A stretch of 34,831 bases of DNA from Wenjunlia vitaminophila DSM 41686 (GTDB taxonomy: Bacteria > Actinomycetota > Actinomycetes > Streptomycetales > Streptomycetaceae). Made by a program: the position numbers and the translations under genes. The notes beneath the pieces are model-generated. The model searched no databases and was not told the DNA's origin. It saw only the letters and a list, made by a program, of their open reading frames with translations. The number at the start of each line of letters is the position of its first letter. Within the stretch, counting starts at the first letter, position 1. The stretch covers positions 1 to 34,831 of the forward strand of contig NZ_KB904694.1 in the NCBI RefSeq assembly GCF_000380165.1. The letters are read 5' to 3'. Positions 1-34,831 of the stretch are shown in pieces.

Positions 1-1
1 C

Positions 2-715
2 GCCAACAACGCCGGCGGCGGAAGCCTCTCCCTCCGCCCCGGCTGCACCTACACCCTCACCACACCCCTACCCGACATCACCGGACGCCTGGTCATCGAC
101 GCCAACCGATCCACCATCACCCGCGACACCACCGCCCCCTCCTTCACCATCCTCACCGTCCGCGGAAGCCTGGCGCTGGACGCGGTCACCATCTCCGGCG
201 GTGACTCCCCGAACTTCATCGGCGGCGGCATCCTCAACCACGGCCGACTCACCCTCACGGCGGGCAACATCACCGGCAACAGGGCCCTGGTCGGGGGTGG
301 CATCGGCACCACCAAGAGCGCCGTCACCGAGATCACCTCAAGCAACATCATGGGCAACCAGGCCATCGTCAACGGCGGCGGCATCTCCAACGACGCGACC
401 ATGACCGTGGCCTCGAGCCGCGTCATCGACAACACCGCCCAGAGCCTGGGCGGCGGGATCGCCAGCCGCGGTCGCCTCCAGGTCCTCAGCAGCAACGTCG
501 TCGAGAACCACGCCGGCAAGGGAGGGGGCCTGGCGAACATCCTCGGCACCACGCGGGTGTTCCGGAGCAACATCAACGACAACACCGCGGACGCCGCGCC
601 GGGAGGCATCCTCAACTCCGGCATCGCGGTGCTCCTGGAGTCCAGCCGGGTCCGCGGGAACACTCCCACCAACTGCGCGGGCAGCCTGAACCCCGTACCG
701 GGGTGTGTGGGCTGA
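2..715 (+). CDS. Right-handed beta-helix repeat protein, 5' truncated by the window edge
   Basis: The frame is open from the first complete codon to a TGA at 713-715, giving 237 residues of the C-terminal part. The sequence is built of imperfect repeats of about 23-25 residues carrying GGGI or GGGL followed by N/S-rich turns (for example GGGILNHGRLTL, GGGISNDATMTV, GGGIASRGRLQV). This is the pattern of parallel beta-helix proteins such as pectate-lyase-like and polymorphic-membrane-protein-like repeats. It ends in NCAGSLNPVPGCVG, where the two cysteines could form a disulfide, suggesting a secreted protein. Signal peptide and any catalytic residues would lie upstream and are not visible. No specific function can be given. 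It lies upstream of the integrase on the same strand, separated by 281 bp, so it may be either cargo of a mobile element or host DNA flanking it. Confidence 0.75.
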   Translation, partial: ANNAGGGSLSLRPGCTYTLTTPLPDITGRLVIDANRSTITRDTTAPSFTILTVRGSLALDAVTISGGDSPNFIGGGILNHGRLTLTAGNITGNRALVGGGIGTTKSAVTEITSSNIMGNQAIVNGGGISNDATMTVASSRVIDNTAQSLGGGIASRGRLQVLSSNVVENHAGKGGGLANILGTTRVFRSNINDNTADAAPGGILNSGIAVLLESSRVRGNTPTNCAGSLNPVPGCVG

Positions 716-996
716 GCCACCCGGCGGGTCCGTCACGGAAGACCGGCGCGTCGGGGCCGAGCATCCCGCCGATGCCTCGGCGCCGACGCGCTCACCCCAC
801 GGGCAGGGCCCCGCGACCGGACGCTGTGGCGTGCCACCGGGCTGCGGACGGCGCCCCCGGAGGCACGGCCTCACGAGTCGGTGGTGGCCCCCGCCACGGA
901 GTTCGACACGGTGAGCGGCAACAGCTTCCTACCGTGGATGGAAGTGTCTATCTGTGGACAGAGTGAAACATAGCCACAACCGGTAGCCTGCTGGTC
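716..996. other. Intergenic region ahead of the serine integrase
   Basis: No gene-like ORF is seen here; the overlapping frames have no family resemblance. The base composition becomes less GC-rich from about 930 onward, matching the integrase. No Shine-Dalgarno stands before the integrase ATG. A TAGCCT at 984-989 could be a -10 box only 7 nt before the ATG, which would make the integrase message nearly leaderless, but no good -35 is visible. An attachment half-site could lie here, because in several serine-integrase phages attP is next to int, but none can be recognised by eye. Confidence 0.4.
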
Positions 997-2610
997 ATGG
1001 CAACGAAGAGCAAGCGAGCAACGGCGGCCGAGCGGGCTGCGTACGACGTCGAGGCCGAGTGGACACCGGCAGACCTGGCGCTACTGGAGGAGCTGAAGAA
1101 GGCCGAGGCCCTGCTCCCCGAGGACGCCCCCCGAGCCCTGCTCTCGGTCCGCCTGTCCGTGTTCACCGACGAGACGACGTCCCCCGTCCGGCAGGAGCTC
1201 GACCTACGCCTACACGCCAGGGAGAAGGGGTTTCGGGTCGTCGGCGTCGCATCGGACCTGAACGTCTCGGCAACGAAGGTTCCGCCGTGGAAGCGCAAGA
1301 GCCTCGGCGAGTGGCTGAACGACCGAGCACCTGAGTTCGATGCTCTGCTCTTCTGGAAGCTGGACCGCTTCATCCGCAACCTGTCGGACCTCTCGGTCAT
1401 GGTCCAGTGGGCGGAGCGATACGGGAAGAACCTCGTATCGAAGAACGACCCGATCGACCTGTCTACGACCATCGGCAAGGTTCTCGTTACGGTCATCGGC
1501 GGTATCGCGGAGATCGAGGCGGGCAACACGTCGACCCGCGTCACGTCCCTGTGGGAGTACGCCAAGACTCAGGATGCGTGGCTCGTCGGCAAGCCTGCGT
1601 ACGGCTACGTCACGGAAGAGGGAAAGGATGGACGCCCCCGGCTGGCCGTCGACCCCGACGCGCGCACGGCTCTGCACTGGGCTCGGCGCATGGCTCTGCG
1701 CGGTCGGTCGGCTCGGTTCATGGTCCGGTGCATGGTTCGTTCGGGACTCATGAGCGAAGGGCTCACGACGACGACTCTCCTCCGCCGTCTCCGCAACCCT
1801 GCCACGCTCGGCTACCGCACCGAGGAGCACAAGAACGGAGGAGTGCGCCGCTCTCGGTTCGTGCTCGACAGGCAGGGCAAGCCGATATGGGTCGCTCCGG
1901 AAATCTTCACTCAGGAGGAGTTCGACTCTCTTCAGGCGGTGCTCGACGGCCGATCGAGGAAACAGCCGACTCGGCAGCCGGGAGGGGCGACCCGCTTCCT
2001 GGGGGTCATCGTGTGCGCGGACTGCAAGGGACACATGCTCGTCAAGAAGACCTCGAACAAGGGGCGCTCCTACTCCTACATGCGGTGCACCGACTGTAAG
2101 AGCGGAGGGCTCGGCGTCCCTGCCCCCGATGCCCTCTACCTCGCTCTCTCGCAACGCCTCCTGAAAGCTCTCGGCAGCTTCCCCGTGCAGGTGCGCGAGT
2201 ACGCCGAGGCGTCGGAGGCGCGGTCGGAAGTGAAGCGGCTGAAGGAGTCGGCGGCGTACTACATGAAGGAGCTCGAACCGGGAGGACGGTACGCCCCTTC
2301 AGCGTTCGCTCGGGAGCAGGCTCAGGCGACGCTGGACAAGCTCTTGAAGGATTTGGATGCCGTCGACCCTGTGACCCTTCAAGACAGATGGGAGAACGTC
2401 CACAACGGCGAGACGTGGCGCGAACGCTGGGAGTCGGGAGGGCTCGAAGCGCTGGAAGAGGACACCCGTCGAGTCGGCATCAAGTGCGAGGTGACCCGCA
2501 CGAAGGTGAAGGGGCAGCGTGCCCCGGACGTGAGCCTTCGAGTCCTCCTCCCCAAGGATGCGCGAGACCGGCTCGTCATCAAGGAGGACGCGTTCGCTGT
2601 CGAGCTGTGA
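997..2610 (+). CDS. Large serine recombinase (phage/ICE integrase)
   Basis: This is a 537-residue site-specific recombinase that would integrate or excise a phage or conjugative element by a phosphoserine intermediate. The N-terminal resolvase domain (about 45-190) shows R52-x-S followed by the nucleophile Ser62 in TTSPVRQ, and the KLDRFIRNLSDL motif around 121-132. A recombinase domain (PF07508-like) follows at about 197-320 (AYGYVTEEG to DGRSRK). Next is a zinc ribbon with Cys340, Cys343, Cys364 and Cys367, then a helical, probably coiled-coil segment at about 400-470. Length and order are those of complete phiC31/TP901-type integrases, so the gene looks intact. The ATG at 997 has no obvious ribosome-binding site. 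Codon use is less GC-rich than in the chromosomal genes that follow. No other phage or transfer gene is in the window, so it either belongs to an element extending left or is a remnant. Confidence 0.93.
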   Translation: MATKSKRATAAERAAYDVEAEWTPADLALLEELKKAEALLPEDAPRALLSVRLSVFTDETTSPVRQELDLRLHAREKGFRVVGVASDLNVSATKVPPWKRKSLGEWLNDRAPEFDALLFWKLDRFIRNLSDLSVMVQWAERYGKNLVSKNDPIDLSTTIGKVLVTVIGGIAEIEAGNTSTRVTSLWEYAKTQDAWLVGKPAYGYVTEEGKDGRPRLAVDPDARTALHWARRMALRGRSARFMVRCMVRSGLMSEGLTTTTLLRRLRNPATLGYRTEEHKNGGVRRSRFVLDRQGKPIWVAPEIFTQEEFDSLQAVLDGRSRKQPTRQPGGATRFLGVIVCADCKGHMLVKKTSNKGRSYSYMRCTDCKSGGLGVPAPDALYLALSQRLLKALGSFPVQVREYAEASEARSEVKRLKESAAYYMKELEPGGRYAPSAFAREQAQATLDKLLKDLDAVDPVTLQDRWENVHNGETWRERWESGGLEALEEDTRRVGIKCEVTRTKVKGQRAPDVSLRVLLPKDARDRLVIKEDAFAVEL

Positions 2611-2835
2611 GGCTCTGGCGCGCCGATCACTCTCCGCACTGGCCAGCGTCGACCCTCCGTAGCCGGCTCACCTTCGAGACCCCGTCTGTCACCCACCGGC
2701 AAGCGGGGTCCCTGCGTACAGCACAGAGCCCCTGTCGACCACACAGCAGCGCCAACACACAGAGCCCCAGCTCTTCCGGGTCATGAACGACTCGGGGAGG
2801 TCGGGGCTCTTTCCTGCATGTGGACAGGGGTCCGG
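2611..2835. other. Non-coding gap between integrase and the 75-residue ORF
   Basis: No supported gene. It contains two inverted repeats: a 7-bp stem at 2678-2684/2704-2710, and the 8-bp arms listed separately at 2761-2810. The DNA is compositionally like the integrase. With the integrase reading into it from the left and the small ORF from the right, it is a convergent 3' region and a possible place for an attachment half-site. Confidence 0.4.
2761..2810. terminator. Possible bidirectional terminator between integrase and small ORF
   Basis: Inverted arms AGAGCCCC (2761-2768) and GGGGCTCT (2803-2810) are separated by 34 nt. The right arm is followed by TTCC rather than a long T run. The position between two convergent reading frames fits a terminator, but the long loop makes it weak. 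Confidence 0.3.
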
Positions 2836-3063
2836 CTACACCCACTCGATTGAGGCGGAGACGGACACTCGGGACGCTTCTGTCTCTGTCGGTAGCGGCG
2901 TACGAGGAGCGGGGGCAGGGGTTCGTTCCATACGTCGAGCACCCATCCGAGAGAGCGCCTGTACGGCCTGCTCCCGCTCATTCTCGGACAGCTTGGCCAG
3001 GGCCTCGGCTACCGCCTCACGGGCCCGCTCAGGGGCAGGTAACGGCCTCCCTGACCTGCTCAC
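2836..3063 (-). CDS. Hypothetical 75-residue protein coupled to the radical SAM gene
   Basis: A GTG start at 3063-3061 overlaps the TGA of the radical SAM gene in a GTGA arrangement. The last sense codons of that gene (encoding GREGK) read GGTAGGGAGGGGAAG, which also supplies a strong purine-rich Shine-Dalgarno. Both facts favour a real, translationally coupled gene. The product is a charged helix (about 10-42, AREAVAEALAKLSENEREQ and on) followed by a proline-rich, likely disordered tail. No family is recognised. It is not the TIGR03936/DUF2344 protein that I expect at this place in actinomycetes. It carries a TTA codon at residue 8. It could be a small protein brought by the mobile element, or a chance ORF. 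Confidence 0.45.
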   Translation of the reverse strand: MSRSGRPLPAPERAREAVAEALAKLSENEREQAVQALSRMGARRMERTPAPAPRTPLPTETEASRVSVSASIEWV

Positions 3064-5006
3064 TTCCCCTCCCTACCGGTGTTGATGAGGGTCAGGGAGA
3101 GCAGGCTCTTACCCGCCGTGGGGCTCAGTTGTGGCCATGTGTCGAATTGGGGACACACGCCGCAGTCGAAACACGGGGTCCACCGGCAGTCCTCGACCTC
3201 GACCTCCTCCAGGGCGTCCTGCCAGTCCTCCCAGAGCCAGTCCTTGTCCAGACCCGAGTCGAGGTGGTCCCAGGGCAGGACCTCCTCGTAGCCCCGCTCC
3301 CGGGTGGTGTACCAGGCGACGTCCACCACCTCGTCGGCCAGCACCCGCTCGGCGCACTCCATCCAGCGGTCGAACGAGAAGTGCTCGCGCCAGCCGTCGA
3401 AGCGCCCGCCGCTGTCGTACACGGCCTGGATCACCCGGCCCAGGCGGCGGTCGCCTCGGGAGAGCAGGCCCTCGACGATCCCCGGCTTGCCGTCGTGGTA
3501 GCGGAACCCGATGGACCGCCCGTACCTGCGGTCCGCACGGATCGCGTCGCGCAGCTTCTCCAGCCGGGCGTCCGTCTCCTCCGCGCCGAGCTGCGGCGCC
3601 CACTGGAACGGGGTGTGCGGCTTGGGCACGAAGCCCCCGATGGAGACCGTGCAGCGGATGTCGGAGCGGCCGGAGACCTCACGCCCCTTGGCGATCACCT
3701 TCTTGGCCATCTCGGCGATCTGGAGCACGTCCTCGTCGGTCTCGGTGGGCAGGCCGCACATGAAGTACAGCTTCACCTGGCGCCAGCCGTTGCCGTAGGC
3801 GGTCGCGACCGTGCGGATCAGGTCCTCCTCGGAGACCATCTTGTTGATGACCCGGCGAATCCGCTCGGACCCGCCCTCGGGGGCGAAGGTCAGCCCGGAC
3901 CGGCGCCCGTTCCTGGTCAGCTCGTTGGCCAGGTCGATGTTGAAGGCGTCCACCCGGGTGGACGGCAGGGAGAGGCCGATCTTGTCGTCCTCGTACCGGT
4001 CGGCGAGGCCCCTGGTGATGTCGGCGATCTCGGAGTGGTCGGCCGAGGAGAGCGAGAGCAGCCCGACCTCCTCGAAACCGGTCGCCTTCAGGCCCCGGTC
4101 CACCATCTCCCCGATCCCGGTGATCGAACGCTCCCGCACCGGACGAGTGATCATGCCCGCCTGGCAGAAGCGGCACCCCCGGGTGCAGCCCCGGAAGATC
4201 TCCACCGACATCCGCTCGTGCACGGTCTCCGCCAGCGGCACCAGGGGCTTCTTGGGGTAGGGCCACTGGTCCAGGTCCATCACGGTGTGCTTGGCGACCC
4301 TCCAGGGCACGCCGGAGCGGTTCGGCACCACCCGGCCGATCCGGCCGTCCGGCAGGTACTCCACGTCGTAGAACCGCGGCACGTACACCCCACCGGTCCT
4401 GGCCAGGCGGAGCAGCAGTTCCTCGCGCCCACCGGGCCGGCCCTCCGCCTTGAAGGCCCGGATCACCTCGGTGATCTCCAGGACCGCCTGCTCCCCGTCG
4501 CCGACCACGGCGCAGTCCAGGAAGTCGGCGATCGGCTCGGGGTTGAACGCGGCGTGCCCACCGGCGATCACGATCGGGTCGTCGGGCCCGCGGTCCGCGG
4601 CGCGCAGGGGGATGCCGGCGAGGTCCAGGGCGGCGAGCAGGTTGGTGTAGCCCAGCTCCGTGGAGAAGCTGACGCCGAACGCGTCGAACGCGCCGACCGG
4701 GCGGTGGGCGTCCACGGTGAACTGGGGCACGCCGTGCTGCCGCATCAGCGCCTCGAGGTCGGGCCAGACGCTGTAGGTCCGCTCCGCCAGCACTCCGTCG
4801 CGCTCGTTGAGCACCTCGTAGAGGATCATGACGCCCTGGTTGGGCAGGCCCACCTCGTAGGCGTCCGGGTACATCAGCGCCCAGCGGACGTCGCAGGAGT
4901 CCCAGTCCTTGACCGTGGAGTTGAGCTCGCCCCCGACGTACTGGATGGGCTTCTGCACGTGCGGGAGGAGCGCTTCCAGGCGCGGGAAGACCGACTCGAC
5001 AGGCAT
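3060..5006 (-). CDS. TIGR03960-family B12-binding-domain radical SAM protein
   Basis: 648 residues from an ATG at 5006. The N-terminal 230 or so residues form the B12-binding-like region typical of the TIGR03960 family (VGLPNQGVMILYEVLN, IVIAGGHAAFNPEP). The radical SAM core follows with the 4Fe-4S motif CTRGCRFC (Cys274, Cys278, Cys281, a CX3CX2C pattern), then family landmarks FAPEGGSERIR and MCGLPTETDEDV. The C-terminus holds another cysteine cluster, CRWTPCFDCGVCP. The reaction of this family is not established. In actinobacteria it normally precedes a TIGR03936 gene, after which come RNase E/G and rplU-rpmA-obg; that neighbour is absent here. The last residues (LSPTAGKSLLSLTLINTGREGK) resemble the family ending but run into mobile-element DNA, so the extreme C-terminus may be altered. 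A hairpin upstream separates it from rodA. Confidence 0.9.
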   Translation of the reverse strand: MPVESVFPRLEALLPHVQKPIQYVGGELNSTVKDWDSCDVRWALMYPDAYEVGLPNQGVMILYEVLNERDGVLAERTYSVWPDLEALMRQHGVPQFTVDAHRPVGAFDAFGVSFSTELGYTNLLAALDLAGIPLRAADRGPDDPIVIAGGHAAFNPEPIADFLDCAVVGDGEQAVLEITEVIRAFKAEGRPGGREELLLRLARTGGVYVPRFYDVEYLPDGRIGRVVPNRSGVPWRVAKHTVMDLDQWPYPKKPLVPLAETVHERMSVEIFRGCTRGCRFCQAGMITRPVRERSITGIGEMVDRGLKATGFEEVGLLSLSSADHSEIADITRGLADRYEDDKIGLSLPSTRVDAFNIDLANELTRNGRRSGLTFAPEGGSERIRRVINKMVSEEDLIRTVATAYGNGWRQVKLYFMCGLPTETDEDVLQIAEMAKKVIAKGREVSGRSDIRCTVSIGGFVPKPHTPFQWAPQLGAEETDARLEKLRDAIRADRRYGRSIGFRYHDGKPGIVEGLLSRGDRRLGRVIQAVYDSGGRFDGWREHFSFDRWMECAERVLADEVVDVAWYTTRERGYEEVLPWDHLDSGLDKDWLWEDWQDALEEVEVEDCRWTPCFDCGVCPQFDTWPQLSPTAGKSLLSLTLINTGREGK

Positions 5007-5079
5007 CGCTGTGTCTCTCGTGAGCGGGTGGGGAGTGTGGTCCCCAACCCTAACCCGCCGAGCGGGTCACCGACGACGT

Positions 5080-5129
5080 CCTCCGGCTCCCCCCGGGGGG
5101 CACGGGTGGCCGCCAGGGGGAGCCGGAGG
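5080..5129 (-). terminator. Hairpin terminator after rodA
   Basis: Perfect 14-bp inverted arms, CCTCCGGCTCCCCC at 5080-5093 and its complement at 5116-5129, with a 22-nt loop. It begins 38 nt after the rodA stop. No T run follows, as is usual for high-GC actinomycete terminators. It probably ends the mreB-to-rodA transcript. Confidence 0.65.
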
Positions 5130-5166
5130 CACGCGTACCGGGCACCGCGGCGGGACCTGCTCCCGG

Positions 5167-6363
5167 TCACGCGGAGACGGGGCGTTGCAGGCGGATGGAC
5201 TGGAGGAGCCCCACCGCTATCCAGACCGCGAACATCGACGTCCCGCCGTAGGAGACGAACGGCAGCGGAAGTCCGGCCACGGGCATGATGCCCAGCGCCA
5301 TCCCGATGTTCTCGAACGCCTGGAAGGCGAACCAGGACACCACCCCCGCGGCCACTATCGTGCTGTAGAGGTCCTTGGCGTTCCGGGCGATGGCGCAGGC
5401 CCGCCAGAGCACGACGCCGATCAGCAGGATCAGCCCGCCGGCCCCGACGAAGCCCAGTTCCTCCCCGGCGACGGTGAAGATGAAGTCGGTCTGCTGTTCG
5501 GGGACGAACTGCCCGGTGGTCTGGCTGCCGTGCAGCAGCCCCTTGCCCAGCAGCCCGCCGGAGCCGATGGCGATCCTGGCCTGGTTGGTGTTGTAGCCGA
5601 CGCCCGCGGGGTCGAGGGCCGGGTTGGCGAACGCCGCGAACCGGTTGATCTGGTACTCGTCCAGGACGCCGAGCTGCCAGATCAGCACCGCCCCCGCCAC
5701 ACCGGTGCCGATCAGGCCGACCACCCACCGGTTGGAGGCGCCGGACGCCAGCAGCACCCCCAGCACCACGATGGCCATCACCATGACCGAACCCATGTCC
5801 GGCATCAGCAGGACCACGCCCATCGGGAGCGCGGCCAGCGCCAGGGCGTACAGGACGGTGCGGTGGTCGGGGTGTTCCCGGTCGCCGGTGTCCACCTTGG
5901 TGGCCAGCAGCACCGCCATCCCCAGGATGATGGTGATCTTGGCGAACTCCGCCGGCTGGATGGTGAAGCCGCCGCCGACCACCAGCCAGGCGTGCGCGCC
6001 GTTGATGGTGGTGCCCAGGGGAGTGAGCACCGCCCCGAGCAGCAGGATCGACAGGATGTAGAACGCCGGGACCGCGCTGCGCAGCCGGCGGTGCCCGATG
6101 GCCATGACCGCACCGGCCAGGACCAGCCCTATCACCACGTTGACCACGTTGCGGAACAGGAAGTAGTACTGGTCACCGTGGGTGAGCTCGGTGCGGTTCC
6201 GGGTGGCGGACCACACCAGCACGGTCCCCAGGCCGGACAGCATCAGGGCGGCGATCACCATCACCCAGTCCATGCGCCACAGCCAGGAGTCACGGGCGAG
6301 CAGCCGGCCCAGCGAGGAGCGGGGCGGGGAGTACCGGGCGACGGAGTAGCCGGTGCTGGTCAT
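5167..6363 (-). CDS. rodA: RodA, SEDS-family peptidoglycan glycosyltransferase
   Basis: A 398-residue polytopic membrane protein of the SEDS family (RodA/FtsW/SpoVE), which polymerises lipid II into glycan strands with a class B PBP partner. Landmarks are the conserved QPAEFAKI (136-142), PEQQTDFIF (288-296) whose Asp293 matches the essential SEDS aspartate, and the C-terminal NIGMALGIMPVAGLPLPFVSYGG. About ten hydrophobic segments are visible. The ATG at 6363 overlaps the PBP2 stop as ATGA, so the synthase pair is translationally coupled, which fits the RodA-PBP2 complex. RodA rather than FtsW is chosen because it sits in the mre cluster and there is no ftsQ/murG context. Confidence 0.95.
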   Translation of the reverse strand: MTSTGYSVARYSPPRSSLGRLLARDSWLWRMDWVMVIAALMLSGLGTVLVWSATRNRTELTHGDQYYFLFRNVVNVVIGLVLAGAVMAIGHRRLRSAVPAFYILSILLLGAVLTPLGTTINGAHAWLVVGGGFTIQPAEFAKITIILGMAVLLATKVDTGDREHPDHRTVLYALALAALPMGVVLLMPDMGSVMVMAIVVLGVLLASGASNRWVVGLIGTGVAGAVLIWQLGVLDEYQINRFAAFANPALDPAGVGYNTNQARIAIGSGGLLGKGLLHGSQTTGQFVPEQQTDFIFTVAGEELGFVGAGGLILLIGVVLWRACAIARNAKDLYSTIVAAGVVSWFAFQAFENIGMALGIMPVAGLPLPFVSYGGTSMFAVWIAVGLLQSIRLQRPVSA

Positions 6364-8669
6364 GGGCGCTTCCGGGCGTGCTGGACACGGTGGGGGCGGT
6401 CTGCGGGCAGGGCGGCGAGCACCGGCGGGACCGCGCCGGACCCGCCGGCGGGGGCCAGCGCCTGGTCGCTGCTGCTGGGGGGCAGCGCGTCGTCGAGGTC
6501 CGTCGTGCCCGCGCCGGGGGTGCTCGTCGGGGCGGACGGCGTCTTGGTGTCCCGCCAGGAGCGTCGCTTCTTGTCCAGGTCGGCCTGCTGGATGGTGCCG
6601 TCCTTGTTGATCTTCGGCAGCTCGGTCTTCGGCTTCGGCAGCAGCCCGTTCTTCTTGTTGACGCCGCCGCCCCCGTCCACGCCGTAGAGCGCGTTGTAGA
6701 TCTTCCGCACCGCGGGCGCGGAGGCGCCGGAGCCGGTGCCTCCCTGGGAGATCGTCATCACGATCGAGTACTCCTTGGTGTACGTGGCGAACCAGGAGGT
6801 CGTCTGCTTGCCGTACACCTCGGCGGTACCGGTCTTGGCGTGCATGGGGATCTTGGCCTGGGGCCAGCCGCCGAACCGCCAGGCAGCGGTGCCCCGGGTG
6901 GCCACGCCGGCCAGTGCCTCGTCCATGTAGTCACGGGTCTTGCGGCTTATCGGCAACTTCCCCTTGACCTTGGGCTTGAGCTCCTTCACCCGGGCGCCGT
7001 CGGGGCTGATCACCGCCTTGCCCACGGCCGGCTCGTAGATGGTGCCGCCGTTGCTGATCGCCGCGTAGATGCTGGCCATCTGGATCGGCGTCACCAGGGT
7101 GTCGCCCTGCCCGATGGAGAAGTTCACCGTGTCACCCGCGCGCATCCGGAAGCCCTCGGCGCAGTTCTCCCGGGCGATGGCGGTGCCGTAGTCGTCCTTC
7201 TTGGACTTCGCCTGCTCGCACCAGGCGTCCTTGTTGAGGTCGTAGTAGTCCTTCTTCCACTTCCGGTCCGGAATCCGGCCGTCGGCCTCGGAGGGCAGGT
7301 CCACGCCGGTCGCCGAGCCGAGACCGAAGTCCTTGGCGGTGCGGAAGAACCAGTCCTTGGGCTTCTTGGGGTCGTTCCCGCCGTCCTTCTTCCACTCCTG
7401 GTAGGCGAGCCGGTAGAAGACCGTGTCGCAGGAGACCTCCAGGGCGCGGCCCAGGGAGATCGGGCCGTAGCTCTGGGACTCGAAGTTCTTGAAGCTGTGA
7501 CCCTCGATGTCGAAGGCCGAGCTGCAGTCGTACCGGCCGTCCAGGGGATAGCCGGCGCGCACGGCCGCCGCGGTGGACACCACCTTGAAGATCGACCCGG
7601 GGGCCGCCTGCCCCTGGGTGGCCCGGTTGAGCAGCGGGTAGTTGGACTTCTCCCCGGTCAGCTTCCGGTACTCGTCAGCGTCGATCCCACCCACCCAGAC
7701 GTTGGGGTCGTAGGTGGGGGCGCTGGCCATGGCGACCACCCTCCCGGTCTTGGCCTCCATCACCACGATGGCGCCCGAGTCCGCCTTGTAGTTGCGGCCG
7801 GTGTTGTGGTCGAACTGGGTGCGGGCCTCCTTCATGGCCTGGACCAGTTCCTTCTCGGCAAGGGCCTGGACCCGCGAGTCGATGCTGGTCACCACGGTGG
7901 AGCCGGGCTTGGCCGGGGTGCTTCCGGCCTTGCCGATGACCCTGCCGAGGTTGTCCACCTCGTGCCGGGTCACCCCCGCGGTGCCGCGCAGCTCGCTGTC
8001 GTAGGTGCGCTCGAGGCCGGCACGGCCGATCTGGTCGGAACGCAGCAGCGGGGGCTTGCCCGACGCCTCCCGCTCGGCGATCTCCTCGTCCGAGACCGGG
8101 GAGAGGTAGCCGAGGACCTGGGCGGTCTTGGCGCCCTTCGGCTTGCCGTAGCGTCGCACCGCGGTGGGTTCCGCGGTGATCCCGGGGAACTGGTCGGGGC
8201 GTTCGACGATCTGCAGGGCCTGCTGGCTCGTGGCCTCGTCGCTGATCGGGATGGGCTGGTAGGGCGATCCGTTCCAGCACGGCTGCGGGGTCTGCGCGTC
8301 GCACAGCCGCACCTTGTCGGTGACGTCCTTCTCCTTCATCCCGAGCACCCCGGCCACGCGGGCCAGCACCGCCTCGCCGTCGTCCGGTTGCTTCAGCAGC
8401 TCGGTGCGGTCGGCGGAGACGACCAGGCGGTTCTCGTTGTCCGCCAGCGGAACGCCGTTGGCGTCCAGGATGGCCCCGCGGACCGCCGGGGTGACGACTT
8501 CCTGGACGTGGTTGCGGGAGGCCTCTTCCGTGTACTGCTCACCGTTGCGGATCTGGAGGTACCACAGCCTGCCGCCGAGGGTGAGCAGCAGGGAGAGCAC
8601 CAGGATCTGGATGGCGACCAGGCGGATCGCCACCCGCCGGGTCCGGCCGGTCTCCGGGATGTTGCTCAC
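6360..8669 (-). CDS. mrdA: Penicillin-binding protein 2 (class B transpeptidase of the elongasome)
   Basis: 769 residues from a GTG at 8669 that overlaps the mreD stop (GTGA). A short cytoplasmic N-terminus is followed by one membrane anchor (about 14-36), a dimerisation/pedestal domain (about 60-240) and the transpeptidase domain. Its motifs are Ser359-Ile-Phe-Lys362 (SxxK nucleophile), Ser413-Cys-Asp415 (SxD in place of SxN, normal in PBP2 proteins) and Lys612-Thr-Gly-Thr (KTG). After about residue 660 there is a proline/serine-rich tail of about 100 residues that is likely disordered and is longer than in proteobacterial PBP2. It cross-links peptidoglycan outside the membrane together with RodA. 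Middle gene of a coupled mreC-mreD-mrdA-rodA operon. Confidence 0.95.
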   Translation of the reverse strand: MSNIPETGRTRRVAIRLVAIQILVLSLLLTLGGRLWYLQIRNGEQYTEEASRNHVQEVVTPAVRGAILDANGVPLADNENRLVVSADRTELLKQPDDGEAVLARVAGVLGMKEKDVTDKVRLCDAQTPQPCWNGSPYQPIPISDEATSQQALQIVERPDQFPGITAEPTAVRRYGKPKGAKTAQVLGYLSPVSDEEIAEREASGKPPLLRSDQIGRAGLERTYDSELRGTAGVTRHEVDNLGRVIGKAGSTPAKPGSTVVTSIDSRVQALAEKELVQAMKEARTQFDHNTGRNYKADSGAIVVMEAKTGRVVAMASAPTYDPNVWVGGIDADEYRKLTGEKSNYPLLNRATQGQAAPGSIFKVVSTAAAVRAGYPLDGRYDCSSAFDIEGHSFKNFESQSYGPISLGRALEVSCDTVFYRLAYQEWKKDGGNDPKKPKDWFFRTAKDFGLGSATGVDLPSEADGRIPDRKWKKDYYDLNKDAWCEQAKSKKDDYGTAIARENCAEGFRMRAGDTVNFSIGQGDTLVTPIQMASIYAAISNGGTIYEPAVGKAVISPDGARVKELKPKVKGKLPISRKTRDYMDEALAGVATRGTAAWRFGGWPQAKIPMHAKTGTAEVYGKQTTSWFATYTKEYSIVMTISQGGTGSGASAPAVRKIYNALYGVDGGGGVNKKNGLLPKPKTELPKINKDGTIQQADLDKKRRSWRDTKTPSAPTSTPGAGTTDLDDALPPSSSDQALAPAGGSGAVPPVLAALPADRPHRVQHARKRP

Positions 8670-9352
8670 GGGCGCCGTCCCGACTTGCCGAGCAGCAGAC
8701 CGGAACGGGACCGGCCGTTGCGGGGCAGCCTCCCGGTGCCGTTGAGCCGACCCGTGCTGGTGAACCGGCCGCCCCGGCCGTTGGCGGTGGACAGCCAGCC
8801 GGAGGCGGCGCTGGAGCTGGCGCCGCTGTCGCCGGTCGCGACCGGGTCCCGTTCCAGCCGTCTGGCCAGTGCCATCACCCAGGGCACCACGAACGGGGCG
8901 AGCAGCAGGTCGTACAGGAGCGCCGACAGGGTGAGCCCGGTGAGTCCGACGTCACCCGCGGCGGTGTCACCGACCAGGGAACCGACGCCGGCGTGCAGCA
9001 GGGTGCTGGTCACCGCGGCTGCGGCGACCACGAACATCGGCTTGGCGATGGAACGCAGTTGCCCGTTCTCCGGCTTGACCAGCCCGGCGAGGTACCCGAT
9101 CAGACAGAGCACCAGGGCGAACCTGCCGGCGGCGTGGTCGGAGGGCGGGGAGATGTCGGTGAGCAGGCCGGCGGCGAAACCGACCACCGATCCGGCCATC
9201 GGCCCGTAGACGATGGCCAGTGCGACCACCACCAGCATGGTGAGGTCGGGGACGGCGCCGGGGAGCTGGAGCCTGGCCAGCGCGCTCACCTGGATGACCA
9301 GGGCGACCGCGAGCAGGACGGCGGGGAGTAGGACACGGTTGACGATCAGCAT
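8666..9352 (-). CDS. mreD: MreD, rod-shape membrane protein
   Basis: 228 residues with an ATG at 9352, three bases after the mreC stop. The first 175 or so residues are strongly hydrophobic with five or six membrane segments (for example TMLVVVALAIVYGPMAGSVVG and LTLSALLYDLLLAPFVVP), the size and layout of MreD. The last 50 or so residues are a serine/glycine/arginine-rich tail that is not part of the family core. MreD bridges MreC and the elongation PBP/RodA machinery in the membrane. Assignment rests on hydropathy and on its invariable place between mreC and mrdA, since MreD sequences are poorly conserved. Confidence 0.88.
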   Translation of the reverse strand: MLIVNRVLLPAVLLAVALVIQVSALARLQLPGAVPDLTMLVVVALAIVYGPMAGSVVGFAAGLLTDISPPSDHAAGRFALVLCLIGYLAGLVKPENGQLRSIAKPMFVVAAAAVTSTLLHAGVGSLVGDTAAGDVGLTGLTLSALLYDLLLAPFVVPWVMALARRLERDPVATGDSGASSSAASGWLSTANGRGGRFTSTGRLNGTGRLPRNGRSRSGLLLGKSGRRP

Positions 9353-9355
9353 CGG

Positions 9356-10513
9356 TCAGCCTCTCCTCGTACCTGCAGTGGTGGTGCCGGTTCTGCCCCC
9401 GTCCGGTGTGATGTCCGGTGGGACGCCGTCCGGCGAGTAGCCGTCGGCCTCGGGATCGGTGCCCTCGGCCTCGGTGCCGTCAGTGGCGGCGTCGGTGCCT
9501 TCGGCACCGGTTCCTCCGGTCTCGGTGCCCTCGGTACCGGTGGCGTCCGGGTCCAACGCGTTCGGGTCCGTGCCATCGCGCGCGGTTCCGGTGCCGGAGG
9601 TGTCCGGGGTCTTCTTGGGGGCCTTCTTCTTGGCGGCCTTGGTCGCGCTCTTCGGCTTGGGAGGCAGCACGCTGTCCCTGGGGTTCTTGCGCGGGGCCTC
9701 GACGACCACTCCGACGAGGTCGAGCTTGGTGAACGACACGAAGGGTTCGACCAGCAGGGTGCGGGTGAGGTTGCCCGTGGTCCGTTCCACCTCGACGATC
9801 CGTCCCACCGGCACCCCGGGGACGAACGGTTTGCCGCCCTGGGAACCGAAGGTCACCAACCGGTCGCCCGGGCGGACCTTGGCCTTGCCGTTGAGGAGCT
9901 GCACCCGCAACGGCCGGTCGCCCTGCCCCTTGGCGAACCCCAGCTCGGAGGTCCGCTCCAGGCGGGTGCCGACGGTGAAGTCAGGGTCTATGGCGAGCAC
10001 CACCGTGGCGGTGGACCTGCCCACCGTGCTGACCCGGCCGACCAGTCCGTCCCCGTTGATCACGGTCATGTCGCGGTCGATGCCGTCGTCGCTGCCCACG
10101 TCGATGGTGACGGTCCAGGACAGCCCCTGGGCGGCTCCTATCCCGATGATCTGTGCGGCCTTGACGCGGTACTGGCCCGCGCCGGCGGTGTTCAACAGCC
10201 GGTCAAGTTCCGCGGCGCGACGGCTGTCGGCCGCGTCACCGCTCAGCCGCTGTTTCAGTTCCGCGTTCTCCCGCTCGAGTTCGGCGACCCGGTCGGCCCG
10301 GTCCCCGGAATCGCGGACCGCCGTGATCGCGTCGCTGATCGGGTCGATCGCCGAGGAGACCCCTTCCTGCGCGGGGCCGAACACCGAGGCGGCGGCCGAC
10401 CGCGCTCCGTTCAGCGGGGACTCCTCACCGCCCCTGATGTCCACGGTGATCAGCGCGAACGCGATGGCGACCAGCAGCACCAACAGCAGCCGGCTCTCTC
10501 GGGTGTCCCTCAC
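9356..10513 (-). CDS. mreC: MreC, rod-shape-determining protein
   Basis: 385 residues from a GTG at 10513. An N-terminal membrane anchor (about 8-24), a coiled coil (about 70-92, VAELERENAELKQRL), then the two beta-barrel regions of MreC (about 115-275) with the family segment QIIGIGAAQGLSWTVTIDVGSDDGID and the VGRVSTVGRSTATVVLAIDP region. After about residue 280 there is a lysine-rich stretch, then an acidic Gly/Thr/Glu/Asp repeat tail (TGTEGTETGGTGAEGT type) of about 80 residues. The tail is extra relative to Bacillus or E. coli MreC and is encoded by repetitive DNA at about 9450-9560. MreC activates PBP2-RodA from the periplasmic face. It lies 126 bp after mreB, a gap in which I see no strong hairpin, so co-transcription is possible. 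Confidence 0.93.
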   Translation of the reverse strand: MRDTRESRLLLVLLVAIAFALITVDIRGGEESPLNGARSAAASVFGPAQEGVSSAIDPISDAITAVRDSGDRADRVAELERENAELKQRLSGDAADSRRAAELDRLLNTAGAGQYRVKAAQIIGIGAAQGLSWTVTIDVGSDDGIDRDMTVINGDGLVGRVSTVGRSTATVVLAIDPDFTVGTRLERTSELGFAKGQGDRPLRVQLLNGKAKVRPGDRLVTFGSQGGKPFVPGVPVGRIVEVERTTGNLTRTLLVEPFVSFTKLDLVGVVVEAPRKNPRDSVLPPKPKSATKAAKKKAPKKTPDTSGTGTARDGTDPNALDPDATGTEGTETGGTGAEGTDAATDGTEAEGTDPEADGYSPDGVPPDITPDGGRTGTTTAGTRRG

Positions 10514-10639
10514 GGTGCGCGGCAGTGCCTTCCTCGTCGGACCGGCTCGGCCCTTGGTGCCGGTGCCCGGTCAGCAGTGTCCTGCCCTAGATGGAACGGC
10601 CCCTCCCAGCGGATGGTTTCGCCAGGTCAGGCCAATGTT

Positions 10640-11674
10640 CTATCGGCGGGGCTGGGAATCGAGTACCTGCTGCAACGCCTCGAACTCCTCCACGCACTTG
10701 CCCGCACCCAGGGCCACGGAGTCCAACGGAACCTCGGCGGTGTGGATGGGCATGCCGGTCTCCCGGCGCAGCCGCTCGTCCAGGCCACGCAGCAGGCCGC
10801 CGCCGCCTGTCAGCACGATACCCCGGTCCATGATGTCCCCGGACAGCTCGGGCGGGCACTTGTCCAGGGTGGTCTTGACCGCGTCGACGATCGCGTTGAC
10901 CGGCTCCTCGATGGCCTTGCGCACCTCGGCCGCGGAGATCACCACCGTCTTGGGCAGTCCGCTGACCAGGTCACGGCCCCGGATCTCGGTGTGCTCGTCG
11001 TCGTCTCCGACGTCGAACGCGGATCCGATGGTCATCTTGATGTGTTCGGCGGTGCGCTCACCGAGCAGCAGGGAGTACTCCTTCTTGATGTGCTGGATGA
11101 TCGCGTTGTCCAGCTCGTCCCCCGCCACCCGGATGGACTGCGCCGTGACGATCCCCCCCAGGGAGATCACCGCCACCTCGGTGGTGCCGCCGCCGATGTC
11201 CACCACCATGTTCCCGGTCGCCTCGTGCACCGGGAGCCCGGCCCCGATCGCCGCGGCCATCGGCTCCTCGATGATGTGCACGGTACGCGCCCCCGCCTGC
11301 GAGGACGCCTCGATCACGGCGCGACGCTCCACCCCGGTGATCCCGGACGGCACGCACACCACCACCCGGGGGCGGGCGAGGTAGCGCCGGCGGTGGATCT
11401 TCAGGATGAAGTAGCGCAGCATCCTTTCGGTGATCTCGAAGTCAGCGATCACACCGTCCTTGAGGGGCCGGATCGCCACGATGTTGCCGGGCGTGCGACC
11501 GATCATCTTCTTCGCCTCGGCGCCGACCGCCAGAATGCCGCCCGTATTGGTGTTGATGGCGACGACGGACGGTTCGTTGAGGACGATACCGCGGCCTCTG
11601 ACGTACACCAGCGTATTGGCGGTCCCGAGGTCAACAGCCATGTCACGGCCGATGAACGACATGTTGTTCGCCAT
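10640..11674 (-). CDS. mreB: MreB, bacterial actin of the rod complex
   Basis: 344 residues with an ATG at 11674. The actin fold nucleotide site is clear: phosphate-1 loop [11 protein letters not shown] near residues 15-25, [16 protein letters not shown], the phosphate-2 motif [18 protein letters not shown], and the adenosine motif [15 protein letters not shown] near the C-terminus. The length is that of the MreB family. MreB filaments under the membrane position the MreC-MreD-PBP2-RodA wall synthase whose genes follow directly. In filamentous actinomycetes MreB often acts mainly in spore-wall formation rather than vegetative rod shape; which applies here cannot be told from sequence. Confidence 0.96.
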
Positions 11675-12014
11675 GGGTATGCGGAAGCCTTCCCGAGCTG
11701 AAGCGATGAGGGCGGCAGGCGTGTGAGGAGGAGAGCATTCGGTCCTGGGACCGGGATTCCATGGTAATCACGCCTGTCCGGGCGGGCATTGGCGGGTGCC
11801 GCTGCAATTGTCAGCTTAAGGACTGATCGTCCCCTGTATTGGTGACGCCGTGTCGGGACGATTGGTGCCGTTGGCCCAGCGCGGCACCCGTGGGGCGCGG
11901 TCGCTGGGCCAGGTGGCCGTCCCCCCGTGTGACAACCGGCTTCACCCGGCCAGCCGTCAGACAGGCAGGGGTCGGTCGGCTCGGGCACGATCCGGTCGGA
12001 CTGACGACCCGCGG
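11675..12014. other. 340-bp intergenic region upstream of mreB, downstream of ndk
   Basis: No gene-like ORF. It holds a likely ndk terminator (11872-11911, listed separately) and, nearer mreB, the leader and presumably the promoter of the mre operon. Somewhat AT-richer patches on the minus strand around 11760-11830 (including CTTAAGCTGACAATTGC) are the likeliest promoter area, but no convincing -35/-10 pair was identified. Confidence 0.4.
11872..11911 (-). terminator. Hairpin terminator downstream of ndk
   Basis: Perfect 10-bp arms, TGGCCCAGCG at 11872-11881 and CGCTGGGCCA at 11902-11911, with a 20-nt GC-rich loop, about 100 nt beyond the ndk stop. No T run. It separates ndk from the mre operon. 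Confidence 0.5.
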
Positions 12015-12428
12015 TCAGACCAGCCCGGGGAAGAAGATCTTCACCTCGCGCTCGGCGGACTCCTCCGAGTCCGAGGCGTGGATCAGGTTCTCCCGCACCT
12101 CCACCCCGTAGTCCCCACGGATGCTGCCGGGGGCCGCGGCGATCGGGTCGGTGGCCCCGGCCAGTGCCCGCACACCAGGAATGACCCGCGCCCCCTCAAC
12201 GATCATAGCCACGCTGGGCCCGCTCGCCATGAACTCCACCAGCGGGCCGTAGAAGTCCTTCCCGGCGTGTTCGGCATAGTGCAGTTCGAGCGTCTCCCGA
12301 TCAAAGGTCCGGAGTTCCATGGCCGTGATCCGCCAGTCGGCCTTGCGCTCGATCCGGCCAACGATCTCACCGATCAGCCCCCGGCGGACACCGTCGGGCT
12401 TGATCAGGACGAGGGTGCGCTGGGTCAC
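12015..12428 (-). CDS. ndk: Nucleoside diphosphate kinase
   Basis: 137 residues, full family length. It transfers the gamma phosphate from ATP to other nucleoside diphosphates through a phosphohistidine, here His117 in the signature NLIHASDS. The N-terminal TLVLIKPDGVRRGLIGEI, the RxLxGxTDP-type segment (ALAGATDPIAAAPGSIRGDYG) and the ending are all typical. The GTG start at 12428 is preceded by AGGAG at a good distance. It follows DUF4233 and folC on the same strand, the usual actinobacterial order, and probably shares their transcript. Confidence 0.97.
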   Translation of the reverse strand: MTQRTLVLIKPDGVRRGLIGEIVGRIERKADWRITAMELRTFDRETLELHYAEHAGKDFYGPLVEFMASGPSVAMIVEGARVIPGVRALAGATDPIAAAPGSIRGDYGVEVRENLIHASDSEESAEREVKIFFPGLV

Positions 12429-12506
12429 GTGCGGCTCCTAGAAAGGGGAAGAGGAATCGGCAAGTGGGAAGACATTACCCGGCGGGGGAATTGACGTGGG
12501 AACCAG

Positions 12507-12842
12507 CTAGGCACCCTCCGCCGCACGGGCCGCCTTGATCATGTCGATACGACGCCCGTAGTACACGGCCGCCCACCACAGCGCACCGAACGCCACTCCC
12601 AGCACGAACATCAACGGCACCACAAAACCGCTGGCGACCAGGGCGACCTGCAACACCCAGCCGATCATGACACCCCACGGGCGGTTGACCACACCGCACA
12701 GCACCACGCACAGCAGCATCGCCGGCCCGCTGACCGCCCACACCGTGGCCGCGGACAGACCGGAGAGCTCCATGGCGGCCAGCCCGGCGAAACCGATGAT
12801 CATCGCTTCGGCGACCAGGGTGGCCGCGCACAGAGTCCGCAT
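12507..12842 (-). CDS. DUF4233 small membrane protein
   Basis: 111 residues with an ATG at 12842, starting 6 nt after the folC stop, so almost certainly co-transcribed with it. Four hydrophobic segments fill nearly the whole chain (from MIIGFAGLAAMELSG to FVLGVAFGALWWAAVYYG), ending in a short basic cytoplasmic tail (RRIDMIKAARAAEGA). The segments and the location between folC and ndk match the DUF4233 family, which is conserved in actinobacteria and has no known function. Confidence 0.85.
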   Translation of the reverse strand: MRTLCAATLVAEAMIIGFAGLAAMELSGLSAATVWAVSGPAMLLCVVLCGVVNRPWGVMIGWVLQVALVASGFVVPLMFVLGVAFGALWWAAVYYGRRIDMIKAARAAEGA

Positions 12843-12848
12843 GGTGTC

Positions 12849-14234
12849 TCACTCCTTGCCCAGCAGCAGCCGGGCCTCTCCGACGGTAATGACCGAACCG
12901 GTGACCAGGACCCCGGCACCGGCGAACGCGCCCTCCTCCTCGGCCAGCTCCACCGCGGCCTCCAGCGCGTCGTCCAGCCTGGGCTCCACCCGCACCCGTT
13001 CCGCACCGAAGATGTCCACGGCGAGCGCGGCCAGTTCGTCCACCGGGGTGGCGCGCGGGCTGGAGTTCTGGGTGACGACGACCTCGGCGAAGATCGGCTC
13101 GAACGCCTCGAGCAGCCCCGCGGTGTCCTTGCCCTGGCTGGTGCCGACCACGCCCACCAGACGGGTGAAGTCGAACGCCTCGCTGACCGCGCCCGCCGTC
13201 GCGGCTGCGCCCGCCGGGTTGTGCGCCGCGTCCACCAGCACGGTGGGGCCGTGCCGCACCACCTCCAAGCGGCCCGGCGAGGTCACCCTGGACAGGGCTG
13301 AACGCACGACGTCGATGTCGAGCGGTTCGGTCTGGCTCGAGCCCACCCCGAAGAACGCCTCGACCGCGGCGAGCGCCACCGCGGCGTTGTGGGCCTGGTG
13401 CGCGCCGTGCAGCGGCAGGAACAGGTCCGGGTACTCCCCGCCGAGCCCGCGCAGGGTCAGCAGCTGTCCGTCCACGGCCAGCTCCCGGCGCAGCACCCCG
13501 AACTCCATGCCCTCCCGGGCCACCGTGGCGTCCATCTCGACCGCGTGCTTGAGCAGGGTCTGGGCGGCGTCCACCGGCTGCTGGGCCAGGACCACCACCG
13601 GGCCGGGGGCGCCCTCGCCGGCCCGCCGGCTCGCCTTGATGATGCCGGCCTTCTCCTTCGCGATCTCGCCCGGCGTGCTGCCGAGCCGATCGGTGTGGTC
13701 CAGGGCGATGGGCGTGACCACGGCGACGGTGGCGTCCACCACGTTGGTCGCGTCCCACCCGCCGCCCATGCCGACCTCCACCACCGCCACGTCCACCGGG
13801 GCGTCGGCGAAGGCGGCGAACGCCATGCCGGTCAGCACCTCGAAGAACGACATCCGGTGCGGCTGGGCGGCGTCCACCATCGCCACGTACGGCGCCAGCT
13901 CCTGGTAGACCTCAACGAACCGCTCGGCGCTGATCGGCTCGCCGTCCAGGCTGATCCGCTCGGTGACGGACTGGACATGGGGGCTGGTGTACCGACCCGT
14001 GCGGAACTGGAACCCGCCGAGCAGTCGCTCCACGATCCTGGCCGTACTGGTCTTGCCGTTGGTTCCGGTGATGTGGATGGCCGGGTAGGTCCGCTGAGGC
14101 TCTCCGAGCACGTCCATCAGGGCCCGGATGCGGTCCAGCGACGGCTCCAGCCGGGTCTCCGGCCACCTGGAGGCCAGCTCGGCCTCCACCTCACGCAACG
14201 CGGCTCGGTCATCCGGCCGGGGTTCGTCACTCAC
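12849..14234 (-). CDS. folC: Bifunctional folylpolyglutamate/dihydrofolate synthase
   Basis: 461 residues from a GTG at 14234. A Mur-ligase-fold ATP-dependent enzyme that adds glutamate to folates and, in many bacteria, also makes dihydrofolate. The P-loop is GTNGKT (57-62), followed by TGRYTSPHVQSVTERISLDG, the central-domain VVEVGMGGGWDATNVVD, ALDHTDRLG with its lysine-bearing KEKAGIIK, and the C-terminal AHNPAGA motif. The length is normal. It lies just after valS, behind a compact hairpin, and directly before DUF4233 and ndk. Confidence 0.95.
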   Translation of the reverse strand: MSDEPRPDDRAALREVEAELASRWPETRLEPSLDRIRALMDVLGEPQRTYPAIHITGTNGKTSTARIVERLLGGFQFRTGRYTSPHVQSVTERISLDGEPISAERFVEVYQELAPYVAMVDAAQPHRMSFFEVLTGMAFAAFADAPVDVAVVEVGMGGGWDATNVVDATVAVVTPIALDHTDRLGSTPGEIAKEKAGIIKASRRAGEGAPGPVVVLAQQPVDAAQTLLKHAVEMDATVAREGMEFGVLRRELAVDGQLLTLRGLGGEYPDLFLPLHGAHQAHNAAVALAAVEAFFGVGSSQTEPLDIDVVRSALSRVTSPGRLEVVRHGPTVLVDAAHNPAGAAATAGAVSEAFDFTRLVGVVGTSQGKDTAGLLEAFEPIFAEVVVTQNSSPRATPVDELAALAVDIFGAERVRVEPRLDDALEAAVELAEEEGAFAGAGVLVTGSVITVGEARLLLGKE

Positions 14235-14268
14235 GCGCCCCAGTCTACGGAGCCGACCCGGGCCCCTG

Positions 14269-14293
14269 CCCGGGGGCGCCGCGCGCCCCCGGG
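14269..14293 (-). terminator. Hairpin between valS and folC
   Basis: Perfect 10-bp arms, CCCGGGGGCG at 14269-14278 and CGCCCCCGGG at 14284-14293, with a 5-nt loop, 24 nt after the valS stop and 35 nt before the folC start. Likely a valS terminator or attenuating hairpin. Confidence 0.6.
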
Positions 14294-14316
14294 GGAACCC
14301 GGACGGAGTCCGCGGC

Positions 14317-16953
14317 TCAGGACCGGGGCAGCGCCGCGAGCTGGTTGGTGAGGCGGGTGACCTCCTGTTCAGCGGTGGCCAGGCGCTCCCGGATGCGGCC
14401 CACCACCTGGTCCGGCGCCTTGGCCAGGAACGCCTCGTTGGAGAGCTTGGCGGAGGTCTGGTCCCGCTCCTTCTCCGCGGCGCGCAGGTCCTTCGTCAGA
14501 CGCTTGCGTTCGGCCTCCACGTCGATCGCACCGGACAGGTCCAGGGCCACCACCGCACCGGCCACCGGCAAGGTGGCGGTGACGCGGAAGTCCTCGCCCT
14601 CGGGGTCCAGGCGCAGGAGCTGCCGGATCGCCTCCTGGTGCGGGATCAGCACGGTGCCGTCCAGGGTCAGCCTCGCCGGCACCCGCTGGCCGGGCTTGAG
14701 GCCCTGCTCGGCGCGGAACCTGCGGACCTCGGTGACCAGTTGCTGCACGGCGGCGATCTCCGCCTCGGCCGCGGCGTCCCGGAAGCCGCTGTCCCGCGGC
14801 CACTCGGCGACCACCACGGACTCCCGCCCGGTGAGCGCGGTCCACAGGGCCTCGGTGACGAACGGGACGACCGGGTGGAGCAGCCTCAGCATGACCTCGA
14901 GGACCTCGCCGAGCACCCGGCGGGTGGCGGTGGCCGCTGCCCCGCCCTGGGCCAGGGTGGTCTTGGAGAGCTCCACGTACCAGTCGAAGACCTCGTCCCA
15001 GGCGAAGTGGAACAGGGCGTCGGAGACCTTGGCGAACTGGTAGTCCTCGTAGTAGGCGTCCGCCTCGGCGACCGTGGCGTTGAGCCTGGACAGGATCCAC
15101 CGGTCGGCGGCGGTCAGCTCGTCGGGGGCGGGCAACGGCCCCTGGACCGTGGCCCCGTTCATCAGGGCGAAGCGGGTGGCGTTCCAGATCTTGTTGCAGA
15201 AGTTCCGCGACGCCTGGACCCAGTCCTCGCCGATCGGCACGTCCACCCCGGGATTGGCGCCCCTGGCCAGGGTGAACCGCACGGCGTCCGAGCCGTAGCG
15301 GTTCATCCAGTCCAGCGGATCGACCGCGTTCCCGCCCGACTTCGACATCTTCTTGCCGAACTGGTCCCGGACCAGGCCGTGCAGGGCGACGACGGGGAAC
15401 GGCGGGACGCCGTCCATCGCGTACAACCCGAACATCATCATCCGGGCGACCCAGAAGAAGAGGATGTCGTACCCGGTGACCAGGACGGAGTTCGGATAGA
15501 ACTTCTCCAGGCTGGCGGTGCGGTCCGGCCAGCCGAGCGTGGAGAAGGGCCACAGCCCGGACGAGAACCAGGTGTCCAGGACGTCCTCGTCCTGCCGCCA
15601 GCCAGGACCGGTCGGCGGCTCCTCGTCAGGACCCGGGCAGACCACCTCGCCGTTGGGCCCGTACCAGATCGGGATGCGGTGCCCCCACCAGAGCTGCCGG
15701 GAGATGCACCAGTCGTGCATGTTGTCCATCCAGCCGAAGTAGCGCGGCTCCATCTCCTTGGGGTGGATGGTGACCCGACCGTCGCGCACCGCGTCCCCGG
15801 CGGCCTTGGCCAACGGGCCGACCTTGACCCACCACTGGAGGGACTGGCGCGGCTCGATGGTCGTCTTGCACCGGGAGCAGTGTCCGACCGCGTGGACGTA
15901 GGGCCGCTTCTCGGCCACGATCCGGCCGTCGGCGCGCAGCGCGGCGACAATCGCGGACCGGGCCTCGAACCGGTCCAGCCCCTGGAACGGGCCGTGCGCG
16001 GTGATCACCCCGCGCTCGTCGAGGACCGCCAGGGACGGCAGGTCGTGGCGGCGGCCGATCTCGAAGTCGTTGGGGTCGTGGGCCGGGGTGACCTTGACCG
16101 CACCGGTGCCGAACTCCGGGTCCACGTGGGGGTCCGCGACCACGGGGATGCGCCGCCCGGTCAGCGGCAGCTCGATCTCGGTGCCGACCAGGTGCCGGTA
16201 CCGCTCGTCGTCCGGGTGGACGGCGACCGCCGTGTCCCCGAGCATGGTCTCGGCCCGGGTGGTGGCGACCACGATGGCGGCGTCTCCGTCGCCGTACCGG
16301 ATGGAGACCAGCTCGCCGTCGTCGTCCTGGTACTCGACCTCGATGTCGGAGATGGCGGTGAGACAGCGCGGGCACCAGTTGATGATGCGCTCGGCACGGT
16401 AGATCAGGCCGTCCTCGTAGAGCCGCTTGAACATCGTCCGCACGGCCCTGGACAGCCCCTCGTCCATGGTGAAGCGCTGGCGTGACCAGTCCACGCCGTC
16501 GCCGAGGCGCCGCATCTGGCCAAGGATGCGCCCCCCGGACTCCTCCTTCCACTGCCAGACCCGCTCCACGAACGCGTCACGGCCCAGGTCGTGTCGGGAC
16601 TTGCCCTCCCTGGCCAGTTCACGTTCGACGACGTTCTGGGTGGCGATGCCCGCGTGGTCCATGCCGGGCTGCCACAGCGCCTCGTAGCCCTGCATCCGCT
16701 TCCTGCGGGTCAGCGCGTCGATGAGGGTGTGCTCGAAGGCGTGGCCCAGGTGCAGGCTGCCGGTGACGTTCGGCGGCGGGATGACGACGGTGAACGGAGG
16801 CTTGCTGCTCTTGTCGTGTGCCTCGAAGTAACCAGCGGCTACCCAGCGCTCGTACAGCGTCTCCTCTACCTCAGCGGGCGTGTACTGGGTGGGCAGATGC
16901 TCGGGCGCGCTGGAATGCCCCTCGTTGGTGGGGCGCTGGTTAGTGTCGGTCAC
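14317..16953 (-). CDS. valS: Valyl-tRNA synthetase
   Basis: Class I aminoacyl-tRNA synthetase that charges tRNA-Val. The GTG at 16953 is taken as the start, giving 878 residues, the usual family size. An open frame continues 37 codons upstream but has no similarity and would run into the divergent gene's leader. Motifs: class I signature HLGH (68-71) in [20 protein letters not shown] at 535-539, the CP1 editing region between them ([19 protein letters not shown]), and an intact C-terminal coiled coil (about 805-878, [19 protein letters not shown]) that binds tRNA. It is divergent from the membrane-protein gene at 17085, with 131 bp between starts. Confidence 0.96.
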
Positions 16954-17084
16954 GACCGCCAGTGTACGGAAGCGGCGCCCACGCTCACGAACGCATAACC
17001 ATGGCAACCCCCGGCCGATGGCGCGCGTCGGAGTCCGAGAGGATGTCCGGCCCAGAGCAACCATCCCGAGGAGCTCCTACCGAG

Positions 17085-18011
17085 ATGAGCAACTACCAGC
17101 CGGGTGCCCAGCCACCGCAGCCGGGGTTCGGACCGCAGCCGGGGTTCGGACCGCCGTCGGCGTACCCGGCGCCCGCCCAGCCCCAGCCGGGCCAGGTACC
17201 GCCGCCGTCCGGCCACGGCCACCCACAGCCCGGCTACGGGACCGGCCCCCACCCCGGGTACGGCTACGGCCCCGGGTACCCGTACGCGCCCCAGCCGCAG
17301 CCCGGGTACGGCCCGTCCACGCCGCCGCCGTCCCCCGGCGGCGGACGGCGCACCGGCCTGGTCGTCGCCGGCCTGGCCACCGCGGTGGCGCTGGCCGTGG
17401 CCGGGGTGTTAGTGGTTCCGCGGCTGCTTCCCGAGGACGACCCGGACCCGGCGTACGAGCTGCGTTCCCCCGAGCGGTTCGCCGGCCCGGACGGCCTGGT
17501 CTACGCGCTCGAGGAGGACGAGGACGGCAACGACCACAGCGGAACCACCTACCCCGACCTCAGCGCCGACGGCAAGGACCTCACGCGCGTCAACCCCACC
17601 TTCCGCGCCAAGGACGCCGAGTACCCGTTCTACTCGGTGAGCGCGGCCTACGGGGCGATCAAGGACCCGGAGGCCGCGATGAACGCGCAGATGCAGGACA
17701 AGCGCGACCGGGGCTTCAAGGTGGTCGGCACGCCCAGGGACTTCGACCCGCGGGCCAGCGGGGACGAGGGCGACGTGCGCATCCGGTGCGTGGTGCTGGA
17801 ACGGCACGAGGAGGGCGACACGGACTACTACATGGGGACCTGCGGTTGGGCGAACCGAAGCACCATGGGCATGGTCGCCGAGTTCGCCGGGAACGACGGC
17901 GCCCGGCCCAGCGAATCCGACCTGGAGGAGCTGTGCGAGATGACCATCACCATCCGCAAGAACATGCAGGTCGCCGCGGGCTCCTCAAACGAGCACGGCG
18001 CTCGGACCTGA
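17085..18011 (+). CDS. Proline/glycine/tyrosine-rich single-pass membrane protein
   Basis: 308 residues from an ATG at 17085, preceded by GAGGAG 11 nt upstream; in-frame ATGs further up lack a site. The first 90 or so residues are cytoplasmic, disordered and made of P-Q-P-G-[FY]-G repeats, a common actinobacterial N-terminus. One membrane helix follows (about 91-113), then an exported domain of about 190 residues with several acidic stretches and two cysteines. The external domain (YPFYSVSAAYGAIKDPEAAMNAQMQ, RCVVLERHEEGD, MGTCGWANRSTMGMV) is not assigned to any family I recognise; the type is widespread in this phylum as a hypothetical protein. Codon 109 (17409-17411) is TTA, a rare codon in such genomes. 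Convergent with clpX, 50 bp apart. Confidence 0.82.
   Translation: MSNYQPGAQPPQPGFGPQPGFGPPSAYPAPAQPQPGQVPPPSGHGHPQPGYGTGPHPGYGYGPGYPYAPQPQPGYGPSTPPPSPGGGRRTGLVVAGLATAVALAVAGVLVVPRLLPEDDPDPAYELRSPERFAGPDGLVYALEEDEDGNDHSGTTYPDLSADGKDLTRVNPTFRAKDAEYPFYSVSAAYGAIKDPEAAMNAQMQDKRDRGFKVVGTPRDFDPRASGDEGDVRIRCVVLERHEEGDTDYYMGTCGWANRSTMGMVAEFAGNDGARPSESDLEELCEMTITIRKNMQVAAGSSNEHGART
17115..17150 (+). repeat. Perfect 18-bp tandem duplication in the proline-rich region
   Basis: CCGCAGCCGGGGTTCGGA occurs at 17115-17132 and again at 17133-17150 without a mismatch, encoding two copies of PQPGFG. Perfect identity suggests a recent slippage duplication. Confidence 0.85.
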
Positions 18012-18061
18012 CCGCGGGCCGGCCGCGCCCACGGACGGTCCGCGGGCGCCGGCGGGGCCGC

Positions 18062-19345
<1,284 letters not shown>

Positions 19346-19434
19346 GAGGTGCTTCTCCTTCGCCTCGGTCCCTGGTTTCCGCGAGACCTGGTGCTTGGTA
19401 TCCGACCGTACCCTGACTGGCCCGGTCAATGGCC

Positions 19435-19469
19435 CCCCTTGGGCCGACTTCGTCCGTCGGCCCAAGGGG
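19435..19469 (-). terminator. Strong hairpin terminator after clpP2
   Basis: Perfect 14-bp stem: CCCCTTGGGCCGAC at 19435-19448 pairs with 19456-19469 around a 7-nt loop, starting 8 nt after the clpP2 stop. It should end the clpP1-clpP2 transcript before clpX. Confidence 0.8.
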
Positions 19470-19477
19470 ACTTCACG

Positions 19478-20149
19478 TCAGGTGAGCGTGGCCGAGCTCT
19501 TCCGGGTGGAGATGATCTGGTCCACGAGACCGTAGTCCAGGGCCTCTTCGGCGGTCAGGATCTTGTCACGCTCGATGTCCTCGCGGATCACCGCGACGTC
19601 CTTGTTGGAGTGCTTGGCCAGCATCTCCTCCATCTGCTCCCGCATCCGGAGGATCTCCCGGGCCTGGATCTCCAGGTCCGACACCTGCGCCCTACCCGTC
19701 TCACTGTACGGCTGGTGGATCAGGATTCGGGCGTTGGGCAGCGCGAGGCGCTTGCCGGGGGTACCGGCGGCCAGGAGCACCGCCGCGGCCGAGGCCGCCT
19801 GTCCCATGCAGACCGTCTGGATGTCGGGCTTGACGAACTGCATGGTGTCGTAGATCGCGGTGAGCGCGGTGAAGGAACCACCGGGGCTGTTGATGTAGAT
19901 CGAGATCTCCCGGTCCGGGTCCATGGACTCCAGGCACAGCAACTGGGCCATGACGTCGTTCGCGGAGGCGTCGTCGATCTGCACGCCGAGGAAGATCACC
20001 CGCTCTTCGAAGAGCTTGGCATACGGGTCGTACTCCCGGATGCCCTGCGAGGTGCGCTCGACGAACCGCGGAACGACGTAGCGTCCCTCCGCGCGCATGG
20101 CCTCGAACCTGGACGCCGGCTGGATCGGGGTGTTCATCTGGTGGTTCAC
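19478..20149 (-). CDS. clpP2: ClpP2, ATP-dependent protease proteolytic subunit
   Basis: 223 residues from an ATG at 20149. A serine peptidase of the ClpP family with catalytic Ser120 ([11 protein letters not shown]), His145 (ILIHQP) and Asp195 (ERDKIL). The N-terminal propeptide-like region ([29 protein letters not shown]) matches the longer of the two actinobacterial paralogues. In actinobacteria ClpP1 and ClpP2 form mixed two-ring tetradecamers driven by ClpX or ClpC. It starts 54 bp after clpP1, without a hairpin, so the two are one operon. Confidence 0.95.
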
Positions 20150-20203
20150 CGTCCTGGTGGTGAGCTGGCTGGGAGCGGATCGGTCCTGCGGGGCGTGCCG
20201 TGC

Positions 20204-20860
20204 TCAGGCACCGGTCCCGCCCCCGCCGGGGACGCCGGTGGCGGAGTGCATGACCTCGTCCAGGAGGCCGTACTCCTTCGCCTCCTGAGCGGTGAACCAG
20301 CGGTCGCGGTCGGAGTCCCGGGTGATCTGCTCGACCGTCTGGCCGGAGTGCCGTGCGGTGATGTCGGCCATCTTCTTCTTGGTGCGCAGGAGCTGCTCCG
20401 CGTGGATCTTGATGTCCGACGCGGACCCGGCGAGGCCGGCCGAGGGCTGGTGCATCAGGATCTCCGCGTTGGGCAGCGCGAACCGCTTGCCCGGGGTGCC
20501 CGCGGTGAGCAGGAACTGCCCCATCGACGCGGCCAGTCCCATCGCGATGGTCACGATGTCGTTCTTCACGTACTGCATGGTGTCGTAGATCGCCATGCCG
20601 GCCGTGACGGACCCACCCGGGGAGTTGATGTAAAGGAAGATGTCCTTGTCGGGGTCCGCGGCCAGCAGCAGCAACTGCGCGGTGATCCGGTTCGCGATCT
20701 CGTCATCCACCGGCTGGCCGAGGAAGATGATGCGCTCGTTGAGCAGCCGGTTGTAGACCTGGTCGCCCAGACCGCCGATGTTCGGCTCAGTCGTGGCGGT
20801 GGGCGTCACGGGCCCCGGCGTCATGCCGTACCGGATGGTTTGGGGGCGTGAAGTCGTCAC
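20204..20860 (-). CDS. clpP1: ClpP1, ATP-dependent protease proteolytic subunit
   Basis: Serine peptidase with Ser112 ([11 protein letters not shown]), His137 (ILMHQP) and Asp186 (DRDRWF). The GTG at 20860 gives 218 residues and has AGGTGG at a suitable distance; an upstream in-frame start at 20926 would add 22 residues without conservation. A Gly-rich C-terminal tail ([10 protein letters not shown]) is present. First gene of the clpP1-clpP2 operon. A ClgR-type box lies 156 bp upstream, suggesting stress-induced activation as known in Streptomyces, Corynebacterium and Mycobacterium. Confidence 0.95.
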
Positions 20861-21015
20861 TGATCCACCTGCTCGGTCTCGGACGGCGGCAGGCCGTCTA
20901 GCGTTTCCTTCGAGGGCCCGGAGCACCGCGCCGGCCGTGCGAACCGCGGCTCCTCCACCCTCATTACATGGACCCTAACGCGCAGGTGGTGCGGAGCCAT
21001 CCCCCACGCAGAACT

Positions 21016-21029
21016 GTTCGCTGTGAGCG
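21016..21029 (-). promoter_or_regulatory. ClgR-type operator upstream of clpP1
   Basis: GTTCGCTGTGAGCG on the plus strand fits the ClgR pattern I recall, GTTCGC-N5-GCG, with the dyad CGC-N5-GCG. ClgR is the activator of clpP1P2 in several actinobacteria. A possible -10 (TAATGA on the minus strand, 20966-20961) would place the box about 65 nt upstream of transcription, a normal activator position. The pattern alone would be expected about once in this window by chance; its location is what makes it convincing. Confidence 0.65.
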
Positions 21030-21052
21030 CAGGCTCACCGGTGCGACCAGCG

Positions 21053-21090
21053 CCGTGGGCCCCGGACACCAGGGTGTCCGGGGCCCACGG
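21053..21090 (-). terminator. Very strong hairpin terminator after tig
   Basis: 18-bp perfect inverted repeat: CCGTGGGCCCCGGACACC at 21053-21070 pairs with 21073-21090, with only AG between the arms. It begins 33 nt after the tig stop. No T run. Confidence 0.85.
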
Positions 21091-21123
21091 CCCACCGTCG
21101 GGCAGGTCAGCCTCGAGCCTGAC

Positions 21124-22575
21124 TCAGCCCTTGGCCTCGGCGTCCTCGGCGGGCCCGGCCTCGGCCTCGGGGGCCTCCTCGGCCGCTGAGCCCTCCTCGG
21201 CCTCCGCCGCCACGGCCTGGCTGGCGTTCTCCGCGGCCACGGCCTCCGCGGCCTCCTCCTCGTCGTCCTCGTCGAGGTCGACCTCGACACCGTTGGTGTC
21301 CACCACCTTGGCGGCCTCGACCACGGTGGCCAGCGCCTTGCCGCGGGCGACCTCGCCGACCAGCATCGGCACCTGCCCGCCCTCGACGATGGCCTGGGCG
21401 AACTGGTCGGGGGACATCCCGGAGCTGGCGGCACGCCGCATCAGGTGCTCGGTCAGCTCTTCCTGGCTCACCGAGAGCTGCTCCTTGGCGACCAGCTCAT
21501 CCAGCACGAACTGGGTCTTGATCCCCTTCTTGGCCTCGGCCTCGACCTCGGCGTCGTACTCCTCGTGGGTCTTGTTCTGGATCTTCAGGTACCCGTCGAG
21601 GTCCAGCCCCATCTGGCCGAGCTGGTGGTGCTCCAGGTTGTGCTTGCGGGTCTTGATCTCCTCCTCGAGGAGCTTCTCCGGGAGCGGGATCTCGACCAGG
21701 TCGAGGAGGGCGTCCAGCACCTTCTGCTGGGCGTCCGTCGCCTGGTCGTACTGCTTCATCTGCTCCAGGCGCCTGCGGCTGTCCGCCCGCAGCTCCTCCA
21801 TGGTGTCGAACTCGCTCGCGAGCTGGGCGAACTCGTCGTCCAGCTCCGGCAGCTCGCGCTCCTGGACGGTGGTGACGTTCACGGTGATCTCGGCGGACCG
21901 TCCGGCGGCGGAACCGCCCTTCAGCTCCGAGGTGAAGGTGGCCGAGCCCCCGGCCTCCAGACCGATCACGGCCTCGTCCACGCCGTCGAGCAGCTCGCCG
22001 CTGCCGATGGTGTAGGTGACGCCCTTGGCCACGCCGTCCTCGAGGACCTCACCGTCGACCCGGGCCTCGAGGTCCAGGACGACGACGTCACCGTCGGCTG
22101 CGGCCCGCTCCACCGTGTTCACCGTGGCGAAGCGCCCGCGGAGTTGCTCGATGCTCTTGTCGACGTCCTCGTCGGTCACCTCGACGGCGTCCACGGTGAC
22201 CTCGATGCCGTCGTACGCCGGCAGCTCGATCTCCGGGCGGACGTCCACCTCAGCGGTGAAGGTGAGCTGCTCGCCGTCGTTGAACTCGGCGATGTCCACC
22301 TCGGGCTGCCCGAGGACCTTCAGCTCACCCTCGTTGACCGCGTCCGTGTAGAACTTCGGCAGGGCGTCCTGGATCGCCTCCTCCAGGACCGCGCCCCGGC
22401 CGAACCGCTGGTCGATGATCCGGGCGGGGACCTTGCCCTTGCGGAAGCCCGGCACCGAAACCTGCTGGTTGATCTTCTTGTACGCCGCGTCGAGGCTGGG
22501 CTTGAGCTCCTCGAAGGGCACCTCGACAGTGAGCCGAACCCGGGTCGGGTTCAGAGTCTCCACGGCGCTCTTCAC
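21124..22575 (-). CDS. tig: Trigger factor, ribosome-associated chaperone
   Basis: 483 residues from a GTG at 22575 with AAGGAG upstream; the longer open frame to 22842 is non-coding leader. The ribosome-binding domain carries the signature GFRKGK (43-48). An FKBP-type peptidyl-prolyl isomerase domain follows (about 150-240, [21 protein letters not shown] to [14 protein letters not shown]), then the helical chaperone arms. The last 60 or so residues are very rich in Glu and Ala (acidic tail), as is common in actinobacterial trigger factors. It helps nascent chains fold at the ribosome exit and lies upstream of clpP1-clpP2, separated by a strong terminator, the standard order. Confidence 0.95.
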
Positions 22576-22840
22576 GGTTGGGTCTCCTTGGGGGCTGACT
22601 TCGTTGGTCTGGGGTGGCCGGGGAAGGCCGCCCGCATACGCGCCAACGGCCGGGACTCCCCTCCACCGGGCACTGGATCCGCCCGGCCGGAGCACCGGTC
22701 GCTGACGAGACTGATGGCGGGGCCCCTGCCCCTGCTTCGCCCCGCGTGTACGGGCGCGACTTGCATAGTACCGGTAGCGGGAGAGGGTCGACCCGCTTCC
22801 CCCGCCACCCAGGACGGACACAGAAGAGGTCACCACGGGC
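22576..22840. other. Leader and promoter region of tig
   Basis: The minus-strand frame is open but looks like antisense/leader translation with no family resemblance. It contains the proposed tig promoter at 22765-22792. No other gene or RNA was recognised. Confidence 0.4.
22765..22792 (-). promoter_or_regulatory. Candidate tig promoter
   Basis: On the minus strand a good -10, TACTAT (22770-22765), follows GTCGAC (22792-22787) by 16 nt. The -35 is poor (three of six to TTGACA). This would give a leader of about 180 nt. Confidence 0.4.
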
Positions 22841-22863
22841 ACCCTCCACCGACCGTGGAGGGT
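22841..22863 (-). terminator. Hairpin terminator after tRNA-Pro
   Basis: 9-bp arms (ACCCTCCAC at 22841-22849 with GTGGAGGGT at 22855-22863) around a 5-nt loop, 18 nt beyond the tRNA 3' end. Confidence 0.6.
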
Positions 22864-22881
22864 ACGGGCCCGTGGGCCGAC

Positions 22882-22958
22882 TGGTCGGGGTGGCCGGATT
22901 TGAACCGACGACCTTCCGCTCCCAAAGCGGACGCGCTACCAAACTGCGCCACACCCCG
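22882..22958 (-). tRNA. tRNA-Pro (anticodon TGG), CCA encoded
   Basis: The minus strand reads CGGGGTGTGGCGCAGTTTGG and on to a 3' ACCA. The 7-bp acceptor stem pairs CGGGGTG with CACCCCG, the D loop has AGTTTGGTAG, the anticodon loop CTTTGGGA places TGG in the middle, and the T loop is GGTTCAAATCC. CCA (22884-22882) is encoded. Confidence 0.95.
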
Positions 22959-23133
22959 TCGGGACGACACGTAGCGTACATGCCCGGAGCCACCGGGGCG
23001 GCACATATTCGGGGCCGCCGGAGGGTGTCCCCGGGACGTACCGGAAGTCGTGTGCGGACACGCGCGCGGAGCCGGTAAGGTGGGGGCCGTCCAGGCGCCT
23101 CCGGTGCCAGGCCGTGGGACCCTCCTCGGCCAT

Positions 23134-23207
23134 GCGGGCGTAGCTCAATGGTAGAGCCCCAGTCTTCCAAACTGGCTACGCGGGTTCGATTCCCGTCGCC
23201 CGCTCCA
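23134..23207 (+). tRNA. tRNA-Gly (anticodon TCC), CCA encoded
   Basis: GCGGGCG (23134-23140) pairs with CGCCCGC (23197-23203); the discriminator is T and CCA is encoded at 23205-23207. The D arm is TAGCTCAATGGTAGAGC, the anticodon stem-loop CCAGTCTTCCAAACTGG gives TCC, and the T arm is CGGGTTCGATTCCCG. It diverges from tRNA-Pro; TAAGGT in the gap at about 23076 may be its -10. Confidence 0.95.
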
Positions 23208-23582
23208 TTCACGTCGGCCCAGGTCAGAGCGTTGATCGCTCGCCTGGGCCGGAGCGTTTCCGGGGGCTGTGCGGGGGCGCGTGCCCCCCGCGTGCCCCTT
23301 CAGCTCCGCGCTACGCCGACCGGGCTCTCGGGGATGCCTCCCCCTGGCCCTCTCCACCAGGGCGCTCACCCCGTCGGCGACACTCCGTGACGTCGTGGGC
23401 ACGGCCACACGGATCGTTGTCCGCGAACGCTCCAGTGGATCACCTCGGACGCGGCTGCGGCGCTCCGAGATCCCGGGTCAAGGATCCCTCGTGCCACCTG
23501 CAATAGCATGCCGGGCGTTTCGTTCACATCGCGATCAGCGCATCAGTGTCCCAATGGTTTCGGACAGGAGAAGGTGATTGAT
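23208..23582. other. 375-bp gap between tRNA-Gly and the methyltransferase
   Basis: It contains the tRNA-Gly terminator hairpin (listed separately). No supported gene is present: the minus-strand ORF that enters it ends in the antisense of the tRNA, a well-known false product. The last 70 bp are AT-richer and hold the methyltransferase leader with AGGAGAAGG. No repeat of the tRNA 3' end was found downstream. Confidence 0.45.
23216..23250 (+). terminator. Hairpin terminator after tRNA-Gly
   Basis: GGCCCAGG (23216-23223) pairs with CCTGGGCC (23243-23250), and inside it GAGCG (23227-23231) pairs with CGCTC (23237-23241), giving a two-part stem 8 nt beyond the tRNA. Confidence 0.65.
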
Positions 23583-24656
23583 GTGACGACGTCAGACGCC
23601 ACACTCGCACGGTTCCGTGAATACATGGTAGGACCTTCGCGGTTTATGACCCTGCTGTCCTGCTTCGAGCTGGGGCTCATCGACAGGCTCCGCGAAACCC
23701 CGGGCCTGACCGCGGACCAGTTAGGAGATGTCGTCGGCGCCAAGCCGGACGCTCTGGAACAGCTCCTTCTCCTGCTGGTGAAGGAGGGATTTGTCGCCTA
23801 CGACGAGAATTCCGGCTCCTACTCCCTCGACGCGCTCGCGGACGTCGCCGAGAAGGACCTCCGGCAAGTACTCGCCGACATGGATATGATCAAGGTTGTC
23901 ACACTTCGGCAGCTATTCTACCTCACCGACAGTGTGCGGACCGGCACGACCGTTGGTCTGAAAGAGCTGTACGGACATGAGGGAGACCTCTTCGGCGCCT
24001 TGGTCGAACACCAGGACCTGCGTGAGTCCTGGGCGAAGCTGATGGACACCGCCACCGCCCACATCGACCCCTGGTTCTTCGACAACATCGACATCCCGCC
24101 CGGTTCGCGGGTACTCGACCTCGGCGGGCACACCGGTCTCGGGGCCATTCACACGTACAACCTGAAAGCGTCGCCCGGGCTTCGGGTGACCACCTTCGAC
24201 CTGCCCGACAGGGAGAAGGAATGCCTGGCGAACTTCCGGGCCCATGGCGTGGAGGACCACTGCTCGTTCATCGGTGGTGATGTCTTCGAAGGGGTCCCCA
24301 AGGGGTTCGATGTCGTGCTGATCAAGCACTTCCTGCCCATGTTCGACAAGAGCAAGGTGTTCCGGGTCCTCGAAGAGGTCAGCAGGTCGCTGGAGGCCGG
24401 TGGGCAGATCAACGTCCTGGTGCCGGTGTTCCCCGAGAACACCGATGAGCCCAACAACCACACCGTGGACTTCTACCCGAGCTTCTTCCTCGGCTGTGTC
24501 ATGGGGCAGGGCGGGCCGCGGAAGCTGTCGACATGGCAGCGCTGGATCGAGGAATGTGGGTTCGAGGTCACCAAGGCGATCGCCCAGGACCCCGCGAGCA
24601 TGCCACCGCACGCCCTCCCGGTAGAGGGCATCCTGTGCGCGACGAAGGCCGGGTGA
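23583..24656 (+). CDS. SAM-dependent methyltransferase, O-methyltransferase-like (orphan)
   Basis: 357 residues from a GTG at 23583, placed 8 nt after GAAGG of AGGAGAAGG. An N-terminal winged-helix dimerisation domain (about 1-85, LGLIDRLRETPGLTADQLGDVVG) is followed by a Rossmann SAM-binding fold with the glycine motif LDLGGHTG (179-186) and acidic TFDLPD. This is the layout of small-molecule O-methyltransferases such as the DnrK/hydroxyindole group. The usual active-site His of the LHDW motif is not present: the segment reads LIKHFLPMFDKSK. Methylation by the usual base mechanism is therefore doubtful, and the true reaction and substrate are unknown. Codon 47 (23721-23723) is TTA, and the coding region looks less GC-rich than its neighbours. 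It stands alone next to a tRNA gene, which suggests acquisition by transfer. Confidence 0.85.
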   Translation: MTTSDATLARFREYMVGPSRFMTLLSCFELGLIDRLRETPGLTADQLGDVVGAKPDALEQLLLLLVKEGFVAYDENSGSYSLDALADVAEKDLRQVLADMDMIKVVTLRQLFYLTDSVRTGTTVGLKELYGHEGDLFGALVEHQDLRESWAKLMDTATAHIDPWFFDNIDIPPGSRVLDLGGHTGLGAIHTYNLKASPGLRVTTFDLPDREKECLANFRAHGVEDHCSFIGGDVFEGVPKGFDVVLIKHFLPMFDKSKVFRVLEEVSRSLEAGGQINVLVPVFPENTDEPNNHTVDFYPSFFLGCVMGQGGPRKLSTWQRWIEECGFEVTKAIAQDPASMPPHALPVEGILCATKAG

Positions 24657-24709
24657 TCGGACCACGGGAAGTGCTGCTCCGGAGCGGCCACTGACCCCGT
24701 GTTCCTGGC

Positions 24710-24739
24710 GCTGTCCCGGTCCTCGTGGAGCGGGACAGC
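24710..24739 (+). terminator. Hairpin terminator after the methyltransferase
   Basis: GCTGTCCCG (24710-24718) pairs with CGGGACAGC (24731-24739) around a 12-nt loop, 54 nt beyond the stop codon. Confidence 0.6.
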
Positions 24740-24832
24740 CCGAACGGTCCGCGGAAGGCCGTGCGATGACCACACTGGCGCTCGCCCCTGCCTGTACCGT
24801 GCTCAGGGATGGGACGGTTACGGGGGCGGGTT

Positions 24833-25399
24833 GTGAAGCGGAGTTCTGTTCTGGTCGCGGTGGCGCTGGCGGTGGCCCTCGCGGGGTGCGCGGGGGACGA
24901 CGACCGGGACGACGCCCGGACGCCCACTCCGAAGGGGCCGGTCGCCTTGGCCCATCCGCTGCGGTTCGTGCCGGTGGAGGCCGTCTCAGCCGAGCCGTGC
25001 CCGCCCGGTGCGGCTCCCCCCGCCCTGACGGACGACCGGACGGGTGGCTGCCTGACACCCGGTGAGGCTGGCGGGATGACCGTCGTGCGCACCGAGCACG
25101 CCGAGGCGATCAACGACGTGACGAACGGCAACGGCTGGACGGTCCGGGTCACCCTGGTGGACGAGGACGCACAGCGGTTCGCTGACCTCACCGCGAAGGC
25201 CGCGCGGAACCCCCCACCGCGCAACCAGATCGCGATCGTGCAGGGAGACCGTCTGCTGTCGGCCCCGCAGGTGGTCTCGGCGATCACTGGCGGCGAGGTG
25301 GACATCTCAGGCGGGAGCACCCGCGAGCAGGCGGAGGAGCTGGCGCGGGCGCTGGGTGCGCCGGCCCAGCCCTCGGGTGGTTCACCGTCGCGCTCCTGA
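24833..25399 (+). CDS. Lipoprotein with a SecDF P1-head-like domain
   Basis: The GTG at 24833 gives 188 residues beginning with a textbook lipoprotein signal (MKRSSVLVAVALAVALAGC, lipobox LAGC, lipidated Cys19). An ATG at 24809 would only lengthen the basic start. After a short acidic linker, residues from about 84 to 178 look like the head part of the SecD/SecDF P1 domain: GWTVRVTLVDEDAQRFADLTA, then NQIAIVQGDRLLSAPQV, then ITGGEVDISGGSTREQAEELAR. In SecD that domain sits outside the membrane and helps pull secreted proteins across. Here it has no membrane transport domain, so the protein is not SecD. Cys56 and Cys73 may form a disulfide. The role is unknown. Convergent with the reductase gene, 20 bp apart. 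Confidence 0.8.
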   Translation: MKRSSVLVAVALAVALAGCAGDDDRDDARTPTPKGPVALAHPLRFVPVEAVSAEPCPPGAAPPALTDDRTGGCLTPGEAGGMTVVRTEHAEAINDVTNGNGWTVRVTLVDEDAQRFADLTAKAARNPPPRNQIAIVQGDRLLSAPQVVSAITGGEVDISGGSTREQAEELARALGAPAQPSGGSPSRS

Positions 25400-25419
25400 C
25401 CGCTCCCGACCGGGCGGGT

Positions 25420-26661
25420 TCATCGAGGGCCGCGTCGAGCCGGAACGGGCCGGTCCCGACCGGTGGCCTCGTTCCCGCGGCGTTGGAGTTCCTGCCGGTA
25501 GGCGGCGAGACGCGCGGTGCGGCCGATGGTGAGGGCTCCCACGAGCCGCCCCTGGTGTTCGTAGGCGACCTCGAGGCGTCCGGCGGCGGGTTCCCGTTCC
25601 ACGACCCTGACGGTGTCGGCGAGTGCCGGGAGCCCGACGGAGCGTATCCGGGCGCCGTGCAGGTCCGACCAGAACGAGGGGACGCCGCGGAACGGTTCTG
25701 GCCGGTCGGGGTGGAGCAGGGTGCGTGCCGCCGCCTCTCCCTGCTCCGCGGCGTTGGTCCAGTGCCCGAGCAGCAGGTGCCGGCCGCCGGCGAGGGGGTG
25801 CGGGACGCTGGCGACGTCGCCCGCCACGACGACGCCGGGGGCGACTGTTCCGTCCTGGCGCAGGGCGCGCAGGTAGGCGTCGCAGCGTATGCCCGCACGG
25901 ATGTCGAGGCCCGCCCCGGCGAGCCAGCGGGTGGCCGGCACCGCGCCGAGGGCCAGGACGGCGGTGTCGGCGGGCAGGCGTGACCCGTCGGAGAGTCGCA
26001 GCGCGACGAGCCGGCCCCGCTCGGCCTCGAAGGCCTCCACGGTGGTGCCGGTGCGCAGGTCGATGCCGGCTCCCCGGTGGAGCGCGGCTACGTGGGCTCC
26101 GACCTCGGTGCCGACGGCGCCCAGCAGGGGCTGTTCTGCGGCCACCAGGAGGGTGACGTGGGCCCCGCGGGCGCGGGCGGCGGCGGCGACCTCGCTCCCC
26201 AGGAAGCCACCGCCGACGACCGCGGTCCTCCGGCCGGGGCGCAGTTCGCCCCGCAGTCGCAGCGCGTCGTCGAGGCCGCGCAGGGTGAGGACGCCGTGCG
26301 GTGGGGGACGGTGGCCGGGCCAGCTCCTGGCCACCGCTCCGGTGGTGATGACCAGGGCGTCGTAGGGGACGGCCGTGCCGTCGCTGAGGTTGACGGTGCG
26401 GTGTTCGATGTCCAGGCCGGCGGCCGGGCGGCCCAGGAGCCACCGTGCGTGCAGGTCGTCCCGGACGGGCAGCGTGGTGTCGGGGGGCGGGCCGGTGGCG
26501 GTGAGGACCTGCTTGGACAGGGGCGGCCGGTCGTACGGAGGGTGTGGCTCGGCCCCGACGATGGTCAGGGTGCCGGCGAAGCCACCGGCACGCAGGGCCT
26601 CGGCTGCGCGGAGGCCGGCGAGGGAGGCGCCGACGATGACGAGTTCGGCGGGGACGGTCAT
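25420..26661 (-). CDS. FAD-dependent ferredoxin reductase
   Basis: 413 residues from an ATG at 26661 overlapping the ferredoxin stop (ATGA). Two dinucleotide-binding folds: FAD at 8-16 (VIVGASLAG) and NAD(P)H at 147-155 (AVVGGGFLG). The motif YDRPPLSK (43-50) and VVVAGDVASVP, which contacts FAD, are those of the putidaredoxin/rhodocoxin reductase family. A C-terminal reductase domain ends the protein. It would pass electrons from NAD(P)H to the ferredoxin encoded just upstream. Such pairs usually serve a cytochrome P450, but none is present here; the FMN-type protein encoded two genes upstream is the local candidate acceptor. Last gene of the operon. Confidence 0.92.
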   Translation of the reverse strand: MTVPAELVIVGASLAGLRAAEALRAGGFAGTLTIVGAEPHPPYDRPPLSKQVLTATGPPPDTTLPVRDDLHARWLLGRPAAGLDIEHRTVNLSDGTAVPYDALVITTGAVARSWPGHRPPPHGVLTLRGLDDALRLRGELRPGRRTAVVGGGFLGSEVAAAARARGAHVTLLVAAEQPLLGAVGTEVGAHVAALHRGAGIDLRTGTTVEAFEAERGRLVALRLSDGSRLPADTAVLALGAVPATRWLAGAGLDIRAGIRCDAYLRALRQDGTVAPGVVVAGDVASVPHPLAGGRHLLLGHWTNAAEQGEAAARTLLHPDRPEPFRGVPSFWSDLHGARIRSVGLPALADTVRVVEREPAAGRLEVAYEHQGRLVGALTIGRTARLAAYRQELQRRGNEATGRDRPVPARRGPR

Positions 26662-26855
26662 CGGGCGCCCGGGGTGACGGTGATGGCGCGGACGGGACAG
26701 GAGGCCGCGGCGCGTTCCACCTTCTCCAGCAGGGAGTCGGCGGGTGAGGGGTCGTGCAGGAGGCGGTCCTCGTCGTCGAAGGAGAACACCTCGGGCGCGG
26801 CGAAGACGCACTGGCCGTGGCTCTCGCAGAGGTTCATGTCCACGGTGATCCGCAT
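26658..26855 (-). CDS. 3Fe-4S-type ferredoxin
   Basis: 65 residues from an ATG at 26855. Three cysteines are placed as in P450-type single-cluster ferredoxins: Cys10 and Cys16 in CESHGQC, and Cys53 followed by Pro. The position that would be the fourth ligand of a 4Fe-4S cluster is His13, so a 3Fe-4S cluster is expected. The acidic middle (FSFDDEDRLLHD) is typical. It accepts electrons from the overlapping reductase gene's product. The gap to the upstream flavoprotein gene is 54 bp, without a hairpin. Confidence 0.93.
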   Translation of the reverse strand: MRITVDMNLCESHGQCVFAAPEVFSFDDEDRLLHDPSPADSLLEKVERAAASCPVRAITVTPGAR

Positions 26856-26909
26856 AGCTGCTCCGGTTCGGGGGGTCGTGCGGGGAGGGCGGGGCGGGCG
26901 GGGCGGGTC

Positions 26910-27824
26910 TCAGCGCACCGGCGGGTTGAAGCGGGAGAAGTGGGGGGCGCCCCAGCGCAGGGACGAGGCTCCGGCGATCTCGCGCACCGTGGTGATGCGG
27001 AACTCCACCATGCGTGGGACACCACGGTCTCCTGGGGTCGTCCCGTCAGCCCACAGGGTCTCGGCGGTGCCGGTCAGGTGCAGCGTCGTGCCCGTCTCCC
27101 AGTGGGGTACGAGCAGCCCGGCCGCCGGGTTGGTGGCGAGGTTGCCCAGGGTCAGGAACATGTTGTTGCCCGGGTAGTCGGGCCAGCGCAGCAGGGTCGG
27201 TGACGGGACGTCGACGAAGCCGGGGTTGCCGCCGCGGTGGGAGGCGTCCGCCTCGCCCGTGTCGGAGGCCGTCGCGACGAAGAAGGTGTCGGCCGAGCGG
27301 ACCACGCGCTGCTGGGCCTCGGTGAGCGCGGAGCCGTCGGTGACCGTGCGGGTGTCGGGCGAGGGCCCGGCGGTGCCGTGGACCTGCCTCTTCTGGATGT
27401 ACTTGGGGCAGTTGGCGATGACCTGGTCGAGTTCGACGCGCAGGCCGCGACCGTGGGGGACGGCGCGGCCGTTCATCCGCATCCGGCGCCGGGTGGCGGG
27501 TTCGATGGCGATCAGGCCCAGGTGGACCGGCGCCGGGGGGTCCGTGAGCGTCCCGAGGAGCGGGTCCCCCGGTGCGGGCAGGGCGTCGATGGTGAGGCTG
27601 CGCGGGGTGTCCGCCCGGAGGAAGCCGGGCGGCCCGGTCAGCATGGTCGCCCAGACACGGCCGACCGGGTCCGTGCCTCCCAGGACGAGCAGCGGTTGTT
27701 CCGCGAGGAACGCCGCGGCGACGTCCGGGATCGTGTCCCCGATGCCGCCCAGGGAGAACGTGGCCTGGCTGGTGAGACCGGCCCGGGCCTGCACCGCGGT
27801 CTCGCCTCGGTGGTACTCGGCCAT
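26910..27824 (-). CDS. Pyridoxamine 5'-phosphate oxidase-like flavoprotein
   Basis: 304 residues from an ATG at 27824 with AAGGAA upstream. Two split-barrel-like halves are suggested: LLVLGGTDPVGRVWATMLTGPPGF in the first, and FFVATASDTGEADASHRGGNPGF with TLGNLATNPAAGLLVP in the second. The latter is the classic FMN-binding PNPOx (PF01243) pattern. Between them is CPKYIQKRQ, typical of this larger PNPOx-like family. It is too long and too divergent to be the vitamin B6 enzyme PdxH. From memory, relatives of this size occur fused to flavin reductase and iron-sulfur domains; here the electron-transfer parts are separate genes next door. Substrate unknown. Confidence 0.85.
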   Translation of the reverse strand: MAEYHRGETAVQARAGLTSQATFSLGGIGDTIPDVAAAFLAEQPLLVLGGTDPVGRVWATMLTGPPGFLRADTPRSLTIDALPAPGDPLLGTLTDPPAPVHLGLIAIEPATRRRMRMNGRAVPHGRGLRVELDQVIANCPKYIQKRQVHGTAGPSPDTRTVTDGSALTEAQQRVVRSADTFFVATASDTGEADASHRGGNPGFVDVPSPTLLRWPDYPGNNMFLTLGNLATNPAAGLLVPHWETGTTLHLTGTAETLWADGTTPGDRGVPRMVEFRITTVREIAGASSLRWGAPHFSRFNPPVR

Positions 27825-27870
27825 GGGATGTTCCTTTCCGGGGGGCCTGGGCGGCGGCGGGGGTGGGTGC

Positions 27871-28326
27871 CTAGAAGAAGCCGCAGGTCGGCGCGCCAGG
27901 TGTGGGTGCCGCCACCGGGTCCGCGCCGGTGGGCGCGTAGATCTCCAGCCGGATGCCGTCGGGGTCGTAGAAGAAGATCCCTCCCGAGGTCTCCCCCTCG
28001 CCGTGCGGGACGACGCCGTCGTGGGCGAACTCCGCACCCATGCCACGCAGTACTTCGGTGGCCGCGTCCACCTCGGCGGGGGTGTCCACCTGGAAGGACA
28101 GGTGGTGAAGACCGGGGGAGTCGGTACGGAACGCGCCGTCGCTCTGCTGCCACAGGGTGACCATCAGCCGGTTCTCCCGTCCGAGGAAGGCCCAGCGGCG
28201 GCCCTCCTCCCGGCCCTCGGCCATCACTTCGACGTCGAGGACCGCGCGGTAGAAGGCGAGCGAGCGCTCGAGGTCGGTGACGTTCAGGCCGACGTGGCCG
28301 GTCTGCAGCGAAACGATCTTGGTCAT
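27871..28326 (-). CDS. VOC-family metalloprotein (glyoxalase/dioxygenase fold)
   Basis: 151 residues from an ATG at 28326; an in-frame start 10 codons earlier falls in the leader. The vicinal-oxygen-chelate fold is clear from HVGLNVTDLERSLAFYRAVLDVEV, the central GLHHLSFQVDT and the C-terminal FFYDPDGIRLEIYAP. Likely metal ligands are His11, His74 or His75, and Glu128. Members include lactoylglutathione lyase, extradiol dioxygenases and resistance proteins, and the exact reaction cannot be told. The tail ends in CGFF. It is the first gene of the operon with the PNPOx-like protein, ferredoxin and reductase, 46 bp ahead of the PNPOx-like gene. Confidence 0.88.
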   Translation of the reverse strand: MTKIVSLQTGHVGLNVTDLERSLAFYRAVLDVEVMAEGREEGRRWAFLGRENRLMVTLWQQSDGAFRTDSPGLHHLSFQVDTPAEVDAATEVLRGMGAEFAHDGVVPHGEGETSGGIFFYDPDGIRLEIYAPTGADPVAAPTPGAPTCGFF

Positions 28327-28370
28327 GTCGATTCCATGCCTTCGACTCAGGATCACAGGGAGGTCCCCGT

Positions 28371-28398
28371 AACCAGTGATACGGACTTTAAGGGTTAG
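28371..28398. promoter_or_regulatory. Operator repeat 1 between VOC operon and CGNR regulator
   Basis: AACCAGTGAT, then six bases, TT, four bases, GGTTAG. The same 28-nt layout recurs at 28413-28440, exactly 42 bp downstream. TAACC and GGTTA at its ends also form an inverted repeat (28370-28374/28393-28397). It covers the proposed -10 of the operon promoter. Confidence 0.65.
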
Positions 28399-28414
28399 AT
28401 GCCCGGACCGTCAA
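28386..28414 (-). promoter_or_regulatory. Candidate promoter of the VOC-PNPOx-ferredoxin-reductase operon
   Basis: The minus strand has TTGACG (28414-28409), a 17-nt spacer and TTAAAG (28391-28386). The -35 is a five-of-six match; the -10 is weak. Transcription would start near 28379, inside operator repeat 1, leaving a leader of about 53 nt. Confidence 0.5.
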
Positions 28415-28440
28415 CCAGTGATCTCCGTTTGGTCGGTTAG
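28413..28440. promoter_or_regulatory. Operator repeat 2 between VOC operon and CGNR regulator
   Basis: Second copy of the 28-nt unit (AACCAGTGAT start, GGTTAG end; 18 bases identical to repeat 1). It touches the proposed -35 of the minus-strand promoter and lies 39 nt before the CGNR start codon, so a bound protein could act on both genes. Confidence 0.65.
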
Positions 28441-28479
28441 GGTTGGACGCCGAGCGTCCCGCGAGAGGAAGTACGCCCC

Positions 28480-29049
28480 GTGCCACCAGCCCCCGCCGAC
28501 CCCCGACCGCTGACCGGCGAGCCGCTCGCCATCGACCTGCTCAACACCCGCTGGATCGACACCGAGGGGTTCCACGACCTGCTGGAGGACGTCCAGGGGC
28601 TCGCCGTCTGGCTCGACAGCCCTCCGGTGCGCCAGGCGCTTGGCGGGGCCGGGGTCCGCGCCGACGCCGCCACCCTGCGCCCGCTGCTGCAGACCCGGGC
28701 GGCGCTTGACGCACTTGTCGACCAGCGCCCCCCGTACCGGGCGGACGCCGTCGCGGGACTCAACTCCGTCCTGGATCACGGCCGGATCAGACACCGGCTG
28801 ACGCCGGAGGGTCCGGCGACCGACGTCGAGCTGGACGCCCCGTCATGGCAGCCGGCCTGGGCCGCCGCCGTTGACTTCCTCCGGTTGCTCGCGGAGCGCC
28901 CCGAACGCATCCGCCCGTGCGCCAACCCCAACTGCGTCCTGCACTTCTACGACGTGTCGAAGAACGGCAACCGCCGTTGGTGCTCCATGGCGGGTTGCGG
29001 CAACCGCGCCAAGGCCTCGCGGCACTACGCCCGCAGGAGCCAGGGGTGA
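28480..29049 (+). CDS. CGNR zinc-finger transcriptional regulator (ABATE-domain protein)
   Basis: 189 residues from a GTG at 28480, with GAGAGGAA 9 nt upstream. The N-terminal ABATE-like region (about 12-140, EPLAIDLLNTRWID) is a predicted ligand-sensing domain with the conserved DLLNT stretch. The C-terminal CGNR zinc finger is complete: CANPNCVLHFYDVSKNGNRR and then WCSMAGCGNRAKASRHYARR, with four cysteines and the namesake CGNR. This family is thought to bind DNA as stress or metabolite sensors. It is divergent from the VOC operon with 153 bp between starts, in which the paired 28-bp repeats lie, so regulation of that operon and of itself is the natural inference. Confidence 0.9.
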   Translation: MPPAPADPRPLTGEPLAIDLLNTRWIDTEGFHDLLEDVQGLAVWLDSPPVRQALGGAGVRADAATLRPLLQTRAALDALVDQRPPYRADAVAGLNSVLDHGRIRHRLTPEGPATDVELDAPSWQPAWAAAVDFLRLLAERPERIRPCANPNCVLHFYDVSKNGNRRWCSMAGCGNRAKASRHYARRSQG

Positions 29050-29167
29050 GGTTTCGCTTCCCGACGCCGGCCAGCCCGTTCCGGATCGACCGCCCTCCGC
29101 GTCGCCGTGCCGCCGGGGGACGCGTGGTTCGCTGACCTCACGCGGTCCGAGCATCCCGGGTCGGGAA

Positions 29168-29362
29168 TCAGAACTTGATCTCGCCGATGGCCTCGATGAC
29201 GGAGTCGCAGAGCCGCTCGATGGTGGGCGCCATTCCGGTGGACGCCAGGAAGAAGCCGAAGAGCACGGCGACGATGGCCGGCCCGGCCTTGATGCTCCCG
29301 CTGCGCAGCATGAGGGCCAGCACGATGGCGAGCAGCAGCACCACGGAGACGTTGATGGCCAC
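29168..29362 (-). CDS. Small two-segment membrane protein
   Basis: 64 residues from a GTG at 29362, with GAGGAA upstream. Two hydrophobic segments (about 3-19, VSVVLLLAIVLALML, and 26-45, AGPAIVAVLFGFFLASTG) are joined by RSGSIK and followed by an amphipathic tail. I recall similar small hypothetical membrane proteins, with a conserved GFFLASTG-like stretch, in many Streptomyces-type genomes, sometimes near plasmid-transfer genes. No function is known. It stands alone, convergent with the CGNR gene. Confidence 0.65.
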   Translation of the reverse strand: MAINVSVVLLLAIVLALMLRSGSIKAGPAIVAVLFGFFLASTGMAPTIERLCDSVIEAIGEIKF

Positions 29363-29945
29363 GGCGGATCACTTCCTCGGTCGAGCGGTCTTTCCCGGGG
29401 GCGCGCCAGCAACGCACCTGTCGAACGCCGCCGTCCCACAGCCCCCGTCGCACCATCGTGCCACCGCTCGAGGACGCCCCCGACCGGCGGGGGAACGCCA
29501 AACCCCCCTGTAGTCAGGACAGTTGGCGAACGCGTCAGTAGCACTTCGGGGCGGGCGCGGAAATTCCCAGTGATCACGCCACCGTTCCCACATGTGGAAC
29601 AGGCCGGTATTCACCAGAGGTTTCTCACCTGCCTCCCTAATCACGGAAGACCCTCACGCCCCACCCGCTCAAACAAGGACAAAACGCCGAACCTGACTAT
29701 ACCATGAGCGACATATCCGGTGATTGATTTCCTGATGATCGGCATACTGGTCGGCGTTCACCGAGGTCAGGAGAAATTCCGCGACGGAGCAGCGACAAAC
29801 TCCCGGGACAGGGCCCCCGAAAGCGTGGCGGGAAATTTGCCCCACCAGATGCCGGGAGTATGGTGAAGCAGATGTTCCACGCCCTTTGGACCAGACTTGT
29901 CAGCTCCTCGCGGCCCGCTCCCCCACCCCGCCGGTGGGAGGGCCT
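29363..29945. other. 583-bp intergenic region
   Basis: No convincing gene. A 91-codon minus-strand frame at 29369-29644 has no recognisable family and an odd composition. The stretch from about 29500 to 29880 is clearly AT-richer than its surroundings. It contains the palindrome CCACATGTGG (29588-29597) and probably the promoter for the acyltransferase. An upstream TTG (29886) is in frame with that gene and could be its start. Confidence 0.4.
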
Positions 29946-31163
29946 GTGACCCAGGGCGTTCCCCACCGCCTCGCCGGACGCGGCAGGTTGCTCCCCTCCG
30001 CCAGGTCCGGCCCCGGACGACACGCGGCGCACCGGGCCCCGCCCGCGGCCGGGGGCGGATCGACCGGACAGCGCGACCCCTTCTTCGACAACGCGAAGCT
30101 GTTCGCGATCGCGCTGGTGGTAGCCGGTCACTCCTGGGAGCCGCTCACCGACGGCAGCCGGGCGGCCAAGGCGCTGTACCTGCTGGTGTACGCGTTCCAC
30201 ATGCCGGCCTTCATCGTGATCTCGGGGTACTTCTCGCGGAGCTTCGACTCCCGCCCCGACCGCGTCCAACGGCTGATCAGCGGCGTCGCGATCCCGTACC
30301 TGGTGTTCGAGACCGCCTACAGCGTCTTCAAGCGGTACGCCGACGACGACCCGGCCCACCCCGTCAGCCTGGTTGATCCGTGGTACCTCACCTGGTTCCT
30401 CGCCGCCCTGTTCGTGTGGCGACTGACCGCGCCCATCTGGCGGGTGGTGCGTTGGCCACTGCCGCTCGCCGTCGCGGTGGCGTTGCTCGCGACCACCTCC
30501 AACCTCGGCGACGAGCTGGACCTGCAACGGGTCTTCCAGTTCCTGCCGTTCTTCGTGCTGGGTCTTCGCCTGGGTCCGGAGCACTTCGCCCGGGTGCGCA
30601 GCCGGCCGGCACGGCTGGCCGCGGGACCGGTGTTCGCGGCGGCGTTGGCGTTCGCCTACTGGATCGCCCCTCGGGTGGACCGGGCGTGGATGTACCACCG
30701 CGAGAGCTCGGACGACCTGGGTGTGTCCCGGTTGGCGGGGGCGGCGACGACCCTGTTGACCCTGGGCTGCTCCACCGTGCTGACGGTGGCGTTCCTGGCA
30801 CTGGTGCCCACCGGTCGGAGGTGGTTCACCACGCTGGGGACTGGCACGCTCTACGCGTTCCTGCTACACGGGTTCCTGGCCAAGGGGTCACGCTACTGGG
30901 GCTGGTACGACAACGGCTTCGCCGAGTCGCCGCCGGGAGCGGTCGTCATCACCGCCATCGCGGTGACCATCGCGCTGGTCCTGTGCAGCGCGCCGGTGCG
31001 GAGGCTGTTCCGACCCGTGGTGGAACCCCGACTTGACTGGGCGTTCCGCCGGGGACCGGGGCGCGCCGGCTCACGCGCCCGGCCACGCTCCGGCGTGCGC
31101 GGTGCTCCCGAACGCCCCACACGGCACCTGGCCATCTCCAGGAGCGGGTCAGCAGACCCCTAG
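29946..31163 (+). CDS. Acyltransferase-3-family membrane protein
   Basis: An integral membrane acyltransferase (OafA/fucose-4-O-acetylase type) that moves acyl groups onto sugars or polymers. A GTG at 29946 behind GGGAGG is taken as the start (405 residues), but a TTG at 29886 would add 20 residues; the conserved part begins only at about residue 43 (RDPFFDNAKLFAIALVVAGHSW, with the family His62). Roughly ten hydrophobic segments follow (AFHMPAFIVISGYFSRSF is characteristic). The last 40 or so residues are a basic, disordered tail. The natural substrate is unknown. Its stop overlaps the stop of the convergent ATPase gene by 15 bp. Confidence 0.85.
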   Translation: MTQGVPHRLAGRGRLLPSARSGPGRHAAHRAPPAAGGGSTGQRDPFFDNAKLFAIALVVAGHSWEPLTDGSRAAKALYLLVYAFHMPAFIVISGYFSRSFDSRPDRVQRLISGVAIPYLVFETAYSVFKRYADDDPAHPVSLVDPWYLTWFLAALFVWRLTAPIWRVVRWPLPLAVAVALLATTSNLGDELDLQRVFQFLPFFVLGLRLGPEHFARVRSRPARLAAGPVFAAALAFAYWIAPRVDRAWMYHRESSDDLGVSRLAGAATTLLTLGCSTVLTVAFLALVPTGRRWFTTLGTGTLYAFLLHGFLAKGSRYWGWYDNGFAESPPGAVVITAIAVTIALVLCSAPVRRLFRPVVEPRLDWAFRRGPGRAGSRARPRSGVRGAPERPTRHLAISRSGSADP

Positions 31164-31679
31164 GACGCACCAGACGGCCTTCCCTCCGGGGGTGGAGCGC
31201 ACCCCCCAACTGCCGCTGAGCGCCTGCACCAGGAACAGGCCCCGCCCGGCAGTGGCCGTGACCTCCGGCGCGGACGAACGCTGCCGCAGGGTCAGCGGGC
31301 GGCCGCCGTCCCGGACCTCGATCCGCAGCCACTCGTCGCGCCGGCCGAGCACCACCGTGAACTTCCCCGCCGGCCGGCCCCCCGCGTGCTCCACGGCGTT
31401 CCCCGCGAGCTCGGTGACCAGCAGCGCGGCGGAGTCCGCCGCCTCGCCCAGCACACCGTGCGACCGCAGCGCCTTGAGCACCGCCCTGCGGCACCGGGGA
31501 ACGGAGGCCGCGGTCGCCGGGTAGGTCCAGGACCGCGCCCAGGGGCCGTGCGCACCTGAGCGGACTCCAAGGAAACCGTCCACGGCCGGAACCGGTCTCG
31601 GCTGGGTCTGTGGGCTCAACTGTTGCCCCCTGCGGTCGGATTCACACGCTCGGGCCTGAGGTGACGAGCACCCAGACAT
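31149..31679 (-). CDS. RsbW-like ATP-binding protein (anti-sigma-factor kinase type)
   Basis: A GHKL-type ATPase of the HATPase_c_2 group, which in partner-switching systems binds sigma factors or phosphorylates an anti-anti-sigma protein. 176 residues if begun at the ATG at 31679; a TTG 5 codons upstream is possible, and the conserved part begins near residue 50. The N box is LVTELAGNAVEHAG (Glu90, Asn94), the G1 box is EVRDGG, and GRGLFLVQALS is the lid region. The following gene upstream (31846) encodes a SpoIIE-like phosphatase on the same strand, which suggests one signalling pathway. No STAS protein or sigma gene is in the window. Confidence 0.85.
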   Translation of the reverse strand: MSGCSSPQARACESDRRGQQLSPQTQPRPVPAVDGFLGVRSGAHGPWARSWTYPATAASVPRCRRAVLKALRSHGVLGEAADSAALLVTELAGNAVEHAGGRPAGKFTVVLGRRDEWLRIEVRDGGRPLTLRQRSSAPEVTATAGRGLFLVQALSGSWGVRSTPGGKAVWCVLGVC

Positions 31680-31845
31680 GAACACTCTAAGCAATCATTC
31701 CACTGCGATGAGTGACGATCTGGGATATTCACACGGGCACACGCCTTCGACTGTCAATTCCCCACGTCAACCGGACCGCGGCGAGCGGGGCCCGCGGGTC
31801 CGGCGCGCCACGGACGGGAGGCCCGACGGGCGCCCCTGCGGGAAG

Positions 31846-33006
31846 TCACAGGCGGCAGATCAGCAGGATGGCCCGGTCGTCGTTGACGTCCTTGGCCACG
31901 GCGTCTATCAACCGCCAGGCGGAGTCCTTGAAACCACGGGTGACATAGCGTTCGGCCTCCCCGACCAGCCGGTCCACCCCGTCGATCAGGTCCCGGTCGG
32001 CGGCCTCCACCATCCCGTCGGTGAACAGCATCAGCACGTCACCCGAGCGCATGGTGCCGCGCACCCCGTCGAACTTGGCGCCCTCGTAGACCCCGAGCAG
32101 CGGCCCCTCGGCCGACTTCTCCTCCCAGCGGCCGGAGCCGGCCACCAGGTGCATCGCCGGGAGGTGTCCGGCGGAGAGCAGTTCGTAGTCGCCCGTGTCC
32201 AGGTCCAGGACCAGGTGCGCCGAGGTGGCGAAGCCCTCCGCCCACTCCTGTCGCAACAGGTAGCCGTTGGCTGCCGGCAGGAACTCGTGCGGCGGCAGCG
32301 AGCCCAGCAGCCCGCCGAACGCGCCGGAGAGCATCAACGCCCGCGAGCCGGCGTCCATGCCCTTGCCGGACACGTCGGTGAGCACGGCCTCGAACACCCG
32401 CCCGCCGGCGGTGCGGGTGGCGACCAGGAAGTCACCGGAGAAGGACTGACCGCCGGCCGGCCGCAGCGCCATCTCGGCGTGCCAGCCCTTGGGCAGAGCG
32501 GGGATCTGGCTCTGCACCCGCAGCCGTTCCCGCAGGTCGAACAGCATGGTGCCGCCCCCGCGCCAGGGCACGCCGACCCGGCTTCGGAACTGAGCCAGGG
32601 TCAACCCGGCACAGCCCACAGCGATCACGACCAGGATGCTGCCCGGAGCCACCCCGCCGCCGATGTCCAGTCCGCCGCCGGCCCGGTCCCATGCCTCCAG
32701 GTACACGGTCTCCACCAGCAGCGCCACCGCCACCAGGGCGTACAACAGCAACAGGCTCGACGGGCGGAGCATGATGCCGCCCACCACGACCGGCAGCACC
32801 ACGGCCACCGGCGGACACCACGCGGGCGCCAGCAGCGTCCCGGCGACCAGGATGGGAACGGTCAACATCAGGGCGGCCATGGCCGTCCAGTCGGCCCCGT
32901 CCCCACGGAAGTAGTCCACCCCGGAGCGGCGCACCCGGCGCCAGGTCCGGCGAAGCGCCCTGCGTACCCGGGCCCGCGGGCCCTCCGCCGCCGCACTTAC
33001 TGCCAT
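31846..33006 (-). CDS. Membrane-anchored PP2C/SpoIIE-family serine phosphatase
   Basis: 386 residues from an ATG at 33006; the open frame extends far upstream through antisense of the Eis gene and is not coding there. A basic N-terminus is followed by a membrane region of about four segments (about 42-138), then a cytoplasmic PP2C-type domain. Metal-binding aspartates are seen in FSGDFL (Asp192), TDVSGKGMDA (Asp211), FTDGMVEA (Asp330) and NDDRAIL (Asp376/377). Such enzymes dephosphorylate anti-anti-sigma (STAS) proteins, opposing kinases like the RsbW-type protein encoded 166 bp downstream. Divergent from the Eis-type gene. Confidence 0.9.
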   Translation of the reverse strand: MAVSAAAEGPRARVRRALRRTWRRVRRSGVDYFRGDGADWTAMAALMLTVPILVAGTLLAPAWCPPVAVVLPVVVGGIMLRPSSLLLLYALVAVALLVETVYLEAWDRAGGGLDIGGGVAPGSILVVIAVGCAGLTLAQFRSRVGVPWRGGGTMLFDLRERLRVQSQIPALPKGWHAEMALRPAGGQSFSGDFLVATRTAGGRVFEAVLTDVSGKGMDAGSRALMLSGAFGGLLGSLPPHEFLPAANGYLLRQEWAEGFATSAHLVLDLDTGDYELLSAGHLPAMHLVAGSGRWEEKSAEGPLLGVYEGAKFDGVRGTMRSGDVLMLFTDGMVEAADRDLIDGVDRLVGEAERYVTRGFKDSAWRLIDAVAKDVNDDRAILLICRL

Positions 33007-33130
33007 GGTGGGCGACACTAGCCGCCTTCCCCGTACTCCGCACGGGAACATCACGGACGACCTGTGGTGAAAGCGGCAGTTCACGCCGGGCGCGTGAGAA
33101 GGGAACACGCCGGCCGTTCGCCGTAAAACA

Positions 33131-33144
33131 GTTCGCCAGGGGCG
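33131..33144 (+). promoter_or_regulatory. GTTCGC-N5-GCG motif before the Eis-type gene
   Basis: GTTCGCCAGGGGCG again fits the ClgR-like pattern and lies 24 nt before the ATG. GTTCGCC also occurs at 33116-33122, and CCAGGG/CCCTGG (33136-33141/33151-33156) form an inverted repeat. About one such match is expected by chance in a window of this size, so the assignment is weak. Confidence 0.25.
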
Positions 33145-33168
33145 ATGCCGCCCTGGTACTGAAGGTTC

Positions 33169-34455
33169 ATGGGTACTCACACCGCCACCGGTCGGGGCCA
33201 CGCCACCGACACACTGCCAGCAGGACTTGAGATGGGCACGATGCGGCCCGGGGGCTGGGACGCCTACTACGACGCCCTGGAGCGGGCCTTCGGCGGGGTT
33301 CCCGAGCCGGAGGAGTACCGGACGCTGTGGAACCGGCTGACCGAGCCCGAACGGACCCTCGCCGTCTACGACCAGGACGAGGTCGTGGGCACCGCGGGGG
33401 CGTTCTCCTTCCGGGTGTCGGTGCCCGGCGGGGCCGTGCTGCCGGCGGCCGGCGTGACGATGGTCAGCGTGCAGTCCACGCACCGGCGCCGCGGGCTGCT
33501 CAGCGCGATGATGCGGCGCCAGCTCACGGACGTACGGGCGATGGGTGAGCCGTTCGCGGTGCTCACCGCCTCCGAGCCGCCGATCTACGGGCGGTTCGGC
33601 TACGGGGCGGCGACGGAGCGGATGCTCCTCCAGGTGGACACCAGCCGGGTGTCCCTCCGGGTTCCCGAGGGCACGGACCAGGTGCGGCTGCGTCTCGCCG
33701 ATCCCGCCAAGGCGTTGGACGCCTGCGAGGAGGTCTACGCCCAGCAGGTGCCGGGGCGTCCCGGGATGCTGGAGCGGCAGCCGGGCTGGGCCGAACTCGG
33801 CGTCGTGGACCCGGAGAAGGACCGGGAGGGCCACGGCGAACTCCTGTGCGTAACGGCCGAACGTGATGGGAAGTTGACCGGATATGCTCGATACGCGATC
33901 AAACCAGACTGGTCCTCCACGACAGGAGCCGCCTCCGGCACGGTGACGCTGCGCGACCTCGAGGCGCTCGACCCGGTGAGCTACGCGGCCCTGTGGCGGT
34001 ACCTGTTCGAGGTCGACCTGACCTCCACGGTCGTCGCCCTCAACCGACCGGTGGACGACCCGCTGCTGCACATGGTCTCCGACATCCGGCGCTGCGGCGT
34101 CCGCGTCCGCGACGAACTGTACCTGCGCCTTGTGGACCTCGGTGCCGCGCTCGCCGGCCGCAGCTACGCGGTGCCGGTGGACGTGGTCCTCGAGGTGCGG
34201 GACCCGTTCTGCCCCTGGAACGAGGGGCGTTGGCGGCTCAGCGGGGACGCCGACGGGGCGCGGTGCGAGCGCACCACCGACCCGGCGGACCTGTCGCTGT
34301 CCGTGCGCGAGCTGGGCACGGTGTACCTGGGCGGCTCCTCCCTCCGCGCCCTGGCCGCGGCGGGCCGGGTGGAGGAACTGCGCTCCGGTGCACTCGCTCC
34401 CGCGGCACGGGCCTTCAGCAACGACCCGGCCCCCTGGAGCCCGCACGGCTTCTAG
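33169..34455 (+). CDS. Eis-family GNAT N-acetyltransferase
   Basis: 428 residues from an ATG at 33169 with GAAGG close upstream. An N-terminal GNAT fold has the acetyl-CoA motif VQSTHRRRGLLSAMM (about 101-115) and the IYGRFGYG segment containing Tyr140, which matches the Eis catalytic tyrosine. A second GNAT-like half (about 160-300) and a C-terminal sterol-carrier-like domain (about 310-428) follow. The chain ends in Phe, whose free carboxylate takes part in catalysis in Eis. Mycobacterial Eis acetylates aminoglycosides at several amines and also proteins; homologues in other actinomycetes vary, so antibiotic resistance cannot be assumed. Confidence 0.92.
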   Translation: MGTHTATGRGHATDTLPAGLEMGTMRPGGWDAYYDALERAFGGVPEPEEYRTLWNRLTEPERTLAVYDQDEVVGTAGAFSFRVSVPGGAVLPAAGVTMVSVQSTHRRRGLLSAMMRRQLTDVRAMGEPFAVLTASEPPIYGRFGYGAATERMLLQVDTSRVSLRVPEGTDQVRLRLADPAKALDACEEVYAQQVPGRPGMLERQPGWAELGVVDPEKDREGHGELLCVTAERDGKLTGYARYAIKPDWSSTTGAASGTVTLRDLEALDPVSYAALWRYLFEVDLTSTVVALNRPVDDPLLHMVSDIRRCGVRVRDELYLRLVDLGAALAGRSYAVPVDVVLEVRDPFCPWNEGRWRLSGDADGARCERTTDPADLSLSVRELGTVYLGGSSLRALAAAGRVEELRSGALAPAARAFSNDPAPWSPHGF

Positions 34456-34568
34456 GGCGCGACGCCCCGGCGGGTACGGCTCCTGCTCGGTCCGGACCGC
34501 CGGCCTGGTCGTCCACGGCGCTGGCCCGGACATCGCAGCCGGGCCACGGCAGGGGCCCGGGTGACCCC

Positions 34569-34745
34569 AGGGCCTGTCTGATAAATCCCGCCTGGGTCGT
34601 GACGCCTGGCACGCACGCTCGCTGCGTTGTCGGGATCGTCCATGTACGCCCAGTACGAGGACGACCCTCCACCTTGCGATCGCACGCACCAGACGCCGCG
34701 ACCCCCGCCCTCCGGGCGGACGACGCTACTCATCAGACAGGCCCT
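34569..34745. mobile_element. MITE-like foldback element, 177 bp
   Basis: Perfect 14-bp terminal inverted repeats: AGGGCCTGTCTGAT at 34569-34582 and its complement at 34732-34745. Inside, imperfect arms at 34596-34621 and 34677-34702 match at 18 of 26 positions when one is inverted, and GTAC at 34644-34647 and 34653-34656 closes the apex, so the whole element can fold into one long hairpin. It has no transposase; the ORFs across it are incidental. The ends resemble those I recall from actinomycete IS5-type elements, so a transposase elsewhere in the genome probably moves it. No clean target duplication was identified. Confidence 0.8.
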
Positions 34746-34804
34746 AGGGGCCGCACCGCCGTCGCGAGGGGAACGGGGGCGCCTGCTCCCTGCGGCGAAG
34801 GGGC

Positions 34805-34831
34805 TCAGGCCTTCTGGCAGGTGGGGCACCA
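34805..34831 (-). CDS. C-terminal end of a probable Fpg/Nei DNA glycosylase (partial)
   Basis: The minus strand enters the window as WCPTCQKA followed by TGA (34807-34805). The CPTCQ pair of cysteines next to the stop is how the C-terminal zinc finger of formamidopyrimidine-DNA glycosylase/endonuclease VIII proteins ends. Only eight residues are visible, so the call is tentative. The gene is convergent with the Eis-type gene, with the MITE between them. Confidence 0.5.
   Translation of the reverse strand, partial: WCPTCQKA

What the first reader, a model, noticed from the sequence alone, without database searches (positions are those of the whole stretch)
25420..29049. Self-contained redox operon: VOC, PNPOx-like flavoprotein, 3Fe-4S ferredoxin and reductase, without a P450, under a CGNR regulator
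Ferredoxin/reductase pairs of this type usually feed a cytochrome P450, yet no P450 is nearby. The first two genes encode a PNPOx-like split-barrel flavoprotein and a metal-dependent VOC protein. The ferredoxin and reductase genes overlap, and the gaps before them are 54 and 46 bp, so the four probably form one transcript. A testable idea is that the flavoprotein is the terminal electron acceptor, reducing a small molecule that the VOC protein then handles, with the CGNR protein as sensor. I recall relatives where a PNPOx domain is fused to reductase and iron-sulfur domains, which would support this pairing. I know of no described system with these five genes.
Basis: partly seen in the sequence, partly recalled or inferred. 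Interest (0 to 1): 0.72.

Follow-up and report, generated by a model that had tools for sequence, protein, structure and literature searches.

The report
CGNR-controlled flavoprotein and tailed VOC operon
A recurrent, apparently undescribed actinobacterial gene unit pairs a flavin protein with a metal enzyme that nearly always ends in the same four residues (Cys-Gly-Phe-Phe), sits behind a newly found candidate regulator site, and in this genome carries its own electron supply, probably to neutralise a reactive small molecule.

Summary
Across relatives, though, ferredoxin and reductase are optional: all five genes occur in 33 of the 80 closest loci, but the redox pair in only 4 of 28 class-wide. 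The conserved core is VOC plus PNPOx flavoprotein, usually with a divergent CGNR regulator.

New here:
(1) In a 296-genome sample, all 28 genomes with this VOC have a PNPOx gene beside it.
(2) The VOC ends in a flexible Ala/Pro-rich linker and Cys-Gly-Phe-Phe (109 of 112 distinct proteins).
(3) Between CGNR and VOC lies a double site, TAACC-N18-GGTT, on the -35 and -10 boxes, unique in its own genome and associated with CGNR in held-out loci.

Best explanation: an inducible detoxification unit in which NAD(P)H electrons reach the flavoprotein, which with the VOC disarms an electrophile. Substrate and chemistry are inferred. Boldest reading: the VOC tail is a tethered thiol replacing glutathione.

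The parts
25420..26661 (-). Ferredoxin reductase of the BphA4/TodA/putidaredoxin-reductase kind, 413 aa
   Evidence: Pfam Pyr_redox_2 + Reductase_C; best solved relatives 4h4r/1d7y, E about 1e-52. Optional in relatives: 37 of 80 loci.
26658..26855 (-). Single-cluster ferredoxin, 65 aa, CxxHxxC...C; overlaps the reductase by 4 bp
   Evidence: Fer4_15; relatives include a P450-fused ferredoxin domain, 6mcw. 41 of 80 loci.
26910..27824 (-). PNPOx-type flavoprotein, 304 aa: C-terminal split barrel plus a beta-rich N-terminal half; conserved N138-C139-P140 and H196-R197-G198-G199
   Evidence: AlphaFold2 mean pLDDT 91.5; split-barrel matches over residues 157-288; C139 in 144 of 144 distinct sequences.
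27871..28326 (-). VOC metalloenzyme, 151 aa, invariant H11, H75, E128, H108; flexible Ala/Pro linker and C-terminal Cys148-Gly149-Phe150-Phe151
   Evidence: 93 of 93 aligned VOCs; tails listed; tail pLDDT 51 and 37 in the last two blocks.
28413..28439 (-). Candidate operator site 1, TAACC-N18-GGTT; its right arm runs into the -35 box TTGACG
28371..28397 (-). Candidate operator site 2, TAACC-N18-GGTT; covers the -10 box TAAAGT
28385..28414 (-). Predicted promoter of the VOC-PNPOx-ferredoxin-reductase operon (TTGACG, 18 nt, TAAAGT)
   Evidence: the only promoter-like site in 28250-28560; shuffles mean 0.0.
28480..29049 (+). ABATE + CGNR zinc-finger regulator, divergent from the operon, 189 aa
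   Evidence: CGNR relative near the core in 72 of 80 loci.

Best explanation
This is an inducible detoxification unit for a reactive (electrophilic, probably quinone- or enone-like) small molecule. The divergent CGNR protein binds two TAACC-N18-GGTT sites, 41-42 bp apart on the -35 and -10 boxes, and represses the operon until its ABATE domain senses the compound. NAD(P)H electrons pass through the reductase and ferredoxin to the FMN of the PNPOx-type protein, which reduces the compound. The VOC metalloenzyme acts on the same molecule, using its conserved C-terminal CGFF tail to dock on, or pass the substrate to, the flavoprotein. The reductase/ferredoxin pair is a plug-in: relatives without it must take electrons from the general cell pool, and proteobacterial relatives use a fused FNR/2Fe-2S module. 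Shown by computation: gene content, VOC-PNPOx linkage, the conserved tail, the metal-ligand residues, the operator and promoter geometry, the fusions, and the glutathione-transferase neighbour. Inferred: DNA binding by CGNR, repression rather than activation, electron flow, substrate class, and the role of the tail.
For: Linkage: 28 of 28 class-sample genomes with the VOC have PNPOx within 1 kb, 27 on the same strand. Electron delivery: 5 of 11 proteobacterial loci opened have PNPOx fused to FAD_binding_6-NAD_binding_1-Fer2, two more are fused to part of it, and one has the module as the next gene; ferredoxin and reductase come and go together (8.6 of 10 independent pairs, median p 0.004). Regulation: operator in 65 of 78 intergenic regions (62 of 75 distinct) against a shuffle mean of 0.12 of 78; held-out loci 11 of 16 with a CGNR relative (48% identity or more) against 2 of 24 without (Fisher 1e-4); double site unique in its own genome; on the promoter boxes. 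Tail: C148-G149-F150-F151 in 93 of 93; 109 of 112 distinct VOCs end CGFF. Thiol/electrophile theme: glutathione transferase directly upstream of PNPOx in 9 of 11 proteobacterial loci (two of the nine are Sinorhizobium meliloti strains); the VOC core is close to glyoxalase I, FosA/FosB/FosX and single-domain extradiol dioxygenases.
Against: 24 of 28 class-sample relatives lack the ferredoxin/reductase, so it cannot be essential. No neighbour names a substrate. The PNPOx protein falls below the NCBIfam cut-off for its nearest family (71.4 against 170 bits), so FMN binding rests on Pfam and fold. The phylogenetic independent-pairs test of CGNR against operator is not significant (median p 0.5). 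Of 16 held-out loci scored as having CGNR, 5 lack the operator, and 2 of 24 scored as lacking it have it; 13 of 78 first-set regions have no exact site; of two plasmid copies with CGNR, one has one site and the other none. The proteobacterial loci were picked by hand from 40 rows listed of 342 records, so they are not a random sample; two Streptomyces plasmid relatives that I also opened have neither GST nor VOC directly beside PNPOx. FosA-like, dioxygenase-like and isomerase-like chemistries cannot be told apart by fold.
Confidence: 0.45

Rival explanations
1. The ferredoxin and reductase serve P450 enzymes encoded elsewhere in the genome, and sit in this operon only for co-regulation; VOC and PNPOx work without them.
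For: The genome has 23 P450 matches, some of them pieces of one gene. The nearest solved relatives of the ferredoxin include a P450-fused domain. The core occurs without the pair in 24 of 28 class-sample loci, and 38 of the 80 close loci have neither gene.
Against: At least one genomic P450 (contig C68) has its own ferredoxin gene next to it, and the genome holds other reductase relatives, three of them at E below 1e-49. The pair recurs in the same operon place and is lost or gained as a unit. The same PNPOx family is fused to a reductase/iron-sulfur module in proteobacteria.
Confidence: 0.2
2. The VOC-PNPOx pair is catabolic rather than protective: the VOC is a ring-cleaving extradiol dioxygenase and the flavoprotein prepares its (hydro)quinone substrate for growth.
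For: The metal triad and H108 align with the catalytic domain of catechol 2,3-dioxygenase, and the best sequence hits are extradiol dioxygenases. Single-domain dioxygenases such as 6on1/6on3 are among the fold matches.
Against: The position of the catalytic Tyr of catechol 2,3-dioxygenase (role recalled) is Phe118 here (92 of 93). No meta-cleavage gene was among the window frames that I scanned.
Confidence: 0.2
3. Tethered-thiol model: the C-terminal Cys-Gly-Phe-Phe of the VOC is a built-in thiol cofactor on a swinging linker that forms the adduct with the electrophile in the VOC site and presents it to the flavoprotein, standing in for the glutathione that proteobacteria use with GST.
For: Conserved CGFF at the chain end behind a linker of near-constant length (20 residues from E128 to C148 in 105 of 118) and Ala/Pro/Thr/Gly composition. 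The neighbour is GST in glutathione-using bacteria (9 of 11 opened). C139 of PNPOx is invariant, 144 of 144 distinct rows. PNPOx position 115 goes with the partner: Met with VOC, Asn in 9 of 11 proteobacterial proteins.
Against: Cys-Gly is only a dipeptide. A docking tail, or a tail that closes the VOC's own active site in the dimer, would show the same conservation. C139 is also invariant where there is no VOC, and position 115 is confounded by phylogeny. Two divergent VOCs end CGHF and CGFFD, and the Yinghuangia VOC lacks the stop after CGFF.
Confidence: 0.22
4. The conserved tail is a docking peptide or a self-inserting lid with no redox role.
For: FF at a free C-terminus behind a flexible linker is what a short docking motif looks like; in the class sample the VOC always neighbours PNPOx.
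Against: The Cys and Gly are as invariant as the Phe pair (93 of 93), and one divergent VOC keeps Cys-Gly while changing a Phe.
Confidence: 0.35

Closest known systems
Quinone-detoxification operons of Firmicutes (MhqR regulon: VOC dioxygenases with a flavin reductase)
   Same: A repressor-controlled small operon that pairs a VOC (ring-cleavage type) with a flavoprotein; the works-like model used here. Background seen only as a search listing with abstract beginnings (PMC6798810, PMC12893000); the gene details are recalled.
   Different: MarR-type regulator there, CGNR here; a different flavoprotein family there (recalled), split-barrel PNPOx here; no dedicated ferredoxin chain and no CGFF tail there that I know of.
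Proteobacterial GST + PNPOx-FNR-Fer2 loci (for example Azospirillum, Agrobacterium, Leisingera plasmids)
   Same: Same full-length PNPOx family (the 11 opened: 32-40% identity over 85-99% of the protein), with an NAD(P)H/iron-sulfur electron module in whole or part in 8 of 11.
   Different: Electron module unrelated and mostly fused; GST in place of VOC and LysR in place of CGNR in most of the loci opened. I know of no functional description and made no dedicated literature search for these loci.
ABATE/CGNR regulator Jann_2411
   Same: ABATE plus CGNR zinc finger; predicted dimeric, ligand-responsive DNA-binding protein (PMC2954205, passages read).
   Different: No operator or target was given in the passages I read; here a target operon and a site are proposed.
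P450 ferredoxin/ferredoxin-reductase pairs
   Same: Same protein families.
   Different: No P450 found in the window; the constant neighbours are PNPOx and VOC.
FosA/FosB and glyoxalase I
   Same: VOC fold (Z about 12-15) with a metal triad; these enzymes use a low-molecular-weight thiol (established knowledge).
   Different: Below the NCBIfam cut-off of each of the 25 families shown (of 30 matched); carries the CGFF tail.

Membership tests
P450 redox-partner operon | P450 gene in the same locus | tested here: not met
   No P450 match on the window's contig; none among the 19 window frames scanned besides the operon.
P450 redox-partner operon | Ferredoxin and ferredoxin reductase of the P450-partner families | tested here: met
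Type I extradiol dioxygenase | 2-His-1-Glu metal triad | tested here: met
   H11, H75, E128 in 93 of 93, aligned with 1mpy.
Type I extradiol dioxygenase | Second-shell catalytic His and Tyr | tested here: inconclusive
   H108 matches one His; the Tyr position is Phe118; the other His is not aligned. Residue roles are recalled.
Type I extradiol dioxygenase | Passes the curated NCBIfam cut-off of a member family | tested here: not met
   44.1 against 320.2 bits for catechol 2,3-dioxygenase; no listed family passes (25 of 30 shown).
MSMEG_1061-family FMN-dependent PPOX flavoprotein (TIGR04025) | Curated cut-off of 170 bits | tested here: not met
   71.4 bits over residues 164-255 only.
FMN split-barrel (PNPOx-like) fold | Split-barrel domain | tested here: met
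   PNPOx_N above its cut-off; Z 8-11, mainly over residues 157-288.
FMN split-barrel (PNPOx-like) fold | Bound FMN | not testable with these tools
   Needs purified protein.
ABATE/CGNR regulators | ABATE domain plus CGNR zinc finger with Cys ligands | tested here: met
   Both above Pfam cut-off; C147, C152, C173 and G174-N175-R176 conserved.
ABATE/CGNR regulators | Sequence-specific DNA binding | tested here: inconclusive
   Site conserved and associated with CGNR but not under the independent-pairs test; no binding assay.
MhqR-type quinone detoxification operon | MarR-type repressor | tested here: not met
   The regulator is ABATE/CGNR. The claim is only that it works like one.
MhqR-type quinone detoxification operon | Induction by quinones | not testable with these tools
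   Needs expression data.

The most novel reading that the evidence does not exclude
The C-terminal Cys-Gly-Phe-Phe of the VOC protein is a tethered thiol cofactor on a swinging Ala/Pro linker. It captures an electrophile in the VOC active site and delivers the adduct to the invariant Cys139/FMN site of the neighbouring flavoprotein, which a ferredoxin chain keeps reduced. It would be a self-contained substitute for the glutathione plus glutathione-transferase pair that accompanies the same flavoprotein in proteobacteria.
Probability: 0.22. Interest if true: 0.87.

Novelty: new variant of a known kind. Interest (0 to 1): 0.62.

Why it matters
It turns a set of 'pyridoxamine oxidase', 'VOC' and 'CGNR' annotations, found across several actinobacterial families, into one defined unit with a testable operator, a testable electron path and a striking conserved C-terminal CGFF tail. 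I found no operator described for CGNR/ABATE proteins in the papers I could search, so the TAACC-N18-GGTT double site gives a direct way into that regulator family. If the tail is a built-in thiol, it would be a new solution for electrophile detoxification in organisms that lack glutathione.

Tried and rejected
Rejected: a fixed five-gene system (4 of 28 class loci with ferredoxin and reductase). Rejected: a VOC-PNPOx fusion in L164; in the long frame there Pfam finds only PNPOx. Rejected: C-terminal fusion of PNPOx to redox domains in actinobacteria; in 79 of 80 loci the frame ends within 10 residues of the aligned end and in the other within 26.

Inconclusive: neighbours of some VOC-less PNPOx loci (CMD, DUF1348, aldo-keto reductase, NUDIX, TetR, FMN_red, patatin, GntR; 9 genes from 8 loci scanned, of 22 VOC-less loci) name no substrate. 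A residue comparison of VOC-bearing (119) and VOC-less (22) PNPOx gave M115 as the sharpest difference, but it follows phylogeny. The DNA pattern for a PTCGFF-stop tail was too strict: it omitted TAG stops and missed the window's own. It found 6 genomes of 296, and all six places lie at the VOC end by coordinates, so it speaks for specificity only.

The N-terminal half of PNPOx (1-156) was barely tested by the fold search; that it may be a second split barrel is my reading of its strands. Families absent from the VIA-align lists are not excluded.

Literature: searches showed, in their listings, no paper on this combination, on a CGFF tail in this setting, or on a CGNR operator; one search listed 30 of 51 papers and one search listed 11 of 13. 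Most subscription journals are not held. PMC12979805 (passages) concerns an unrelated VOC in a P450 pathway.

Caveats on counts: the 80 loci are the best 80 of 475, so they lean to near relatives. The 78 intergenic regions are those with CGNR and VOC hits on opposite strands and a suitable length, from loci L009-L104 and the window; L075 (same strand) and loci without CGNR were left out, and L089, the window itself, was counted once. L090-L106 and a few class loci duplicate genomes in the 80 (identical sets listed); distinct-sequence counts are. Shuffles were of single bases. In one search, 73 of 833 tiles of 1500 bp hold the motif, the true sites included. For the tree and I dropped L134, L138 and L166 as duplicates and L150 because its PNPOx is broken. 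In one search, L141 and L142 count as 'CGNR 48% or more' only through short zinc-finger hits. Of the 47 PNPOx genomes, several match over the C-terminal domain only.

Between the first and this version of the report I mended counts and wording after a recount. One odds value changed: the tethered-thiol rival went from 0.25 to 0.22 to agree with the novel-case field; no new fact lies behind it.

Full report
What is there. The other window frames that I scanned hold mostly core genes (FtsW/RodA-family protein, a penicillin-binding protein, MreC, MreD, Mur-ligase-like protein, valyl-tRNA synthetase-like protein, ClpX, ClpP) and an O-methyltransferase, and no P450. The genome has 23 P450 matches elsewhere, one with a ferredoxin gene beside it, and other reductase relatives.

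What is conserved. I scanned the genome collection for the PNPOx protein and got the best 80 of 475 relatives. Within 3.5 kb, 78 of 80 have the VOC, 72 of 80 a CGNR relative, 41 of 80 the ferredoxin and 37 of 80 the reductase; 33 have all five, and 34 have CGNR, VOC and PNPOx with neither redox gene. That set leans to near relatives, so I repeated it on 296 genomes drawn evenly from the class. At E 1e-25 the VOC occurs in 28 and the PNPOx protein in 47 (some by its C-terminal domain only). By coordinates every one of the 28 VOCs lies within 1 kb of a PNPOx gene, 27 on the same strand and one divergent. Of these 28 loci only 4, the window included, have ferredoxin and reductase, and 24, the window included, have a CGNR relative beside them; the other 23 of these are at 34-65% identity. 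On a tree of 121 PNPOx proteins, presence of the redox pair changes at least 15 times, and ferredoxin and reductase change together (8.6 of 10 independent pairs, median p 0.004). The operon is also on two Streptomyces plasmids with all five genes.

The VOC tail. All 93 VOCs in the first alignment have H11, H75, E128, H108 and the residues C148-G149-F150-F151. In 91 of 93 the chain ends there; the other two are one Yinghuangia gene, seen in two sources, that lacks a stop after CGFF. Of 27 from the class sample, 25 end CGFF, one CGHF and one CGFFD, and three plasmid copies end CGFF. Counted once each, 109 of 112 distinct VOCs end CGFF. The stretch before it is Ala/Pro/Thr/Gly-rich and of near-constant length (20 residues from E128 to C148 in 105 of 118). 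AlphaFold2 gives it low confidence in the monomer. The 15 more distant VOCs among the plasmid hits align only as far as residues 128-135. A conserved extreme C-terminus behind a flexible linker is what one expects of a tail that works in a partner or an active site.

The flavoprotein. It has a C-terminal split barrel (Z 8-11, mainly over residues 157-288) and a beta-rich N-terminal half that the fold search barely tested. C139, in an N-C-P motif of that half, is in 144 of 144 distinct sequences, proteobacterial ones included. Position 115 is Met in 97% of 119 VOC-linked proteins, Met in 5% of 22 without VOC, and Asn in 9 of 11 proteobacterial ones. This is suggestive but follows phylogeny.

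The electron path. In proteobacterial plasmids the same PNPOx family (the 11 loci opened: 32-40% identity over 85-99% of the protein) is fused to FAD_binding_6, NAD_binding_1 and Fer2 in 5 of 11 loci, to part of that module in 2, and has it as the next gene in 1; the other 3 stand alone, two of them judged by annotated length only. By Pfam families this module differs from the window's reductase and ferredoxin, so two different NAD(P)H-to-iron-sulfur modules have been joined to one flavoprotein family. The 11 loci were chosen by me from 40 rows listed of 342 records; two Streptomyces plasmid relatives that I also opened have PNPOx alone.

The partner in proteobacteria. In 9 of these 11 loci a glutathione transferase is the annotated gene directly upstream of PNPOx (Pfam confirms four of four scanned); two of the nine are strains of one species. 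LysR genes and, in some, DUF1348 or catalase genes are near. The place of GST is taken by the VOC in actinobacteria, which as a rule use mycothiol rather than glutathione (established knowledge). The VOC core is close in fold to glyoxalase I and FosA/FosB, which use thiols, to FosX, which does not, and to single-domain extradiol dioxygenases. Its triad and H108 match catechol 2,3-dioxygenase, but the catalytic Tyr position is Phe118 (residue roles recalled). The common theme that I infer is an electrophile that thiols attack.

The operator. Between CGNR and VOC, 65 of 78 intergenic regions hold TAACC-N18-GGTT, 47 of them twice (62 of 75 and 44 among distinct regions). A search that allowed spacers of 15 to 18 found 112 sites, all with 18. 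Shuffled regions gave a mean of 0.12 of 78, at most 2. The two sites are 14 or 15 bp apart end to start in 45 regions, and in 35 of these the first runs into TTGAC. In the window the only promoter-like site found, TTGACG-18-TAAAGT, starts in the right arm of site 1 and ends within site 2, a layout that suits repression. The double site occurs once in the 6.4 Mb genome, with 0 for the reversed control. In held-out class loci the motif is present in 11 of 16 loci with a CGNR relative of 48% identity or more and in 2 of 24 others (Fisher 1e-4); two loci that have CGNR but no VOC also keep it (L073, L165). Against this, a phylogenetically strict pairs test was not significant (median p 0.5), and of two plasmid copies with CGNR one has one site and the other none. 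Most Actinomadura regions lack an exact match and show a varied form of the motif by eye, which I did not count. CGNR/ABATE proteins were predicted to be ligand-responsive dimeric DNA-binding proteins from the Jann_2411 structure (PMC2954205, passages); my searches listed no paper on an operator for them.

How it most likely works. Shown: gene content, VOC-PNPOx linkage, a conserved tail, a metal triad, a site on the promoter, and an optional electron source. Inferred: CGNR represses; a toxic electrophile relieves it; NAD(P)H electrons go through reductase and ferredoxin to the flavoprotein, which reduces the compound; the VOC acts on the same compound, with the tail joining the two proteins. 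I give this 0.45. Rivals are in their sections; the most novel, that the CGFF Cys is a tethered thiol that stands in for glutathione, I give 0.22.

Novelty. Each family is known, while the unit, its operator and the tail appear undescribed in the listings of the searches that I ran. I file it as a new variant of a known kind, a flavoprotein-plus-VOC detoxification operon, and not as a member of the MhqR, P450-partner, extradiol-dioxygenase or MSMEG_1061 families.

Noticed in passing
L021 (Yinghuangia soli) 5343-5795: The VOC gene has CGFF at the usual place but no stop after it; the frame runs on for some 450 codons through the neighbouring genes, and no CGNR hit lies beside this copy.
   Followed up: partly
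L037 (Streptomyces gossypii) 3738-5158: Ferredoxin and reductase lie upstream of the VOC instead of downstream of PNPOx, a rearrangement of the same pair.
   Followed up: no
L119 (Jannaschia sp. M317 plasmid): A PNPOx-FNR fusion with GST and LysR lies close to a gene annotated as a reductive dehalogenase, a possible hint of halogenated or quinone-like substrates.
   Followed up: no
L033, L054 (both Embleya) and L092-L094 (unnamed): Ferredoxin kept without a detected reductase beside it; in L048 (Saccharothrix) the reverse, a reductase without a detected ferredoxin.
   Followed up: no
window 2820-5288, 16880-20851 and 31678-33021: Long open frames without any Pfam match at E 0.001; the second lies antisense to ClpX and ClpP and so is probably not a gene.
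   Followed up: no
window 997-2610: Serine recombinase of the resolvase type (Resolvase N-terminal domain) at the left end of the window.
   Followed up: no
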